Under the pieces are notes generated by a model. It saw nothing but the letters and a program-made list of their open reading frames with translations. It was not told the DNA's origin and did not search any database. Shown here piece by piece: positions 1-64,000 of a DNA stretch of 64,000 nucleotides. Position numbers and translations under genes: made by a program. Position 1 is the stretch's first letter. Every line of letters begins with the position of its first letter. Where the stretch lies: positions 2,605 through 66,604 of the forward strand of contig NZ_RBZW01000072.1 in the NCBI RefSeq assembly GCF_006543045.1. Direction: 5' to 3'. The DNA comes from Salinadaptatus halalkaliphilus (lineage in GTDB: Archaea; Halobacteriota; Halobacteria; Halobacteriales; Natrialbaceae).

Positions 1-816
1 TGACGGATCGTGTTCCCATTCGTTTTCATTTGGTTTCGCGTCCTCATCGAATTCAACGATATCTCCAGTGGCTAGCACCCCACGGTCAAGTAGGACTTCG
101 ATAGCTCGTGTTCGCCGTTGGGATTCTTGTTGTTTTTCCTGTTTCTCCCGCCGGCGAGTCATATACTCCTCTGCCTCAGCTACTGGGATGGCCTGCTGAT
201 TACTGAGAAGGAACTCATCGTTGTGTTCGTAGGCTTGGACGACAACACAGGTGATATCGAGATCGTACTCTTCGATGAGCCACATTACTGGGGCAGTTAC
301 CTCGATCCCGAACTCACCAGCCACGAGAAGGATCCGTGGCTTGTCATCAAGGTCGAAATCCGCCCAGCCATCGTCCGTAATTGGCACTCCTTCTTCAACA
401 CTTTCATCCAGAAAATCAGCGAACTCTTCTCCGACGTCATCTGGACTCAGGTCCTTCTCACCTCTCTCATTCCAAAATTCGCGGTAATCTTGTTGAATCT
501 CTTCGGCGGTCAAGGTTGCACAATAGCTCGCGTATTTGATCGCCTGGAGGTCGGTTGTCTTATCTGCTTCATCTCGTTTTAATTCGACGACGACCAACTT
601 CCCGTTCGGATCCAGCGCAAGAATATCCAACCGATCACGTGTTTGTTCGAAATTGGCATACTCCGATGTGATGATGAGCAGATCTTCGCCCAGTAATGCT
701 GGCTCCTCGAGTGCCCACTCCTGAAAGTCAGATCGTTCGAGGATATCTAGTTCTACAAACTCCTGTTCCTCGAGTTGCTGAGGCGAATCCTTCTCTTCGT
801 CAACAGAAAACAGCAT
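1..816 (-). CDS. PD-(D/E)XK nuclease of the NucS/DUF91 type, C-terminus cut by window edge
   Basis: The minus-strand frame opens at an ATG at 816 and stays open to base 1, so at least 272 residues are present and the C-terminus is missing. Near residues 60-85 it reads RLDILAL...KLVVVELKRDE, the D...ExK core of PD-(D/E)XK nucleases, followed by a conserved-looking glutamine in LQAIKYASY, as in NucS/DUF91-like and related nuclease families. A second alpha/beta segment (ILLVAGEFG) and a charged, glutamine-rich helix follow. It is probably a DNase used in DNA repair or defence. It is divergent from the ADP-ribosylglycohydrolase gene. The nuclease fold is well supported; the exact family is not. 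Confidence 0.75.
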   Translation of the reverse strand, partial: MLFSVDEEKDSPQQLEEQEFVELDILERSDFQEWALEEPALLGEDLLIITSEYANFEQTRDRLDILALDPNGKLVVVELKRDEADKTTDLQAIKYASYCATLTAEEIQQDYREFWNERGEKDLSPDDVGEEFADFLDESVEEGVPITDDGWADFDLDDKPRILLVAGEFGIEVTAPVMWLIEEYDLDITCVVVQAYEHNDEFLLSNQQAIPVAEAEEYMTRRREKQEKQQESQRRTRAIEVLLDRGVLATGDIVEFDEDAKPNENEWEHDPS

Positions 817-842
817 GGTTGGGTGTCATATTCTGCGCTAGT

Positions 843-854
843 CCCTTATATCAT
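843..854 (-). promoter_or_regulatory. TATA-box-like promoter of the nuclease gene
   Basis: Read on the minus strand the bases are ATGATATAAGGG, centred about 31 bases before the ATG at 816. That places transcription start close to the start codon, as in leaderless haloarchaeal genes. This is spacing and composition only. Confidence 0.4.
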
Positions 855-1030
855 TCTGCCGAGTAAACAATCCCTGCTTAGTCGTTGCTTGCACTCGCCC
901 CTTGCGAACGGGCGTTTAGTACCCTCAATTTTAGCTACAGTAGCACCCCAAGGGGAGCTCCGAACGGGGATGGACTCTGATAGATACTTACGTCCCTACA
1001 CTTTTCTGGAATGTGTTCATCGTATGAATT

Positions 1031-1939
1031 ATGGATCTTGATCGTGCCCGTGGTGTTCTGGTAGGGTTAGCGTGTGGGGACGCGCTTGGACGACCAGTCG
1101 AGTTCGACACAGCGTCTACGATTACTGCTGAGTACGGCGACCTCGACGAGATGGTCGGGTACGGAACGTGGAACAAGCCGGCTGGAACGATTACTGACGA
1201 CACCGAGCAGGCACTCTGTATTGCGCGGAGTCTCGTCGAGAAACAGGAGTTCGATCCTGCTGATATGGCGAATCGGTTCGTCGCATGGTACGAGAGCGAT
1301 CCGTTTGACATTGGGCGGATGACGTTGCGTTCGCTCAGTCGCCTCGAGAAAGGGGAAACATGGAACCAGGCAGGGCAAGAGGTCTGGGAGGACAGCCCAG
1401 AAGGTTCGAACGCCGGGAACGGGAGTGTGATGCGGTGTCCACCGCTTGCTATCCCGTACGCGACTGATTGGGACCAGCTCGTGGACGTGAGCCGACAGTC
1501 CTCTCAGATTACGCATGCTGACCCGCGGTGTACGTACGGCTGTGCGATTCTCAACCTTACGGTGGCCGGTCTGCTCGAGGACGTCGACACGCCGCTGCAG
1601 GACGCCCTCGAGTACGTCCCAGATGATGCTCCGGACGAGCTCGTGACCGCACTCGATCCCCTCGCCGACGGGACCTCGCCAAGAACGCTCGAAACGTCCG
1701 GGTACGTCGTCCACTCGCTGCAAACGGCCCTCCACGACGGACTACTCGCCAGTAGTACTGAAGAAGCGATTGTGACTGCAGTTAATCGTGGTGGGGACAC
1801 TGATACGATCGGGGCGATTGCGGGCGCAGTTGCTGGTGCACGGTTCGGTGCGTCACAGCTTCCTGACCGCTGGCTCTCTGCCATTGATGAAACAGACGAA
1901 CTCGAATCACTGGCGGTTGATCTCGTCGAGGTGGCATGA
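1031..1939 (+). CDS. ADP-ribosylglycohydrolase (DraG/ARH family)
   Basis: A 302-residue cytoplasmic protein of normal family length. The N-terminus has the family signature GLACGDALGRPVEF, then TITDDTEQAL (metal-binding aspartates) near residue 54, GNGSVMRCPPLA in the middle, and NRGGDTDTIGAIAGA near residue 255, which carries the second pair of metal-binding aspartates. These enzymes use Mg2+ to remove ADP-ribose from proteins, nucleic acids or small molecules. All key acidic residues are present, so it should be active. No co-oriented partner adjoins it and no ADP-ribosyltransferase is visible in the window, so the substrate is unknown. Confidence 0.9.
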   Translation: MDLDRARGVLVGLACGDALGRPVEFDTASTITAEYGDLDEMVGYGTWNKPAGTITDDTEQALCIARSLVEKQEFDPADMANRFVAWYESDPFDIGRMTLRSLSRLEKGETWNQAGQEVWEDSPEGSNAGNGSVMRCPPLAIPYATDWDQLVDVSRQSSQITHADPRCTYGCAILNLTVAGLLEDVDTPLQDALEYVPDDAPDELVTALDPLADGTSPRTLETSGYVVHSLQTALHDGLLASSTEEAIVTAVNRGGDTDTIGAIAGAVAGARFGASQLPDRWLSAIDETDELESLAVDLVEVA

Positions 1940-2195
1940 TGTACGTACTTGCGTTCGACTGAGATCGAATAGCTATTTAGTGGTATTCAGCGCGAGAGAA
2001 CCCCCTTATGAAGAGTTTTATGACGCCTTCGGTCGGTCGTCCAGACTTTAAATCCGTCTTCTTTCGCAGTCGCTTCCAGTCGTATGTAGAACCAGCCTGG
2101 TCTGATACCGACGCAACTCCGAATCTCTTCTGACGGACTGCGTTTGTGTGTCGAAATCGCATCCTATCTATTAGTTTCACTTCCACTGCGGTTGG

Positions 2196-3128
2196 ATGAC
2201 ATTTAGTGTGTATACGACTCTCCATTGGTCCATGGGAACGAACGACACGGATATCGAGTCTGCTGAGATTACTAACCGGGGCACGGTCATCCTAGACGAA
2301 TCCGATCCACGTACTGTTATCGAGTGTCTCCCCAGTACCGTCTTTCCTGTAATGATTCGGTTTTCCCTAGGAAAGTCAACGACTGGTGATCGAACGCATG
2401 AAGAACTTCGTACACCGGATTATCCAGTTGACGTCCGGATTCCACAAGGAGCATACATTCCAGAGTCGACAGTCTATTTCGATAATCCTGCAGAACGACC
2501 ACCTCGAAATGCGACTGCATGGCGACCAAGTGAGTTCATCGAGTCTCTATCCGAACTTCTAACGGAAATCGATAGCTCTCCTTACGTTGATACAGATCGC
2601 CTTCAATTCACAGATCTTTGTGTAGCTGAGATTGCCCCTCGCTACACAACTAATGATCCAGATACTGGAGCCACAGTAGCTACACCAGAACTCTACAAAG
2701 ACCAAGCAGACATCACTCTTGGGTACTTTCGTCGAGAGGGCAGTCTCGCAGCGACACAAGTCAGAGACTCGCTTGATACTGCAATGCCTGGAGAAACACG
2801 ATCTCCACCACAACTCATCCAGGTTACTGAGGCAACTGCAAAACCAGCGCGATCCAGCCGTGAGACACAGCAGCCAGCTGGCCGTCATAAATACTTCACA
2901 GAGGGTGAAGCAGAGCGTATAGACCAACTTGACGCGACACCCGCTAATTGGATGTTAGACCGTGCGGCACCAGCCACCAGCGGCCATCGATCACTAAACC
3001 CAATTCTCTCTGAAATTGACCAGTTCTTCCCACAACTAAGTGAGACAGATCTACTCGAGTTTATTCGGTTACGTGGCCGAACTGAAAGCAGTGAGCGGTT
3101 CTACGCAAATGAGGTGTTGTCCCGATGA
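2196..3128 (+). CDS. unknown protein, partner of the beta-CASP nuclease
   Basis: I do not recognise this 310-residue protein. It is hydrophilic, with no membrane segment or signal peptide. The N-terminal half looks beta-rich (TVILDESDPRTVIECLPSTV), the middle is Ser/Thr/Gln-rich and probably disordered, and the C-terminus looks helical (ILSEIDQFFPQLSETDLLEF). Its stop overlaps the start of the beta-CASP gene (ATGA at 3125-3128), so the two are probably translationally coupled and may act together. The ATG at 2196 lies about 26 bases after a weak CTATCTATTAG element, fitting leaderless transcription; an ATG at 2232 is an alternative. Confidence 0.7.
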   Translation: MTFSVYTTLHWSMGTNDTDIESAEITNRGTVILDESDPRTVIECLPSTVFPVMIRFSLGKSTTGDRTHEELRTPDYPVDVRIPQGAYIPESTVYFDNPAERPPRNATAWRPSEFIESLSELLTEIDSSPYVDTDRLQFTDLCVAEIAPRYTTNDPDTGATVATPELYKDQADITLGYFRREGSLAATQVRDSLDTAMPGETRSPPQLIQVTEATAKPARSSRETQQPAGRHKYFTEGEAERIDQLDATPANWMLDRAAPATSGHRSLNPILSEIDQFFPQLSETDLLEFIRLRGRTESSERFYANEVLSR

Positions 3129-4984
3129 GTGGTGCTGTTCAGGAATCTAGTGAGGAAGAAAATGAGTATGTTCCCAGAATCGGAGGGGAGGCAGAATTTG
3201 ATTTTTCGGTCAGTGATGAATCTCCCTTTGTAGTCATTCCTCGAGGAGGTGCGAAAGAGATTGGACGAAGTTGTTACCAAGTTGAGACTCGGACGGGAAC
3301 GTATCTTGTCGATGCCGGACTAAACCAGGGAGATGGAGGACTGTTTCCCGATCTCAGAGGTCTTGACGAAGGTCAAATAGATGCAGTATTTCTCACCCAC
3401 GCCCATATCGATCATATTGGATCGCTTCCGCTATTAGAAAGCCACAATTTTCTATCAGATCAGGCACCTGTAATTACGACAAGGCCAACAGCAGCACTGG
3501 CGGATACACTCCTTCGAGATTCACTGAAGATCCATCGTCGTGTGACTCAAAAACCGGGAAGAGAACAGCAGTACACTGAAACGGATCTAAGAAAGGTCGT
3601 TGATCGTTTCCGACATTGTGGATACCAGGCAGCCGATCTGAGTGACCATATTGCACATATTGATGATACTGAGACACTTCACTTCGAGTTCGGGAATGCT
3701 GCTCACTTGCTGGGGAGTGCGTGGCTCGCTCTAACTGTTGATGGCTCCCGAGTGGTTTTCTCGGGAGATATTGGTGGACGATCGAATCACCTTCCAGATA
3801 TCGATGAACCACCACAGGCGGATGCGCTCTTTCTTGAGTCAACATACGGGGATACACATTCTCACACTAGCGCTTCTGATACGCGAACCGATATTTACAA
3901 TGAGGCTATTGAAGCGGCCACGAACGGAAAACCAGTTCTCATTCCCTGCTTTGGCGTCGGGCGATCCCAGGAACTGCTCTATATGTTCAAAAACCGTATC
4001 CATACGCTCCCAGAGGAAGATCAATCGCAACTCAACATTGTCTACGATGGAATGGCCCAACGCGCCACAAACACATATAATGAGCATTGTCGAGGAGAGT
4101 TTGCAGCTGAATCGATTCGCAATTACATTGTCAATTCGGGTGACCAACAGCCATTCCTCTTTGATCAGACATCATCTGCGAGACGAATGCCCTTGTCCCG
4201 AAAAGAATTATTGGAAGCTGACGAAACACCCATTATAATTGCACCCTCTGGGATGTTGTCTGGTGGCTTTTCTCCGACCTACTTACTCGAGTTCACCCAG
4301 CGATATGATGATGCCCGTATCATCCTCTGTGGGTACCAAGCCGAGGGAACACCTGGCCGTCGGTTAGAGGAAGCGTTAAAGGATGACTTGGACGAAATCG
4401 CTCTCACCCTTCCCTCAAATGGGTTGAACGGAGGTATTCCTGATGAGGGCGACGGAACACGTGTTAAAGTTCCAGTGAGTTGGATCAGTCGATACCACGG
4501 GCTGTCGGCACACGCTGCTCGGAACGAATTGCTTCAATTTGCACGTCAAGTGTCTCCATCGCAGGTGTATCTCATTCACGGTGAGCAAGATCAACAGAAA
4601 AAGATGGCCAATCACCTTGCAGGAAATCTTGACTCTGTCTCTACAATCCAGTTAACTGGAATGATGAATCCGGTATCGGTTAGCCCCGATCTTCCCGATG
4701 AACAAGTCGTTGGGGACCGACCTGCAAAACGGATTCTGAACGAACGTGGTGGTGATATTGAGGTTAGCGATCAGAGCCACTTCAATTCTGATGCGGTCCA
4801 CGGAACACTATCGGAATTCAGTGACCAAATCGAAGCACTAGAATTAGCCCTTCGTTCGCTTAGTGGCCAATTAGCTGTTGAGCGCCATGATAGTGGCTTC
4901 TCGGAAGAGGATATCCGACGGATTGTTCAAGACGAAATGAATGATATTGTTCGCGAGGCAGTCAAAGAGAACCAATCTGACTGA
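3125..4984 (+). CDS. beta-CASP metallo-beta-lactamase nuclease (RNase J/CPSF-like)
   Basis: A 619-residue metallo-beta-lactamase protein with a beta-CASP insertion. Seen in order: YLVDAGLNQG, the metal motif THAHIDHIG (HxHxDH) near residue 92, AAHLLGSAW (third metal histidine), FSGDIGG (metal aspartate), ALFLESTYGD, PCFGVGRSQELLY, APSGMLSGG and the C-terminal histidine motif GLSAHAARNEL followed by YLIHGE. This is the arrangement of archaeal CPSF/RNase J-like RNases. A polar tail of about 100 residues follows. Family members process or degrade RNA, some DNA. It overlaps its upstream partner by four bases. A dedicated partner on a mobile element suggests a special role rather than housekeeping RNA decay; that is inference. 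Confidence 0.85.
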   Translation: MSGAVQESSEEENEYVPRIGGEAEFDFSVSDESPFVVIPRGGAKEIGRSCYQVETRTGTYLVDAGLNQGDGGLFPDLRGLDEGQIDAVFLTHAHIDHIGSLPLLESHNFLSDQAPVITTRPTAALADTLLRDSLKIHRRVTQKPGREQQYTETDLRKVVDRFRHCGYQAADLSDHIAHIDDTETLHFEFGNAAHLLGSAWLALTVDGSRVVFSGDIGGRSNHLPDIDEPPQADALFLESTYGDTHSHTSASDTRTDIYNEAIEAATNGKPVLIPCFGVGRSQELLYMFKNRIHTLPEEDQSQLNIVYDGMAQRATNTYNEHCRGEFAAESIRNYIVNSGDQQPFLFDQTSSARRMPLSRKELLEADETPIIIAPSGMLSGGFSPTYLLEFTQRYDDARIILCGYQAEGTPGRRLEEALKDDLDEIALTLPSNGLNGGIPDEGDGTRVKVPVSWISRYHGLSAHAARNELLQFARQVSPSQVYLIHGEQDQQKKMANHLAGNLDSVSTIQLTGMMNPVSVSPDLPDEQVVGDRPAKRILNERGGDIEVSDQSHFNSDAVHGTLSEFSDQIEALELALRSLSGQLAVERHDSGFSEEDIRRIVQDEMNDIVREAVKENQSD

Positions 4985-5084
4985 CATCACCTCCAGTATA
5001 GCTACCACGAAAAAGTGATCAACCCCATGGTCACCGTGCACTCAATCCGTCTCAAATAGCGAAAGAGGTTTATAAAAAGTTTCA

Positions 5085-5576
5085 GTGACGGAATGCAAAC
5101 ATGGAGTGAGGCGTTTCTTGCCGACGAGTCATTCTCAGTCGGTCTCGTTTTCGTTCGAGGACATCTTTCTTTTCAAGGCCGTCGCAGAGCGTCCGGACGA
5201 TATCGGAGACATGTCGACACTCGTCCAAACAGATCTTAACTTCGATGTGATCGAAGACGAAATAGAATGCCTGGTCGACCTCCTGGGAGGAGAGCAATTT
5301 GCCACAGTAATCTCCGAATTGCTGGAGCGGCTCGACCAAAACGATGGTATCCAAACACCCCTCGACGATGTCGCCCGAGAGTACTACCAACGGTACATGA
5401 ACGGGTACGAACTCCGAGTGCGGTTAGACGAGGACACCGCAACATCCGTCAGCGAACTCGCGTCGACGATAGACGTTTCAGAAACAGAAATCGAACGTCG
5501 ATATGACTATCTCGAGCAGTACGGATTCGTCGAACGGACCAGTGCAGGGATACGAGATACTGCGAAACACGATTAA
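5085..5576 (+). CDS. C-terminal part of a DUF6036-like nucleotidyltransferase, N-terminus missing
   Basis: From about residue 23 the protein reads FEDIFLFKAVAERPDDIGDM and LVQTDLNFDVIEDEI, which resembles the C-terminal half of haloarchaeal DUF6036-type nucleotidyltransferases. A short winged-helix-like end follows (VSELASTIDVSETEIERRY...YGFVERT). The catalytic GS...DxD nucleotidyltransferase domain that should precede this is absent: upstream there are about 100 non-coding bases. So this is probably a 5'-truncated relic, although the frame is open from a GTG at 5085. An ATG at 5211 would give only the helical and winged-helix part. A TATA-like GTTTATAAAAA lies near 5069. The family call is from memory of its motifs. 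Confidence 0.5.
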   Translation: MTECKHGVRRFLPTSHSQSVSFSFEDIFLFKAVAERPDDIGDMSTLVQTDLNFDVIEDEIECLVDLLGGEQFATVISELLERLDQNDGIQTPLDDVAREYYQRYMNGYELRVRLDEDTATSVSELASTIDVSETEIERRYDYLEQYGFVERTSAGIRDTAKHD

Positions 5577-5583
5577 TTTCAGC

Positions 5584-5740
5584 GGTCTTAGAAACTAGGA
5601 GTGATTCACTCCAAGAGGACACCTGTGAAGACTGCGACCGCTGTGGATGCAACTAGGATGTCTGCAAGTCGTATCGTCGAAGCAGGAAGTCCTTGCTTCA
5701 AGGAGCCAGCTTCTGCTGGCGGGTAGGCCGGGGTAGTTCA
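5584..5740 (+). pseudogene. TnpB (IS1341-type) 3' end relic with transposon right end
   Basis: Bases 5584-5690 still resemble the tnpB relic at 58.7 kb but are frameshifted and contain stops. From about 5661 the frame reads SASRIVEAGSPCFKEPASAG and stops at TAG 5724-5726, the usual C-terminal tail of haloarchaeal IS1341-type TnpB. The hairpin GCCAGC-TTCT-GCTGGC (5705-5720) and the distal GGGGTAGTTCA (5730-5740) match the other two relics. In TnpB systems this region encodes the guide-RNA scaffold (omega RNA; reported in Halobacterium as sotRNA). The last bases overlap the stop of the neighbouring minus-strand gene. Confidence 0.7.
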
Positions 5741-6355
5741 CTTTTCAGTGTCGGTGTCGTCAAAGTCATCGGTATGCTTGTCTGATTGTATTGACCATTC
5801 CCACTTATCCCGGAGATACATGGAAACATCGTCTGGATCGATTTCCTCCGTTTCTGCTTCGAGTAACGCACGCACTTCGGCATTCGAAAGATCATCCATC
5901 TGTTCCATTTTACTGCGACCGCGATCTGCAAGATAGTCGAGCCGACTCTTCTCGACTTCGAGGTTGACATCAACTATTGTGGATGAGTTACGACGCTGTT
6001 CAACTTGCCCAACTGCCGTTTCAACGATTGATTCGGCATCTCTCCCGGAATCATGAGCGGCTTCATAAAAGAACGCTATTGAACTTCTAATTGCACCAAC
6101 AAGCTCAGGATCCCTTTCAAGTTCGTCATCAACACGATCAGCTAAGTCATACCCCGTAACGTTATACACCATCTTTCGATCTTCTGGATCTAACTCATTA
6201 TACAGTAATGTGAGATCGTGTGTTGCTGCCACAAGACGCTCCCGAATCCGTGACCGGAGGTTTCGCTCGTGAACAGGCCGCTTAAATTCCTTTTCACCGC
6301 GTAGATATTCTCGTTGTGCATCTGTCAGTAATGCTGCTGGGCGATCTAAGTCCAT
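5738..6355 (-). CDS. haloarchaeal conserved protein of unknown function
   Basis: A 205-residue, very acidic, helix-rich protein without membrane segments. It begins with LLTDAQREYLRGEKEFK and NLRSRIRERL, a pattern common in haloarchaeal hypothetical proteins encoded near regulators, and ends in an acidic tail rich in Asp and Thr. The start at 6355 is supported by an AT-rich box about 30 bases upstream with no room for a long leader. The function is unknown; the charged helical N-terminus could bind nucleic acid or protein. Its last codons overlap the distal end of the TnpB relic. Confidence 0.7.
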   Translation of the reverse strand: MDLDRPAALLTDAQREYLRGEKEFKRPVHERNLRSRIRERLVAATHDLTLLYNELDPEDRKMVYNVTGYDLADRVDDELERDPELVGAIRSSIAFFYEAAHDSGRDAESIVETAVGQVEQRRNSSTIVDVNLEVEKSRLDYLADRGRSKMEQMDDLSNAEVRALLEAETEEIDPDDVSMYLRDKWEWSIQSDKHTDDFDDTDTEK

Positions 6356-6379
6356 GTGTTGTATATCTGCATCGCCGAA

Positions 6380-6392
6380 CTATTTATTATTA
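6380..6392 (-). promoter_or_regulatory. TATA-like box upstream of 5738-6355
   Basis: On the minus strand the sequence is TAATAATAAATAG, centred about 30 bases before the ATG at 6355, matching leaderless haloarchaeal promoter spacing. Confidence 0.45.
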
Positions 6393-6564
6393 CGCAATCT
6401 CATAGGAGTTTGTGTGAATAGGAAAACAACAGTACTCCCTGCCGACAACCAGAACATACGATCGATCGGCGACAGACGGTACTACTAACACCAGAAATGG
6501 AAAGGAAGCTATCCATCGACATCAACGGGACACTCTTGGTAAGGGAATCCCCGTTGTGCCGACG

Positions 6565-6630
6565 GCTTTACTTTAGAAGTAAAGCACTATCTAAGTGTCG
6601 GTTAGAAGTAGGAATTGAACTTCTAACCGA
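6565..6630. repeat. paired perfect inverted repeats (9 bp and 12 bp arms)
   Basis: The first repeat has 9-base arms with a 3-base loop (6565-6573/6577-6585). The second has 12-base arms with a 9-base spacer (6598-6609/6619-6630). Both contain the core AGAAGT/ACTTCT or a close variant, so one protein might bind both. They lie about 290-360 bases before the plasmid-type gene at 6922. Confidence 0.75.
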
Positions 6631-6921
6631 TAGAGGAGATACCAAAACAATAGTTTGGCGTATCTCACCACCCAACCTGTGTGAGGTACGGGGCGGTTCT
6701 TCGGTGATGAAGCCTGCTCCAAACGTCCCCATAGGAAGTTGCTGGAGGGAAAAGTCATGGGAGAGCACCTCTCTAACCGAAACACGATCTAGCCACGACT
6801 CGCTTCTTCCGTCACGACGGAATACACCCCCTTACCCTTCTTCCCATACTGTGTGTGATGATGATCTGATATCACCCATCTTGGGTGGTTTCTTCGAAGT
6901 TCTTTCCGGGGTGATTGCGTC

Positions 6922-8340
6922 ATGAGTGCTGGTCTGGAACATCTTGGCTGGCTTGTCCCGACGTCTGAATGGGAACCCTTCAAAGAATGGGTTCGTGATG
7001 TAACTGGCGGGTACAAAGGTTCTCTCGGCCGGTACGTCGAGAAAGCAATAGAGGACTATATCCGCTTTGCTGACGCTGTTAAGAAGCTACAGACTCTTGC
7101 CGACGACGTCATCACCGAAGAAGAAACGGATATACCACACAGTTTGGTGGGTGACGACCTCACTACTGACTCGAAAACTGAAGTCCGGGTCCGTATTGCC
7201 CCCTATTCAAAAGACGGTTTCCGAAACGCAGTTTCGGAGTCGAAAAATTCGTATGGTGTTGAACTTGCACGTGCGCTCCGTCAGTACCGAACCAACCCCT
7301 TCCATGAGTGGGTTGCCGATTTAGCTGATCGATTGTCGACTGCTCTCGATGATACTGAGGATGAACCCCCTGAGGACACCATCAACGATCAGGATGGTGT
7401 CAACAAACAACCGCGGACAGTCGAAGAAAAAACCGAGGCGATTGTCGACTATCTCGAAACCGAGATGTCGTGCGAAAGTCACCAAATCAGTCGTGACGAC
7501 CTTGATGAAGCGATTGAAGTAGTTGTTGGCGACGGGGAACCAACGAAACGAACGATGCGTAAATATCGTAATCAAGTCGTTGAAACGCTCAATCTTGGTC
7601 GCCATCCACAAACACCAAAGCTCTATAAGCCGGTCGCTGAACTCCCAGACCGGCCGGACGACTACCCGTGGGAATGCTGGGTTTCTGTCGAGTATCTCAA
7701 GGGCGACCCAGAGGCCCGTGCTCGTCGCGTCGTTCTCGAACTCGGGAAGCAAGCCGCAGCGTCGAACGGGCGTATTGGAATCGAAAAATCAGCTGTCTGT
7801 AAGGAGATTTTGAATGAGGCTGTCTCACCTGCAACGGCACGTCGAACTGTTGCCGCTGTTGTTGATAACTACCCAGTCAAAACCAAGCGTGAGAACCTCC
7901 GACTGAATCTTGTTCGGCTTGCAGAAGAACAACCTGAGTTAGCAGAAGAAATCGTTGCATACGCCAACTTTGACCCGGATTCATCTGCGGCAGTAACTGA
8001 CTGTGATTCGTCGCCGGATAACTGGGTCGACCGCGCTGCTGACCATATCTCAAAACTCTGTGAGACTTCCGATTTCGATATTGAAACTATTCCAAAGCAA
8101 ATCTTGGATAATAAAATTGCTCGAGCGAAGTATCCAAATGAAGTTTCCGACGAGAAGAGCCAAATATCCGAAGATGCCCTTGAACGAGTATGTGAAGCCG
8201 ATCGAGACGCGGTCTCTGCTGCTCTTGCGGTATCTGACTCGAGTCCAGGACCAACTGCTGAAGAAGACCTTCAACGAGCCGCCGAAACAGAACTTGAGAA
8301 ACTCTCATCAGATACCTACACGACATCTTCTACACCGTGA
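6922..8340 (+). CDS. haloarchaeal plasmid-type DNA-binding protein, possible replication or partition factor
   Basis: The 472-residue product starts LEHLGWLVPTSEWEPFKEWV and then GYKGSLGRYVEKAIEDYI, an N-terminal module I associate with haloarchaeal plasmid proteins. A second, similar module follows around residues 90-140 (VRVRIAPYSKDGF...GVELARALRQYRT), so the N-terminus may hold two ribbon-helix-helix-like units. The middle (150-330) is helical with possible winged-helix segments (KRTMRKYRNQVVETL; ATARRTVAAVVDNYPV). The C-terminus is acidic and low in complexity. The perfect inverted repeats upstream suggest a replication, partition or autoregulatory role. No catalytic motif is visible. Confidence 0.6.
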   Translation: MSAGLEHLGWLVPTSEWEPFKEWVRDVTGGYKGSLGRYVEKAIEDYIRFADAVKKLQTLADDVITEEETDIPHSLVGDDLTTDSKTEVRVRIAPYSKDGFRNAVSESKNSYGVELARALRQYRTNPFHEWVADLADRLSTALDDTEDEPPEDTINDQDGVNKQPRTVEEKTEAIVDYLETEMSCESHQISRDDLDEAIEVVVGDGEPTKRTMRKYRNQVVETLNLGRHPQTPKLYKPVAELPDRPDDYPWECWVSVEYLKGDPEARARRVVLELGKQAAASNGRIGIEKSAVCKEILNEAVSPATARRTVAAVVDNYPVKTKRENLRLNLVRLAEEQPELAEEIVAYANFDPDSSAAVTDCDSSPDNWVDRAADHISKLCETSDFDIETIPKQILDNKIARAKYPNEVSDEKSQISEDALERVCEADRDAVSAALAVSDSSPGPTAEEDLQRAAETELEKLSSDTYTTSSTP

Positions 8341-8423
8341 CGGTACAGCGAGAGATTCCTTTTTCACTGGCCGAAAAGCATTACTTGTCACCATAACTAC
8401 TTTCTCAATACAGAGTACTACCC

Positions 8424-8774
8424 GTGAAACTACGTCAACCAACCGACTTTCTCATCCTTGAAGGTCTGGAAGACAAAGGACGGAATGTTGCGACGAACTT
8501 GGCCGCTCACACCGGGAAGTCCCGCAAAAACATCAACACCCGACTGCCGGTGCTTGAGGACTACGGGCTCGTTGAAAAGATTGGACCGGCTGAGCGATCT
8601 GGACTGTACGAGATCACATCTCTCGGAAAAGCCGTGTTGGTCTACCAAGATCAGTACGATGAAGTGGATGACTTCGAGGAACTCATCCGCGGTCCTAATG
8701 CAACCGACGGTGATGGTTCCAGTGAGAGTCAGGCGAGTTTCGCCCGTGGTGACGACGAGTCTGAAGACACCTGA
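8424..8774 (+). CDS. PhiH1 repressor-like winged-helix regulator
   Basis: A 116-residue protein starting at GTG 8424. It begins KLRQPTDFLILEGLEDKGRN, then a helix-turn-helix (VATNLAAHTGKSRKNINTRL) and a wing (LVEKIGPAERSGLYEITSLG), the layout of haloarchaeal PhiH1-repressor-like regulators. The C-terminal 30 residues are acidic and disordered. It is closely similar to the product of 46888-47163 over the first 85 residues, so the two are paralogues. Its neighbours, a plasmid-type gene upstream and a convergent TBP operon, do not identify a target. Confidence 0.85.
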   Translation: MKLRQPTDFLILEGLEDKGRNVATNLAAHTGKSRKNINTRLPVLEDYGLVEKIGPAERSGLYEITSLGKAVLVYQDQYDEVDDFEELIRGPNATDGDGSSESQASFARGDDESEDT

Positions 8775-8825
8775 GATACGATCGATAATTTCCCAGAACA
8801 GGCGTTCGAACCAGAAGAGCAGTTT

Positions 8826-9371
8826 CTAGAGCAGTGAGTTGACTCGAGACTGGAGATGATCAAATGCATCCGTTGCGACATCGACAGTCGGTGCACCAGT
8901 AATAACCGCTTTGCCGTTCGCGAATAGCAAGATCACAGCAGTGTACTCTTCAGGGCGATAGACAAGTCCTGGGAACTGCTCTGGCTCGTATTCAGTGGAC
9001 TCAAGGCCAAGACCAATCGAGAGTGCGTTTAGGTTAACATCCATTCCAAGTTCTGCAGTACTGACGACGTTCTGGACTGAAAATCCAGTCTCCTCGGGAA
9101 TATCGATCCCGTTCAACGCAGACAGCTTATTCAAGAATACATCGTTTGATTCCTCGAGTTCGTCGAGACTCGAAGAACCAGTGATGATGTACTTCCCACT
9201 TCGATAAACAATGATCAGCGGCCCGTCTTCCTCTAACCGAACGTAGAGCCCGTGGTAATTTTCTGGATCGTGCTCCGTATACGGAACATCGAGATCGGCA
9301 CCGAGTTGTTCAACGTCTAACTCGAGGCCGAGCGTACCAGACCCAACAACGTTAGTGATTGTGACCATCAC
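8826..9371 (-). CDS. TATA-box-binding protein (TBP) paralogue
   Basis: A 181-residue protein made of the two direct repeats of archaeal TBP. Repeat 1 begins VTITNVVGSGTLGLELDVEQ and contains YIITGSSSLDEL. Repeat 2 begins FSVQNVVSTAELGMDVNLNA and contains the signature YEPEQFPGLVYRP and GKAVITGAPTVD. The length is that of a complete TBP, with no extra domain. TBP binds the TATA box and recruits TFB and RNA polymerase; haloarchaea often carry extra copies on plasmids. The ATG overlaps the helicase stop (codon at 9368 or 9371), making TBP the last gene of the methylase-helicase operon. Repeat 1 is more divergent than repeat 2, so promoter preference may be altered. No TFB gene is present in the window. 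Confidence 0.93.
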   Translation of the reverse strand: MMVTITNVVGSGTLGLELDVEQLGADLDVPYTEHDPENYHGLYVRLEEDGPLIIVYRSGKYIITGSSSLDELEESNDVFLNKLSALNGIDIPEETGFSVQNVVSTAELGMDVNLNALSIGLGLESTEYEPEQFPGLVYRPEEYTAVILLFANGKAVITGAPTVDVATDAFDHLQSRVNSLL

Positions 9372-12331
9372 TCCACCTCGCTGTCTGGAATGACGAACGC
9401 AGCGGACACTAAGTCTGGCTCTTCCGGTGTGACGTGTTTCTCCTCTTCAAGACGGTCCAACTCTGTATCGCGTTTCCGACGGAGTGATTCGAGCTCTCGT
9501 TTGGCGTTTCCGATCGGAGCAGACATATCTGTGCCCTCTTTATCGCGCTGTCGGTACGTCTCGAGTCGATCCTCCCACTCGCTGATTTCCTCCTCGAAGT
9601 ATCGTTCTGCATGCTGGCGCTTGATCGCTATTTCACGTTCACGCTCTTCACGGGCTTCGTCCGCAAACGATTCGACCTGAGTCCAGGCTTCCATCTGTGC
9701 CTCTTCATGCAGATCGTCTCCAATCGACGCCAGGGTCTCGAGACTTTGGATGGACGCCGTCTCTTCTGGCGGAAGTGTATCGGCTATTTCAGGGGTACTG
9801 GTAGTGACCTCGCCATCGGTAGTAACATACAGCGGAACAAGCTTCTCAGTGACTACATCACCTGCTCCTGAGACGTATCCTAACCGGTAAGTAAAGAGAA
9901 TCCCTGGTGCCGGCTCGTCTTCGGGAGCGACTTTTACAGCGACCTGTCCCTGTATACGGTCTGAGTTGAGACAGAATTCGATGAGCGACTGGACCAATGG
10001 ATGATCGAGCGCAATGAAGTCGACATCGTCCTTTTCCATCGCGATCTGTTTCGTAAAGGTTGCACTGTCGTACTGTCCTGCTACCTGATCACCGGACAGA
10101 ACGTCGGGAACGTCCAATTGGTAGACGTCGCCATCAGAGCGTGCAGGGCCGGGCCGAACGCCCTTGATTGTCCCGCTGAACTCGTCAAAGAACTCCCGAA
10201 CCAGAACCTCGATGTCGGCTTCGCTTACTTCGCCGTGTTGACTGCGTTCGATGACCTCGAGTACCTCGTCGTCCTCGTTGGAGAGGTCGAACCGATCTCG
10301 AATGAGGAACTCGTTCTCGACGGTTTCCAAGGCCTCTTTGCGCTCCTCTATCGTCGATTCGATGTCTGCCACAACCTCGTCTGTCGGTCTTCCTTCGGCA
10401 ATGGCGGCCATGATCGTCTCGTCCAGGTCAACGTCCTCTAAGACGCGCCCCATCACGTCGGAGCGCATCCCGAGATCGGATTCGATCTGGTTTGTCTTCT
10501 CAACGAGGAGATTGAGAATCTCGCTCTCGCGAGTGTTTTTGAAGAAGAGATTCCGAATCTCGACCGTGTGTTCCTGCCCGTATCGGTGGAGCCGACCCAT
10601 ACGCTGGTCGATACGAATCGGGTTCCAGGGGAGATCGTAGTTCACCATAATGTGGGCGAACTGGAGATTGAGTCCTTCTTGAGCCGCGTCGGTCGCAAGC
10701 ATCAGGTTCGCTTCTTCCTCGAACTTCTCCATCTCCTTCCGACGTCTATCCTGGTCAAGGTCGCCGTATACCTGTGCAATGTCGTGTTCAGGAAACACCT
10801 GATCGCGAAGGTACTCGAGCGTGTCCGTATACTCCGTGAAAATGAGGATTTTCTCGTTTGGATCCTCCTGCAGGATCCGGTCGACGAACTGGCGAAGCAG
10901 TTGGGCCTTGGAGTCGGTCTCGATGTCTTTTGCCTGCTGCCAGAGCTGTTTGACACGGTCGAGTTCAGCTTGCATCTGCGAACGGTTCAGCGTGACTGTG
11001 ACCGTCTCGAGAGCCTCCTCAACCTGAGTTCGTTCGTCCTCGGTCAGCGTCTCCGGTTCGGTGCTGTAGCGGGGAATGAGTTCTTGGACATCGTCGGGGA
11101 GATCCTCGGCTATTGCATCGTTCTGGATCGCCCGCAGACGGTTTTCGAGAGATTTTCTGATAGCATGGACGCTCGAGACCAGCCGCTTTTGGTAGATAAC
11201 CATCGTGAAACCGGCGGCTTGGTTCTCTTCCTGCTGCGCCAGGTTGTAGTATTCGCGGATGTACTCAGTGACATCGTCGTAGAGCTGTTGCTCTGCATCG
11301 GACATCTCGACGCCTAGGGCCTCGATATTCTTCTCAGGGAACATCCGCGTTCCGTCGGTGTCGTACATCTCGTCTTTCAGCCGGCGGATCATCAACTCCT
11401 CAAGGCCGTCGGGATGGATCTGAGACTCGTGGCTGAACCGGTAGGGATCGAGCAGACTCACAAGGAAGTAGAACTGGTCGGATTTTCCCTTGTGGGGCGT
11501 TCCAGTCATCAACAGAAGTGAATCGGAGTTATCGGCGACCGCTTCACCGACCAGATATCGCTGCGTTCGTTCGATGGAATCGTCACTCGAGCGCCGCGCC
11601 GTCAAGTGGTGGGCCTCGTCGAAGACGGCAACGTCCCACTCCGGCTCGAGATTCTTGAGTGCATCGAGCACGGAAACTCTGTCATCGTCGGGATTGTCTG
11701 TCGTCTGCTTCGCGAAGTCGATCGAGGTGATGATGAAATCTTCCTGTTCCCAGACGTTCTGGTTCGGGTGGGACTGGCGATATGTCTCGACGGTCTCGCG
11801 GTCGTAGATGACGAAGTTTCGGTCAAACTTCTCGCGCATTTCCTCTTGCCACTGGACAGTCAGCGGCGCAGGCGCGACGATAAGGACGCGATCGGCACGG
11901 CCTCGAGCGATAAGCTCCTCGATGACCATACCTGCCTCGATGGTCTTCCCAAGCCCGACCTCGTCGCCGATGAGATACCGCTGGTCGTAGGAGTTCAAGA
12001 TTTCGTAGGCTGCCTTGACTTGGTACGGCTCGATCTCGATTCGGTTGTTCGTCAGCGAGAGGAAGCGGTCGTACCGGTACGCGAGATCGAGTTGAATCGC
12101 TCGCTCCCGAAGGTCGTAGTGGAGCGGTGCGTCGGATTGGCCGGCTGCGAGACGGTCGACGACCGAATCGAGTTTCTCGATGTGGGGAAGGCCGCTGGGG
12201 AGTTTGCGGAGCTGTCCCTCCGACGTGTAGACGTGGAGGAGGTGACCGCAGTTGGGCCGTTCCTCGATTTTCGTGATTTCTCCACGTCCGCCGGCGAACT
12301 TGACGTGGTCGCCGACCTCAAAGTCAGTCAT
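9368..12331 (-). CDS. SNF2-family helicase/translocase, DrmD-like
   Basis: About 987 residues from ATG 12331. The N-terminus (VGDHVKFAGGRGEITKIEER) is a small SH3-like module. The helicase core shows YLIGDEVGLGKTIEAGMVIE (Walker A), VLIVAPAPLTVQWQEEM, AVFDEAHHLTARR (DEAH), LLMTGTPHKGKSDQF, ILIFTEYTDTLEYLR and the arginine-finger region IDQRMGRLHRYGQEHTV. The C-terminal 350 residues include a charged coiled coil. It resembles the DISARM helicase DrmD and similar translocases working with methyltransferases. It overlaps the methylase stop by 8 bases and the TBP start by 4. An upstream in-frame ATG at 12364 is unlikely because it lies deeper within the methylase gene. No DrmA, DrmB or DrmC is present. 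Confidence 0.88.
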   Translation of the reverse strand: MTDFEVGDHVKFAGGRGEITKIEERPNCGHLLHVYTSEGQLRKLPSGLPHIEKLDSVVDRLAAGQSDAPLHYDLRERAIQLDLAYRYDRFLSLTNNRIEIEPYQVKAAYEILNSYDQRYLIGDEVGLGKTIEAGMVIEELIARGRADRVLIVAPAPLTVQWQEEMREKFDRNFVIYDRETVETYRQSHPNQNVWEQEDFIITSIDFAKQTTDNPDDDRVSVLDALKNLEPEWDVAVFDEAHHLTARRSSDDSIERTQRYLVGEAVADNSDSLLLMTGTPHKGKSDQFYFLVSLLDPYRFSHESQIHPDGLEELMIRRLKDEMYDTDGTRMFPEKNIEALGVEMSDAEQQLYDDVTEYIREYYNLAQQEENQAAGFTMVIYQKRLVSSVHAIRKSLENRLRAIQNDAIAEDLPDDVQELIPRYSTEPETLTEDERTQVEEALETVTVTLNRSQMQAELDRVKQLWQQAKDIETDSKAQLLRQFVDRILQEDPNEKILIFTEYTDTLEYLRDQVFPEHDIAQVYGDLDQDRRRKEMEKFEEEANLMLATDAAQEGLNLQFAHIMVNYDLPWNPIRIDQRMGRLHRYGQEHTVEIRNLFFKNTRESEILNLLVEKTNQIESDLGMRSDVMGRVLEDVDLDETIMAAIAEGRPTDEVVADIESTIEERKEALETVENEFLIRDRFDLSNEDDEVLEVIERSQHGEVSEADIEVLVREFFDEFSGTIKGVRPGPARSDGDVYQLDVPDVLSGDQVAGQYDSATFTKQIAMEKDDVDFIALDHPLVQSLIEFCLNSDRIQGQVAVKVAPEDEPAPGILFTYRLGYVSGAGDVVTEKLVPLYVTTDGEVTTSTPEIADTLPPEETASIQSLETLASIGDDLHEEAQMEAWTQVESFADEAREEREREIAIKRQHAERYFEEEISEWEDRLETYRQRDKEGTDMSAPIGNAKRELESLRRKRDTELDRLEEEKHVTPEEPDLVSAAFVIPDSEVE

Positions 12332-15300
12332 TCTGAGCCGTAGACTCCACAATCTCGATTTCATCCTCTGTTAATCCATAGAGTTCATAGACGATTTCGT
12401 CGATAAGATGTTCAGTCATAGCGATCTTATTGTCAATTTCATCTGCGCGTTCTTTCGTCTTAGTGTAACGTCGAAGATCGTCTTTGATGCTCTCAGGGTC
12501 GGGGAGAACAATTGCCTTCAATCGGTCAATCGGTGAATTGGTCTTCGTGGCATTCTCACGGAAACCACCGAACCCATCAGCCTCCTCAACAGCAACAGGA
12601 ACGAATGCTTCTATAAGTGCAGCTTGGTTCTCTGAGAGATCAGTAAGAGAAAATGCCTCAAAATATCCCGTTTCAGTGTATCCCCATTGATCAGTCTCAT
12701 GTCCCTCTTCATTTTCCGGTTTGTAACGAGCGCTTGCATAAATTGTGACTCTATGCCCTTTGCGCTCAGTTCTGACATTACCAACTCGTAACTTCTCGTA
12801 CTGCTCTGTGGTTGCATTGAGGATCTCGGGGTTATTTGGCTGAAAGAGCCCGATATCAGGGATATTTTCGCCTTCTTGATAATTACCGATATAATCTAAC
12901 AGATTGGTGTTATAATCTTGACATTTCTGGTTGTATTCTAACATTCGATTAGACAATTCAGATAAAAACTCACGGATAACACCATTGGAATCCCCAGTTT
13001 CGGGCTTCGCCCCTCCCGCAAGGTATTCTTCATATTCATTAAGAAGTGACTCTACAGAGTCATTAGAACTTGAAGAAGCCTCATCTGGCGTAACTAGAGG
13101 GATTGGAAGACTCTTCACGTACTCATTTTTATATCGATGATAGCCACCTCTGACACTGGGACTATTCATCTTGAAGAGTACTTCAATAAGTGTCGAATTC
13201 AGCAAAGACAGGAGATAAAAGTCCTCTGAAGGAATCATAAACACCGTACAGTCTATATAATCACCTCTTGTATCAATGGCAAATCTGGAATGCTTTGCTA
13301 TGTCTGGGTAAATTATCTTGCGTTCAGAGAAGATGCCTGTGTATTCTTGTTGTGGTTGTTGCAACTCATACCATTCTTCATTAGTTGCGGTGCCCTCCAG
13401 TTTCTCTTTGTACTGGCTCAGGTAAGATTTTATTGCGGGATACTCATCAATATCCACTCCTGAGTGACAATATATGATATACTGTTGATTGTGGTCAACA
13501 TGGTGCCGAGAAATGTCAGTACCTTTGATGTACGGCTTAATGAGTTGGGAAGACCTTTCATCGGAACCAACAAGCTCATTTTTTTGTTCTTCACTTATTA
13601 AAAAAGCTTCATTAAGGCCAGTTACTACACCGCGTCCCATCCCATCAGTAATACTGGTGTCGCAAGTTCCTTGTATGTACTCTGAAAGGCTTGAGAACTT
13701 TTCTTTAAGTTCCTGGCTAATGTTGGCAACTCCTGGGTTTGTGACGGTCCAGTCATCTCCTTTGAAAAGTTCAGCAGGAATTTCTGCCTTGTTCTCAGTG
13801 ATCTCCACTGGGAGCGACTCAAATTCTAAATTGTTGATTCTGGTAACAGATACACTATTTTCAAGAGATTGATTGACGTCAACAGTTAGTATACAAGGGT
13901 ATGCAGTTGCCCCTTCAAACACCTCCAAATCGCCGAAATCAACAATCTGTTCTATTTGATGGTCATCTAGCACACCCCGTATTTTTTGACCATACTTTGA
14001 TTTGATCCACTTGTTGGAGACGACGACTCCGTATCGTTGAGACGTCAATTCAAGGCTACGCTCAACAAAATACCCATAGAGGTCAACCCGAGTATCGTGT
14101 ACGTCGTAATTTGAGGCGAGGAACGGTTTCAAAGGCTTAATTTGTTCCATACGGACGTATGGCGGATTTCCAATAACGGCATCAAATCCAGGGTCATCAA
14201 CTCCTGAACCGTCTTCATCGTAGAACACTTCGGGGTATTCTAACTTCCAGTGGAAATAATCATTATCCTCTGACCACTTTTGAGCATCTGCAAACCACTG
14301 CATTTGTTCAATCTGTTCCCACTGGTCATCATCTTCCAACGCTGCTGCCATCTGCTCATAGGCATCGCCCGGGAGATTGTCCAATCCAAACTCCTCGGCA
14401 GTGTGAACGTTTGTCATCGCCTCGAGCCGCTGGCGAAGCTTGTTCCGCTCGAACTCGTCGTACTTGGCCTCCATCTCCTTGACGTCGGCGAGATCCTGAT
14501 TCTCGATGGCGATGAAGTCCTGATAGATTCGCATCAACTGCTCGATAGTCCCCTTTCGAGCTACACCGAAGTCAGCGAGCGTTGCGTTCTGTCCGTCGCC
14601 ACCAGCATCGGATTCCAGTTCCTCGATTTCCTCGATGTCGCTCCCGACAAGCGAATTCCCGGTCTTCAGGTGGTGGTCAAGGAACGCAAGCGGTTGTTCG
14701 GCTGCGAGCGTCCGAAGCCATAGAGACACCTTCGCCAGTTCCACAGCAAGCGGATTCAGGTCGACACCGTAGATACAGCGCTGGGCGACCTGCCGACGGG
14801 CCCAGTTGATATCGTGGTCCTCGTCAACCGTCTCGATACCCTGCTGTGCGGCCTGCCGCTCCTGTGCGTCGATGATTTCACGTGCCAAGTAGTCGATAGC
14901 GCTTGTCAGGAAGTGGCCACTTCCCATCGCAGGGTCGAGGATTTTGAGGTCGAACACCTCCTCAGCAAACTCCTCAGCGAATCCTCCTTCATCGAACGCA
15001 CTTTGGCCAACGAGACTACTCCGGATATCGTCGACGAGCGGGCCGAGCGTCTCCTCGACGATGTACTCGACGACGTACTCCGGCGTGTAGTACGACCCCG
15101 TCGCCTTCCGTTCACCTGAGCCGGTCGAAAGGTGGACTTCTCCCTCTTCGACGATCACCTCATCACCCTCGCCTGCGCTGACGTACTCACCGTCTTCGAG
15201 TGCTAGTGGTTCGTCGGCGATGTCGAGTTGATATTCGAGAAGCCCCTCGTAGATGCTCCCGAGGTGGCGAACATCCAGCGACGAGTAATCGACGAAGATC

Positions 15301-16544
15301 TTCCCTTCGCCGTTGCCGTTCTGACTCCGGGTGAGCAGTTCAATGACCTCGGCGAGGTAGGCGTCCCCCACCTGGTGATTCGCGATGAACTGGGCTTCGG
15401 CACTATCGTCCTCGTCGGGATCAGTTCTGAACAGTCCGCCGTTGTACGCCGGGATGTAGAGATCCTCTTCAGGGATGCCTCGCGATTTGCTCCCCTGGTC
15501 GATCAGCTTGAAGAGTTCGTCCAGTCGGTCCCAGAGGTTGTCTTGCCAGTCGCGATACTTCGGATTCGGACTGTCTAATTCCTCTGCTACCTCCTGCTTG
15601 AGTGTATTCAGACTGTAGGATTCCTCGTAGATCTCGTTGTTCGTGTCGAGCAGGTCACGCCCCTCACTCTCGGCGTAGAGCACGAATATGAGCCGGTAGA
15701 GGTAGATGAGGGAGCTGTCGTGAATGAGGTCGAGATCGTCTTCGGAGAGGTCGTTGTCCGGGTACTGCATGAACCCCTCGGAGAGGACCTTGATTGCCTC
15801 GTAGATGTTATCCTGGAGGTCCTCTCCCAACTCCTGGGCGAAGACGTTGGACTCGTCGTAGACGTCGTCGAGGAAACACTCGCCGCTGGAATCCTCGAGG
15901 AATGCGCCGTGTCTGAAGAAGAGGTAGAAGTATTTGAAGTCCTCAAGATTACCCTTTTCGAGGACGGTCGGCAGGTCAATCTCGTAGTAGGAGTCGAGCC
16001 GGTGGCTCGTTGGACCGTAGTAGAGCCGCCACTTCTTCCCGTCGGTGAGGACTGCCCACCGCGCCGGCGTCTCTTGGAGATAGACGTGAATCTGGTAGCT
16101 CGGGTTCTCGAAGTCCCGTTCGTGTTCGCCACTCCCACGGGTATCGAGTGGACGGCCCCAGCGCTTGGCGTCCGCGACGGCGACCGCGTCCTTGTAGAAA
16201 TCGCCACCTTCCTCGCGGCGCTCGAACGCACCACGTGCAGCGTCATCAGACTCGAAGAAACCGTAGTCAGGGCGGCGCTGCGTCCGGCTGGTACTCTCCT
16301 CAACTTCGAAGGGAACCCCAAGCTTCCGGAACATTGGCCGGATGAACTTCTCCTCGAGCTGAGATTCGTTTCGCTTGGGAGCCGTCTCTTTCTCGCGCTT
16401 CCACAACTCCATGATGTCGTCCTTCGCCTCGCGGAGCTCCTCCTTGCTGAGTTCGTCCCATGCTTCCGTTTCGGGGAGATGTTCGTTGAGGTAGTGGTTC
16501 GAGAACAGGTCGCGATTCGTTCGGTAGGAAAGTGCTGTCTGCAT
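12324..16544 (-). CDS. fused PD-(D/E)XK nuclease and N6-adenine methyltransferase (type IIG/Eco57I-like)
   Basis: A 1406-residue protein. Residues 80-140 contain RRPDYGFF and AVAVADAKRWGRPLD, the D...DxK pattern of a PD-(D/E)XK nuclease. The methyltransferase core has motif I LDPAMGSGHFLTSAI near residue 545, IYGVDLNPLAVELAKVSLWL, the Eco57I-type FLDHHLKTGNSLVGSDI, and catalytic NPPYVRM near 800. The C-terminal third is the target-recognition region, followed by a helical end. It should recognise, methylate and possibly cut DNA, with the downstream SNF2 helicase as translocase. Its start lies 3 bases after the small upstream gene. The part encoding the recognition domain (about 12,360-14,290) is visibly more AT-rich than the nuclease/methylase half, suggesting exchange of specificity. 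Confidence 0.87.
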   Translation of the reverse strand: MQTALSYRTNRDLFSNHYLNEHLPETEAWDELSKEELREAKDDIMELWKREKETAPKRNESQLEEKFIRPMFRKLGVPFEVEESTSRTQRRPDYGFFESDDAARGAFERREEGGDFYKDAVAVADAKRWGRPLDTRGSGEHERDFENPSYQIHVYLQETPARWAVLTDGKKWRLYYGPTSHRLDSYYEIDLPTVLEKGNLEDFKYFYLFFRHGAFLEDSSGECFLDDVYDESNVFAQELGEDLQDNIYEAIKVLSEGFMQYPDNDLSEDDLDLIHDSSLIYLYRLIFVLYAESEGRDLLDTNNEIYEESYSLNTLKQEVAEELDSPNPKYRDWQDNLWDRLDELFKLIDQGSKSRGIPEEDLYIPAYNGGLFRTDPDEDDSAEAQFIANHQVGDAYLAEVIELLTRSQNGNGEGKIFVDYSSLDVRHLGSIYEGLLEYQLDIADEPLALEDGEYVSAGEGDEVIVEEGEVHLSTGSGERKATGSYYTPEYVVEYIVEETLGPLVDDIRSSLVGQSAFDEGGFAEEFAEEVFDLKILDPAMGSGHFLTSAIDYLAREIIDAQERQAAQQGIETVDEDHDINWARRQVAQRCIYGVDLNPLAVELAKVSLWLRTLAAEQPLAFLDHHLKTGNSLVGSDIEEIEELESDAGGDGQNATLADFGVARKGTIEQLMRIYQDFIAIENQDLADVKEMEAKYDEFERNKLRQRLEAMTNVHTAEEFGLDNLPGDAYEQMAAALEDDDQWEQIEQMQWFADAQKWSEDNDYFHWKLEYPEVFYDEDGSGVDDPGFDAVIGNPPYVRMEQIKPLKPFLASNYDVHDTRVDLYGYFVERSLELTSQRYGVVVSNKWIKSKYGQKIRGVLDDHQIEQIVDFGDLEVFEGATAYPCILTVDVNQSLENSVSVTRINNLEFESLPVEITENKAEIPAELFKGDDWTVTNPGVANISQELKEKFSSLSEYIQGTCDTSITDGMGRGVVTGLNEAFLISEEQKNELVGSDERSSQLIKPYIKGTDISRHHVDHNQQYIIYCHSGVDIDEYPAIKSYLSQYKEKLEGTATNEEWYELQQPQQEYTGIFSERKIIYPDIAKHSRFAIDTRGDYIDCTVFMIPSEDFYLLSLLNSTLIEVLFKMNSPSVRGGYHRYKNEYVKSLPIPLVTPDEASSSSNDSVESLLNEYEEYLAGGAKPETGDSNGVIREFLSELSNRMLEYNQKCQDYNTNLLDYIGNYQEGENIPDIGLFQPNNPEILNATTEQYEKLRVGNVRTERKGHRVTIYASARYKPENEEGHETDQWGYTETGYFEAFSLTDLSENQAALIEAFVPVAVEEADGFGGFRENATKTNSPIDRLKAIVLPDPESIKDDLRRYTKTKERADEIDNKIAMTEHLIDEIVYELYGLTEDEIEIVESTAQND

Positions 16545-16546
16545 GA

Positions 16547-16738
16547 TTACAGTGGAGTGACGATGAGGAACTGATCTGTGTCCTTGCTGTCGATGATAGC
16601 GTGAGCGATGTCTTTCGCGTCGGCAATGTCGACGTCGACGTCGTCGCCGATCTCGGCTTCGAGCTTCTCGAGCTCGGAGCCAGAGATATTCACTCGCCCG
16701 GAGTCACCTGCATTCCGAGCGATTGTCTTCCGGGTCAT
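16547..16738 (-). CDS. small AbrB-like protein heading the methylase-helicase operon
   Basis: A 63-residue protein whose stop is 3 bases from the methylase start. The stretch RVNISGSELEKLEAEIGDDV resembles the swapped-hairpin AbrB/MazE fold (strand, helix, GDxV turn). The C-terminus is short (DQFLIVTPL). The likely role is autorepression of the operon or a structural accessory function. No toxin lies next to it unless the operon products themselves are the toxic partner. A TATA-like box sits about 33 bases upstream. The family call is tentative. Confidence 0.6.
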   Translation of the reverse strand: MTRKTIARNAGDSGRVNISGSELEKLEAEIGDDVDVDIADAKDIAHAIIDSKDTDQFLIVTPL

Positions 16739-17503
16739 TTCAGATGCTATGACTGTTAGAGCCTTTCCATATAGTCTTTTCTTAGACTATTCCGTGTAGA
16801 TGTCTACCATCTGCGGCACCACGGTGTGTTATACTCGCCAGAAGTGACATAACTACTCTTATACCCGGACACGACATACAACGACGACATCGCACATGTG
16901 AAGTCAATACAATTTTGAAGCTATTGACGCTCTCCACGAGAGAGGTGCCGAAGACTACTCCAATCCGAACCACCCGCATGGCGAGCACGCTCGAGTACTT
17001 CTTATGGCCACGCAGAACTTCCATTAAACTGATACTCCCCCACGTCACGTACATGGCGATTGGTTGAACGAGGAACTGATCGCACTGATATAGATCTCGA
17101 TCCGGGGTAGGCCCCCCCCGAGAGGCATCACTATTTGTGTTCGTAGATTGGAGCGAATTTGCAGTCACTTGCGGGTTAATTTCGATAAGTTGAATAATTT
17201 CGCTACAGTAAAATTCGCTGTTTCTCACCGAGATCGGACGAACAGCCGGAATCCGCGAACGTTTTGACCGGCATTCGCAACGTATCCGAAGCTTCGAAGC
17301 CCCAGAATTTCGGATTTTGGCTTATGATATGTACCTCCCTTTCAGGTGATGTGAGGATAGATAGGCTCGTGTCCGGCGATTTTCGAACTCCCGTCGAGCA
17401 TATCGGGTAGAAAAATTTTCTGATTGGTGGAATTTTGCCTGAACCCCGAGTTCGCCATTAGAGGAATAGCTCGGAAACCCCAGTGCAGGTACCAGTAGGC
17501 TGT
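16739..17503. other. non-coding region with decayed coding fragment
   Basis: Bases 16767-16775 form a TATA-like box for the operon to the left. Around 16904-17090 a plus-strand frame reads FEAIDALHERGAEDYSNP then HGEHARVLLMATQNFH, an in-frame stop, and later DWLNEELIALI. This looks like a decayed gene of unknown family. The remaining 400 bases hold a C-run (17107-17115) and a small CGAAGCTTCG palindrome near 17288. I see no other gene. Confidence 0.45.
16767..16775 (-). promoter_or_regulatory. TATA-like box of the methylase-helicase-TBP operon
   Basis: On the minus strand ACTATATGG lies about 33 bases before the ATG at 16738. It is the only AT-rich box near the head of the operon, and all four genes then follow without a gap large enough for another promoter. 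Confidence 0.4.
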
Positions 17504-18289
17504 TCAGTCATTCTCGATGTAAGTAGCGAATGTCTCGGATCCTGCCCCAACATCATACCAGTCACTGATCGTGGAGTGGTATGGCTGCCAGAGGTGTCGT
17601 TCAGCCCTACGTACTCTGTTACCCCACTCGCTCTGTATCATCTGACTGAGCGTTTGATACTGCTTTGCAAGCATGTGGAGTATCAGAATGGGATCCATCG
17701 GCGGATGAGGTAGCCGAGGCTTATCCAATGGACTTGAACAATAATGCGGATTTGCGAACTGGATATGTCCTGACTCAAATTTTCCCCCATTCTGAAGATG
17801 TGAGACAGGCTTTCGCTCATCCTCATTGTTTCCCATATCAATATCAAAGTGATATCGACGAGCCACCCGATAATCGAACTCTGCGGCCTCAGCACTCCAA
17901 CAGCAAGGAGCCCCAAGGTGCCTATTCTCATCTCTACCACGCGCTTCTGTATCCTCCTGGGCCAACAATGTGAGATTGAGAGAGTACTCTTCAAAATCCC
18001 TATCTGCGACAGATATTTTGCCCCCAACAATCGCCTTCCCCATGTTCTCCTGGAAATCCCGTGCCTCTCCTGTATCAAAATCTTCCCCGCCGATATCTAA
18101 TACCCAATTCGGAGAAAGATCCAGAGTCCAATTGTTGGGTTCTTGACTCTTCATGGAGAAATAGGCAGTTGTGACGTATTCGCAATTTCGCTCGAAAGCC
18201 CCCGATTCATAATTTCGGAGGAAATCTAGTTCGGATAGCAGATGCTCATACAGCTGGTTAGCCTCGGGCAGTAGATCGTCAAATGACAC
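17504..18289 (-). CDS. unknown protein in the GHKL kinase/receiver operon
   Basis: A 261-residue soluble protein I cannot place firmly. It opens with a helical segment (LPEANQLYEHLLSELDFLRN). Near residues 150-205 it contains YRVARRYHFDID, KPVSHLQNGG and later RLPHPPMDPILILHMLA. This HFD...HLQ.GG...RLP pattern recalls DUF2290-like proteins, without certainty. The start overlaps the stop of the receiver-like gene by one base, so it is the third gene of the operon. It may be the effector or a scaffold for the kinase pair. Confidence 0.7.
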   Translation of the reverse strand: MSFDDLLPEANQLYEHLLSELDFLRNYESGAFERNCEYVTTAYFSMKSQEPNNWTLDLSPNWVLDIGGEDFDTGEARDFQENMGKAIVGGKISVADRDFEEYSLNLTLLAQEDTEARGRDENRHLGAPCCWSAEAAEFDYRVARRYHFDIDMGNNEDERKPVSHLQNGGKFESGHIQFANPHYCSSPLDKPRLPHPPMDPILILHMLAKQYQTLSQMIQSEWGNRVRRAERHLWQPYHSTISDWYDVGAGSETFATYIEND

Positions 18290-19305
18290 TATTTTGAGCC
18301 CTCATCAACTAATCGATAATCCTCAAATTTTCCCTCCCGTGAGTGATGGACATTGCTGCAGATTAGATGAACTGGGAATCTAGCATCTTTGCCCTCTGTT
18401 TGAGCAGCGACCGTTTCCGGATATTTATCATCGCATACTCTACATTCTGCGATACCGTCCTCGGGTACATCGAGTATCTTTGGAGTGGTCCGACATATCT
18501 CTCCGACCGGCTCATTACGCTCTTGATTCAGCTCAACGACAACCCCAATCAGTTCAGAAGACCACCAGTGCTCCCCAGACCAGTGCGAAAAGACCCCATC
18601 GTAGGTGAATTCCCCATACGACGTATCGTATAGTTCTTCGAGATAGTCATCAAAGACATTTACCTCTAGTCCGACCTTTGTAGCAGTCCAAGTTTTGTTC
18701 CAGAGCGGCCCGGGAGTCTCACGGAAGCGGTGACAAACCCATTCCATAAACGCAAGCTTGTTTCCTCCCTTCACCGTTGAATCCTTCTTCAATCCAGAAT
18801 TGAACTCCCTCGGGACAACAGCTTCTACCTCTTCGATAGCAGTCTCTGGAGGCTTCAAAGTTTCTACCAGAGATTCAAACCCTTCTCCCCTAACCGATTC
18901 TATGGCGTCATAATCAGATAGATCGTTAACCAGTTTGGTAGCTCCGTCCTGACTCACTAAGTCTTTAACTTCGCATGTCCACTGGAAGTGGCTCTTACTT
19001 ACAGGCTGTTGGAGTTCCTCTATCGCTTCCCCGCTAAAGGCATAGATAGGGACTTGGGGGAGGTTCTCTCTGACTGTACCAGCCATTGTGAGTCCTTTCC
19101 CAGTATAGTCCCCGTTCTGATGCAGAACCCAATCAATCAAAACGAGATCTGCATCCGGTTCGTTGTCTGATTGAAGGTCCTCTGTAGCATCTTCGGGGTT
19201 GGTGAATTCAACACAGAGAGGGTCTGCTTGCTCCTCTAGAACGTTAGCAAAATTTTCTTCTCGATTGTCTCGATCATCAATCCACCAGACAGTATAGTCA
19301 TTCAT
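18289..19305 (-). CDS. receiver-domain-like protein with C-terminal cysteine/histidine domain
   Basis: The 338-residue protein starts YTVWWIDDRDNREENF and continues with DLVLIDWVLHQNGDYTGKGL, giving the acidic pair and the phospho-acceptor aspartate of a response-regulator receiver. PIYAFSGE matches the T/S region, but the conserved lysine is not obvious. Residues 180-260 form a separate domain (FMEWVCHRFRETPGPLW). The C-terminal 60 residues contain ECRVCDDKY and HLICSNVHHSREGKF, a possible zinc-binding treble-clef-like effector domain. It overlaps the kinase stop by 8 bases. It is probably phosphorylated by the neighbouring kinase; the output is unknown and no classical DNA-binding output domain is visible. 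Confidence 0.78.
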   Translation of the reverse strand: MNDYTVWWIDDRDNREENFANVLEEQADPLCVEFTNPEDATEDLQSDNEPDADLVLIDWVLHQNGDYTGKGLTMAGTVRENLPQVPIYAFSGEAIEELQQPVSKSHFQWTCEVKDLVSQDGATKLVNDLSDYDAIESVRGEGFESLVETLKPPETAIEEVEAVVPREFNSGLKKDSTVKGGNKLAFMEWVCHRFRETPGPLWNKTWTATKVGLEVNVFDDYLEELYDTSYGEFTYDGVFSHWSGEHWWSSELIGVVVELNQERNEPVGEICRTTPKILDVPEDGIAECRVCDDKYPETVAAQTEGKDARFPVHLICSNVHHSREGKFEDYRLVDEGSK

Positions 19306-21676
19306 TCAGCGTCACCTCTACACACGTAGACCAGTCATCTGTATCTACAAACTTAGCATGACCGTCGTGTTTCTGAGCAATGTTCCGCACAATGCTGAGT
19401 CCAAGCCCACTGCCCTTCCCTAGGTGTTCAGACAATTCTTCGGGCATTTGCTCAGAAAGCCCCTCATACATGTTCTCAGCCGGGTCAGAGACCAATGGCT
19501 CAAACGCGGCACCCTGCTGATTATCTGGAATACCAACCCCGTCATCATACACTCTGATTCGAACTCCATTATCAGTCGAACTTCCTTGGACCAAAATTGC
19601 TTTTTCAGTGTCAGAGATGGTTCCCACGGCTTTTATGCTGTTAGTCACTAAATTCACGATAACCGAATAGAGTTCTGATTCATACATCGGCGGAGTACGA
19701 AGCAGGTCAGGAATGTCAGTAGAGATGTCCACTCCATAATAATCACCAATGTACTCAACTGCGTCTGTAACGTCTGTTACGGTATCTGCAACGTTTTGTG
19801 GAGAGATCTCTTTCTGTGTACCAGTCTCCATGAAGATGCCAAAGAGTTCCATCTGGTCTTCGAATCGGCCTTGCATATCTCGAAGGTCGTCTATAACATC
19901 TGAAAACCTCGGCTGTTGTTCCTCAGGTAAATCGTCGATGACTGCCTCAATGCGGGAAGCACTGCTTTCCAGGTTACTTACCATGGACCGAAGCTCATGC
20001 GAAAAGGAGAAGACGACCTGATTGACAGAAAACGCAGATCTGAAGAAGTCGATTTCCTGTTCTTTTCTATCGATGGAGTTTCTAATGACTTTAGTGGCGG
20101 TTTCGACTGCCTCGTCAGAGACTTGCTTATCTTCCTCTGGCATCGTCTCAGTCGCTGTATCTGCCACACCCTCCAAGAGATTAATCGCTTTGTCTACGGT
20201 CTCATCCGGTGTATCCGTCTGTTCCGCACCTAAGTCGTCATCTTCAGATTCCCCACCGTTCAGGTCACCCAATTGTGTCTGACCCTCAGATTCTGTTTTC
20301 CTATCGGAGCCATCATCTTCTCCGGTTTCCTCAAGGAACTTCTCAGTCTCCTCCTGTAGCTCTTCTTGGGCCTTTCTAGCTTTGTAGTGGCTATACTGGA
20401 GAGTCATCCATTCGAGACTTAGGACGACAATTTCTTTCAGTTGCTTTATCAGGTCATTGTCGAGGAAGTCTTCTCGATTGGACGCCATTCTCAACTCTGC
20501 GGAAGAGCTAATCATTACACGTCCGATCAGATTCCGGTTGTTCGGGAATGACAGCAAGGTATCCTCAAACTCTGTGTGTAGATCGAGCGTGTCGGAGAGG
20601 TCTTCGAATCGGTCATCAGGCTTTCGACCCCTGTTTGTGGTCCTTCTTTTGTCGACTCCCAACCAGTCGTCATCTGGCCCCCCATATGAAAACACCCGGA
20701 ACCCACCTTTGTATACTCGAACACCGCTTTGCTCCTCTGCAATCTCATTAGCACGTTCCAAACTCAGCGTTTGAGGATCTCGATAATGTTCCTTGGTGTC
20801 TCGTGGAATGTATGAGATCTTGAATTCTGTCCCAGCTAGACTGTCGACAGTATGGTTGAAAGAATACATCCGATTACCAATCAACTTAGCATCCAACGAG
20901 AGAGAAACCTCTCCATTTTCAGACAGACTACCCTCTAGACAGCCCCAACTAGCGTCGTGAACCTGCTCTGAAAGAGCTCCTTTTCCATCCTTGAACTCAG
21001 GTGCGTCAAACCGAATCTCAAAGCCTGGGTCGGGCTCATACTCCGGGCCTCTATTTGTCGGCTGAACAACCGCAAGCATCGAAACGTTTCGCCGAAGAGT
21101 GTTGAAATCCTGCTGATTCCACTTGTCTTGGAGATCGCGTAGTCCAATAGTTGTCCCTGTCTGCACTTTTCCATCTGCGGGAAACCGTTCAACTGTTGGG
21201 CTAAATGTGACCTCGTCGATTTCTTGATTACTCTCGTACTTCCGCCAAGGGATTGTTAGAGATGTCCGTTCATACTCGCCATCAGCCTCAACGTATGCTG
21301 TAGTAGTAAGCTCCAACACATGGGCTAATCGGCGGCAAGCAAACCGGCCGATCCCCTTCGATCCCGCCCTCTCGCGTCCGTATTTATCCGAGTTCGGATT
21401 ATCAATCTTATCTGTCGTTGCGATCCGCATGAAGTCATCCCGCACCTCAGCGAGGGACATTCCAGTCCCATCGTCGCGGATTCGAATCTCACTGTCTGTG
21501 GTATCATCTGCTTTTGTGTCCTCAAACTCTAGAACAACCTCAGTCGCGTCAGCGTCGTATGCGTTCTTGATGAGTTCACTAACAGCGACGTGGTTTCGAG
21601 TGACGAGGTTCTCTCCCAGCTCCTCCAATAACCGACTATCGATAGTGAATGAAACGTCATCTGGAGAGCTGCTCAT
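19298..21676 (-). CDS. dual-GHKL protein: Hsp90/MORC-like ATPase fused to a histidine kinase
   Basis: A 792-residue protein with two GHKL ATPase modules. The N-terminal one (residues 10-130) has the N-box ELIKNAYDADATEVVL, RDDGTGMSLAEV and GSKGIGRFACRRL, as in MutL/Hsp90/MORC proteins. Next comes a transducer-like region to about 400, then an acidic disordered linker. The C-terminal half has the H-box FSHELRSMVSNLE (His phosphorylation site) near residue 565, then a second ATPase with VNLVTNSIKAVG, YDDGVGIPDN and GKGSGLGLSIVRNIAQ. No membrane segment or PAS domain is visible, so the input is cytoplasmic. It is the first gene of a three-gene operon and divergent from a metallopeptidase gene. 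The layout fits a sensor of nucleic acid or of a cell-invasion state. Confidence 0.88.
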   Translation of the reverse strand: MSSSPDDVSFTIDSRLLEELGENLVTRNHVAVSELIKNAYDADATEVVLEFEDTKADDTTDSEIRIRDDGTGMSLAEVRDDFMRIATTDKIDNPNSDKYGRERAGSKGIGRFACRRLAHVLELTTTAYVEADGEYERTSLTIPWRKYESNQEIDEVTFSPTVERFPADGKVQTGTTIGLRDLQDKWNQQDFNTLRRNVSMLAVVQPTNRGPEYEPDPGFEIRFDAPEFKDGKGALSEQVHDASWGCLEGSLSENGEVSLSLDAKLIGNRMYSFNHTVDSLAGTEFKISYIPRDTKEHYRDPQTLSLERANEIAEEQSGVRVYKGGFRVFSYGGPDDDWLGVDKRRTTNRGRKPDDRFEDLSDTLDLHTEFEDTLLSFPNNRNLIGRVMISSSAELRMASNREDFLDNDLIKQLKEIVVLSLEWMTLQYSHYKARKAQEELQEETEKFLEETGEDDGSDRKTESEGQTQLGDLNGGESEDDDLGAEQTDTPDETVDKAINLLEGVADTATETMPEEDKQVSDEAVETATKVIRNSIDRKEQEIDFFRSAFSVNQVVFSFSHELRSMVSNLESSASRIEAVIDDLPEEQQPRFSDVIDDLRDMQGRFEDQMELFGIFMETGTQKEISPQNVADTVTDVTDAVEYIGDYYGVDISTDIPDLLRTPPMYESELYSVIVNLVTNSIKAVGTISDTEKAILVQGSSTDNGVRIRVYDDGVGIPDNQQGAAFEPLVSDPAENMYEGLSEQMPEELSEHLGKGSGLGLSIVRNIAQKHDGHAKFVDTDDWSTCVEVTLNE

Positions 21677-21699
21677 TGACTACAGGATACGGTGGTAAG

Positions 21700-21706
21700 T
21701 TTAAAA
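21700..21706. promoter_or_regulatory. shared palindromic TATA box of two divergent transcripts
   Basis: TTTAAA (with flanking A) is symmetrical. Its centre is about 26-27 bases from the kinase ATG (21676, minus) and about 31 bases from the metallopeptidase GTG (21734, plus). Both distances fit leaderless or near-leaderless archaeal transcription from one box read in both directions. Confidence 0.5.
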
Positions 21707-21733
21707 GCACTTGGGAAAGTCCCCTTCATTATT

Positions 21734-22465
21734 GTGAGCGCAGGGCGAGAGATACTGGAGCTTCGGTCCGGGGACCGGATACCATACTCTGTCCAGCAGC
21801 GGAACGTGCAGAACTCGAAGCTAACGCTCAATCCCGATGGTTCCCTCTCGGTTACAGTCTCTTCAGACGCTTCGGGCCGAGAAATCGTTGCGAGGAATAC
21901 CGGCTGGATTTCGGAGAAATTCGATGAGCAAGAGGAGTCTGTAAAGATCGTCACCGAGAAGTACGGCGATATTACGTCTGGCTTCGTCTTCTGGGGGCAG
22001 AAATATGACTTGGAAAGGTGGATCGGCTCTTACGACATCAGCATTGAGGAGAACACGGTAAAAGTACAGACGCCACAGTCCGGTGACCACCTGCGTTTTC
22101 TTCTCAACCAGACGAGGGAGGCAGTCCGTGAGGCGGTTACCACGATAGCTGACTCGATGTGTGCGACCCACGAGTTGACGGTCCAGCAAATATCGATCCG
22201 AAACCAGCAGACAAAATGGGCGAGTTGCTCGTCTGGCCACACGCTCAATTTTAACCTTAGATCTGCGTTCCTTCCCTATGACCACCTGCGCTACTTGGTC
22301 GCCCACGAAGTGGCACATACAAGGCACCCGGAACACTCGGAGGCGTTCTGGGACCTTGTGGAGTCGATGGTTCCAGAGTATGATCAGTATCGAGGTGAGC
22401 TACAGATGTTCTGGTATGCGCTCCATCGCAACGAGAACTGGGAGGAACTGTTGAAAAGAGCGTAG
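21734..22465 (+). CDS. YgjP/DUF45-type zinc metallopeptidase
   Basis: About 243 residues from GTG 21734; a GTG at 21692 is in frame but lies upstream of the likely TATA box. The C-terminal half has the family signature: ISIRNQQTKWASCSSGHTLN, then YLVAHEVAHTRHPEHSEAFW with HExxH zinc ligands and the third ligand in the following HxxxF stretch. YgjP-like (SprT-related) peptidases are often encoded beside restriction-modification genes. The N-terminal 100 residues are beta-rich. It is co-oriented with the methyltransferase gene starting 132 bases downstream and divergent from the GHKL kinase operon. The substrate is unknown; a role in processing a neighbouring system component is conjecture. Confidence 0.85.
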   Translation: MSAGREILELRSGDRIPYSVQQRNVQNSKLTLNPDGSLSVTVSSDASGREIVARNTGWISEKFDEQEESVKIVTEKYGDITSGFVFWGQKYDLERWIGSYDISIEENTVKVQTPQSGDHLRFLLNQTREAVREAVTTIADSMCATHELTVQQISIRNQQTKWASCSSGHTLNFNLRSAFLPYDHLRYLVAHEVAHTRHPEHSEAFWDLVESMVPEYDQYRGELQMFWYALHRNENWEELLKRA

Positions 22466-22597
22466 AGGCCTGTCGGCTGTGATCAACCTATTAGCATCCA
22501 TAGACACAGTCACCCTCGACGATTCCGCATCGAACTTTCTGATTGCGAATAACAGCGTTCCAAAAGCTCCAATATACCCGACTGTATTTATTGGCGT

Positions 22598-24967
22598 ATG
22601 TCACTAGGGCGGGAACTGAGAGGGGGTCCCCATAAAATCGAATACCCACTCGCCGATTTTTTCCATACTGTCTCTGATCTCGGCCATGCGGAAACATCGC
22701 AGGTCGCGTCTGAACTCGGTTGTTCGTACCCAACAGCATATAAGAAGCTTCGAGCCCTCTCGGAACTCGGGATAATTCAATGTCGCGAAGACAGTAACCC
22801 CCTGGTATGGTCTATGAATGTCGGACACACTGGTTCAGAAGGGGCGAACCTAAGAAGACTGACACGGGAGAAGCTGGCGGCTCTGATGCTTGAAGCTGTT
22901 GATGATGCGGCACAGCAGCTCAAAACTTCCTCTTCGTTTGTGCAGAACCCTCCTCACGAGGTTCGACGGTGGCTCAACGACAGAGGAATGGATGCATCCG
23001 AATCATCCTCAGAAGCGACCTCCCGCGCCGCTGTGTTCGATTTCTATCTGAAGAGCACGCTCCACTCACTGTACGTTCCGGAGGTTGAAAAGCTAGAGCC
23101 TCTAGACGTCGAGGCCGATCATGCCCAATCATTCGAAACTGCGAGAAACCTCACCGGTAACGAAGGGTTCTCTCCAACGCCACCAGGTCAGTTATCGGGG
23201 GATCTCCCTGAGGATGCGCAGAAGCGGATCCTAGCACTCCGGAGCGCTCTTCGTGCCTGCGATCAGCCAGCTATTATCCTCAGCTCGGTCTATGAGTGCC
23301 TCTTTACACAGGAAGCACGTCGAGAGCTGGGACAGTTCGCCACCTCTAACAGAATCAGTTCGCTCCTAGCAGAGTGGGCCGTCTCTGAGGACTCTGATAC
23401 TGTCTTGGACCCCGGCGTTGGTGCCGGCATGCTCTCATCTGCAGTTGTCCGTGAGAAAGCAGAGAGGGGAGACAGTACCCCGATTCAGGACATCAAGGCC
23501 ATCGACGTCGACGGTCTGTCCGTCTCAATGGCAGCAGTCTCGCTGAAGTCAATCGATGGAGCCGGGAGCCCGGAGCTGAATATCGAGGATTTCCTAGACC
23601 TGAAGCCATACGAGTGGACTAGTGAGGGACGAGACCAATCAGATCCCGCCGACGCTGTTGTTTCAAATCCGCCCTACTCCCGGTCACAGTTACTGACAAA
23701 AGACGAAAAGGACGCGGTAAACACCCAAATATCCCGAGAAGCTGGAATCGACCTCCACGGTAAGTCGCCACTGTATGTGTATTTCCTTATCCATGCAACG
23801 CAGTTCGTTAAGCCGGGTGGAAAACTAGGGTTCGTCATCCCGTCCGGATTCATGCAGACCGACTTCGGAGTCGGGTTCAAGCAATATCTCAAAGAGGAGT
23901 TCCAGATCGAGGCCGTCGTTAACCTTGATGACCAAGAAGGGACGTTTGAGGGGGTGAAGACCACCGTGAGTCTCCTGTTCTTGACGAAGGGAGCCCCAGA
24001 TCAGAATCACGATGTTACGTTCATCAATCTCCCAGAATGGCCAGATTATGAGTCGCTGTCTGACCTTCTTGATGAGGACTTCGAGGACTCAGATGGTCCG
24101 GAGGGATATCGGGTAGATATCGCACAGCGATTACTCCCTCCTGAAGAAAAGTGGCTCCACTACTTCGCGCCAACGGACACCGAGGAGATCTCCGGTGTAA
24201 GCGAATTTAGCGATATTGCTACGATCAAGCGTGGGATCGCCACAGGGAATAACCAGATATTCTGCCTCACGAAGGACGATATTGAGAAGCATAATCTTCC
24301 AAAGAAGTACCTTTGGCCCATAATCCGAACAGCGAAAGACATCCCCGGGTACGAAATCACCTCTGAGGACTGGTTCTCGTGGAATAGAAAAGGGAGAGAT
24401 GTCTGGCTCCTGTACTGTTATGACGATGATGGGGTGAAAATCCAGGATCCAGAAGGTGTCACTGAGTATCTGGATTACTGCGAAAAGGAGTACGACACCG
24501 ACCGGAAGCTGCTGGATCAGCGAAACCCCTGGCACTGCGTCGACGAACGCGAGCCTGCACCGATACTAGCGAAGTACATGAGCCGAACAGGATCTCAGTT
24601 CATCCACAACAAAGCCGGGGTGAGAACGCTGAATAACATGCACAACATCATCCCCGACTTCGAGGAGAATGAGGAGCAGGTGAAAGCGCTGCTTGCCTAC
24701 CTGAACAGCAATATCGTCAAACAGGAGATCAGCAAAGTAAGTCGGTCGTATAGTGGCCTAGAGAAGATAGAGCTCGGTGCGCTGAAGTCCTCACCAGTGA
24801 TCGATCCTCGGGAATTAGCGGCTGAGACCGTTCAGGAGCTCGCTACGCTGTTCGATGAGTTGGAGACCGCAGAACGTGGTGATGAAGATATTTTTGAACC
24901 CATAGGGAAAATCGACGAGATACTCATGGATATTCTAGACATCTCCGTTCAGCCGTCCGAAGAGTAG
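22598..24967 (+). CDS. winged-helix-fused N6-adenine DNA methyltransferase
   Basis: A 789-residue protein. Residues 15-75 form a helix-turn-helix (VASELGCSYPTAYKKLRALS...IIQCRED). The middle holds methyltransferase motif I VLDPGVGAGMLSSAVV near residue 270, IDVDGLSVSMAAVSLK, and catalytic motif IV VVSNPPYSRSQ near 355, with LGFVIPSGFMQTDFG after it. This is an Eco57I/HsdM-like N6-adenine methyltransferase. The C-terminal 300 residues resemble a target-recognition domain (KRGIATGNNQIFCL; LNSNIVKQEISKVSRSYSGL). No nuclease motif is visible, so it is a solitary methylase or relies on other components. With the YgjP peptidase it forms the right arm of the divergent locus. Confidence 0.85.
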   Translation: MSLGRELRGGPHKIEYPLADFFHTVSDLGHAETSQVASELGCSYPTAYKKLRALSELGIIQCREDSNPLVWSMNVGHTGSEGANLRRLTREKLAALMLEAVDDAAQQLKTSSSFVQNPPHEVRRWLNDRGMDASESSSEATSRAAVFDFYLKSTLHSLYVPEVEKLEPLDVEADHAQSFETARNLTGNEGFSPTPPGQLSGDLPEDAQKRILALRSALRACDQPAIILSSVYECLFTQEARRELGQFATSNRISSLLAEWAVSEDSDTVLDPGVGAGMLSSAVVREKAERGDSTPIQDIKAIDVDGLSVSMAAVSLKSIDGAGSPELNIEDFLDLKPYEWTSEGRDQSDPADAVVSNPPYSRSQLLTKDEKDAVNTQISREAGIDLHGKSPLYVYFLIHATQFVKPGGKLGFVIPSGFMQTDFGVGFKQYLKEEFQIEAVVNLDDQEGTFEGVKTTVSLLFLTKGAPDQNHDVTFINLPEWPDYESLSDLLDEDFEDSDGPEGYRVDIAQRLLPPEEKWLHYFAPTDTEEISGVSEFSDIATIKRGIATGNNQIFCLTKDDIEKHNLPKKYLWPIIRTAKDIPGYEITSEDWFSWNRKGRDVWLLYCYDDDGVKIQDPEGVTEYLDYCEKEYDTDRKLLDQRNPWHCVDEREPAPILAKYMSRTGSQFIHNKAGVRTLNNMHNIIPDFEENEEQVKALLAYLNSNIVKQEISKVSRSYSGLEKIELGALKSSPVIDPRELAAETVQELATLFDELETAERGDEDIFEPIGKIDEILMDILDISVQPSEE

Positions 24968-24973
24968 AGGTAG

Positions 24974-25206
24974 CTACTGTTCCTCAATGGGGTGGCATTT
25001 GTCTCGTGCCCGAAAGTCTACTTGCTCGCCAGAGTCGAGTTCGACTCGATAGATCTGTGAGTCTTCATCGCTGCCGGTGGACGCCCCAAGGTCATCTGAA
25101 AGTATGCGTACGATCTCCCCGTGGCCCCATGGAACTGTTCGTAGTCCGGGTCACGCTCATCGGGAATGTCGACGCGGACTCTATTGCCTACTGAGAGCGA
25201 CGGCAT
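24974..25206 (-). pseudogene. small SH3-like protein (DUF8139-like), frameshifted
   Basis: The frame starts at ATG 25206 and reads LSVGNRVRVDIPDERDPDY, EQFHGATG. After a run of four G it continues correctly only in the next frame (EIVRILSDDLGASTGSDEDS, IYRVELDSGEQVDFRARDK), ending at TAG 24974-24976. One extra G near 25119 would restore a protein of about 78 residues. The family is a haloarchaeal KOW/SH3-like small protein; 27063-27323 is an intact relative and 33513-33650 a decayed one. This is either true decay or a sequencing error in the run. Confidence 0.7.
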
Positions 25207-25327
25207 AGTGTTGGACTGGGGAGTACAGGGGAATCAACGCTACGATGGGAGGAGCTTTGAACGACGCTCTTATGTAGAACTGCGGAAAGACCCTGTAGTT
25301 ACACTGAGCCGGCGCTAATTTGACGAT

Positions 25328-26160
25328 ATGTCTTCTGCTCAGCCGGTGTTCGGCGCGATGTTTCGAGAGCCAATCGAGTTGGACATCGTCGGGATCGGTA
25401 TCGGGCGTCAAGGAATTCTGGAAGCATACGTCCTGTCCACAGTGGGGACACAACGCCGTTCAAACGTGGCCGCATCTCGATCGCGTGTGGTGCCGTGACT
25501 GCAACTTCAAGCCGGTCTACACCTACGGAACGCCATTCACGAGAAGCACCTCACCTGCGGCGAGGTACTTCTCACGTTCACGCTCTACGCCGATACGTTG
25601 CTCAGTATCAACCAAATCGCGCCGTTGCTCGATCGCGCCTACAAAACCGTTCACACCGCGATCCGGGAGTGGAAGCCGCGGTTCAGCGCGGCTTCCCCGT
25701 CGTCTGGGAGCTGCTAAACCAGACTATTGATGGACCGACACAGGTCGACGAATCTGGTAAAGTCTGTTCAGGCTACAAGGGTCAAGAGCCGCCGCGAAAC
25801 AGCCGTTCTACCGGCGGCTAGTCCCAGTCTGACCGATCACGCTGGCGAGGACACCACGGTGATCAGATGACGCTCGTCGCGGCGTGCCGCGACTCACTTC
25901 GTGTGATTCGCGGACAGCGGGGTATCAACTCCGAAGGCGATCTTGATTCAGTAATTCAGGAGGCTAAAGACCTCTCCCAGCCGCTAGGAGAGGTCTGGAC
26001 AGACGGCCTCCAAGCGTACCGCGAGATGGATCGTGACCACCGAACGGTCGTCCACAAAGAGCGGTATGTATCGCCCGACGGCGTCCACATCAATTAGGCT
26101 GAGTGCCTATTTTCACTCGTTTTGATCCCCTCGATCGTGTTGCCCAGACTGCGACCGACA
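25328..26160 (+). pseudogene. broken IS1595-type transposase
   Basis: Pieces of one transposase lie in shifting frames. They are a zinc ribbon HTSCPQWGHNAVQTW...VWCRDCNFKP with the second ribbon cysteine changed to Trp, a helical part (GEVLLTFTLYADTLLSINQI), the first catalytic acid region TQVDESGKVCSGYKGQEPPR, the second in EVWTDGLQAYREM, and the final HIN-stop-AEC, where the expected NQxE box is interrupted by TAG at about 26096. At least three frame changes and one nonsense codon make it dead. Element ends were not recognised. The zinc ribbon and DE(N)E-type order support IS1595; the subgroup is unclear. Confidence 0.7.
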
Positions 26161-27062
26161 TGGGCGAGGAGTTCGATCCGTAAACGCGACTGCGTGCTGT
26201 ACAGGGAAGAGGTATACCAGCGTTAGAGAACTTAAAGAAACACATAAAACCATCGTCTACGTTTTAGCTTCGCCCGAAACTGACTGGACAACTGACGCTC
26301 AGATATTTCCAATCCATCCCGTTTTGACAGGGTCCCCTTCCAGAACATGTCAACTGATACACTCTGATACCCCCCGCATACAGTGCTCGGGAACCACTTC
26401 TTTGGGATTTATCATACATTGACATCCACTCCGCGTTCCCGCGAAGGATAATATCGACGAAGTGGTGTTGCCAGTACTGAAAAAACCAAATGATAACTTG
26501 TTTTCCTGTACTGATTACAACAATCTCGAACAGGCCAAGATATCATGTGTGATACACACAGAACTGCACGCCTTTTCTACATCGGTTTTTGGACAAGAAT
26601 ATTCTAAACCAGAGATATAAGTCATTTTACGGTGGTTTGGAGCGGAAACGAGGGGTGTCCTCTCTAACCTGGTTCCACTCCATACTGTGAATTATTCTCC
26701 GCGCCTTTCAAGTTGTGACCAATGCATCGGACCAGTCACTATAGCGCTGAATCGAAGTACTGGCCCTACGTGCCGACACCGCAGGAGGAATTGATGACCG
26801 GCAACAGTGACGACACACCACGAGTATATCGCGCCAGAAGGTGGGCCGGTCCGCCGGCTTCGACATGAGCGACTGGAGCGAAGGTGCCACCCAGGCTATG
26901 CTGAACGCCGACCGCGAACCTGCCGACTCTGATTAACCTCCAGTAGATAGTAATCCGATTTCTTGATTTATGATTGAGATTGAAATTTAGTTGGGTAATT
27001 CGGTAACTACGTGTGCGAATGCAACGATGGACTGATACAGTTTGCAGACTCAAAATAAACCA
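26161..27062. other. non-coding region with one short decayed reading frame
   Basis: Around 26841-26936 a plus-strand frame ends in FDMSDWSEGATQAMLNAD and TAA, with haloarchaeal-looking composition, and may be the C-terminal scrap of a lost gene. The rest (26,165-26,830) is AT-rich with no sustained frame and no recognised site. It is probably debris between the dead transposase and the small gene at 27063. Confidence 0.4.
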
Positions 27063-27323
27063 ATGGAAGACATCCCGCAACCGTCACGTGACTCGTACTC
27101 AACTGGTGATCAGGTCCAAATCTACATTGGTTCTGACGACCCTGATTCGCAGTATCATGGTGTCGTCTGCGAGGTTGTCGAAGTTCTCACGGATGATCTT
27201 GATTCGGAAACTGATCGGGCCACAGATGCATACTCATACAGACTCAGAGATGTAGAAACAGATGAGGAGCTCCCAATTCCATTCCGTCACCATGATTTAG
27301 CAGTGGTTGAGAATAATCAGTAG
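27063..27323 (+). CDS. small SH3-like protein (DUF8139-like)
   Basis: An 86-residue acidic protein from ATG 27063; upstream in-frame starts are TTG only. It reads YSTGDQVQIYIGSDDPDSQY, HGVVCEVVEVLTDDLDSETD and YRLRDVETDEELPIPFRHHD. This is the strand pattern of a KOW/SH3-like barrel: GDxV...DPD...YHG..c.V. It is the intact member of a family with two damaged copies in the window (24974-25206, 33513-33650). Such proteins may bind RNA, DNA or a partner protein; no function is established here. Transcription is convergent with the AddA-like gene. Confidence 0.7.
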   Translation: MEDIPQPSRDSYSTGDQVQIYIGSDDPDSQYHGVVCEVVEVLTDDLDSETDRATDAYSYRLRDVETDEELPIPFRHHDLAVVENNQ

Positions 27324-27357
27324 TTCACCTCTACTGACCGATGGAGGGTGGTTACGA

Positions 27358-30300
27358 CTAAAGGAGCTTTTCGAGACAAAACTTCAGGCTTGTCGCCGCA
27401 GTCTTCTGCTCAACCGTTGTGTCGCCCACACCGAAGTACGTCAAGTAGCTCCTGACAGTCACGTCCTCTCCGAGCTGCTGCTGCAGTACCCACTCGTAGG
27501 TCGCTAACTGCACCTGATAGCGTGGGGCATCGGTAATCGCTGCGAGTGCAACTTTCACGTCGTCGACTGTCCACGACCCATCGGGGTGCCGACACACGAT
27601 ATCGCCTTGACCACGAACCTCTATCTTGACGCCGTCTACTGTAATCACTCCTTCAAGCTTGGTCTCGCCGTACACGGCCTCTGCACGGTCCACACGTTCG
27701 CGGAGGGCAGACATCGCAAACTGAGGGATGACGGTCTCGGCCAAGAACGAGTGCACTACCGCCCTGTCGCCGTCACTGAGATGCCCTGCGTACGTGTCGA
27801 GGCAATTCTCGAGGATCGACGCGACGGGGCCGCTAACCGTCTCGAGTTCTTTTGTCGTGACGTTTCGTGTCGCTATCCTCCTTACAAGGTCGTGAGTTAG
27901 CTGTCCGATCTGGTCCGGCCCGAGGGCATGATACGGGAGATCGATCTCGGGCGACGCCGAATCGGTGTGTAAGGCCTGTCCCATCAGATGGTCCAGTGCG
28001 TATCGTTCGGGGTCGTCCGAGAGCGGGTGGACGGTACTTGGCCTCACGAACCGTGGAAGCCACGATTCCGATGTCGATTCGAGCGGCGGAAGCCGTGGCG
28101 TTTCGACGGGATCCGAACCGATCGTCGTGGACTCAACCCAACCAACGTCGTTAACGGCGACCGCGAACGAGGCCTCCTCGGCGTCGTGTTCATCGGCGAC
28201 CGTATGGGTACCTCCTGGTGCACCATGTCCGACATCAAATGCATCGTGGAGGACACCAGCCCAGTGATCTCGAAGGTTCCAGTATTCTGGGTGCCACGTA
28301 GAGGGAAGCGGTACAACGAGGTGACTCTGAGCACGGCTCATAGCGACAAACAAAAGTCGCCACGATTCAGCACGTCGCTCGGCACACGCCCGCTGAAACA
28401 GCTCGGGTCCTGCCAGACTGTCGGGACCGTCAGACCCGTCGGTCGATGGTCGCCACCTCTCGAGAGTCCATCGAAGCCCGATATCATCGCCCGAATCTGC
28501 AAACGGGTTGTACAATCCGTTGTCGAACCCTGGAACATCAACACGTTCGATAGCACCGTTCCACGGAGGTGCGAGGCCGATCCTGTTGGTGGTCGTAATA
28601 AGACGGTCGGTTGTACGCTTGTATAGCCCAATAGAGCGTGCTGGATCTGCGAGGACGATCACCTCGTCCTGATCGCCTTTCATCTGGTGAACGGTTTTGA
28701 AGACGATGTCGACATCGTCATCGACGAGCGGGCGGTCCGGACCATCATCGGGGTTCTCTATGAACGGCGATAACAACTCCGTGAACTGCTCAAGGCTATA
28801 TCGATCATCGCCCTCCCACTCCTCAACCGTGGCCACGAACGCATCGAGGTTGGCCACTCGCTGTGCCTTTGTGGTGGCCATATCACAGTTGAGCGGGTCA
28901 GCTTCCAGGCCGAGGACATCGATAACGTCACGGGCGACGACAGCTACTGGATCAGCCCGCCGACGGGGGAGATCCGTCGCGAGTGCGGCCAGCCCCTCGA
29001 GAACACGTACAGTACCCTCTGGGAGTGGTTCGGTGCCGCCTTCAGTAGTCCTGGTTTCTGGTTCAGTTTCAATTCCACTTCCGGTTTCGTGTTCGAGTTC
29101 ATCACCACCGTCACTGGCCGCCAAGCCGAGCGCTCTCGCTACATCCTCAATTGCCCAACCGTGGCGCTGAAAGGCCGATGATGCTGCCCTAAGCCCTTCA
29201 TCGCCGTCTGAAAGCGGAGATGTAGTCACGAGCCGTTTGGTTCGCTCCGGATCGAACGGGTCGATGAGCCACTCCAGTACTGCGACTGCCATCCGGACGG
29301 CAGTTGTCTCGAATAGCGGAATCCGTTCGTTCCCGACAGAGAACCCACGTGATTCCAGTGCCTGCTCGTACGCACCCATGTACTTCGTCCGAGGAAAGAG
29401 GACTGTGATGGGTGGGGACGCTTTCTCCGCATCCGTCGTCTCCTCGTCGTCTATTTCGTCCGTCGGGTCAGATATCGAGGCGTCTGCGTCCGTATCCTGC
29501 TTCGCATTGGTATCATCCGTGGTAACGAATGTACCGTCCTCGACTCCCCCTGCAAGCACCCGCGCTACCGCTTGAGCTTCGTTCCCTTCTCCGGTTACCC
29601 AATCTTCGGTACCAGGGTACTCATTTTCTCGTCTCCGAAACTGTGCGACGTGGACGTTTGTCCGCTCGGTGCTAGAGCGTCTCGCCTGCAACGGCGAGAA
29701 GGTGATGTCGAGTTCCCCTAGGTTTCCGCGGTCTGGTTCCGGAAGCGTCTCCTCGGCGACGGCGTTGATCGCGGCGACGATGTCTGGCCGGGATCGATAG
29801 TTCTGTCTCGCTTGCTCGTGGACGTGATGGTCCCAGTCGATCCCGAAGTACACGCCATCGCGGATCGCCTGTTGGAAGCGTTTTGGGTGGGCGTTCCGCC
29901 AAACGTAGATGGACTGTTTCAGGTCCCCGGCCAGAAACAGCTTCATGTCTGATGCGACGAGTTCGGCCAGTGCCGTGTACTGAATCTCGGAGACGTCTTG
30001 AGCTTCGTCAACGATCACACTCTCGATCTGGTCCTGAAACCGCTCTCGGACTCGCTCCCGCCGGTCGTCGTCAACGTCGAGATCGTGGTCGTCGTCGGCA
30101 GTGAAGTACTCGGCAACCCAATATGCACAGTCGACGTGCGCAATCACGCCTCGTTGGCGTGTTAGGTCGTCGTACCGTTCACGGTATGCACCCAGCAATT
30201 CGCAGAACTGATCGATCGCCGCGAGCCACTCGTTGTGCAGTTGCTCGTCGGCATCGGTCAAGGCTGTCATTTCGTCGGTTTCGAGGGCGTCGACTTCGGC

Positions 30301-31191
30301 CGTCGCATCAGGGCCGCACGCCCGCTCGACCGCATCATGGATCGCAGCGGGTGAGCCTGCCTCTTGCCCGGCATAGACATCGTTGACGGTCGCGTACAGG
30401 TCCGTCCGAAACTCCTCGATCGAGAGTTTCCGTTCGCGACAGGCCAACAACGCCTCTTCGAGCATCTCTCGTAGTGAGGAAACGTACTCCGAGACCTCTT
30501 GCGCATTGGAGTCAGGATACGCGACCTCGAGTTGATCGACGAGAGGGCCGTACTCGGGGTCATCGCCGAGTTCTTCGTAACAGTCGATCCGGAGACGGGT
30601 TAGCAGTGCCTTGTTGCCGACCGTTGGCATCCCATCGAAGCCGACGTCGGTTGCGATGGAGTCGAACACCGAGCGAAGAACACCGTCGACCGTCCCGATG
30701 GACGCTCCCTGGCGTAATCGGCGTTCGATATTCCGGATCTCATCCGCTGACACTGTCTCGTTCGTCGGTATCTCGTCGCGATGGTACAGCGCCCACAGCC
30801 AGTCGACGATATCGGGGACAATATCTGCGGCGTCCTCCTTCGAGAAGGAGGTCGCAAGCAGCCGCCGCTCGGGTGTGTGGTCGCCCGCCAGGTAATGTCG
30901 GTATAGTTGTGTGGCGGCGGCTTTGCCACTCGCCGTCGATTTTCCTGCACCTGGATGACTGCTTAGCACGAACAACCCGGAATCAACGCTCGGATCGCAG
31001 AATTCGTCGACGATGGTACTCTGCTGATCATCTAGTTTCGGAACATCCGGTGTTGGAACGGGGTCTCCCGTTGAATCCTCCGAGTTCGAGTTCGTATCCG
31101 GATGGTCGGTCGTTTCGGTTGGCGCTGTGCTGTCGGGATCGACAGTGGGATCGGAATCGAATTCGGAGTCGTTTCCGGTCACGTTACTCAC
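27358..31191 (-). CDS. AddA/UvrD-like helicase with C-terminal RecB-type nuclease
   Basis: A 1277-residue protein starting at GTG 31191. The first 60 residues are acidic and disordered. The helicase motifs are LSSHPGAGKSTASGKAA (Walker A), VIVDEAQDVSEIQYT (Walker B), AGDLKQSIYVWRNA, DIVFKTVHQMKGDQDEVIVL and LLFVAMSRAQSHLVVPL. The last 110 residues hold a PD-(D/E)XK nuclease of the RecB family: VRGQGDIVC, WTVDDVKVA and YQVQLATYEWVL. It should unwind and resect double-strand ends in recombination repair or degrade foreign linear DNA. It lies 15 bases after the AddB-like gene, so the two probably form a complex. Confidence 0.85.
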   Translation of the reverse strand: MSNVTGNDSEFDSDPTVDPDSTAPTETTDHPDTNSNSEDSTGDPVPTPDVPKLDDQQSTIVDEFCDPSVDSGLFVLSSHPGAGKSTASGKAAATQLYRHYLAGDHTPERRLLATSFSKEDAADIVPDIVDWLWALYHRDEIPTNETVSADEIRNIERRLRQGASIGTVDGVLRSVFDSIATDVGFDGMPTVGNKALLTRLRIDCYEELGDDPEYGPLVDQLEVAYPDSNAQEVSEYVSSLREMLEEALLACRERKLSIEEFRTDLYATVNDVYAGQEAGSPAAIHDAVERACGPDATAEVDALETDEMTALTDADEQLHNEWLAAIDQFCELLGAYRERYDDLTRQRGVIAHVDCAYWVAEYFTADDDHDLDVDDDRRERVRERFQDQIESVIVDEAQDVSEIQYTALAELVASDMKLFLAGDLKQSIYVWRNAHPKRFQQAIRDGVYFGIDWDHHVHEQARQNYRSRPDIVAAINAVAEETLPEPDRGNLGELDITFSPLQARRSSTERTNVHVAQFRRRENEYPGTEDWVTGEGNEAQAVARVLAGGVEDGTFVTTDDTNAKQDTDADASISDPTDEIDDEETTDAEKASPPITVLFPRTKYMGAYEQALESRGFSVGNERIPLFETTAVRMAVAVLEWLIDPFDPERTKRLVTTSPLSDGDEGLRAASSAFQRHGWAIEDVARALGLAASDGGDELEHETGSGIETEPETRTTEGGTEPLPEGTVRVLEGLAALATDLPRRRADPVAVVARDVIDVLGLEADPLNCDMATTKAQRVANLDAFVATVEEWEGDDRYSLEQFTELLSPFIENPDDGPDRPLVDDDVDIVFKTVHQMKGDQDEVIVLADPARSIGLYKRTTDRLITTTNRIGLAPPWNGAIERVDVPGFDNGLYNPFADSGDDIGLRWTLERWRPSTDGSDGPDSLAGPELFQRACAERRAESWRLLFVAMSRAQSHLVVPLPSTWHPEYWNLRDHWAGVLHDAFDVGHGAPGGTHTVADEHDAEEASFAVAVNDVGWVESTTIGSDPVETPRLPPLESTSESWLPRFVRPSTVHPLSDDPERYALDHLMGQALHTDSASPEIDLPYHALGPDQIGQLTHDLVRRIATRNVTTKELETVSGPVASILENCLDTYAGHLSDGDRAVVHSFLAETVIPQFAMSALRERVDRAEAVYGETKLEGVITVDGVKIEVRGQGDIVCRHPDGSWTVDDVKVALAAITDAPRYQVQLATYEWVLQQQLGEDVTVRSYLTYFGVGDTTVEQKTAATSLKFCLEKLL

Positions 31192-31206
31192 TCTTGTATT
31201 TGTCAG

Positions 31207-33447
31207 TCATCTCTCTTGCTTGACCGCTGTACCAATAGCCGCCGGGAGACTACCGGTGCTGATTAGCTGATCTGTGTCGTCGGGAGCGATTGTTCGTGTG
31301 GGGAGGACACGCAGGTACGGCGACATCGACTGTTCGACGCCGTCAGTATCGCGCCGATATCGCGTACAAACGAGCGCTTCGCTGGCAGCCGCCACCGTGT
31401 CCGCGAAAAAGTCGAGTTCTCGGCTTTCGGTCCAGCCTGATCGCGGTCGGAGCTGCCGCTCCGGTTTCGAAAGGCCGCGAAGTCGCTGCCTGATCGCTGC
31501 CGGGACGACGCTGTCGGGCGGCTGTGGCCACTCTCCGTCGACCAGGCCGACCGAGACGACGTACGGCAGGTCAAGTCCCCACACGTCGTTGGCCTCCATT
31601 ACGTCAATCGCGTGTGCAGTCGGATGCTCGCGCCGTCCGGGGACGACCGTGGCCAACTGATCGAATAGGTCAGCGACCGACCTCCAAGACGGGTCGACGT
31701 AGCCAGCGTCGAGCCACTGTTCGTACTTCTCAGCGAGTTCCGTGACCATTCCGTCGTGTGCGTGCAACGAGCGGCCGTCGACGGTGAACCGAGTGCTATC
31801 CGGGTGAGCCCCCAGTCGGTCGACCGCTCTCACACTCTGGGCGACATCGAGCTTCGTGTCGTCATCGATTGCCTGTCGCTCCGGGAGTGCTCCGACGGCA
31901 TAGGCGTCGAGTACCGGAAGCAGGGTTTGCCTGACGTCTGTCGGATTGGGCGTCCTCGCAACGTTGTCCAGCCAGCCGAGGTAGCTATCGAACTTCGATC
32001 CGCAACTCACCGTCTCGGCAGCGATATCGTCGGCCTCCGTATCACCAGCTGCGGTCGCGAGATCGCCGAGTCGCTCTTGCCACTGCCCGATCCGATAAGA
32101 CTCCTCAGCGGCGAGTCGGATACCGTCGCGAACGGTCGCGACTGGGACGGGCCATCCATTGGTTTCGACGGATTCGCCAAGCGGTATCGGTTTCTCGACG
32201 TCGATTTGTGGATCGACCCAGCCGTACTCGAGGGGCGAAAAGAGCGTCTCCGCAGTGACGGGAGTATCGGTTTCGCGGGCCTGCAGCAGGTCGAAGAGAC
32301 TTTGCAGGAGCTGGTAGGGGATGGTTCGTTTCAGCCGAAGCGTCGTCCAGAACGTCGGGGTGACGCCATACCGGCGTCCCCCTCGCGTCAGGGGCTCTTC
32401 GTAATCGTCGATGTCCCGAACCACCACCGTCACGTCGCTCTCCGAGACTCCTTGATCGAGCAGCGCGGACACCAGTGCCATCGCAAGACGGGCTTCCGCT
32501 TCCCGTGTTTGAGCGACCGCCTCGAATGCTGGGGCGGATACCCCGGAAACTGCCGCAGCGGGGGAAGGCTCACTCCTAGTCACAGTACGCCCTTCTTCGA
32601 GTTCGTCGGTAGACTCACACGCAAGGAGTTGCTCACAGATCTTCGGCCCGGTACCTCGGCGAAGATGCAGGTCGACGTCGACCCCGCCCCCGGTCGCCGT
32701 CGCGACCGTTGATATGAACTCCTCAACCGTCGCCGTGAGCATACTTATCCCTCCGACGGTCAGCGTTTCGACCGCGGGATACGCCTCGTCCCAGATCGCT
32801 GGCTTGTCGGCGAGTATATCCGTGGCGGTTCGCAGTAGTTCTGTATCTGAGACGGCAGAATCGGCTCGTTGTTGGAGTCGCTCTTGCAGCGTGTACAGTG
32901 CCGTGGCGAGGTCCCGGGCGTCCGTGCCCACGACGCCGCCGACATCGTCGGCGATCGATTCAAACGCCTCGAGTCGGTCAGGGTAAAATCCAGTCACCAT
33001 CTCCAGGCTGGTCCGGGCCCGCTCGATCGTCTCGACGTGATCGGTGACTGGCGAGCCGACGACAGTCGAAAGCGCAGCCAGTGGGCTACTGTCGCTGTCG
33101 TCCTCGGACAGGATACGGCGAGTGTGCTTGAGCCGATCTATGCGGTCGAGTGACTCTACCGCAGGCTCCGCCTCGGTTGCGACGCGGGCGGTGCCGTTGA
33201 TTTCACGAGCGACATCAACCAACCGAGCAAATAAAAAATCGCTCTGTGGCATTGCTTCCTCACGAAGACGTCGCTGTATGTTTCGTCGGTGAAGTTGGAC
33301 AGGAGTCACAACCAACTGGGTGGCCTGCTCTCTGCGGATCGACTCGCGCCAGATTCGCTCTGATTCGCCGATGTAGATATCGAACGGCAGGTTAACCCTC
33401 TCAGCATATCCATCGGACTTTTCGGTGAGTGGGTTGGTACTTGTCAT
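31207..33447 (-). CDS. AddB/RecC-like partner subunit
   Basis: About 746 residues from ATG 33447; an in-frame TTG at 33471 is less likely. The N-terminal third resembles an inactivated helicase domain (VVTPVQLHRRNIQRRLREEA in place of a Walker A loop). The C-terminal third has AddB-like stretches: YVVSVGLVDGEWPQPPDSVV, then TVAAASEALVCTRYRRDTDG and SPYLRVLP. It is shorter than bacterial AddB, and I see neither the C-terminal nuclease nor its iron-sulphur cysteines. It is best read as a structural or Chi-recognition-like subunit. Only 15 bases separate it from the AddA-like gene. An AATATATG box near 33500 may be its promoter. Confidence 0.7.
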   Translation of the reverse strand: MTSTNPLTEKSDGYAERVNLPFDIYIGESERIWRESIRREQATQLVVTPVQLHRRNIQRRLREEAMPQSDFLFARLVDVAREINGTARVATEAEPAVESLDRIDRLKHTRRILSEDDSDSSPLAALSTVVGSPVTDHVETIERARTSLEMVTGFYPDRLEAFESIADDVGGVVGTDARDLATALYTLQERLQQRADSAVSDTELLRTATDILADKPAIWDEAYPAVETLTVGGISMLTATVEEFISTVATATGGGVDVDLHLRRGTGPKICEQLLACESTDELEEGRTVTRSEPSPAAAVSGVSAPAFEAVAQTREAEARLAMALVSALLDQGVSESDVTVVVRDIDDYEEPLTRGGRRYGVTPTFWTTLRLKRTIPYQLLQSLFDLLQARETDTPVTAETLFSPLEYGWVDPQIDVEKPIPLGESVETNGWPVPVATVRDGIRLAAEESYRIGQWQERLGDLATAAGDTEADDIAAETVSCGSKFDSYLGWLDNVARTPNPTDVRQTLLPVLDAYAVGALPERQAIDDDTKLDVAQSVRAVDRLGAHPDSTRFTVDGRSLHAHDGMVTELAEKYEQWLDAGYVDPSWRSVADLFDQLATVVPGRREHPTAHAIDVMEANDVWGLDLPYVVSVGLVDGEWPQPPDSVVPAAIRQRLRGLSKPERQLRPRSGWTESRELDFFADTVAAASEALVCTRYRRDTDGVEQSMSPYLRVLPTRTIAPDDTDQLISTGSLPAAIGTAVKQER

Positions 33448-33904
33448 CGCTTCGGTGATACCGTTCCCCAACCGGCAATTGACATCAAGTTAGTCATAAT
33501 ATATGACTAGATTTAAAACTCATAATAAGGATAAGGTTTTCGGACAAAACCTGCGATTTGACACTCATTTCGCTTCTGATATTGGTCGTGGTCAGAGGCA
33601 CCCCCTCTATCAGGAATATCAACGCGACTACAGTCTCCTATCACCAGATTTGATCTGATCTGCACGAAGCATCTGACACTCTTTCGTTGTCGAGGTGGTG
33701 TCCTACACAATTAATATGAAAGGTTGCGAACAGCTCTCTGTCTCCCTACTTGAGCCAGACAGAGCAGCCGTACGCTTCTTTGTAGCAGTACCGAGGTCAG
33801 GCTCTTTACGCTTGTTCGGACTCACCTTCTTGAGGTTGACCTGTTCCCGCTCACACTCAGTCGTGTGGCCGGCTTGTCCATCTGTCGGAAGGAATCAGTT
33901 GCCC
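33448..33904. other. intergenic region with decayed small gene
   Basis: It contains an AT-rich TATA-like stretch near 33497-33507 and the SH3-like relic described separately. At 33,700-33,890 the minus strand reads HTTECEREQVNLKKVSPNKR and KKRTAALSGSSRETE, which may be scraps of another protein. No intact gene is visible. Confidence 0.4.
33513..33650 (-). pseudogene. decayed SH3-like (DUF8139-like) gene copy
   Basis: The minus strand reads VIGDCSRVDIPDRGGASDHD followed by QYQKRNECQIAG. This matches the GDxVRVDIPDexDPDHxxYHG motif of the family seen intact at 27063-27323, with insertions and lost residues. The upstream part of the open frame does not fit the family, so it is a relic. Confidence 0.5.
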
Positions 33905-34873
33905 TCAATCTCCAACTTCTGTGCCGGTTCGGAAACTCGTGAGTTCGTCGATGCGATCCTCGAGATCTTCGATCTCTTCGCGAAGCTCCTCCGCCTCGTC
34001 ACCGTCGGTTGCGGTAAGTTGGTCTTTCAGTCCCTGGAGGCGCGTCTCTTTTACTTCTTCATCGACGTCGGCCTTTCGAACGTACTCGCTTTCGTCGACC
34101 TCGTAGACATCGGATTCGGACAGTTCTGTGACCTCCAGGGCGTCATCGACCTTGCTGCGATCAAGCCCCATCACTCGCTCGCGATCGATGCCCGCGTCTT
34201 CGAGCGTCTCAAGGACCTTTTCGTCGTCTTTGAGTGTCCGATTTCGACGTGTCGTCCGTTGGACGGAGCCGTAGGGACCGCTGACAGGCCGATCGTGATG
34301 AAGCCGTCCCAGCAACACATCGGCGACCGTCTGGCGGAGGTCGTTCGCGTTGCGCTGGACGTCCGAAAGCAGTGTATAGAGGTTGACGAGCGTCTCTGTC
34401 TCCAGTTCTTCAGGGGTCGTCACGTCGTAGCGCTCGAGTGCATCAACGAGGAGGAGCGTATCAGCGTAAACATCCAGATCCGGTTCGGTACGGTCGTTGG
34501 ACGCTGGAGTCGAGTCAGCATCAACTTGGGAGCTGGTAGTCGGCTCGTCGGTTTCGATGATCACGCCGGCGTCTTCGTTGATCTCGAAGCGGGGGTGGAG
34601 GCTGAGTACCGCAGGGTATGGATCGCCGTCGGGTGGAAGCCGATCGAGATTGAATCGTCCGTTGCTGCCTTTGATCCGCTGGAACAGTGTCTCGAACTGT
34701 TCTCGTTGGAGTGGTCGTTTCTCGTCGCTCTCGGTGAATTCGATGATGACACGGTGCTCTTGAACGTCACCGATCTTTAACCGTTTGTGTGACAACGGTG
34801 TGACGAGCCCTGCATCGTCGGGGAGATCCTCGAGTTCCTCGAGAAGCGTGTGCCAACTGACGATGAACGGCAT
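33905..34873 (-). CDS. conserved haloarchaeal protein of unknown function
   Basis: About 322 residues from ATG 34873; an earlier ATG at 34906 is possible. It starts MPFIVSWHTLLEELEDLPDD and continues with QEHRVIIEFTESDEKRPLQR, DRLPPDGDPYPAVLSLHPRF and an acidic linker, then a helical second half ending in a coiled coil (EEVKETRLQGLKDQL...ELREEIEDLEDRIDEL). I recall similar haloarchaeal proteins without known function. Its place upstream of the AddAB-like pair on the same strand, across a 430-base gap, may be chance. It has no catalytic motif. Confidence 0.6.
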   Translation of the reverse strand: MPFIVSWHTLLEELEDLPDDAGLVTPLSHKRLKIGDVQEHRVIIEFTESDEKRPLQREQFETLFQRIKGSNGRFNLDRLPPDGDPYPAVLSLHPRFEINEDAGVIIETDEPTTSSQVDADSTPASNDRTEPDLDVYADTLLLVDALERYDVTTPEELETETLVNLYTLLSDVQRNANDLRQTVADVLLGRLHHDRPVSGPYGSVQRTTRRNRTLKDDEKVLETLEDAGIDRERVMGLDRSKVDDALEVTELSESDVYEVDESEYVRKADVDEEVKETRLQGLKDQLTATDGDEAEELREEIEDLEDRIDELTSFRTGTEVGD

Positions 34874-35149
34874 ATCTGGTAATAACGGCGACCGAGCGTA
34901 AAACACTGATCTGCGAGACGTAATTGATTCAGAGCCAGATTTGAGTGGCAGAGGATTTTGGATGATTTTCTAACGGTGGATATAGTAGCTACTGAAATAA
35001 ATCGTCATATAACAGTTCAAACACGTCTCCGCGACTGCCCGACAAACAATCACGCTCTTCGGTATTTAGGGGAATGCGTTGACGGCGGCGCAATATTTCT
35101 CGGTACGTAACAGAGGAATTTTGTTTTAGATCTGAATTAGAACGCTGAT

Positions 35150-35332
35150 CTAGTCCCCATCATAGACACAAGTGTATTTCAGCACCGTCCTTCCCTTGTT
35201 ATCCTCTTCAGTTTCAATTGCAAATACATCTCCTCGCTCGATATCATGTTCTCTGGTCACAGATGCAGGGATAGAGATATCCATCGTTGCCGTGCCCTTC
35301 CGACCACGCACCTTCACAGTCTTCTTCGTCAT
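35150..35332 (-). CDS. AbrB/MazE-type small transcription factor
   Basis: A 60-residue protein with the swapped-hairpin AbrB signature: VRGRKGTATMDISIPASVTR, EHDIERGDVFAIETEED, and a final strand VLKYTCVY. Such proteins bind DNA as dimers and often regulate their own gene or act as antitoxins. No PIN or MazF toxin is next to it. An AT-rich stretch lies just upstream of its start. Confidence 0.75.
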   Translation of the reverse strand: MTKKTVKVRGRKGTATMDISIPASVTREHDIERGDVFAIETEEDNKGRTVLKYTCVYDGD

Positions 35333-35492
35333 CGTGCGAATGGCAACGTAAGATGGCCAAAAGCACTTTTTTAGACATTATGTTTGATATGTACATAAAT
35401 AGTAGGAGAGTTGATTTATCCGACACCGTTATACCTATCACGCGATAAGTTTCGCCGGGGGATGGGGGAATCCTCCACTTTCCCCACTCACA

Positions 35493-35750
35493 ATGAAATA
35501 CCAAATTGACAGCGACGAATCCACAGCCATCGCTGTTGTCCAAGCTGTTGCTGACCACAAAGGAGTCCATCACGAAGAATTGGAGCCAATTTACGAATCT
35601 GTAGAACCGGATGCCTTGGATTCTCTGGTAGGCAATGGTTCTGACGTTGTGGTTCAGTTCGAATATGCTGGCGAGGTCGTTACAGTTGACTCTAGTCGGA
35701 TTTGCTTGGAAGACAGGGAATACATGGAGCGGGCTTGCGAAGGCAACTAG
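35493..35750 (+). CDS. HalOD1 output-domain protein
   Basis: An 85-residue protein from ATG 35493. It matches the haloarchaeal HalOD1 domain: AIAVVQAVADHKGVHHEELE, PIYESVEPDALDSLV, VVVQFEYAGEVVTVDSS. HalOD1 occurs alone or as the output of response regulators; its molecular action is unknown. Its stop overlaps the end of the convergent gene 35747-35935 by 4 bases. Confidence 0.8.
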   Translation: MKYQIDSDESTAIAVVQAVADHKGVHHEELEPIYESVEPDALDSLVGNGSDVVVQFEYAGEVVTVDSSRICLEDREYMERACEGN

Positions 35751-35935
35751 TCGTCTAAATCCACATCCGTGTCGACGTGAGCCTGTAGAACGTTCCGGAT
35801 GTGGAAATCTTTCTCGCTGGAATCTTCCGCTTGGAGAGCCTGTTCTAGGTGTGTCTTCGCATCTTCGCTAAGCCCTGTCATCCGCAGATAGAACCTATGG
35901 ATTGGTGTAGAAAAATCTTCCTTTTCGACTGTCAT
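35747..35935 (-). CDS. small haloarchaeal protein, unknown
   Basis: A 62-residue protein from ATG 35935. It reads STPIHRFYLRMTGLSEDAKT, HLEQALQAEDSSEKDFHIRN and VLQAHVDTDVDLDD: acidic, mostly helical, without cysteine pairs. It overlaps the convergent HalOD1 gene at the stop codons. I do not recognise it; the length and neighbours fit a small regulatory or adaptor protein. Confidence 0.5.
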   Translation of the reverse strand: MTVEKEDFSTPIHRFYLRMTGLSEDAKTHLEQALQAEDSSEKDFHIRNVLQAHVDTDVDLDD

Positions 35936-36182
35936 ACCAACAAGTATTAGATCCATTGCTAATGTCGTACCTCAGGTACCTTCCCATTGTATCCTAGGTT
36001 CGACACTGTCTAGATAATGGCGGCGAGAGGTGTCCAATGTAACCCACCAATCTGCTCAGAGAGACGACGCTGGCGCAGCCATTCGTGATGGGCTACTTGT
36101 ATGTACAAATAATCACAATACTTCACTGAGGAGGACGACCGACTCGAACAAGCGGACACTGCGAGTGTCTGGAAAGACAACC

Positions 36183-36326
36183 ATGCCTGAATGTCAAAAC
36201 TGTGGATCACACGTTACGGCGCGATTTGAGCGAGTTTTCGGCGATAACGACGGCGACGTACACGGATGCCGGGAGTGTATGAAGACGACAGAAATCGTAA
36301 ACGGTGAAGCAACCAGAGGACCATGA
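36183..36326 (+). CDS. small zinc-finger protein (DUF7563-like)
   Basis: A 47-residue protein from ATG 36183, beginning MPECQNCGSHVTARFERVFG and followed by DVHGCRECMKT. The two CxxC pairs make a single zinc ribbon, as in small haloarchaeal proteins I know as DUF7563. The stop overlaps the next start (ATGA, 36323-36326), coupling it to the HNH gene. It may be a DNA-binding accessory. Confidence 0.7.
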   Translation: MPECQNCGSHVTARFERVFGDNDGDVHGCRECMKTTEIVNGEATRGP

Positions 36327-36955
36327 CCGACGAACCGTCTAGCGGTTCCACCGGCGCTCACGCCGAGGATGGACAGGTTGGTGACGACGATTCCACCACA
36401 GTTCGTGAGTTGCTTGAAGAGATCGGTGTCGACCCTGCCGACCTCGAGAGTGTTGACGACCTGCAGGATGTCGTCGAGCTGGACCTCTCTACTGAGGGTG
36501 AGACAGTTGATCCCGACGACGTCGATCTGGCGGACGTCCTCGATGCCCCTGTCACCGTTGAAGAGAACCAGACTCCAGCGGGGGTCGTTCGCCAATCGAC
36601 ACAGGACTACCCGCCTGATTGGGATCGCCGTCGACGGCAAGTGTATGCCCGGGACGACCACCAGTGTCAAAACTGCCGTCGCCGAGGCGGCCCGTATGGT
36701 GACGTCGAATTGCACGCCCACCATATCGTTCCAAAGTCACGCGGTGGGGTTCACCGCCTCGAGAACCTCGTCACGGTGTGTAAATCATGTCACGACGCCG
36801 TTCACTCGAGGAACGCAGTTGCACCGACGGCGATTACGGACGCCGAAGCCGAACCCTCGACGCTCGCTGAAGTGCTTGCCGGGATCAAGTCTGCGAAAAC
36901 GGCCTTCCGACGATGGAAGCGGATGTACCGGAAGGTCTCGCGATTTGGACCATGA
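36323..36955 (+). CDS. HNH endonuclease
   Basis: A 210-residue protein. The first 90 residues are acidic and helical (TVRELLEEIGVDPADLESV). The HNH domain lies at about 100-165: RRRRQVYARDDHQCQNCRRR, VELHAHHIVPKSRGGVHRLE, NLVTVCKSCHDAVHSR. The catalytic His in AHHIVP, the Asn and final His (CKSCHDAVH) and the CxxC zinc pairs are all present. A basic C-terminus (FRRWKRMYRKVSRFG) may bind DNA. It is coupled to the zinc-finger gene before it. It may be a homing-type, phage-type or defence nuclease; the sequence cannot decide. Confidence 0.85.
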   Translation: MTDEPSSGSTGAHAEDGQVGDDDSTTVRELLEEIGVDPADLESVDDLQDVVELDLSTEGETVDPDDVDLADVLDAPVTVEENQTPAGVVRQSTQDYPPDWDRRRRQVYARDDHQCQNCRRRGGPYGDVELHAHHIVPKSRGGVHRLENLVTVCKSCHDAVHSRNAVAPTAITDAEAEPSTLAEVLAGIKSAKTAFRRWKRMYRKVSRFGP

Positions 36956-37009
36956 CTTACGATATCTCTATTCGACCTTGGTAGCGAACCCAGAGAACCC
37001 GACTTCCCG

Positions 37010-37377
37010 TCATAGCTTCACCTTATGACCAGAAGCACTTAAGGGAGAGTTGGGTTTTGGAACTTGGAGCGTGTCATAGAATCGTTCGCAACGATCAGTA
37101 GAGATGCGGAATGCCCGGACGTACGTGAAGTAGCTGTTTGCCGTCGAACCGGCGATCCTGTTGTCGATGTGCTTCTCACGGAGGTATAAGCCGTACTCTC
37201 GAAGATCGTTCGATGCGAGGGTCCCAACGTGATCGACGTTTTCTCGTTCGCAGAACGCAGCAAAGTCCTCGAGTCGTAGACCGGCAAATATCCCACCTGC
37301 GGTACGGGAAGCCGTGCCTTTCAGGGCGCGGAGGATGCCACTTGACGGTACGAATCGGTTGCTGCCCGGGACATCAT
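37010..37377 (-). pseudogene. N-terminal fragment of a tyrosine recombinase
   Basis: After a start region MSRAATDSYRQVASSA the frame shifts near 37325. It then reads GIFAGLRLEDFAAFCEREN, VDHVGTLASNDLREYGLYLR and AGSTANSYFTYVRAF. This is the SAM-like core-binding domain of haloarchaeal XerC/D-type integrases. The catalytic domain with R, HxxR and Tyr is absent; the frame ends at 37010. It is a dead fragment from an earlier integration or deletion. Confidence 0.65.
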
Positions 37378-37432
37378 AGACTGAGGTGAGGTGACCGAAC
37401 TCTTATCCACCCGCTCCGTGTATACGAATCTA

Positions 37433-37702
37433 ATGAGTACCGACACCGATCGGAAAGACGCCCCAGAAATCCGAACGAGGATCACGCTCACCGAGGAAGA
37501 TGAGTGGTGGGTCGCAACCGACGAAGAAACAGGTGTCACCAGCCAGGGGGGGACGCGCGTAGAGGCATTGGAAAACCTCGACGAAGCCGTTGAACTCCAT
37601 AAAGGAGACGGTCGGGAGCCAACCAACGAAGAACTCCGTGAGATTGGGATCAACCCAGAAAACAACAAGTCGGGAGACACACTCCCAGACGCGCTTAAGT
37701 AA
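37433..37702 (+). CDS. HicB-family antitoxin
   Basis: An 89-residue protein from ATG 37433 (an earlier in-frame start at 37391 is less likely). It shows the partial RNase H fold of HicB antitoxins: ITLTEEDEWWVATDEETGVT, SQGGTRVEALENLDEAVELH, then PTNEELREIGINPE. It precedes the HicA gene by 11 bases. It should bind and silence HicA. No extra DNA-binding domain is obvious beyond the C-terminal helix. Confidence 0.88.
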   Translation: MSTDTDRKDAPEIRTRITLTEEDEWWVATDEETGVTSQGGTRVEALENLDEAVELHKGDGREPTNEELREIGINPENNKSGDTLPDALK

Positions 37703-37713
37703 GTACACTCAGG

Positions 37714-37968
37714 ATGGCGAGGGGTACGTATTCTGGCGACGATGTGATGACCGTCTTAGTCAACCATGGGCCGTTCTACGTCGATCGCGTTAATGGCGAC
37801 CACTTCATTCTTCGCTGGAACCCTCCCGAAGATCATGATTCAGATGCACGAACGGTTGTCGTGCCCCGTCACGACGAGATCAGTACGGGAACGCTCAAGC
37901 GAATCGGTGATCAAGCTGGGATGAAAGATTTCCAGCAATTTCTGGACTGGCTCGATCGAAACCTGTAG
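37714..37968 (+). CDS. HicA-family toxin (mRNA interferase)
   Basis: An 84-residue dsRBD-fold protein: SGDDVMTVLVNHGPFYVDRV, then GDHFILRWNPP with the catalytic histidine, and VVVPRHDEISTGTLKRIGDQ, AGM. This is the full HicA pattern, so the toxin looks intact. It cleaves mRNA when free of HicB. The antitoxin-first order is the reverse of the commoner hicA-hicB order but is frequent in haloarchaea. Confidence 0.88.
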   Translation: MARGTYSGDDVMTVLVNHGPFYVDRVNGDHFILRWNPPEDHDSDARTVVVPRHDEISTGTLKRIGDQAGMKDFQQFLDWLDRNL

Positions 37969-38104
37969 GAACAGCCGTCTTCGAGTGACTGTTTCGCGGA
38001 CGACGTTCAGATCCTCGATGAGTCGGTTCTGATTGCTCGTTCTTTCCCCTTCACTCATCATTAGTTACGACAGAAACGTAGTGTGGGTCTTTTCCCAGTC
38101 GAAC

Positions 38105-38428
38105 TCATTCATCCGGGTTAACCGGGCCCTTGTACTTCGAGGTTACCTTGTCCCCGTCTCTCCACTGCCAGTAGTAGTAGCGATTGTCGTTGATCTCTTT
38201 GATCGTGATCGTCGCCTTTGCTGGAACGTCGTCCGGAAGATCGTCTGGTCGGTCCTCGATGTCGTCCTCATCAGACTTTTCCTCGAGACGAATTTCGCGT
38301 TCCTTGTGTTCGGCCAACGCTTCGGCGTAGCGGGCAATGTCCTGAAGCCGTTCTGGGGAGGATTCGTTGAGGCTGTTAACGAACTCCGTAGCGAGGTCAG
38401 CCGGTGGGGTTGGTGGTTCGTAGGACAT
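38105..38428 (-). CDS. DUF6788-like small haloarchaeal protein
   Basis: A 107-residue protein. A helical, acidic N-terminus (SPERLQDIARYAEALAEHKE) leads to a basic beta-rich end: NRYYYWQWRDGDKVTSKYKG, PVNP. That end fits DUF6788-like proteins found on haloarchaeal mobile elements. Its start lies 13 bases from the inverted-repeat element at 38442-38483, and a paralogue at 58215 (broken) has the same element in the same place, so the two copies share their control region. The function is unknown. Confidence 0.7.
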   Translation of the reverse strand: MSYEPPTPPADLATEFVNSLNESSPERLQDIARYAEALAEHKEREIRLEEKSDEDDIEDRPDDLPDDVPAKATITIKEINDNRYYYWQWRDGDKVTSKYKGPVNPDE

Positions 38429-38441
38429 CAGCGATCCCCGT

Positions 38442-38483
38442 GTTAACCAACACGTGTCCCCAATCCAAAGTTCTGTTGGTTAA
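38442..38483. repeat. inverted-repeat element copy A (TTAACCAACA...TGTTGGTTAA)
   Basis: Perfect 10-base arms separated by 22 bases, just before the start of the DUF6788-like gene at 38428. Two more copies are at 47288-47327 and 58160-58200. Read towards the gene, the spacer contains GGGGACACGTG, resembling the spacer of copy C. Confidence 0.8.
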
Positions 38484-38664
38484 TTTGGAGTAGGAACCGG
38501 CTTTCTGTAATATCATTTGAATTCGTCGCAAACCCCTTCTCAGATGACAACTATCGAAACATCGCCAATTGAGTACTCTAGCGACTCCGAGACCGTGGTC
38601 TCGTCGAAACAGATACCAGTCACTACCAGTTCAACGGCTTCTCACTGTGGGTTCGGACCGTGAG

Positions 38665-38964
38665 TTAATCATCCAACTGTGTCTTTTCCAGCGTTGAAGC
38701 ATCTAATTCACCGTCAAGGAACTGTTCTCCCTGCTCATTTAGATTGTAATTTTTGTAATTTCTATCTAAAAGGCCATATTCACTCAAGTTTTTACACCTT
38801 CGAGAGATGTGTGGCCGACTATAATCGATGCCATCACAGATATCATTTAATGCATGGCCAATTGCAGATGATGAGTGGATTCCTGCCCCTCGCAGCCATT
38901 CCATAATAACCTCATCGGCTTGGGTAGTCCATTCAGCTCTTTTTCGTACATCGTCTTCTGCCAT
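38665..38964 (-). CDS. PhiH1 repressor-like winged-helix protein
   Basis: About 99 residues from ATG 38964; longer in-frame starts exist to 39057. It reads RAEWTTQADEVIMEWLRGAG, DGIDYSRPHISRRCKNLSEY, GLLDRNYKNYNLNEQGEQFL. This is a winged helix with the recognition helix SRPHISRRCKNL, the pattern of haloarchaeal PhiH1-type repressors. It stands divergently, 345 bases before the primase-helicase gene, the usual place for an element's control repressor. Its codons are AT-rich compared with the primase gene. Confidence 0.75.
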   Translation of the reverse strand: MAEDDVRKRAEWTTQADEVIMEWLRGAGIHSSSAIGHALNDICDGIDYSRPHISRRCKNLSEYGLLDRNYKNYNLNEQGEQFLDGELDASTLEKTQLDD

Positions 38965-39309
38965 ACAAACCTTTCCGTACTCCTTGGACATAAATGCACC
39001 CATAAGATATAATAGTCCAGTATGTACATTTAGATCATAGGCCTGCATAGAAATCATGGTGCGGAAGAGAACACCGTACAGACAGACTCAGACATCAATA
39101 AACAATCAACGAATCCGCAAACACCACACGTAAGGCTAAGAGTCCAACTCTCTGGGAGAATCACAGTGTGGCCCTGTTGCCGCCCAATCCCTTAATATAG
39201 GTAGTAATTCTCCACTCAACGGCTTCAGCGCTCCGCTACACTTGAGGAGCGGCTGCGCTGTCATTGGTGGTGCCTTCGGACGGTAGAAGTCGATTGCAAA
39301 ACCAACGAT
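38965..39309. promoter_or_regulatory. divergent control region between repressor and primase-helicase
   Basis: It holds a CTTAATATAGG stretch near 39190-39200 that could be a TATA box, and a hairpin CGCTCC-N11-GGAGCG at 39229-39251 followed by GGCTGCGCTG. No gene fits. It may include the element's operator or replication start; this is inferred from position only. Confidence 0.35.
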
Positions 39310-42300
39310 ATGCCAAACACTGACCGACAACAACGACAGCAGATAGACGAAAGAATTGGCCTCAAAAGACAGATTGACCGCTATCTCAGCCACCACCCCA
39401 ACGCTGGCGTGAGCGAGATTCTCGGCAGATTTGAGCTCAATCCTAATGACTGGGGTGATTATGTCAGACAGACTGCTGAGTCTACTACGCCCACGATTCC
39501 GCCGAACAACAGCGCAACACCAAACAGTACTGATTGCGTCGACGAAGACAATGTGGATCCGTCGACGTTAGCAGAATGTGCTAACGAACTTGCCGATAGA
39601 TGGGAGGACGTTGATTTCACTGAGACGAACAGCGACACCTGGCCGCCTACGCTCCACAAGCGCGAGCAGTGGATGGGGCGCCAGGATAAGCTACCATTCG
39701 CTCCTTGGGGAGATTACGACCACCCGGAAGCTGACCCTGACGAAGACGCCCGTTGGAAGTGGGGGCTCGAGGAGAACTACGTCGACGGTGAAACGGTCGC
39801 AATCGCCGAGGATGACCCCCGCCTTGACGGGCGCGTGTTCATCCAACTCGAGGACGACCCGTATGCGTTCGTCGACGGCGACGACATTCGTTGTCCTGAA
39901 ACGGGCGAGGTGCATCCGGCGTTCGTGGCGATCCTTGAACACCTCGGGGCGACCTACGCCGACGTATCGACCTCTGGATCCGGCGTTCACGCCTACTACC
40001 GTGGGGAACTGCCTATCGACGGAACGGAGCAAGCAACGTTCGCTCTCGATAGTGACCCGTGGGGCAAGAATGACGATGTACCGACGGTGGAGATCTACGC
40101 CAACAAGCATGTCAACGTCGCGACCGGGGAACACGTTGAGGAGACGCCCCTAGAGGTGGCCAAGTGGGACACCGACGTGCTTCGGACAATTCTCAAAGTC
40201 AATGGGTACGAGGATCAGGAGTCGGTCGAGCACGACACCGACCGAGAACGCCCCGAACTCAAGGGCTATAACCCCGATTCGACTAGTGCCGACGAAACTA
40301 CCGCCGACATCCGGGATGTCCTCGCTACGGTCGACAACTTGGAGCCGTCCGATGTTCGTCTACGAACCCGGCAAACAGGTGAAGAGTCAACCGGGTGGAG
40401 TACGTGGGATCCCAGCTATCGCGCGTCTGCGAGCGGTGAGAGCCTCCACTACAATGGCGAAGGCGTGTTCCACGACCACAAAGAAAATGAGGCCTTCGGT
40501 GTCCTCGGGCTGATCGCCGTTGAGGAGGACATTATTTCCAACCCATGGGACCGCCTCACCGGCGCTGAGTGGTGGAATGCCGTCGAGGCCGCTCGCGATC
40601 GCGGCGCACCGATTCCAGAACTCGATCGATCGGTGGGGCAGCAAGCAACCGAGCCTACAACTGTCCTCCCCAGTGAGGATATCCTCCCACCCGTGACTGC
40701 CTGGGACTGGGAGGCTGCAGGCGCTCGAGCGGCTCATGGAGAGCTTCCGGAGCAAGACACACTCGACGTCGATGATGTCCGAGAGCGCACTGTCGAGACG
40801 ATTGCAGACGGTTACAAACGAGGCGACCGCCGGCTCGTTGAGGTCCTCCCGACCGGTGGGAAGTCCTTCGGCTCGATCGAGGCCGCCGCACGAACTAGTG
40901 AGCCGATCACTTATCTGACCGGCCGAGGGCGAAAAGAACAGTACGACCAAATCGCCGAGTGGTGCCGAGAACACGGTCTTACCTACAAGATCCTTCCAGC
41001 GTTCACCCGCGACTGTCCGACCGCTAGCGGCGAACACGGCGAGGATTGGAAGGAAACTGTCCTCGACTGGTACAACCGCGGTGCAACTCCCCAAGACATC
41101 CACAAATACGCCGAGGACATCCTCGATCGACCGCTCCCGTGCCAAGTTGGCCATGATGAGAACCACGTTGACTGCCCCTATGCTCGCAAGTGGGACTTTG
41201 ACCCCGAGACAGACGGGAGCGCGGACCCAGATGAAGATCTACAGATTAACGTCCTCATCGGCCACTACACACACGCCCATCGCGAAGACAAGGTCGTCCA
41301 CGGCCGGACCGTGGTATTCGACGAGTTCCCCGGCGGAGCCTACGAACGGACCCTTGACCATGGCATCGAAGGCGCCGTCACCTACTACCTGCAGAGTCAC
41401 GACGCGATCCCGTTTGACCACTACACCGAGTTGCTCGAGGGGCGCGACGACGACGCCCGACGAGCCAACGCACTCACCGAACTTCTCGATCACAGAATCG
41501 ACCCAGACGGGCGAGCAGTCCTTAAGGACGACGCTGCGAACGCCGCTGCTCCGCTAGCTGCGTTCACCTTGTTGGCTGCCGCGGAGAACAATCTTGGGAA
41601 CGGGCTTGAGCGCGCCGAGTTCGCTGCCGACGGCCACGACAACGACGATTCACGTGTCGGCCTTCACGACCGCGAAGAGGGTACCGTCCGCGTCCTTGCT
41701 CCACCAGACCTCTCCTACGCCCGCGGCGTGGTCGCGCTCGACGGGACGCCGACTAAATCAATGTGGGAGCTGGTGCTCGGCGAGCGACTTAACCACCGCC
41801 AGATTCTGACCGACGACGAGCGGCGGGACTACCTCCGGGACGCCCTAGACCTCAATCTGGTGCGAACGTCGGAGTACGTCAAGCCGTACAACTCGGCGGA
41901 CCACGTCGCCGTCAACGACGACGCTGCCCTCTTAGAGGCAATCACCGAGCGCCACGACGAGGATCCCAGCGTGATTACATCGATGACCGCTCTTCAGGAG
42001 TACGAGTGCGAGGGGGTGCTCTCCTACAATGACAACACCGGTGAAGTGCTCGAGGGCCCTGCCGACCAGGTGAGGTGGTACGGCAACGTCCTCGGCAGCA
42101 ACGAGTTCAAGCACAAGCGTGTCGGGGCGGTTATCGGATCGACCCATTACGGGGACCGGTTCATCCAGAAGTGGGGTGCCTACGCCGGCGAAGCCGTCGA
42201 GCGAAACGACGAGAAGGGGGCTGAGCTCTCCTACGGCGAGTTCGGCGACGACGTCCTCCAGCACATGCGAGAACACACGACGCTACAAAGCGTTATGCGC

Positions 42301-42828
42301 TTCGGGCGCGACGGGGAGGGGGCGGTCGTCTACGTGCACACCGATACGCTCCCAGAGTGGGTCGAGCCCGTGATTGCTGCTGAGGGGCGCGTTATCCGGA
42401 CCCGGAGCGAGGGTGAACAGCAAGTAATCAAAGCCGCCACCGACCTCCACAGCTGGCAGACCGCCGAAATCGCCGAACACCCAATCGTCAACGTGGGCAA
42501 GCGACAGGTGTTCAACATCCTGAACGACCTCGCCGACCACGGCTACCTGCAGCGAGAAAGCGATGGGCGAGGGTATGTTTGGTACGATGACGGCCTCCAC
42601 AGGATCAATGACCACGGCGATGTCGAACTCGAGCCAGTCGAGCTTGACGGAGCTGAGGGGGCAAACGAAGTTGAAGAAATAGCACGTAGAAAAACAATCT
42701 ATACGTGGGATTTCCGCAACTCCCCATGTGAGCTCACTTCCGATCCGGCAGACTCGCTCAACGACATTGATAGGTTGGCATCTGAGCCGGCTACCGGAGG
42801 TGATCGACCGCCTGATTCCATCGACTGA
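39310..42828 (+). CDS. primase-polymerase-like protein fused to an SF2-type helicase and C-terminal winged helix
   Basis: A 1172-residue replication protein. Residues 115-240 look like a prim-pol domain: QDKLPFAPWGDYDHPEADPD, VFIQLEDDPYAFVDGDDIRC, ADVSTSGSGVHAYYRGELP. The helicase part has LVEVLPTGGKSFGSIEAAAR (P-loop), YLTGRGRKEQYDQI, VVFDEFPGG (DExx box), VVALDGTPTKSMWELVLG and TLQSVMRFGRDGEGAVVYV (arginine motif). A winged helix ends it (QTAEIAEHPIVNVGKRQVFN...DHGYLQRESDGRGYVWY). It probably primes and unwinds DNA of an integrative element or virus-related plasmid, with the integrase downstream. The gene is GC-rich beside AT-rich flanks. Confidence 0.8.
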   Translation: MPNTDRQQRQQIDERIGLKRQIDRYLSHHPNAGVSEILGRFELNPNDWGDYVRQTAESTTPTIPPNNSATPNSTDCVDEDNVDPSTLAECANELADRWEDVDFTETNSDTWPPTLHKREQWMGRQDKLPFAPWGDYDHPEADPDEDARWKWGLEENYVDGETVAIAEDDPRLDGRVFIQLEDDPYAFVDGDDIRCPETGEVHPAFVAILEHLGATYADVSTSGSGVHAYYRGELPIDGTEQATFALDSDPWGKNDDVPTVEIYANKHVNVATGEHVEETPLEVAKWDTDVLRTILKVNGYEDQESVEHDTDRERPELKGYNPDSTSADETTADIRDVLATVDNLEPSDVRLRTRQTGEESTGWSTWDPSYRASASGESLHYNGEGVFHDHKENEAFGVLGLIAVEEDIISNPWDRLTGAEWWNAVEAARDRGAPIPELDRSVGQQATEPTTVLPSEDILPPVTAWDWEAAGARAAHGELPEQDTLDVDDVRERTVETIADGYKRGDRRLVEVLPTGGKSFGSIEAAARTSEPITYLTGRGRKEQYDQIAEWCREHGLTYKILPAFTRDCPTASGEHGEDWKETVLDWYNRGATPQDIHKYAEDILDRPLPCQVGHDENHVDCPYARKWDFDPETDGSADPDEDLQINVLIGHYTHAHREDKVVHGRTVVFDEFPGGAYERTLDHGIEGAVTYYLQSHDAIPFDHYTELLEGRDDDARRANALTELLDHRIDPDGRAVLKDDAANAAAPLAAFTLLAAAENNLGNGLERAEFAADGHDNDDSRVGLHDREEGTVRVLAPPDLSYARGVVALDGTPTKSMWELVLGERLNHRQILTDDERRDYLRDALDLNLVRTSEYVKPYNSADHVAVNDDAALLEAITERHDEDPSVITSMTALQEYECEGVLSYNDNTGEVLEGPADQVRWYGNVLGSNEFKHKRVGAVIGSTHYGDRFIQKWGAYAGEAVERNDEKGAELSYGEFGDDVLQHMREHTTLQSVMRFGRDGEGAVVYVHTDTLPEWVEPVIAAEGRVIRTRSEGEQQVIKAATDLHSWQTAEIAEHPIVNVGKRQVFNILNDLADHGYLQRESDGRGYVWYDDGLHRINDHGDVELEPVELDGAEGANEVEEIARRKTIYTWDFRNSPCELTSDPADSLNDIDRLASEPATGGDRPPDSID

Positions 42829-43220
42829 CTGGGTTGTTCCGTGACAAGCGCACTCACGATTAGCTACTGGTCCGTCCAAGTCAGCTCCGAACCGGGAGCT
42901 GACAAAAACGTTCGTACAGCGATTATAACTGGATCACTCTCTGTCCGGATTGGGACTCGTATTCAACAAGAGTTGATTGATGGAAGAGAAGGTGGAATGT
43001 AAAAACTCAAATAAATCGAGTGAAATAACCGTGCTGAGACCAACATAAGAAAACTGACTAAAATGAAACGAGGACTCTACGTTTTCAATGATAATGTGGA
43101 GATTCCGCGAACTTTCCTCCGCAATATAAAGATCCTTTTTAAAATAATGCCATATACATTATAAGAATTACCTTACATTCTTGGTAAGACATAAGTTGTT
43201 ACTACATTAATAATAGCCAA
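42829..43220. other. AT-rich non-coding region before the integrase
   Basis: Strongly AT-rich, especially 43,000-43,220. A short inverted repeat TTACC-N11-GGTAA lies around 43167-43187, followed by a TA-rich stretch up to the integrase ATG. No gene is visible. It could hold the integrase promoter and the element's attachment site; no matching second att copy was found by eye. Confidence 0.4.
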
Positions 43221-44051
43221 ATGCCCCGACGTACCGCGATCCCGCTCTACAAATCTCGCCACGTGGCCTTCGTCAGAGGTGCAGCTGACTACCCTAATTT
43301 TGACAAAGGGCTTTCAGGAGTCCTTCACGTCGGAACAGGTGTTCGACCTGACACTATAGGCCATGTTCATACCAATTGGTTTCGTTGGAAACCAACACGA
43401 GACGGAGAGCCCACGCTCTACCTGAAAGTGCCGGCTAGCGATCCCTGTCGAAAGTATGGAACTCATGAACCGTGCGGCGACTGCAACATGCTAGGCCACG
43501 GCGAGTTTGAACCGAAGACTCCAGCTGGCGAAGGCCGTGAAATCCTTATCGACGACACTTGGACGAACCCAGTCACCAAGGAGCGTGAATATTTCCCTCT
43601 CAAAGATATGGTTAGACGTTATTTTGCACATACAGGAACCCACGCCCCTGACGATGCCATGCACGGTGAAAAGATGATCGGTGGGGACGGCGTTTCCAAG
43701 GGTACCCTCAACAAATGGTACCGTGACATTGGTGCTTACACCGAGATTAGTGCCCAGTTCCGCGAAGATCGGCTCCGCCAGGAATTGGAAATAAAAGACC
43801 CTATCGACAATTCCAATGACCGTGAAACGGTACAAATCAAGAATTTTGGAACAGATGACAAGGGGAACGAGATACCGGATATTATCTCCCACGATCTCCG
43901 TGCAACGTTCTGTACACAGTTGATGCGTACCGACACGAATCCTGACAAAGCCATCAAAAAAACCGGCCACAAAACAGCTCAGAGTATGGCCCCCTACATT
44001 TCGTTCGCAAATGGAGAGATCGACAAACAGGAAGAAACACACATGTACTGA
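43221..44051 (+). CDS. tyrosine recombinase (integrase), catalytic-domain form
   Basis: A 276-residue protein with the catalytic set of tyrosine recombinases: TGVRPDTIGHVH (Arg I) near residue 44, ISHDLRATFCTQLM (HxxR box) near 228, then KKTGHKTAQSMAPYISFA with the His and the nucleophilic Tyr. The usual N-terminal SAM-like arm-binding domain is missing: Arg I comes very early. An insertion with CRKYGTHEPCGDCNMLGHGE may be a zinc-binding loop. It lies between the replication gene and an HNH-repeat fusion gene, 4 bases before the latter. It probably integrates or excises the element, perhaps with help from its neighbour. Confidence 0.8.
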   Translation: MPRRTAIPLYKSRHVAFVRGAADYPNFDKGLSGVLHVGTGVRPDTIGHVHTNWFRWKPTRDGEPTLYLKVPASDPCRKYGTHEPCGDCNMLGHGEFEPKTPAGEGREILIDDTWTNPVTKEREYFPLKDMVRRYFAHTGTHAPDDAMHGEKMIGGDGVSKGTLNKWYRDIGAYTEISAQFREDRLRQELEIKDPIDNSNDRETVQIKNFGTDDKGNEIPDIISHDLRATFCTQLMRTDTNPDKAIKKTGHKTAQSMAPYISFANGEIDKQEETHMY

Positions 44052-44055
44052 GTCA

Positions 44056-45375
44056 ATGAAACGAATCAGTGAACAAGAACTCCTCGATGAGTTACGCCGA
44101 CTCGGTGGGGACTCAGCACCGTCAATCACAGATATGAAGTCAGACGGAAAATTTAGTAGAACTCCTTACGAGAGCAGGTTTGGATCCTGGAATGCCGCTG
44201 TGAGGGCCGCCGGGTACATCCCGAACAGCTCACCTACTGAGAAGGAACTCCTTGAGGAGATGCAGCGGGTAGGTGGAGACTCAGCACCGGAAACGTCAGA
44301 TATGAAGTCAGATGGACAATTCTGGCCTAGTATCTACCGGCGCCGTTTCGGGAGTTGGAATGCCGCTCTAAAGACTGCCGGCTACACCCCAAACGACCAC
44401 TGCACTGAAGATGAACTCCTCGACGAAATGCGCCGACTCAGTGGGGACAAACAACCAACAATGTCAGAGATGAACTCAAACGGAAAATTCAGTGTAGGTC
44501 CTTACAAAGATCGATTCGGGAGCTGGAATGCTGCCGTAAGAGCTGCGGGCTATAGCCCGAACAGGGAACAGAATGTCTCTGACAGACAGCTACTTACTGC
44601 GCTCCGGGAGGCTTCGGATGGTGATGATGTCGCACCACCGCAAGAATCAGCCAGTAAAACCGGCTTTGGCGCTTCGACATATCAATATAGATTTGGGAGT
44701 TGGTGGCGGGCTGTCGTTCAGGCTGGACTTCTACCAAGAAACCGAAGACCCCTCAGCTCCTCGGAATTCAAAAAGCTCCATACTACCGCTACTGAGCTCC
44801 AGAACTCGGCCTGGAAGTTAGCTGTGCTTCTCGCAATGTTCACTGGGCTCACGGGTCAGTTATTCAATGATCTCGAAAGCGAGTGGGTTGAAGAGCGGCG
44901 TCACGATGTCATCGTCACTGTTCCAGCAGAACAGACAGTATCAGGAAAGAGATGGGAGTTTCGACTTCCTGAGTCGTGGTCTAGTGGTGGAAGAAAGATT
45001 GATACACAGCTCCCCGGTCATACCTTGTGGTTTCAGTCGAACCGATCACTCTCTGGCAGAAGTTCCATGCTATATCAAAGCGCAATAATGAAGACAGCAG
45101 AGAAGGCCGAGCTTACAGAAAGAGAACAAACTATTCCAGGGCATCCCAATTTCAATCAGCCAGTCCCGTTAGTGCGAGCAAGTGATCTGCGAGCAACCGG
45201 TGGTATTAGAATGGCGCGCAACAGTGTTCCTGTTCATCGAATCCGTCGCCATCTTGGTATTAAGCACACCAACTGGCATGCAAGTATTGAGGACTTCTTC
45301 CTGTGGCTGTACGTTCACGAAGACATCACTCACAACCAGTATGACCCGCCAAACGTTGTCCTTGATCCAGTTTAG
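44056..45375 (+). CDS. four HNH-associated repeats fused to a degenerate tyrosine-recombinase domain
   Basis: A 439-residue protein from ATG 44056, 4 bases after the integrase stop. Residues 5-210 hold four homing-endonuclease-associated repeats of about 50 residues, each with (L)LDEMRRLGGD..PT, DMKSDGKF and RFGSWNAAVRAAGY. The fourth is more divergent (RFGSWWRAVVQAGL). The C-terminal half looks like a recombinase catalytic fold: LAMFTGLTGQLFNDLESEWV, ASDLRATGGIRMARNSVPVH, RIRRHLGIKHTNW, FFLWLYVHED. The first catalytic Arg is not present (TGLTGQLF) and Ser replaces His in the HxxR box. It may be a DNA-binding accessory that targets the active integrase next to it; that is inference. Confidence 0.75.
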   Translation: MKRISEQELLDELRRLGGDSAPSITDMKSDGKFSRTPYESRFGSWNAAVRAAGYIPNSSPTEKELLEEMQRVGGDSAPETSDMKSDGQFWPSIYRRRFGSWNAALKTAGYTPNDHCTEDELLDEMRRLSGDKQPTMSEMNSNGKFSVGPYKDRFGSWNAAVRAAGYSPNREQNVSDRQLLTALREASDGDDVAPPQESASKTGFGASTYQYRFGSWWRAVVQAGLLPRNRRPLSSSEFKKLHTTATELQNSAWKLAVLLAMFTGLTGQLFNDLESEWVEERRHDVIVTVPAEQTVSGKRWEFRLPESWSSGGRKIDTQLPGHTLWFQSNRSLSGRSSMLYQSAIMKTAEKAELTEREQTIPGHPNFNQPVPLVRASDLRATGGIRMARNSVPVHRIRRHLGIKHTNWHASIEDFFLWLYVHEDITHNQYDPPNVVLDPV

Positions 45376-45553
45376 TCCTGATTCCACCGCTGTTCTCACC
45401 AACGATCTGAATCACCCGATAGTAACATAGCTGTTGTATGCTTTCAAATTAGTTAAAATCCATCCCTATTCCGACGATTTTGCCGTATGAATCCTACATG
45501 TGAGAATATATCTACTGAATCTCAACTAATATCGGCCGTAATTGTAGAGTTGG

Positions 45554-46423
45554 CTATTTAGTAGAAGACTCAATTCCAGCAACAAGCCGCGAGTCGATGA
45601 ACGCATCGCAGAGTTGGTCGTCGGTACAGATGGATCGGATCAGTCCGTCGATTCGCTCGACCGACTGGGGGAGATTGTACCGGTCGACAAGCGCTGGGGC
45701 ATGCCACGACTCGAGTGGCCGCCCAGTAACAGCAGCGTGGCGAAGCCCAAGCCGAATAATCTGGAGATCATGCCGCGAGTCAAACCCCCAGGCTTCAGCG
45801 CGATCCTCGAGTTCGGTATCGTAGGTATCGAAGCCGATGATGTCGTGACATTCACGGCAGAGACAGATCCCCTGATCGGGATTATGGGACCAATGGTGGT
45901 AGTCGAGGCTCCCGTTTGCAATCGCGCCGTCGTGGTTGAGAGTCGTCAGTGAGCGCCGACACAGCGGACAGGAGACGTCCCAGTCCCAGCCAAAGGCTGA
46001 GGCTTTCTCTGCTAACCGGCTCGTGTACTCGTCGTTGCGCGGCTCGCCTTTGCTGTTCGTAATGCCACCCCAGAGCCAGTCGTCCCAGAACCGTTGGACC
46101 ATCGCTGTCAGCGTCGAGGGCTCGACAATTGAGAGATACGCAGCATCGACCGCGACAACACACCAGACGCGCAACTCAACGTCGCATTGGCCACAGGCAA
46201 TGTCGAGATGCGGGACGACTGTTGGAAGCCCCTGCTCGTAGACGGTGACGGCCTCGCCACAGTTCGGACAGCAGATCGCGGTCGGTGTCTCGGCCAGGGC
46301 ATGCTGGTCGTTTGCCTCGAGCAAGACAGCCGCTCGATCGCCATATGGGTGGTTGGGAGTCGTCGGATGATGGGGTGTTGCTACGAGGTCGTCACGCGGT
46401 GGACACGATCTTGCGTGTGTCAT
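45554..46423 (-). CDS. HNH-type nuclease with N-terminal zinc ribbon
   Basis: A 289-residue protein. The N-terminal zinc ribbon is CCPNCGEAVTVYEQG...DIACGQCDVELRVW. The HNH region at about 150-200 reads VSCPLCRRSLTTLNHDG, GSLDYHHWSHNPDQGICLCR and ECHDIIG, with CxxC pairs, the catalytic DYHHW and the final CRECH. The C-terminal 80 residues are helical. Related proteins are common on haloarchaeal plasmids; the role may be defence or element maintenance. It overlaps the small gene 46420-46686 (ATGA). Confidence 0.75.
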   Translation of the reverse strand: MTHARSCPPRDDLVATPHHPTTPNHPYGDRAAVLLEANDQHALAETPTAICCPNCGEAVTVYEQGLPTVVPHLDIACGQCDVELRVWCVVAVDAAYLSIVEPSTLTAMVQRFWDDWLWGGITNSKGEPRNDEYTSRLAEKASAFGWDWDVSCPLCRRSLTTLNHDGAIANGSLDYHHWSHNPDQGICLCRECHDIIGFDTYDTELEDRAEAWGFDSRHDLQIIRLGLRHAAVTGRPLESWHAPALVDRYNLPQSVERIDGLIRSICTDDQLCDAFIDSRLVAGIESSTK

Positions 46424-46686
46424 ACTGCCGATTCCGCCTTAGGGGCTAGGGCATCCGTGATGTCTGGCTGCTGGCACTGCAGGTTCTCGATCGGCTCGAC
46501 AGTCTCGACCTGCCAGCTGCCATCGTGGCGCGATTCGTCGACGCGCCAGAACTGCGAGTTGTCTTGGCGTTTAACGTACCGGATGCGCCGTTCCTGATTG
46601 TTTGTGCTTTCCGAAAACGACACAACGAATGCTGTCTCGGTTGCTGTGCTGTTACTGGTCGGATGATGGGTTTGGGGTTCGATCAT
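46420..46686 (-). CDS. small unknown protein coupled to the HNH gene
   Basis: An 88-residue protein with stretches TAFVVSFSESTNNQERRIRY, VKRQDNSQFWRVDESRHDGS and WQVETVEPIENLQC. The central part looks like a small all-beta domain. The stop overlaps the HNH gene start by 4 bases, suggesting coupling. I do not recognise it. Confidence 0.5.
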   Translation of the reverse strand: MIEPQTHHPTSNSTATETAFVVSFSESTNNQERRIRYVKRQDNSQFWRVDESRHDGSWQVETVEPIENLQCQQPDITDALAPKAESAV

Positions 46687-46887
46687 AACTGAAGACAGAA
46701 CAGTCAGTGGCTACCAGCTGTCAACTACAAGGCCGACGCCGGCTCTTTTTGTACTGACTCTCCTTCACTGCTTCCGGGAAATAAAAACACAATTCTACAC
46801 AGATTCGTCTGTGGAAATAACCGCCATCGTATACAATGGCCAACAAAGATATTTTGTCACCATCGCAACTCATGACTGGGGATTGGA

Positions 46888-47163
46888 ATGAAACTGCGAC
46901 AGCCAACAGATTTTCTTATCCTTGAAGCACTCGAGGAGACTGGTCGAAACGTAGCAACGAATCTTGCGCATCATACAAACAAATCACGGCAAAATATCAA
47001 TACCCGTCTTCCAGTACTCTCAGACTATGGACTCGTCCAGAAAGTTGGTCCTGCCGATCGCTCTGGGCTTTATGAAATTACATCGCTTGGGGAACGGGCA
47101 CTTCGCTACCGCGAACAATACGATGAGAACGAAAATTTTGAGGATTTGCTTGCAAGCACCTGA
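46888..47163 (+). CDS. PhiH1 repressor-like winged-helix regulator
   Basis: A 91-residue paralogue of the protein at 8424-8774: KLRQPTDFLILEALEETGRN, VATNLAHHTNKSRQNINTRL, QKVGPADRSGLYEITSLGER. The recognition helix differs at a few positions, so the targets may differ. It lacks the acidic tail of its paralogue. It starts at ATG 46888 after an AT-rich leader region and stands 125 bases before inverted-repeat element copy B, a possible operator for it or for the next gene. Confidence 0.85.
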   Translation: MKLRQPTDFLILEALEETGRNVATNLAHHTNKSRQNINTRLPVLSDYGLVQKVGPADRSGLYEITSLGERALRYREQYDENENFEDLLAST

Positions 47164-47287
47164 CCGGTTCGATCCTCGAAAAGACGGAAATATCTCACAT
47201 GCCGTGTTTGAAAAGATCTGGTGAGCCCAATGAAGACCCCAGGTTGAGAGGCAGTCCTCACCCGTTGACCGACACCGGCGCAGAGAA

Positions 47288-47327
47288 TTAACCAACAGAC
47301 GGCCGCAAGGAGGTGTCTGTTGGTTAA
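47288..47327. repeat. inverted-repeat element copy B
   Basis: Here the arms extend to 13 perfect bases, TTAACCAACAGAC and GTCTGTTGGTTAA, with a 14-base spacer. The 10-base core arms are those of copies A and C. It lies 50 bases before the ATG at 47377, between a PhiH1-like repressor gene and a small gene of unknown function. Confidence 0.8.
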
Positions 47328-47376
47328 CGAGCGACTGATCCGTAGAATTTTCGGGTAGCATGTAGTGGAAAGACTA

Positions 47377-47682
47377 ATGGCTGATAGCGAACAGGCAGAG
47401 AAACAATACCATGCGGCGTCAAGTGTCGACCTTCTATCGGCATTGTCAGCACTCGATATCGAATTTTTGACCGTCTCTGACCAGCGCGTGCTCATCATCT
47501 ACGCCCGATCGATTCTCAACGTCGACGTGAATACGGGTGATATCCAGAGCGCTGATGCTCTCGAGGTAACCGTCCTTGATCACGATCCAAGTGGTGGTAT
47601 CAATGATCCATATGGTCTGATCACGAGAGTTATCGACCAGATCGACGAAATGGCTGGGGGTAATCTGTCTCCGGTGCCCTGA
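47377..47682 (+). CDS. small haloarchaeal protein, unknown
   Basis: About 101 residues from ATG 47377. It reads AASSVDLLSALSALDIEFLT, VLIIYARSILNVDVNTGDIQ, SADALEVTVLDHDPSGGIND: a mixed alpha/beta acidic protein with no known motif that I can name. It has copy B of the inverted-repeat element in its upstream region and the PadR operon 57 bases downstream, on the same strand. Confidence 0.55.
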   Translation: MADSEQAEKQYHAASSVDLLSALSALDIEFLTVSDQRVLIIYARSILNVDVNTGDIQSADALEVTVLDHDPSGGINDPYGLITRVIDQIDEMAGGNLSPVP

Positions 47683-47705
47683 GCTATTCACCTAGGAATA
47701 TCGAC

Positions 47706-47716
47706 GTTTTTAACAA
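47706..47716 (+). promoter_or_regulatory. TATA-like box of the PadR gene
   Basis: GTTTTTAACAA is centred about 28 bases before the ATG at 47739, fitting leaderless transcription and supporting ATG 47739 over GTG 47733 as the start. Confidence 0.45.
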
Positions 47717-47738
47717 CTAACACCCTCAATTAGTGTCT

Positions 47739-48026
47739 ATGTACGATCTTACTGGGTTTCAACGGGACCTTCTTTATACAATTGCCGGACAGGATGATCC
47801 CCATGGACTCGCGATCAAAGACGAACTCGAGGATTACTACGAGAAAGAAATTCACCATGGGCGACTCTATCCGAACCTCGATACGCTCGTCGATAAAGGT
47901 CTCGTCGAGAAAGGGGAAGCAGATCGTCGGACGAACTTCTACAGCGTTACCCGACGTGGCCAGCGCGAGATTGAAGCACGACGAGAGTGGGAAAATCAGT
48001 ACGTTGGTGAGTTGCTCGACGGATGA
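47739..48026 (+). CDS. PadR-family transcriptional regulator
   Basis: A 95-residue winged-helix protein: MYDLTGFQRDLLYTIAGQDD, PHGLAIKDELEDYYEKEIHH, GRLYPNLDTLVDKGLVEKGE, FYSVTRRGQREI. The Y..L..L...GLVE core and wing are typical of haloarchaeal PadR proteins. The C-terminal helix is short, as in PadR-s2 types. It is followed by an overlapping mini-gene. Confidence 0.85.
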   Translation: MYDLTGFQRDLLYTIAGQDDPHGLAIKDELEDYYEKEIHHGRLYPNLDTLVDKGLVEKGEADRRTNFYSVTRRGQREIEARREWENQYVGELLDG

Positions 48027-48133
48027 TCGACCTCATTCGTGGCCCGTTTGAGCTGTTGGAACACCAGTCAGACACTGATACTGATGATAAGACGTCCGAC
48101 GCCGAGACCAGTAACAAGGACCCATCAAAGTAG
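48023..48133 (+). CDS. mini-protein coupled to the PadR gene
   Basis: A 36-residue frame overlapping the PadR stop by 4 bases (ATGA). It begins MIDLIRGPFELLEHQ and ends in an Asp/Thr/Ser-rich tail. The overlap and the haloarchaeal amino-acid bias suggest it is translated; no function can be given. Confidence 0.4.
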   Translation: MIDLIRGPFELLEHQSDTDTDDKTSDAETSNKDPSK

Positions 48134-48272
48134 CCACTGGCTCGGGTACACTCTTCGTTCAGCAAAAGGAATATTTCTGCCGTTCCGTCCGTGCCTCTGA
48201 CACTTGCTCGGCGTGCCTGGAGGGTGGCATTCAGCCCAGCAACAGAATTAGTTGCTTGAAACACATATAGGT

Positions 48273-49673
48273 TCAGTACTTCACAAAGCCGTTAGTTGAG
48301 AAGTCCGCTTGCTGAGTTGTGTCCAACAACCAGCCACAAGCGGACAGTGAAATCCACGAAGACCAGCTCCTTAACTTTCTCGTCAACGTTCTCACCGGCG
48401 CATTCACGCTGGACTTCGGTGAGAACGCAGAAATCGATCCAGAGGACATCTTCGAGGTCCTCGTCGGCGCGACCGCCGACGGGACCTCGATCTCCTCACT
48501 CTGCGAGAAGAGTGAGGATGCGCCTTCTGGGAACGATGTTCTCTATCACCTACGCACCAAGTTCGACCTCGAAACCGTCGAATCAACCGGGAACGCGCTT
48601 CTCCAACAAGATGTCCTCGACACGCTTCCCCAGCAGGTGGAGGTCGTCGCTGACCTCCACCTGCGGCCCTACTACGGTGACGAAGACGAGACTGACGGCC
48701 TCTACTACAGCGAAGCCAAAGCAGGAACGACTGCGTTCCACGCCTACGCCACACTCTACGCCCGCGTGAACAACAAACGCTACACCTTGGCGGTGCGCCG
48801 TCTTACCGACGGCGACACCGCCAGCGATGTCCTTTCTGAGTTCCTCGGACTGGTCAGCAACTTTGACTTCGACGTCAAAGCGGTCTATCTCGACAGCGGC
48901 TTCTACGACGGGAAGTGTCTCACGTTGCTCCAGGCACACAATTTCGCGTACATCGTTCCGGTGATCAAGTGGGGCAGCACGATCAAGAACGAACTCAGCA
49001 CCGGTTGGAGTCGTGAGATCACTCACGATCTCACGACGTCCTACGGCGAGAACGAGTGGACCGTCGAGTTTCCAGTGATGATCGACTGTACCTACAAGAA
49101 CGGTCGCTACGGTGAGCACGGGGTGGCGCGTCACGGCTACGCCGTCGACGCGCTGTTCGTCGATGAACCTCGACAGGCCCGATCCCACTACAGCAAGCGG
49201 TTCGGGATCGAAGCGAGCTACCGTCTCTCCGAGTCAACGATCATCTCGACGACGACGCAAGATCCCACGAGACGGCTGTTGTTCGTCGTACTCAGCCTGT
49301 TGATTCAGAACGTCTGGCGGTACTTGCACTGGGAGTATGTGGCGACGCCCCGTCGAGGCGGGCGTCGCCTCTGGTGGTGGCCATTCGAAGAGTTCGTCGA
49401 CATGGTGACTCGGGCAGCGTGGACGGCCCTCGCGGTGCGTCGGGCCGTCCCCGCGAACCGGCTACCGGATGATCGGTTTCACCGGTAACCGGTGACCGGG
49501 GACGCCCTATCGACCAGTGGCAACACCGTCGCGTCGGCGGCTAATTGCCGCCGACTGCGACAGCCTCTCGTCTCTTGTTGTCGGGTAGATCTATGGAGAA
49601 CAGATTCTGCTCTGATTCGTCGGCAACTCACGCTTCAGCGCCAGTTAGCTGAGGCTGATTTGTGAGGTACTGA
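48273..49673 (+). mobile_element. ISH3-type insertion sequence, about 1.4 kb
   Basis: The transposase gene is flanked by imperfect terminal inverted repeats: TCAGTACTTCACAAA on the left (about 48274-48288) and TTTGTGAGGTACTGA on the right (49659-49673). The inner parts (GTTAGTTGAG and the inverse of AGTTAGCTGAG) are also related. The length fits ISH3 elements. The 5 bases outside the two ends differ (TAGGT versus TCTTG), so no target duplication is visible. Confidence 0.75.
48319..49488 (+). CDS. ISH3-family transposase
   Basis: A 389-residue transposase starting at GTG 48319, full length for ISH3. The DDE residues can be placed in VEVVADLHLRPYYG, VKAVYLDSGFYDGKCL and KRFGIEASYRLSES. A stretch of tryptophans and arginines near the C-terminus (GGRRLWWWPFEEF) is usual in this family. 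There is no frameshift, so the element may still be active. It is inserted between the PadR mini-operon and the gene at 49827, apparently without breaking either. Confidence 0.9.
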   Translation: MSNNQPQADSEIHEDQLLNFLVNVLTGAFTLDFGENAEIDPEDIFEVLVGATADGTSISSLCEKSEDAPSGNDVLYHLRTKFDLETVESTGNALLQQDVLDTLPQQVEVVADLHLRPYYGDEDETDGLYYSEAKAGTTAFHAYATLYARVNNKRYTLAVRRLTDGDTASDVLSEFLGLVSNFDFDVKAVYLDSGFYDGKCLTLLQAHNFAYIVPVIKWGSTIKNELSTGWSREITHDLTTSYGENEWTVEFPVMIDCTYKNGRYGEHGVARHGYAVDALFVDEPRQARSHYSKRFGIEASYRLSESTIISTTTQDPTRRLLFVVLSLLIQNVWRYLHWEYVATPRRGGRRLWWWPFEEFVDMVTRAAWTALAVRRAVPANRLPDDRFHR

Positions 49674-49826
49674 TCTTGTCTTTCTGGGTGAACTGGAATC
49701 AAAACAGATCGCCTCCGGAAAGGTATATTGGCGACCCTGCAGCACTGAGAAGTGACCTCGAGAACGGACCCATGAGACGTTCTCCTTACTGGACGGAGAG
49801 GTGGCGTGTCGTGCCAGCGACCGAGT
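49489..49826. other. right part of the ISH3 element and flanking non-coding DNA
   Basis: Up to 49673 this is the element's 3' non-coding part and right inverted repeat. It includes a hairpin GTCGGCGGC-TAATT-GCCGCCGAC at about 49531-49553 after the transposase stop, a possible terminator. From 49674 to 49826 I see no gene. Confidence 0.5.
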
Positions 49827-50186
49827 TCACAATAGCCGACGTGGACGCTCACGAGCACGCTCTGTGGCCTTTTCTACCTTCTCAAAGTAGACGTGATATC
49901 GGTTCCGCCGGACACCCTCCGAAGAAATTTCGACTTCCCCTTCACCGAGTCGATCCTGGATAACAGACCAGCAGACGTCCGAATCCGTATCAGCAGCCGC
50001 TGTAATCCATTCTACACTTCGCCACCGGGGGTACTCTCCTCGAAGAACGTGTTCAACACGCTCTTCGGGAGTGTAGTCAGCTGGATAATTTGGCTGGAGT
50101 TCATCAGAATCATCCGCTGGCAACATTACATCTTGTGCCCGGTCTAGCGCTTCTTGTAGCGTGTCTTCATCACTGTCGTCGTCCAT
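49827..50186 (-). CDS. unknown haloarchaeal protein
   Basis: A 119-residue acidic protein from ATG 50186. It reads DTLQEALDRAQDVMLPADDS, DYTPEERVEHVLRGEYPRWR, SVEWITAAADTDSDVCWSVI, SSEGVRRNRYHVYFEKVEKA. A central helix-turn-helix-like stretch is possible. It does not match a family I can name. Its 3' end lies 153 bases from the ISH3 right end, so it appears intact rather than cut. Confidence 0.5.
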   Translation of the reverse strand: MDDDSDEDTLQEALDRAQDVMLPADDSDELQPNYPADYTPEERVEHVLRGEYPRWRSVEWITAAADTDSDVCWSVIQDRLGEGEVEISSEGVRRNRYHVYFEKVEKATERARERPRRLL

Positions 50187-50318
50187 GTCCGAATTTTTGT
50201 GTCGATGACACAATAGATGTTGGCATAGTAGCGTATCTGTGAAAGTCGGCAGCTTCCTACTGCCCGTACAGCTGGGAAGCCTCGTCGTCTAGCCCACCTG
50301 AAGTACTGTTGGACATCA

Positions 50319-52139
50319 TTACTGGCGGGTCTGAATTTCGAACCTCACACCACCGAGTTCGTCACTCTCAGTGATATCGATCCGCCAGTCATGAGCTAAG
50401 ACGATCTGCCGGACACTCGCCATCCCCATTCCAGTCCCACCGTTATGGGATTTCGTTGAAAAGCCCTGCTCGAACACTTGTTCTCGGTTCGGCTCAGCGA
50501 TACCAGGCCCGTTATCCTCGAGGAAGATTCCATCGTCTGAGGCACCAACTCGAATGTTGATCGGTGCCTCTCCGTGTTCTAGCGAGTTTCCGAGCAAATT
50601 ATCGAACATTCGCCGGACTGCTTCCGGATTGCCGTGGACCATCGGCGCGTCATCGATTTTGAGGGACCCGGTTTCACCGTGTCGGTCTAATGACTCCCAC
50701 GTCGTCTCGACAAGTTCTTCTAGGTCGATTGGATGGTGTTCGCCAACGATTGTACCCGATTCTAGTGCATTGGCGACATCATCGACCAGTTGCTCCATTC
50801 GATCCAAGGAGGGGAGAGCTTCCTCGACATGGTCTACATCTCCAGTGTCCAGCGCTAACCTCACTCGTCCACGAACCGTTTGAAGCGGGTTTTGCATATC
50901 GTGTGAGAGTACGTCCGCGAGTGCGCCGAACTCTTCTAACAGTCCTCGGCGGGCTGTTACATCTTCTTGGAACCCCACAAAATACTCCACGTCCCCGTCC
51001 TCGTCTGTCAAGGGAGCAACCGTGACACGATTCCAGAATAACTCCCCATCCTGGCGGTAGTTCCGGAGTTCCACACTCACTGGCTCTTCAGCGTCAATAG
51101 CCCGATCTAGCTCGGTGATTGGTCCCGGCTGTGTTCGGTCTCCCTGTAGGAATCGACAGTTGCGACCAAGAACCTCTTCTCTAGCATAGCCTGTTAATTC
51201 GGTGAACCCACTGTTCGCGTAAATGATTGGGTTGTCAGGCCGTGTTGGATTCGTGATAGTGATCCCGATCGGTGCCTCGTCCATTGAATGCTCTTTCAGT
51301 GAGAGTTCGTCGCGGACTGTTTCGATATCATCGGTCGCAGATATCGCACAGACCAGCGTGTCCTCTTTGGTGTACACCAGTCGGTGATCGACAGTGATCG
51401 CCTTCCCGTCCTTGCGGATGTAATCTGTCTCGCCGACCCACTCCTCGTCTCTTGCTCCGGGAAGTATTTCTTCGTGGACTTGCTTCTCTTCTTTCTCTGG
51501 ATACAGAATATCCCAATGTTGCCCGACTAATTCTGTTCGCTCGTACCCAACAATCTCTGCGTACGCCTCGTTAACGTACATGAATTTACCATCAGGATCG
51601 AGCAGACTGATTCCGTCGTGTGCCGTTTCGATAGCACGGAATCCTCGCGTGACCTGCCGTTCTGCTCGGCGTCGAGCAACAGCCTGTTCGATGCGATTGG
51701 CGAGGACCTCGTATTGCTCTGTGCCACCCCTTTTCTGAAGATATTCGGTAACGCCAGCGGAAATCGCTTCGCTTGCTATCTCTTCACTCCCTTTCCCAGT
51801 AAACAGAATAAACGGGAGTTCAGGGATGTCCGATCTGATGGCTTCGAGAACGTCCAACCCATCCATCTCCGGCATGTCGTAATCACAGACAATACAGTCT
51901 GCTTCCCCCTCCTTGGCAAGTTCCACACCCTCCACTGGATTTGTCTCTGTGTGGATATCGAAGAACTCGCGCTCACGCTCTAAGAACGTCGAAACAAGAT
52001 CAGCAAAGCTCGAATCATCTTCGATGTGGAGTACTGTCACGCCGTCTTCGATGTCGGAGAGAAGTGCATGCTCATCTAAGGCATCCTCGAGTGTTAGATG
52101 AGGCGAGGTTGAGGTCATGTCTCCCTGATTGAAATTCAA
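50319..52139 (-). CDS. REC-PAS-LOV-like-histidine kinase
   Basis: A 606-residue soluble protein; ATG 52118 (MTSTSPHLTLEDALD) is an alternative start. The receiver at 30-150 has VLHIEDDSSF, CIVCDYDMPEMDGLDV and FTGKGSEEIASEAI. PAS 1 at 165-275 includes FMYVNEAYAEIVGYERTELV. PAS 2 at 285-400 contains LGRNCRFLQGDRT, the motif with the flavin-adduct cysteine of LOV photoreceptors, and VGFQEDVTARR. The kinase part has LSHDMQNPLQTVRGR (phospho-histidine), DNLLGNSLEHGEAP, EDNGPGIAEPN and GTGMGMASVRQIV. It probably senses light or redox and phosphorylates a separate regulator; none is adjacent. Confidence 0.88.
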   Translation of the reverse strand: MNFNQGDMTSTSPHLTLEDALDEHALLSDIEDGVTVLHIEDDSSFADLVSTFLEREREFFDIHTETNPVEGVELAKEGEADCIVCDYDMPEMDGLDVLEAIRSDIPELPFILFTGKGSEEIASEAISAGVTEYLQKRGGTEQYEVLANRIEQAVARRRAERQVTRGFRAIETAHDGISLLDPDGKFMYVNEAYAEIVGYERTELVGQHWDILYPEKEEKQVHEEILPGARDEEWVGETDYIRKDGKAITVDHRLVYTKEDTLVCAISATDDIETVRDELSLKEHSMDEAPIGITITNPTRPDNPIIYANSGFTELTGYAREEVLGRNCRFLQGDRTQPGPITELDRAIDAEEPVSVELRNYRQDGELFWNRVTVAPLTDEDGDVEYFVGFQEDVTARRGLLEEFGALADVLSHDMQNPLQTVRGRVRLALDTGDVDHVEEALPSLDRMEQLVDDVANALESGTIVGEHHPIDLEELVETTWESLDRHGETGSLKIDDAPMVHGNPEAVRRMFDNLLGNSLEHGEAPINIRVGASDDGIFLEDNGPGIAEPNREQVFEQGFSTKSHNGGTGMGMASVRQIVLAHDWRIDITESDELGGVRFEIQTRQ

Positions 52140-52200
52140 TCACAATAAATATCCGTCACATGTGCGGCTAAGCAGTGAATGCCGATCGGGACCAGTATTG

Positions 52201-53229
52201 CTACCACTTAATCTCGAATCGGGCACCACCTTCAGCACTCTCTGTGATATCGATCTCCCACCCGTGACCCTGCACGACTTGTTGTACAATCGAGAGGCCA
52301 TAGCCGGTTCCCGCTTGATTTGTCGAATATCCGTGTTCGAATACGTCTGTATGAACTGAACTCGGAATTCCAGGGCCATCATCTGCAACATATATTCCTG
52401 GTTCTTCAGCAAGGCTCCCCACAGAGATTCTGACAGCCTCATCACTGTGGTCAACTGCGTTCCGGAACAAATTCTCCAACAGTTCTTGGAACCTGCTTGT
52501 ATCAGCAACTATTTGCCCCAGTTCATCATCGATCTGTAACGTATCCTCTTGAGTTTCGACGCTATCCCAGGATTTGTGAATATACGCTTCGATATCAATA
52601 GGTTCAGTTTCTCCAATTAACTGCCCCGATTTCGAAAGTTCAAGGACAGTATCGACTAAGGTATCAATTCGATCAAGTGACTCGGAAACTTCGTCGAGTT
52701 CTGGACTATTGTGATTTTCTTGTGCGACCTCAGTATAGCCTTGGGCGACAGAGAGAGGGGTACGAATATCGTGGGTGAGAATATCTGCGAATTCGTTCAG
52801 CCGATCCCGTTGTTCCTGGAGTTGTTCTTCTCGCCTTTGTTGCTCGGTAATATCCCGTATAATGCCTGTAAAATACTGGTCACCGTTGTGTTCATGTTCG
52901 CGAAGGCTGATCAGTGTCGGTACTTCGTGTCCCTCTTTGTGAAGTGCAGGCAATTCCATTCCGTCCCAGTCAATATTGCGCTCGCCAGTATCGACATATG
53001 CGTCAAGAGCCGCAGCGTGGACAGATTCTAGCCGCTCGGGGATAATCTTCATCTTCGAACTCCCAATCAACTCCTCTTGAGAGTATCCAAGAATCTCTTC
53101 GACCGCTGGATTCGAATAGACGATTTTACTCTCCTGGTCGATAGTCAACATCCCCTCGGCAGCATTTTCAACGAGTGTCTGATAGAAATCGTCTTCGCAG
53201 AGTGTAGGGGGAGGAGAGTTCATTTTCAA
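52201..53229 (-). CDS. PAS-domain histidine kinase
   Basis: A 342-residue soluble kinase. The PAS domain is at 18-135 (VENAAEGMLTIDQESKIVYS; YSQEELIGSSKMKIIPERLE; YFTGIIRDITEQQ). The H-box is FADILTHDIRTPLSVAQGYT, followed by the ATPase boxes ELLENLFRNAVDHSDE, VADDGPGIPSS and GTGYGLSIVQQVVQGHG. There is no membrane segment. It lies 61 bases upstream of the REC-PAS-LOV kinase gene on the same strand and may be co-transcribed; the N-terminal receiver of that protein is a candidate partner. Confidence 0.88.
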   Translation of the reverse strand: MKMNSPPPTLCEDDFYQTLVENAAEGMLTIDQESKIVYSNPAVEEILGYSQEELIGSSKMKIIPERLESVHAAALDAYVDTGERNIDWDGMELPALHKEGHEVPTLISLREHEHNGDQYFTGIIRDITEQQRREEQLQEQRDRLNEFADILTHDIRTPLSVAQGYTEVAQENHNSPELDEVSESLDRIDTLVDTVLELSKSGQLIGETEPIDIEAYIHKSWDSVETQEDTLQIDDELGQIVADTSRFQELLENLFRNAVDHSDEAVRISVGSLAEEPGIYVADDGPGIPSSVHTDVFEHGYSTNQAGTGYGLSIVQQVVQGHGWEIDITESAEGGARFEIKW

Positions 53230-53575
53230 TCTAATTAGAGTGGCTGACAGTTAATCGTTGCTGATATGCTGAAACAGCTCTATTGAACCCCTCTTGTTTA
53301 TAGATATATTCAGGTGAATCTGGGGAATCAGCCTGCGAAAAAGGTATTGCGCCATACAGTTTATTCGGTTAGCGCATTTTCTCACCCAAATTGTCGTGGG
53401 TTTAGCAGACTCTTCCGGTCAGCAAAACCCACAAACTAATAAAGAATCCAACTGAACTGCTGAACTGCTCCAAAATGCCACTCTTAGAACAATCATACTG
53501 GACCGTGACCAGGCTCCTATCCGAATTCTACATCAATCCAATTTCGGATGGTCGAATCTCCCAGAGATCGTTACA
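53230..53575. other. intergenic region, nothing recognised
   Basis: This stretch separates divergent genes. It contains AT-rich patches (TTTATAGATATATTC around 53299-53313) that could be promoters, but no clear repeat, RNA or small gene. Confidence 0.4.
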
Positions 53576-54883
53576 ATGAGTCGATCAGATGCCGAACAGG
53601 AGAGCGAGAGCAACGTTGAGCAGGCGCTATCATTCGATGGTGTTCGATGGACCTCGTGTTCGCTCGAAGACTTCGCGGACCTGTACTGGGACGAGATCGC
53701 ACCCTGTCTCGAAACAGAGGGTTTCGATCCAACAAGCGAGAAACCGACCCACCAGTGGTTTCAGAATCACGATGCACGATCATTCCTTGCGGCTCTCCGC
53801 CGCCATCATGACCGCTCATTCGGGGAGTTCTGGAATAAAGACCTCGGGCTTGGAGACAATAAAGAAGGCTACACATGGGCAACAACGGACGAGGCAACAA
53901 TCGACGCCCTCGAACAGTTCCTCAACCGACGAAAATCACGGTACAGTCTGGCATCGTCGTCCATCGAAGCAATGCGAACGCGGCTGAATCTCTACGTCCG
54001 TGCTTACCAAGAGGCAAATGGAACGGGCGACCTCCTTACACCAATTCTACGAGGTCAAGAGAATCCAGCCTACGAAGCCGTTGATGCGGTCTATGCAGCG
54101 TTCGACTGGTTGAACGAGGGAACCGAGGACAAGTACAGTGCCCAGACTCTCCAGCGTGTGCGGCGCGTCGTCGACGCCTGGTATCAGCATCTGGTCGGTC
54201 GGCGAGTTACCTCGATGAACCCTGCCAGCGGCCTCTACGACGAATTCAAGTGGGAAGTAGAAGAATCCCCGACACCTTCCCTTTCAGCAAACCATATTCA
54301 GAAGCTAATGCAGGCGTCGGAGACAACGCAAGAACAGCTGCTCGTAGTAGCACTAGCTGGCTGGGGACTTCGAGCAAGTGAGGTCGCAGCACTCCACGTC
54401 TCGCAGTTCCACCGTGACGTTCCCGAAGACGACGTCCCCTTCATCACATTCGAAAGTCGCAAGAACGGGCCCGGCCAGGTATCTCTCTTGTACGGAATGG
54501 ACGTGCTCGACTCCCGAATCGACGAGCTAGCGGAAGACGATACGTGGACGAGATATTTGTTCCCATCTTCGCAGGGAGAAATGCCGTACGTGACCCGAGA
54601 TACAATCCGTAATTGGTTCCAGAATCTTGCATCGGAGGCAGATCTTCCCGAGCGGATCGAGGGCAAACGACCAAGCCCACAGCTCTGCCGTCGATTCTGG
54701 TACGATACCTATACAGTAGCCCTCGAAGGCGTTCTCGAAGGTATCAACGAAATCGCTGCAGAGCAAGGTAGTAGCGATCCTCAGGTAGTGATGCAAAATT
54801 ACCTATCTGACTCGCGTTCTCGTCAAGTCCGACGAGAGTTCATGCAGGATCAACTTAACGCAGCCTTTGGAGAGAGAACTTGA
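53576..54883 (+). CDS. tyrosine recombinase-like protein upstream of the partition locus
   Basis: A 435-residue protein. The N-terminal half is helical with a core-binding-like domain (SIEAMRTRLNLYVRAYQEAN; VYAAFDWLNEGTEDKYSAQT). The C-terminal half has LVVALAGWGLRASEVAALHV with the catalytic Arg, and LCRRFWYDTYTVALEGV in the HxxR position, where Gln stands for His. MQNYLSDSRSRQVRREF supplies a possible Tyr. It resembles plasmid-borne haloarchaeal recombinases next to parA, perhaps acting as a dimer resolvase. The changed His makes full activity uncertain. Confidence 0.75.
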   Translation: MSRSDAEQESESNVEQALSFDGVRWTSCSLEDFADLYWDEIAPCLETEGFDPTSEKPTHQWFQNHDARSFLAALRRHHDRSFGEFWNKDLGLGDNKEGYTWATTDEATIDALEQFLNRRKSRYSLASSSIEAMRTRLNLYVRAYQEANGTGDLLTPILRGQENPAYEAVDAVYAAFDWLNEGTEDKYSAQTLQRVRRVVDAWYQHLVGRRVTSMNPASGLYDEFKWEVEESPTPSLSANHIQKLMQASETTQEQLLVVALAGWGLRASEVAALHVSQFHRDVPEDDVPFITFESRKNGPGQVSLLYGMDVLDSRIDELAEDDTWTRYLFPSSQGEMPYVTRDTIRNWFQNLASEADLPERIEGKRPSPQLCRRFWYDTYTVALEGVLEGINEIAAEQGSSDPQVVMQNYLSDSRSRQVRREFMQDQLNAAFGERT

Positions 54884-54929
54884 TGTTACCCATCTATCGA
54901 GCCATTCCAAATGTCTGTCCTCGGTTGGT

Positions 54930-55342
54930 GACTAAGTCATTGAATCACAGAGTCACAAATTCAATGAAGTATCGATTTCTGGAAGTCAAGAATTAAAGAG
55001 TCAATGAGCTATAGCGTTATCTGCCATTACGAGGAGAGCTAATTCACCAACTCAGAGAATCATTGAGTCAGTGAATCAGTGAGTTCTTGAAGCATTGAAT
55101 TGAGGACTCAGAAACACTACCTCTGAATCACAAAATTATTGAGGTAGTGAATCTGTGAATCAGTGAATTTTTGACGTTAAGAATCATTGAGTCAGTGAAT
55201 CAATGATTCAAAGACGATACTCAAAAAGAGCAAATCACAACATACAGTCCATCAAACACCAATATTCGATGAAATCACACTGGGAGAGATACAACTGAGT
55301 GTCTGACATGGATTTATGAGTCATTGATTCAATGATCTAACT
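54930..55342. repeat. cluster of TGAxTCA-type repeats upstream of parA (putative centromere)
   Basis: Dozens of degenerate copies of TGAATCA/TGAGTCA/TGATTCA occur here, often 8 bases apart. The 22-base GAATCATTGAGTCAGTGAATCA... block occurs identically at 55057-55078 and 55181-55202. The last copies (TGAGTCATTGATTCAATGAT, 55317-55336) overlap the parA promoter region. The density, the 8-base phasing and the position before parA suggest a centromere-like site that also represses the operon. Confidence 0.8.
55311..55320 (+). promoter_or_regulatory. TATA-like box of the parA operon inside the repeats
   Basis: GATTTATGAG is centred about 27 bases before the parA ATG at 55343, so the transcript is likely leaderless. 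Repeat copies touch its downstream edge, which would let the repeat-binding protein block transcription. Confidence 0.45.
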
Positions 55343-56254
55343 ATGACCGAATCACCTCATGGATGGGGCGTCACACCATCGACTGGCATCCCTACGATCG
55401 CCTTCGGCAACCAGAAAGGCGGGACGGGAAAGACAACCGCGACGATCAACAGTGCCGCGGCGCTGGCCACTCGCGACCACGATGTGCTTGCGATCGATAT
55501 GGATCCGCAAGCCGACATGACAAAAGGGCTTGGACTGGGACCGGGCGACGACAACGACCCATCAAGCCCAAAGAACGAACTCCCCAACACACTAGTCACC
55601 GATGACGAGAATCTGCTTGACGTACTCGTCGACAATCCGCGCACGCACGATACTAGTCTTTCAGAGATCGTGATCGAAGCCGACGAGTACGACCATCTGA
55701 ACTTCGACCTGATTCCCAGTCACAAGGACATGGGCCTTGCTCGAGACTGGATGGACGATGCAAATGCCCGTCTCTCGCTGAAACTCGCCCTCGAAGAGAT
55801 GGTTGACGATGGATATAACTACGATTTTATCGTAGTCGATTGCCCCCCTGACCTCTCAGTCCTGACGGACGCGGCGTTCATTGCGGCTCAGAACGTCTTC
55901 TTGGCTGCACAGACCCAAGCAACATCACGGGATGCACTTGACGATCTGTGGGACCAGCTGGAGTCCATCGAGGACAACCAGCAGATCGAGATCGCAATCG
56001 TTGGACTCCTGGCGAACATGTACCGGGACGACGGGCAGTCGAAAAAGTTCCTCAACTCCTTCGACGAATCCTTCGCGTCGATGGCACCGATTTTCAAACT
56101 CCCGATGCGAGTAGCAATCCAGCGTGCGTGGGACAACGGACGAGATATTTTCGGATGGGAAGACGCGAACGACCAGCAAGTAGAGCACGACCTCTTCCTC
56201 GAGGTTGCGGAGACAATGGAACGAGCGTTTGACAAAACGCAGGTGGAGGCATAA
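55343..56254 (+). CDS. parA: ParA/Soj-family partition ATPase
   Basis: A 303-residue protein with the deviant Walker A FGNQKGGTGKTTATINSA near residue 22, LAIDMDPQADMTKGLGL, and Walker B FIVVDCPPDLSVLTDAA near 165. No extra N-terminal DNA-binding domain is present, so it is the short ParA type. It uses ATP-dependent nucleoid binding to move its replicon. It lies directly after the repeat cluster and 2 bases before its putative partner gene. Confidence 0.92.
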   Translation: MTESPHGWGVTPSTGIPTIAFGNQKGGTGKTTATINSAAALATRDHDVLAIDMDPQADMTKGLGLGPGDDNDPSSPKNELPNTLVTDDENLLDVLVDNPRTHDTSLSEIVIEADEYDHLNFDLIPSHKDMGLARDWMDDANARLSLKLALEEMVDDGYNYDFIVVDCPPDLSVLTDAAFIAAQNVFLAAQTQATSRDALDDLWDQLESIEDNQQIEIAIVGLLANMYRDDGQSKKFLNSFDESFASMAPIFKLPMRVAIQRAWDNGRDIFGWEDANDQQVEHDLFLEVAETMERAFDKTQVEA

Positions 56255-56256
56255 GA

Positions 56257-56709
56257 ATGCCCCGGGGAATGGACGAACGGTTCGAGGATCCCTCAGACGA
56301 GGTAGATGAGGAGGACGCGGTCGCAGATGAGGAGACCACAGAGACACCGGAAGAATCGGAAGAACAGGGTCGTGAAACTGCGGCAGCAACCGAGGATCAA
56401 TCAGATCAGCAGCGAACCGCATCCACGACCGATACTGATTCGTCGACCAGTGAGGCAGGAGAGACAGATGATGAACCGCTGAACATCCGCGAAGATTGGG
56501 ATTCAGCCACAATATATGTTGAACCGGAGCAAAGCGAGGACATTGAGATCACGTTTACTCGCCTGAAAAAGCAACTCAAACGTGAGGATATCACGCTGGA
56601 GAAAAACAAGCACTTCTACCGCGGGGTTTTCGAGGTGGCGTTCGGCGAGCACCGGGAAGAAACGAAGGAGATGATTCGCGAACTCGCCAAGCAAGACGCT
56701 GATCAGTGA
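56257..56709 (+). CDS. putative centromere-binding partner of ParA
   Basis: A 150-residue protein. The first 75 residues are extremely acidic and Thr/Ser/Glu-rich, so disordered. The C-terminal half (SATIYVEPEQSEDIEITFTR, LKKQLKREDITLEKNKHFYR, GVFEVAFGEHREETKEMIRE) has the strand-helix-helix pattern of a ribbon-helix-helix-like domain. It has no ParB-type HTH or CTPase motif. Lying 2 bases after parA and just before TGATTCAC repeats, it is the likely repeat-binding adaptor. This is inferred from context. Confidence 0.7.
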   Translation: MPRGMDERFEDPSDEVDEEDAVADEETTETPEESEEQGRETAAATEDQSDQQRTASTTDTDSSTSEAGETDDEPLNIREDWDSATIYVEPEQSEDIEITFTRLKKQLKREDITLEKNKHFYRGVFEVAFGEHREETKEMIRELAKQDADQ

Positions 56710-56740
56710 TTCACTGATTCACTGATTCACGGAATCTTGA
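56707..56740. repeat. tandem 8-base repeats after the partition operon
   Basis: TGATTCAC occurs three times in perfect tandem (56707-56730), followed by the degenerate GGAATCTTGA. The unit matches the repeats upstream of parA, so the operon is bracketed by the same site. The first copy overlaps the stop codon of the partner gene. Confidence 0.85.
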
Positions 56741-56774
56741 ATGCTGTGTGATTACCCCCGTATTAGTATAAGGG

Positions 56775-56830
56775 GGTCAGACTACTCCGACCTACTCGCC
56801 AGCAGTAGCTGGCTCCTTGAGGACGGGAGC
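56775..56830 (-). pseudogene. TnpB 3' end relic with right end (second copy)
   Basis: On the minus strand APVLKEPATAGE and TAG (about 56790-56792) are followed by GTCGGAGTAGTC, matching the transposon right end seen at 5724-5740. The hairpin GCCAGC-TACT-GCTGGC (56798-56813) is kept. Nothing else of tnpB remains: the upstream bases are not TnpB. The block lies about 45 bases after the partition repeats. Confidence 0.65.
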
Positions 56831-56975
56831 TTAGCGCCCTCTTTTCCAGCTAACCGGGATCAAGAGTGTTCTGCTGCGAGTTGTATCTGTGAGCCAGCAA
56901 GTTGCTAACTCGAACTGGATAAGGGCCAACATGAGCTTCCATTCTAGCCCATAGTTCAGTATAGCAATCCACAGA

Positions 56976-56985
56976 TTATTATATC
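56976..56985 (+). promoter_or_regulatory. TATA-like box of the DUF7342-like gene
   Basis: TTATTATATC is centred about 28 bases before the ATG at 57009, the spacing of a leaderless haloarchaeal promoter. Confidence 0.5.
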
Positions 56986-57008
56986 TTGTTTCCGTAGTCG
57001 CTATTAAA

Positions 57009-57533
57009 ATGGATGGTGATCAAACAGTGGACGATATTAACGAGGCAGCCCGTGAAGAATGGAGAGACAACACGACACCCTATCAGCGTGTAAAGTCTGT
57101 AGTGAGTCGCACATACGAGGGGAAGCCAGCCACGGAGATTGCTGAACGAGCGCTGGTGGCAGAGACCACAGCCCGAAGTCACTTGGAAGGACTCGCCGAC
57201 GACGGGTTTGTCGAAACAGTATCCGACGCTGATAGCAGGGCGACATTATACTCGCGATCGTGGGAGTCGTTGGTTCTCGAACAGGCACAGGATATGAGAC
57301 AGAACGTGGACTCGGAGACACTGCTCACTCAGGTACAGAAGATGCAGGACGAACTCAAAGAATATCGTGAAGAAACTGGATTAGATGACCCAGAGGATAT
57401 CTCCTGGAACGACATGGAGATTGACGAGGAGACGCTGCTACAGTGGCGAACAACGCGACGGAACCTGAACTTCGCGAAGGTCGCACTCGCGCTGGATCAG
57501 GCTGAAGACAGTATCCGTAAAACAGCGGTATAG
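57009..57533 (+). CDS. DUF7342-like winged-helix regulator
   Basis: A 174-residue protein: DINEAAREEWRDNTTPYQRV, PATEIAERALVAETTARSHL, EGLADDGFVETVSDADSRAT. A helix-turn-helix with a wing is followed by a long helical C-terminus (TLLTQVQKMQDELKEYREET). This matches haloarchaeal DUF7342 regulators, which usually precede the kind of gene found next here. The pair may be a toxin-antitoxin-like or sensory unit; the biochemistry is unknown. Confidence 0.8.
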   Translation: MDGDQTVDDINEAAREEWRDNTTPYQRVKSVVSRTYEGKPATEIAERALVAETTARSHLEGLADDGFVETVSDADSRATLYSRSWESLVLEQAQDMRQNVDSETLLTQVQKMQDELKEYREETGLDDPEDISWNDMEIDEETLLQWRTTRRNLNFAKVALALDQAEDSIRKTAV

Positions 57534-57538
57534 GTTCT

Positions 57539-58012
57539 ATGAGCGATCTAGACGGAGATTCTGAATCACATACTCTGAGGGGGAGCATCGATCGAAAGTC
57601 GCTATGTGATTTCCGAGATATATTCCAGGAGGAAGAACCACTTGCAACAGCAGAACTAGATGACCCGCTGAATCCCGATGTGCTGACGATTATGTACAAT
57701 ACTGGAATCGGGGAGGACTCGAGTGGCAGATTTGATATCAGGTGGTCAACAGTCGGTGACTATAACATCCATTATACGGACACGGACCGCAACCTCCGAT
57801 GGGACCTCCACCACCACGGCTACACGGCCCCATTGGACGATCGTCACTATCATCCATCACCGAACGCCTCGAACGACGACGAAGACGTCGAAAAATCGTG
57901 CATCGGGGTACAAGAGGTCGAGACGGTTGCTCGAGCAGTCAAGGCCGCCTGGCGAGAGTGCTACAACGTCGGTTCTTTGGATATTGCAAACGATCTCGAT
58001 AATCCGCCATGA
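57539..58012 (+). CDS. partner protein of the DUF7342-like regulator
   Basis: A 157-residue acidic protein 5 bases after the regulator gene: FRDIFQEEEPLATAELDDPL, DVLTIMYNTGIGEDSSGRFD, IRWSTVGDYNIHYTDTDRNL, RWDLHHHGYTAPLDDRHYHP. The many His, Asp and Tyr residues in the middle could bind metal. Families of this shape accompany DUF7342 genes widely in haloarchaea. After its stop, another frame stays open to 58088 with similar composition, perhaps a relic of a longer end. Confidence 0.75.
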   Translation: MSDLDGDSESHTLRGSIDRKSLCDFRDIFQEEEPLATAELDDPLNPDVLTIMYNTGIGEDSSGRFDIRWSTVGDYNIHYTDTDRNLRWDLHHHGYTAPLDDRHYHPSPNASNDDEDVEKSCIGVQEVETVARAVKAAWRECYNVGSLDIANDLDNPP

Positions 58013-58159
58013 GCATGATCGGGTCGACTATGATCTCGACAGTGGCGAGGATCTCAAGTTCGATACGCCGGAGTACGGTGTAGCATAGTACGAAACTTGT
58101 ATATGAAGAAGTTTCGAGTGGTGTTACAGTCAGTAGGCACGGGAGCCGGTACTACCTCC

Positions 58160-58200
58160 TTAACCAACAAAACTATGGGGACGTGTTCTGTGTTGGTTAA
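58160..58200. repeat. inverted-repeat element copy C
   Basis: TTAACCAACA and TGTTGGTTAA with a 21-base spacer containing GGGGACGTG, 14 bases before the ATG of the broken DUF6788-like gene at 58215. Orientation and distance match copy A and its intact gene. Confidence 0.8.
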
Positions 58201-58214
58201 TTCGAGAACAGCCG

Positions 58215-58540
58215 ATGCCCTACGAACCACCGGCCCCAGCAGCGGAACTCACACCGGAAATAGTCAACACGCTCAACGAAGCCACTCCGGAGCGCCTCCG
58301 TGACGTTGCCACGTACGCCGAGGGTTAGCCGAACACAGGGAACGTGAGGCTCGTCTCGAGGCGGAGCCAGACGAGGCCGACGTCGAGGAGCGGCCCGATG
58401 ACCTCCCAGACGAGGTCCCGGCGAAGGCTATGGTCACAATCGAGGAAATCAACGACAATCGGTACTACTACTGGCAGTGGCGTGAGGGCGAATAAATCAA
58501 GTCGAAATACAAGGGACCAGTCAACCCAAACGAATTAACT
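58215..58540 (+). pseudogene. broken DUF6788-like gene, paralogue of 38105-38428
   Basis: It starts PYEPPAPAAELTPEIVNTLN and PERLRDVATYAE, then needs one extra base near 58323 (GAGGG-TTA) to continue with LAEHREREARLEAEPDEADV and NRYYYWQWREGE. A TAA at 58495-58497 replaces the lysine codon of the paralogue, followed by KSKYKGPVNPNE. Two independent lesions indicate real decay. Inverted-repeat copy C is preserved upstream. Confidence 0.75.
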
Positions 58541-58651
58541 CGACTCGGGAGATTCTTTTTGTCCTTTTATTACAATTCCCTCATCGATGGAACGGAAAAC
58601 GAGAAATTGTAGCCCACACCCCCCATTTTCGAGTTGTAACACACCCAGAGC

Positions 58652-58920
58652 TGTGAACTACCCCTGTCTACTCAGCCGCCTTCGGCGGCTTCCTTGAGGC
58701 AGAGGGTTCCTGCTTCTACGACGCGACTTGCATCCACTTGACTGGACGCAGAAACTCTGCATCCGCCGGTGGACACAGCGGTTGCAGTCTCCACAGGCGT
58801 TGCTCCGGAGTGAACCACTCCTAGTTGTTTCAATCCGCGCTTCAACACGTTGTACGCGGCGTTCAAGTCACGATCCACCTCGAACCCACACATCGGACAG
58901 TCATGTGTTCTGACCCACAC
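58652..58920 (-). pseudogene. TnpB C-terminal fragment with right end (third copy)
   Basis: The frame from about 58920 reads THDCPMCGFEVDRDLNAAYN, VLKRGLKQLG, then VSTGGCRVSASSQ, VDASRVVEAGTLCLKEAAEG and TGA at 58672. This is the C-terminal zinc-ribbon half and the last RuvC motif (DRDLNAAYN) of an IS1341-type TnpB; the first zinc cysteines and the rest of RuvC are gone. Downstream, GTAGACAGGGGTAGTTCAC matches the right end of the other relics. The hairpin here is GCCGCC-GAA-GGCGGC (minus strand), different in sequence but equally paired. Confidence 0.8.
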
Positions 58921-58929
58921 CGGTTTCTC

Positions 58930-59085
58930 CGTCCGGAAATTCCCGGAAAACAGGGTTTTCCCTAAAGAGAATCGCGATACAGCACGGGAATTGCCACAGA
59001 CAGAATAGGACTAATTAAATCGTTTCCGGAAACATCCCAGTCACGTTTTTAGTACTAGCCAGAAAAACAGCCTTTCAGACAAAAG
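58930..59085. other. putative replication origin next to the Orc1/Cdc6 gene
   Basis: GGAAAAC-AGG-GTTTTCC (58945-58961) is a perfect inverted repeat next to TCCGGAAATTCCCGGAAAA. A 12-base perfect palindrome GTTTCCGGAAAC follows at 59022-59033, with the AT-rich CTAATTAAAT (59011-59020) between. TTTCC/GGAAA elements beside an initiator gene are what archaeal origin recognition boxes look like, but the exact haloarchaeal ORB sequence is not obvious. TTTTAGTA near 59047-59054 may be the promoter. Confidence 0.5.
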
Positions 59086-60114
59086 ATGATCCGCGATGCT
59101 CGTGTACTACGGGCTGGGTTCGTCCCTCAGGAGGTTGAACATCGCGATGCTGAGGTCAATCACCTCTCCAGCGTCCTCGAGCCCATCACGAACGAGGAGC
59201 CCACCGACACGGCTATCGTTACCGGGCCCAGCGGCGCCGGCAAGACATGTATCTCGAAGTTCGTCACCGAACGCCTCCGTGAAGAGGTCCTCAACGTCGA
59301 GACCACCTACGTCAACTGCTGGCGCAACTACACTCGGTTTCGCACGCTCTATCAGATCCTCGATGACCTCGGCGCGACCATCGACATCCACCGCCAGTCG
59401 ACACCCCACGACGAACTCGTCGACCGCCTCCAGCAACACGACGGCCCGCGAACCGTCGTCATCCTCGACGAGGTCGACCAGCTCGAAGATCCCAGCCTCA
59501 TCTACGACCTCCACAGCCTCCCGCAGTTCGCGATCATCTGCATCGCGAACAAGGAAGAGGATCTGTTCAGCCGCGTCGACGACCGCCTCGTGAGTCGCCT
59601 GCGCTCCAGCGAGCACGTCCGGATGGACAAGTACCACGACGAGCAGCTGTACGACATCCTGAGTGCTCGCTCGAAACGGGGCCTCGACGAGGACGTCATC
59701 AACGACAACCAACTCTACCGGATCGCCGACGCAGCCGCCGGCGACGCCCGCCTCGCAATCGGCATCCTCCGAACGGCCGCCGGCAAGGCGGATCGAGAGA
59801 ACCACGAGCGCATCACCGACGACATTCTCCTAAATGCCGCTGAGGATGCTCGGGCCCAGATTAAACAGACGAGCCTCGACTCGCTCACACCGCACCAGCG
59901 CGTCGTCTACGACATCGTTCGCGATCACGGCCCAGTCGGGCCGAGCGAAATCCACAAGCGCTACTCAGAGGAGGTCGATGATCCACGGACGAAACGGACT
60001 GTGCGGGCGTATCTGTCTAAGATGACTCAATACAACCTCCTCGAGGCGGAAGGGACGAGCCGGGATCGGGAATACGCGATCGTCGACCAGCCATCTCCTA
60101 CGCTGGCTGAGTAG
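59086..60114 (+). CDS. orc: Orc1/Cdc6-family replication initiator
   Basis: A 342-residue AAA+ protein: VTGPSGAGKTCISKFVTERL (Walker A) near residue 45, TVVILDEVDQLEDPSLIYDL (Walker B), IICIANKEEDLFSRVDDRLV (sensor 1), AAAGDARLAIGILRTAAGKA (sensor 2). The C-terminal winged helix has LDSLTPHQRVVYDIVRDHGP and SEIHKRYSEEVDDPRTKRTV. All motifs are intact. It is slightly shorter than chromosomal Orc1, as plasmid-type members are. It probably starts replication at the repeats just upstream. Confidence 0.93.
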   Translation: MIRDARVLRAGFVPQEVEHRDAEVNHLSSVLEPITNEEPTDTAIVTGPSGAGKTCISKFVTERLREEVLNVETTYVNCWRNYTRFRTLYQILDDLGATIDIHRQSTPHDELVDRLQQHDGPRTVVILDEVDQLEDPSLIYDLHSLPQFAIICIANKEEDLFSRVDDRLVSRLRSSEHVRMDKYHDEQLYDILSARSKRGLDEDVINDNQLYRIADAAAGDARLAIGILRTAAGKADRENHERITDDILLNAAEDARAQIKQTSLDSLTPHQRVVYDIVRDHGPVGPSEIHKRYSEEVDDPRTKRTVRAYLSKMTQYNLLEAEGTSRDREYAIVDQPSPTLAE

Positions 60115-60200
60115 GTGGCTAAGGAATTGATAGGTCCCGTTTTGTTGAACGGAAAATGTACCCCGGTGATTTATTACTGCAGGAGCAAATACATCCTACT

Positions 60201-60323
60201 ATGAGTGCAAAGGGCCAACTCCATCGGTTCGAGAATAGAGCGCAGTTGCTGCGCCATATCTCTGAGGAGACCGGCACGGACATCGACACGCTTTGGGACG
60301 AGTACGAAGCCCAAGTCGAATAG
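60201..60323 (+). CDS. small unknown protein after the initiator gene
   Basis: A 40-residue protein: KGQLHRFENRAQLLRHISEE then TGTDIDTLWDEYEAQVE. It is a short helical acidic protein, with the same orientation as its neighbours and 21 bases before the HEPN-motif gene. Codon and residue use look real, but the family is unknown. It could be a small antitoxin-like partner of the next gene. Confidence 0.5.
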   Translation: MSAKGQLHRFENRAQLLRHISEETGTDIDTLWDEYEAQVE

Positions 60324-60344
60324 AGCCCTTACAGTTTTTGACGC

Positions 60345-61745
60345 GTGGGCGACGATACTGATCTCGGCTTATCGTTCGCAATAGACGCAGAGACAGTCTC
60401 TCTGAGCCCTATTGGGGATTTTCAGGTTCTCGATCTGGAAGGGCCGGTCGTCATCGTTGGAGATGCGTCGTACCGCGTTGTTCCGGTCGGTGAAAAATCA
60501 GACCAGTCAGAAGATGTCCGAGAACTTAGCGTCGACGAGATACGTGCTGCACTCAGCGAGCTCGCTGACAACGACGACTTTCAGTCGATCGTAGACAATT
60601 GTCCGACGAATACGCCGCTCGTCTACGACGACATTGATTATTTGACTCGCCATCTCTCCACAAATTCACTCCAGAAGTGCCAGAAACTGAGTGCGAACAC
60701 CCCTTTCGATAAGGAATTATTGCTCCAAGTTGCATACGTAGAACGTCAAAACTCTCTCGTCGGGCACTCAGACAACGTTCTCGAATATTATCTCGAACAG
60801 CGTGCTGAAATCGCTGAAAAACTCCGTTCCACCGACGAGATCGACAGCGACGTTGAGCGGTCGTTCTTTTCGTATCTACTCCTCGCCTCGGCACTCATCG
60901 AAGAGTTGACCACAGAAACGGTCCTCAACGAACTCTTTCGCGAGGAAGCTCGTCTCGACAGCATCACAGAGCACGTTCGGAGTATGGGGCACGCGAAGCG
61001 ATTAGAGAAACTCTGTGATATCCAAATACTGACCGGGGGTGACCACGGATCGCTTGTCGAGGTCAAAGAACGCAGAAACAATCTCGTCCACGACGCGCAG
61101 AAACGTGCAGGCCTTGACGAACTCGAATCGCGTCGTGAAGTCGCACAGATCCTCGAGCAGACTGATCGATGTGCGTCCGTGCTACTGACGATCTCGGGAA
61201 AGAACATCGAGTCAGTCATCGCGAAGCGGGGGTGTGATCCCTATATCGAACACGCTCAATCTGAGGCGGTGGCCGACACAATCACGACCTGGGAACAGGA
61301 GAATCCAGAGCGCCTATCGAAACTTCACGACTGTGAAAGAGCAACCCTCGAAGGGATTCGCTGGGATACCGAAGAGAGTGATCCTGGGAACAACATCACG
61401 GAGGGATTCACATTTAATGGATTTGATGACAAAGAGCTGTATGAGATACTGATAGAGTTCGTCAGTGATGTCTCACAGGCGTTCCTTGACCGGATTGATG
61501 CCGATGCGAACGAGAGCAATCTCGATCGCTTCGATTTCGCAGTGATGGTGCTGCTCTGTGCTGGTCACAGTCACGAGGAGATTGCCCGCTGGCTGGAGAC
61601 TGACAAAAAATACGTCCAGCGAAAGGAGAACGTGATAGCTTGGAGAGCTTCTCAGTTCGAGAAGGGGTTGGTAGAGGAGATTCCCCGCCCAGAGGGCCCA
61701 ACATGGCCATCGGACACGGAATCAGACGATCAGGATGGGTGCTAG
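60345..61745 (+). CDS. HEPN-motif protein of unknown family
   Basis: A 466-residue acidic soluble protein from GTG 60345. The N-terminal 80 residues are beta-rich. The central part is helical and contains VEVKERRNNLVHDAQKRAGL near residue 245. RNNLVH fits the R-x4-6-H motif of HEPN ribonucleases, within helices like those of HEPN domains (FSYLLLASALIEELTTETVL). The C-terminal 80 residues include a helix-turn-helix-like segment (MVLLCAGHSHEEIARWLETD). HEPN proteins are RNases in toxin, defence and CRISPR effector roles. With a 40-residue gene just upstream, a toxin-antitoxin pair is possible but unproven. Confidence 0.6.
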   Translation: MGDDTDLGLSFAIDAETVSLSPIGDFQVLDLEGPVVIVGDASYRVVPVGEKSDQSEDVRELSVDEIRAALSELADNDDFQSIVDNCPTNTPLVYDDIDYLTRHLSTNSLQKCQKLSANTPFDKELLLQVAYVERQNSLVGHSDNVLEYYLEQRAEIAEKLRSTDEIDSDVERSFFSYLLLASALIEELTTETVLNELFREEARLDSITEHVRSMGHAKRLEKLCDIQILTGGDHGSLVEVKERRNNLVHDAQKRAGLDELESRREVAQILEQTDRCASVLLTISGKNIESVIAKRGCDPYIEHAQSEAVADTITTWEQENPERLSKLHDCERATLEGIRWDTEESDPGNNITEGFTFNGFDDKELYEILIEFVSDVSQAFLDRIDADANESNLDRFDFAVMVLLCAGHSHEEIARWLETDKKYVQRKENVIAWRASQFEKGLVEEIPRPEGPTWPSDTESDDQDGC

Positions 61746-61762
61746 CCCGATAACAGACGGGT

Positions 61763-61910
61763 CATCGTCGCATAGTACGTGCTGCTCTCGCAGCGGAAGA
61801 CACAATTGGATAAGACCGAGCGTAAGCATCTCGAAGACCGCATAGAAGGTACCACCCGGGACCGAGAGTACTCGCTCGTCGATTCAGCAGCGGCATCGTC
61901 GATGCAGTGA
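61763..61910 (+). pseudogene. C-terminal fragment of a second Orc1/Cdc6 gene
   Basis: From 61782 the frame reads LLSQRKTQLDKTERKHLEDR, IEGTTRDREYSLVDSAA and TGA at 61908-61910. This corresponds to the last part of the winged helix of Orc1/Cdc6 (compare LSKMTQYNLLEAEGTSRDRE in the intact gene). A one-base shift separates it from RIVRAAL just upstream. Nothing of the ATPase domain remains. It marks recombination or replacement of an initiator gene. Confidence 0.65.
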
Positions 61911-61925
61911 CTGTGAGGCCGCGAC

Positions 61926-62614
61926 CTACCCCGAACTGAACTCGCCGAGGCCCGATTGCTCGTGGTCTAGCGGCTCAATGATCTGGGGATCGTCGTTGCC
62001 AGGGTTATTGACTCCCGACGAGATCTCGTAAGCGTCTAGATCGTCCTTCGGATACGGCTGGCACAGGTCCTTGCGGGTCTTCGGATCTGCGGCGAGCCAG
62101 TCGGACTCAGCGTCCGGTGGGAGGACGACCGGCATCCGATCGTGGATGGAGTTCAGCAAGTTATTCGGCTCCGTCGTCAGAATCGTCACGCACGAGATCG
62201 TCTGGTCGTCGCCCTCCCAGACGTCCCAGAGCCCGGCCATCGCGAACGCGGGGTCGTCTTCCCGGTAAATCCGGTAGGGCTGTTTCGACCCGCCGATTGG
62301 CGATGTCCATTCGTAGAACCCTGATGAAGGGACGAGACAGGGGCGAGATTCCCACGCCCGCTTGAACGCGCTCTTCTCATCGGCCGTTTCGGAGCGGGCG
62401 TTGATGATGCCTTCCTTGGGTTGGTCCGCCCAGAACGGAATCAGCCCCCAGTGGTAGGCCTCGATCTCGTCTGAAGCCTCGTTCGTGATGATGTAGAGGT
62501 CCTCGCCAGGCGCGATGTTGTATCGGGATTGTACCCACCGTCTGCGACGACCTCGGCGTCGAAGCGGGCCTCGAGGTCAGCCTGGTCGATGAAGAGCGAG
62601 TTGCGGCCACACAT
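61926..62614 (-). pseudogene. SRAP/HMCES-family protein (YedK-like), one-base frameshift
   Basis: From ATG 62614 the protein starts MCGRNSLFIDQADLEARFDA with the catalytic Cys2. Near 62528 the frame must shift by one base (CCCGATAC, expected one more C) to read YNIAPGEDLYIITNEASDEI, SGFYEWTSPIGG, FAMAGLWDVWEGDD, LLNSIHDRMPVVLPPD and the C-terminus to 61926. All catalytic residues (Cys2, the Glu in YEW, the His in IHDRMP) survive. SRAP proteins form covalent links with abasic sites in single-stranded DNA. This is either a fresh pseudogene or a homopolymer sequencing error. Confidence 0.8.
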
Positions 62615-62854
62615 ACATCCGGGTCCGATCGGGAGAGCCTTCAACGTATCTGAAAATGTGAAGGGCTGGTTCTGTTGCTCCCTCGTTTAATGGTAGATTT
62701 GGGGATGATCGGTAAGTACAAACGCGGCACTTACCATCGTGATTTGTAGTTCGACATCTTGGCTCTAGGCTTCTGCCCTGGGTTGCGCTGATTCCTCGCC
62801 GTTGCTGGATACAGCACCGCAAAAGGTTAGAAGCTATGCGAATTTTGGAGTATT

Positions 62855-64000
62855 ATGACCATTATCTACAGATTTCGCCCAATGAAATATTTGATTGGCG
62901 ACGACGGCGATAACGACTACCGCGAGCTTGAGAAGCAGGAATTAGCACTCTCCTCACCACGGTACTTCAACGACCCACTTGAGGGCTATCAAGATGTGTT
63001 TTGGGAAGGGGACGAAGTCCTGTGGGAGAACCTGCTCCGACATTATTTGTTAAATCTACATCAGGCGGCCATAACGTGTGTGCTTTCTGATGACGAGGAA
63101 ACTCTCGAAGAATATGCCATAGAACCCAAGCTCACCCGTGGCGATCTCTCCACAGATGAGCGTCGCCAACAATTCGATTCCATCTGCCAGTTGTTTTTCG
63201 AGGAGAAAGGATTCGAAAGTGTCCCTTCGAGTCTAGCTTCCCTGCCAGAGCCACTGAAGAGGAACAATCTCAAACAGATCCTGTCGGTCATCCACCGCTC
63301 GGCACTCGAGTCTGTATTAGAGAGAATGAGGGGATCGGGAGCGATTCCGGAAGGATGGCCTGAGGTTACGATTTCAGGTGACTCTGAAACCGTTGAAGAT
63401 CTGTTGGATGCTATTTCCGCCGCTATGGCTGGTGAGAATGAAGAACTGTTAGAATCAGTAGCGTCGCTAGTTAGGCCCTTAGAATCGCATATGTACCTAC
63501 AACAGGCGGTGCAGACGGGGGTGGAGCAGATTGAACTGCAACATAAGAAATGTCACTTTTTGCACCACTCATTTCCCGACCGGTATATTAGAGAAATAAC
63601 CAACTCACTTATTCACACGAATTGGCATACGTTGTGTTTCGCGAAGGAGTGTGCAAGTCCTCCGATGTGGGCTACGTATGCAGACGAACATAGAGGAGCC
63701 GCGTTGATGTTCCGCGCAGACTGCCAAACTGACGAGTCATGGGGGAAGATGGACGTCAGCGAGGGTGCTGGTTCGGAAGATTCGGAACCTACCTCGGGGG
63801 AGATCACAGCACCTCTGCATGCTGTTGACTATGAATCTCCACCGCCAGAAGTTGACTTCTTCCGGTTTTTAGGCAGGCTCCCACTCCCGAAGCTGGAGTC
63901 AGCGTGGCATTCCACGCCGGATGGCAGAACTAGTCAGATGATGGATGAAATCGTAGATGATCTAGATGCCTGGCGAGAAAACCTTTGGAACCATTTCCAC
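62855..64000 (+). CDS. DUF2971-like protein, C-terminus cut by window edge
   Basis: The frame opens at ATG 62855 and runs to the last base (382 codons, no stop). It begins MTIIYRFRPMKYLIGDDGD, then ELALSSPRYFNDPLEGYQDV, FWEGDEVLWENLLRHYLL, and later FAKECASPPMWATYADEHRG, AALMFRAD. The pattern FNDPxEG...PxMWAxYAdxHrG is that of DUF2971 proteins, which are common in mobile islands and often suspected of defence roles. It has a long helical insertion in the middle. The activity is unknown. Confidence 0.75.
   Translation, partial: MTIIYRFRPMKYLIGDDGDNDYRELEKQELALSSPRYFNDPLEGYQDVFWEGDEVLWENLLRHYLLNLHQAAITCVLSDDEETLEEYAIEPKLTRGDLSTDERRQQFDSICQLFFEEKGFESVPSSLASLPEPLKRNNLKQILSVIHRSALESVLERMRGSGAIPEGWPEVTISGDSETVEDLLDAISAAMAGENEELLESVASLVRPLESHMYLQQAVQTGVEQIELQHKKCHFLHHSFPDRYIREITNSLIHTNWHTLCFAKECASPPMWATYADEHRGAALMFRADCQTDESWGKMDVSEGAGSEDSEPTSGEITAPLHAVDYESPPPEVDFFRFLGRLPLPKLESAWHSTPDGRTSQMMDEIVDDLDAWRENLWNHFH

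Follow-up and report, generated by a model that had tools for sequence, protein, structure and literature searches.

A short integrase and its catalytically dead, repeat-bearing neighbour: a putative two-subunit tyrosine recombinase of haloarchaeal plasmids

Why should an integrase that lacks its usual DNA-binding domain be followed immediately by a protein that resembles a recombinase but has lost the active site, and could the two make up one enzyme? The question arose from a 64-kb stretch of Salinadaptatus halalkaliphilus DNA (64,000 nucleotides, hereafter the window). A sequence-only reading had proposed that the pair is a split integrase, in which the repeat-bearing protein recognizes DNA and the short protein performs catalysis; comparative genomics, co-conservation and a predicted recombinase fold support this proposal. 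The features of the locus, in window coordinates, are as follows.

39310..42828, + strand: probable plasmid replication protein of 1172 aa, without a Pfam match, directly upstream of the pair
42829..43220, no strand: AT-rich intergenic stretch, present once in the genome and presumed to hold the promoter and the cis-site
43075..43101, no strand: candidate inverted repeat (ctctacgttttcaatgataatgtggag), weak; relatives have stronger ones at about this place
43221..44051, + strand: putative catalytic subunit P0002, a 276-aa tyrosine integrase without a core-binding domain, assigned by catalytic residues and predicted fold
44056..45375, + strand: partner P0001, 439 aa, ATG start, HNH repeats plus a catalytically dead C-terminal domain of predicted tyrosine-recombinase fold
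44077..44223, + strand: HNH_repeat unit 1 (PF18780), residues 8-56
44242..44391, + strand: HNH_repeat unit 2 (PF18780), residues 63-112
44410..44559, + strand: HNH_repeat unit 3 (PF18780), residues 119-168
44587..44736, + strand: HNH_repeat unit 4 (PF18780), residues 178-227, divergent, abutting the dead domain
44731..45363, + strand: dead domain of tyrosine-recombinase fold, residues 226-436, assigned by residues and predicted fold

Catalytic residues and predicted folds

The short integrase had been described as apparently active, and its residues are consistent with this: R42, K99, H224, R227, H250 and Y259 are all in place, at canonical spacing, and they were invariant across nine loci of the HNH type. 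Three cysteines (Cys76, Cys85 and Cys88) were also invariant in six first-subunit sequences (alignment A1). The predicted catalytic fold begins at residue 4 and was aligned to XerA with a VIA-align Z of 13.0, in a weak model (pLDDT 58). With the fold match running from residue 4 and no core-binding (SAM-like) domain present, the missing N-terminal DNA-binding domain was borne out. We excluded a wrongly chosen start that hides such a domain, since the frame is closed by a stop 11 codons ahead of the P0002 start, which leaves no core-binding domain concealed there, and no locus had more than about 34 open codons upstream of its integrase start.

The stop codon of P0002 ends 4 bases ahead of the partner's ATG, exactly the spacing noted before, and translation of the two genes is probably sequential. 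A suicidal split integrase of the SSV type was rejected, as both genes are complete with their own starts and stops and no match to PF16795 (Phage_integr_3) was obtained.

In the partner, the four repeats that had been recognized by eye were identified by Pfam as PF18780 HNH_repeat, in four stretches with an E of 1.9e-57 (191.8 bits, cut-off 26), and no Pfam match to an HNH nuclease domain was found. The C-terminal domain, which is too divergent, gave no Pfam match, and a sequence search of the PDB returned no relatives. Nevertheless, residues 226-436 were predicted by AlphaFold2 (pLDDT 76) to adopt the tyrosine-recombinase catalytic fold, with VIA-align Z values of 15.4 to XerA (5hxy), 14.3 to Brujita Int and 13.6 to an archaeal Xer (4a8e). 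The earlier impression of a recombinase-like domain was thus matched by the predicted fold, and no other fold was found for the C-terminus. The residues that the sequence-only reading had reported as altered were the right ones, the first catalytic Arg being replaced by Thr266 and the His of the HxxR box by Ser376, and the loss goes further, with His-III changed to Ile402 and the Tyr to Phe414, so that only Arg-II (379) is kept.

The arrays of relatives comprised 3 to 9 repeat units, and in these proteins too the last unit, beside the dead domain, was a distinct variant (mostly WW). Between the orthologues L112 and L148, repeat units found their best or equal-best matches in register. Net charge per residue was -0.014 to +0.014 for the window's three parts vs a window mean of -0.099 (sd 0.027), which is as expected for DNA-binding proteins of halophiles. 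The repeats of L115 and L148 were as acidic as ordinary halophile proteins.

Conservation and co-divergence of the pair

Profiles for both proteins were made from six pairs and searched in 391 genomes of the class. The integrase (E <= 2.6e-98) and the dead domain (E <= 1.5e-89) were obtained in the same seven genomes and were always adjacent; the chance of such a coincidence is ~4e-15, a figure that is only illustrative given the shared ancestry of mobile DNA. Matches to P0001 as a whole occurred in 185 of the 391 genomes, mainly through the PF18780 repeats, and the fusion of these repeats to a dead recombinase was confined to seven. Six plasmid records held the integrase, and the same six held most of the repeat protein. 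No close short integrase without the repeat protein was found among the 391 class genomes or the plasmid records. Phage records and viral contigs (IMG/VR, searched with both alignments) gave no match to the pair.

Both pNRC100 and pNRC200 of Halobacterium salinarum NRC-1 carry the pair next to repH, with each gene annotated as 'hypothetical protein', and a further copy is located on pSTJ003 of Halobacterium hubeiense. The locus tags of the H. salinarum genes are VNG_RS13745 and VNG_RS13750. A scan of species-representative genomes added two pairs in Halonotius pteroides (L115 and L116), each on its own circular plasmid (8.28 and 9.20 kb, with 55-bp overlaps). These two plasmids share one strain, at contig coverages of 22.5 and 264. 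When identical copies were counted once, nine distinct loci were obtained, and most of those with a known replicon lay on circular plasmids. The gene order was constant, the integrase coming first, with a gap of -1 to 10 bases. Such a recurrent two-gene arrangement in nine distinct loci indicates that the pairing is more than chance.

The two proteins of the pair co-diverge; over the nine loci their distance matrices were correlated with r 0.87 (Mantel p 0.0002). Purifying selection acts on the dead domain, whose dN/dS was 0.15, 0.15 and 0.30 in close pairs.

Lower-similarity relatives of the integrase were also found to be paired. In eight such distant pairs, an active integrase without a core-binding domain stands beside a dead partner, and each time the active protein retains Arg-I, His-II and His-III and the partner has lost all three. 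The dead partners of L100, L101 and L091 end in a C-terminal winged helix (MarR_2, E 1.8e-5 in L101; HTH_20, E 3.5e-4 in L091), those of L149-L151 have a Cys/His-rich, zinc-finger-like tail, and those of L152 and L176 show by eye a helix-turn-helix-like stretch with a C2H2-like tail. No Pfam domain match was obtained for the tails of the L149-L151, L152 and L176 partners. That other DNA-binding modules take the place of the repeats strengthens the split-integrase reading.

Across near and distant pairs, R, K, H, R, H/W and Y were intact in 17 of 17 active subunits; none of the 17 partners retained Arg-I, His-II or His-III, and in many the Tyr was replaced. The tree placed the active and dead domains of the HNH type in clades sister to each other (98/94), with the remaining dead partners in a second clade (93/94); a single origin for all dead partners was not rejected by the tree test (p-AU 0.285). 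Solo short integrases do occur in haloarchaea, as distant relatives only (profile E about 1e-8 to 1e-30) in other clades of the tree, and hence a missing core-binding domain by itself need not imply a partner. Two partnerless integrases belonging to the family of the winged-helix pairs (L099 3323-3952 and L094 3723-4427) have lost the Lys and His-II and are perhaps decaying remnants.

Plasmid context and upstream DNA

The ends of the window's own contig overlapped by 96 bp, which identifies it as a circular plasmid of ~76.7 kb. A relative of the 1172-aa putative replication protein (32% identical) was found at 5448-8000 of L151, directly upstream of a zinc-finger-type pair, and this suggests a replication-plus-recombination cassette common to the window and L151. 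Downstream of the pair, only unrelated genes or non-coding DNA were seen.

The wider window contained several other elements. A 14.4-kb block that includes the pair (33880-48273) shared 99.6% identity with a contig of Natronorubrum halalkaliphilum, which belongs to a different genus, and most of the plasmid outside the block differed from that species. The right edge of the block lies just ahead of a transposase gene (48319-49488). At 53576-54883 there is a further integrase-like ORF with a very weak Phage_integrase match and an HxxR box that looks degenerate by eye. The region 9368-24967 is a likely defence island, which encodes a BrxHII/DrmD-like helicase, a DrmMI/type IIG-like methylase, a double-HATPase protein, a YgjP-like metallopeptidase and a type II methylase.

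Over the 200 bp next to the integrase start the GC content was 33%, vs 51% in the genes. The window's inverted repeat ctctacgttttcaatgataatgtggag was no better than those of shuffled sequences. Strong inverted repeats were present in L112, L113, L116 and L148, where 0-3% of shuffles were as good; they lie 127-162 bp ahead of the integrase start, alike in place and different in sequence. In L117 and L147 the corresponding repeat was weak, and it did not reach significance in L114, nor at that position in L115. The homology between L112 and L113 starts exactly at the inverted repeat and stops 143 bp past the pair, and the homologous stretch of L149-L151 runs from about 180 bp upstream to the end of the dead gene. 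The upstream region was single copy in genomes G000 and G067, and the inverted repeat was found at one place in G008 and G133. These upstream elements may be recombination sites, operators or both.

An integrated element with flanking att repeats was considered and rejected, as the 64-kb window holds no tRNA, the upstream region is single-copy in complete and draft genomes and, in the zinc-finger type, the CGATATGGTCGTGCTGT core has no second copy nearby. Neither an att pair nor an attB was found.

Interpretation and known systems

Taken together, we consider it probable that this pair of haloarchaeal plasmid genes encodes a single heteromeric, site-specific tyrosine recombinase. Its catalytic subunit, which cuts DNA, would be the short protein. 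The partner would be a dead paralogue: its recombinase-fold domain would pack against the short protein and take up places in the synaptic complex but not cut, and the HNH-associated repeat array would provide sequence-specific DNA binding in place of the core-binding domain, which normally grips the recombination half-site. Cyclic subunit contacts in the synaptic tetramer are established for Cre and Xer, and by analogy the partner's predicted fold would be suited to such contacts. That PF18780 repeats bind DNA we infer from the company the family keeps and from charge. Plasmid multimer resolution or stability would be the likeliest task, because most loci of known replicon lie on circular plasmids and the region of the candidate site occurs once per genome; the alternative would be integration or exchange of modules. 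A broader proposal, which we regard as doubtful, is that two-subunit tyrosine recombinases form a general class in haloarchaea, with an exchangeable target-reading arm on the dead subunit, where the number and order of repeats would specify the site. If true, this would be a modular, possibly re-programmable recombinase whose arms are 3-9 HNH repeats, a winged helix or a zinc finger.

The main rival holds that the repeat protein is a recombinase-derived transcriptional repressor or regulator like MrpR/YopR of SPbeta, which sits on operators ahead of the operon and controls the integrase from outside the recombination complex. MrpR is indeed a DNA-binding repressor of recombinase fold that has lost recombination (PMC10516654), the dead domain was aligned with MrpR, YopR and SroF at Z of about 10-12, and the inverted repeats upstream of the integrase in several loci could be operators. 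However, Xer and Int outscored these repressors in the fold comparison, the partner invariably comes second in a closely spaced pair and co-diverges with an integrase that always lacks its own core-binding domain, and the distant pairs keep the dead partner while the DNA-binding arm changes. We therefore judge this explanation unlikely.

Quite unlikely, in our assessment, is a directionality or accessory factor (Xis-like or TnpC-like) that acts in only one direction, the short integrase needing no help to bind its half-sites. Solo short integrases exist, and the SNJ2 integrase has two helpers, Orf2 and the MarR-like-domain protein Orf3 (PMC8371274); yet the predicted fold of the partner is that of a recombinase related to the integrase and not a small DNA-bending fold, and the partner was never missing beside close integrase relatives. 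The loss of catalytic residues could also point to a functionless, decaying duplicate of the integrase that was fused to repeats by chance. This is very improbable, since the frame is open in nine of nine loci, the dN/dS of the dead domain is 0.15-0.30, the same residues are lost in all partners, and co-divergence and in-register repeat units are retained between orthologues; dN/dS and the open frames contradict a pseudogene outright.

If the heteromeric recombinase is real, its recognition module on a pseudo-enzyme would represent a novel route to specificity; to our knowledge, known tyrosine recombinases combine DNA recognition and catalysis in one chain. It would also assign a role to the two genes annotated as 'hypothetical' next to repH on pNRC100/pNRC200, both classic plasmids, and the presence of the pair in the model organism Halobacterium salinarum makes direct testing possible. 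As the recognition arm varies among relatives, a route to retargetable recombinases is conceivable.

Among known systems, the haloarchaeal SNJ2 integrase has a Phage_int_SAM domain, is active alone and is accompanied by the small helpers Orf2 and Orf3, one coiled-coil and one MarR-like, according to the accessible part of PMC8371274. Its operon likewise joins a tyrosine integrase to accessory proteins, whereas P0002 has no core-binding domain and a single large repeat partner instead of two small helpers. The same part of that paper describes single-domain archaeal integrases (HSTV2-like, fam30) with a Phage_integrase domain and no detected SAM-like N-terminal domain, as in P0002; within the open-access literature, we met no description there of a dead partner for these families or for other archaeal tyrosine recombinases. 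MrpR, YopR and SroF share the dead tyrosine-recombinase fold predicted for P0001, but MrpR has its own core-binding domain, is a master repressor and is not co-operonic with an integrase lacking that domain. Proteins with PF18780 HNH_repeat carry the same repeat and are widespread in the class, and P0001 differs from them by its fusion to a dead recombinase.

Closest are two bacterial systems known to us from portions of PMC10214605 and PMC5385486: Tfp of SE elements and GinC of GInts have a recombinase fold without catalytic residues and are encoded in operons with active tyrosine recombinases. Besides the dead protein, these integrative elements carry a pair of active recombinases and, as a fourth gene, Srap or GinD. 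The haloarchaeal pair resembles them in placing a dead recombinase-fold protein beside an active recombinase. It differs in comprising one active and one dead subunit, with neither a second active recombinase nor Srap/GinD, in residing mostly on plasmids, in an active subunit without a core-binding domain, and in the HNH repeats of its partner, which those portions do not describe for Tfp or GinC. Tfp and GinC, from larger and different gene sets, are the nearest precedents, and the pair described here extends dead recombinase-fold partners beyond the bacterial SE and GInt elements.
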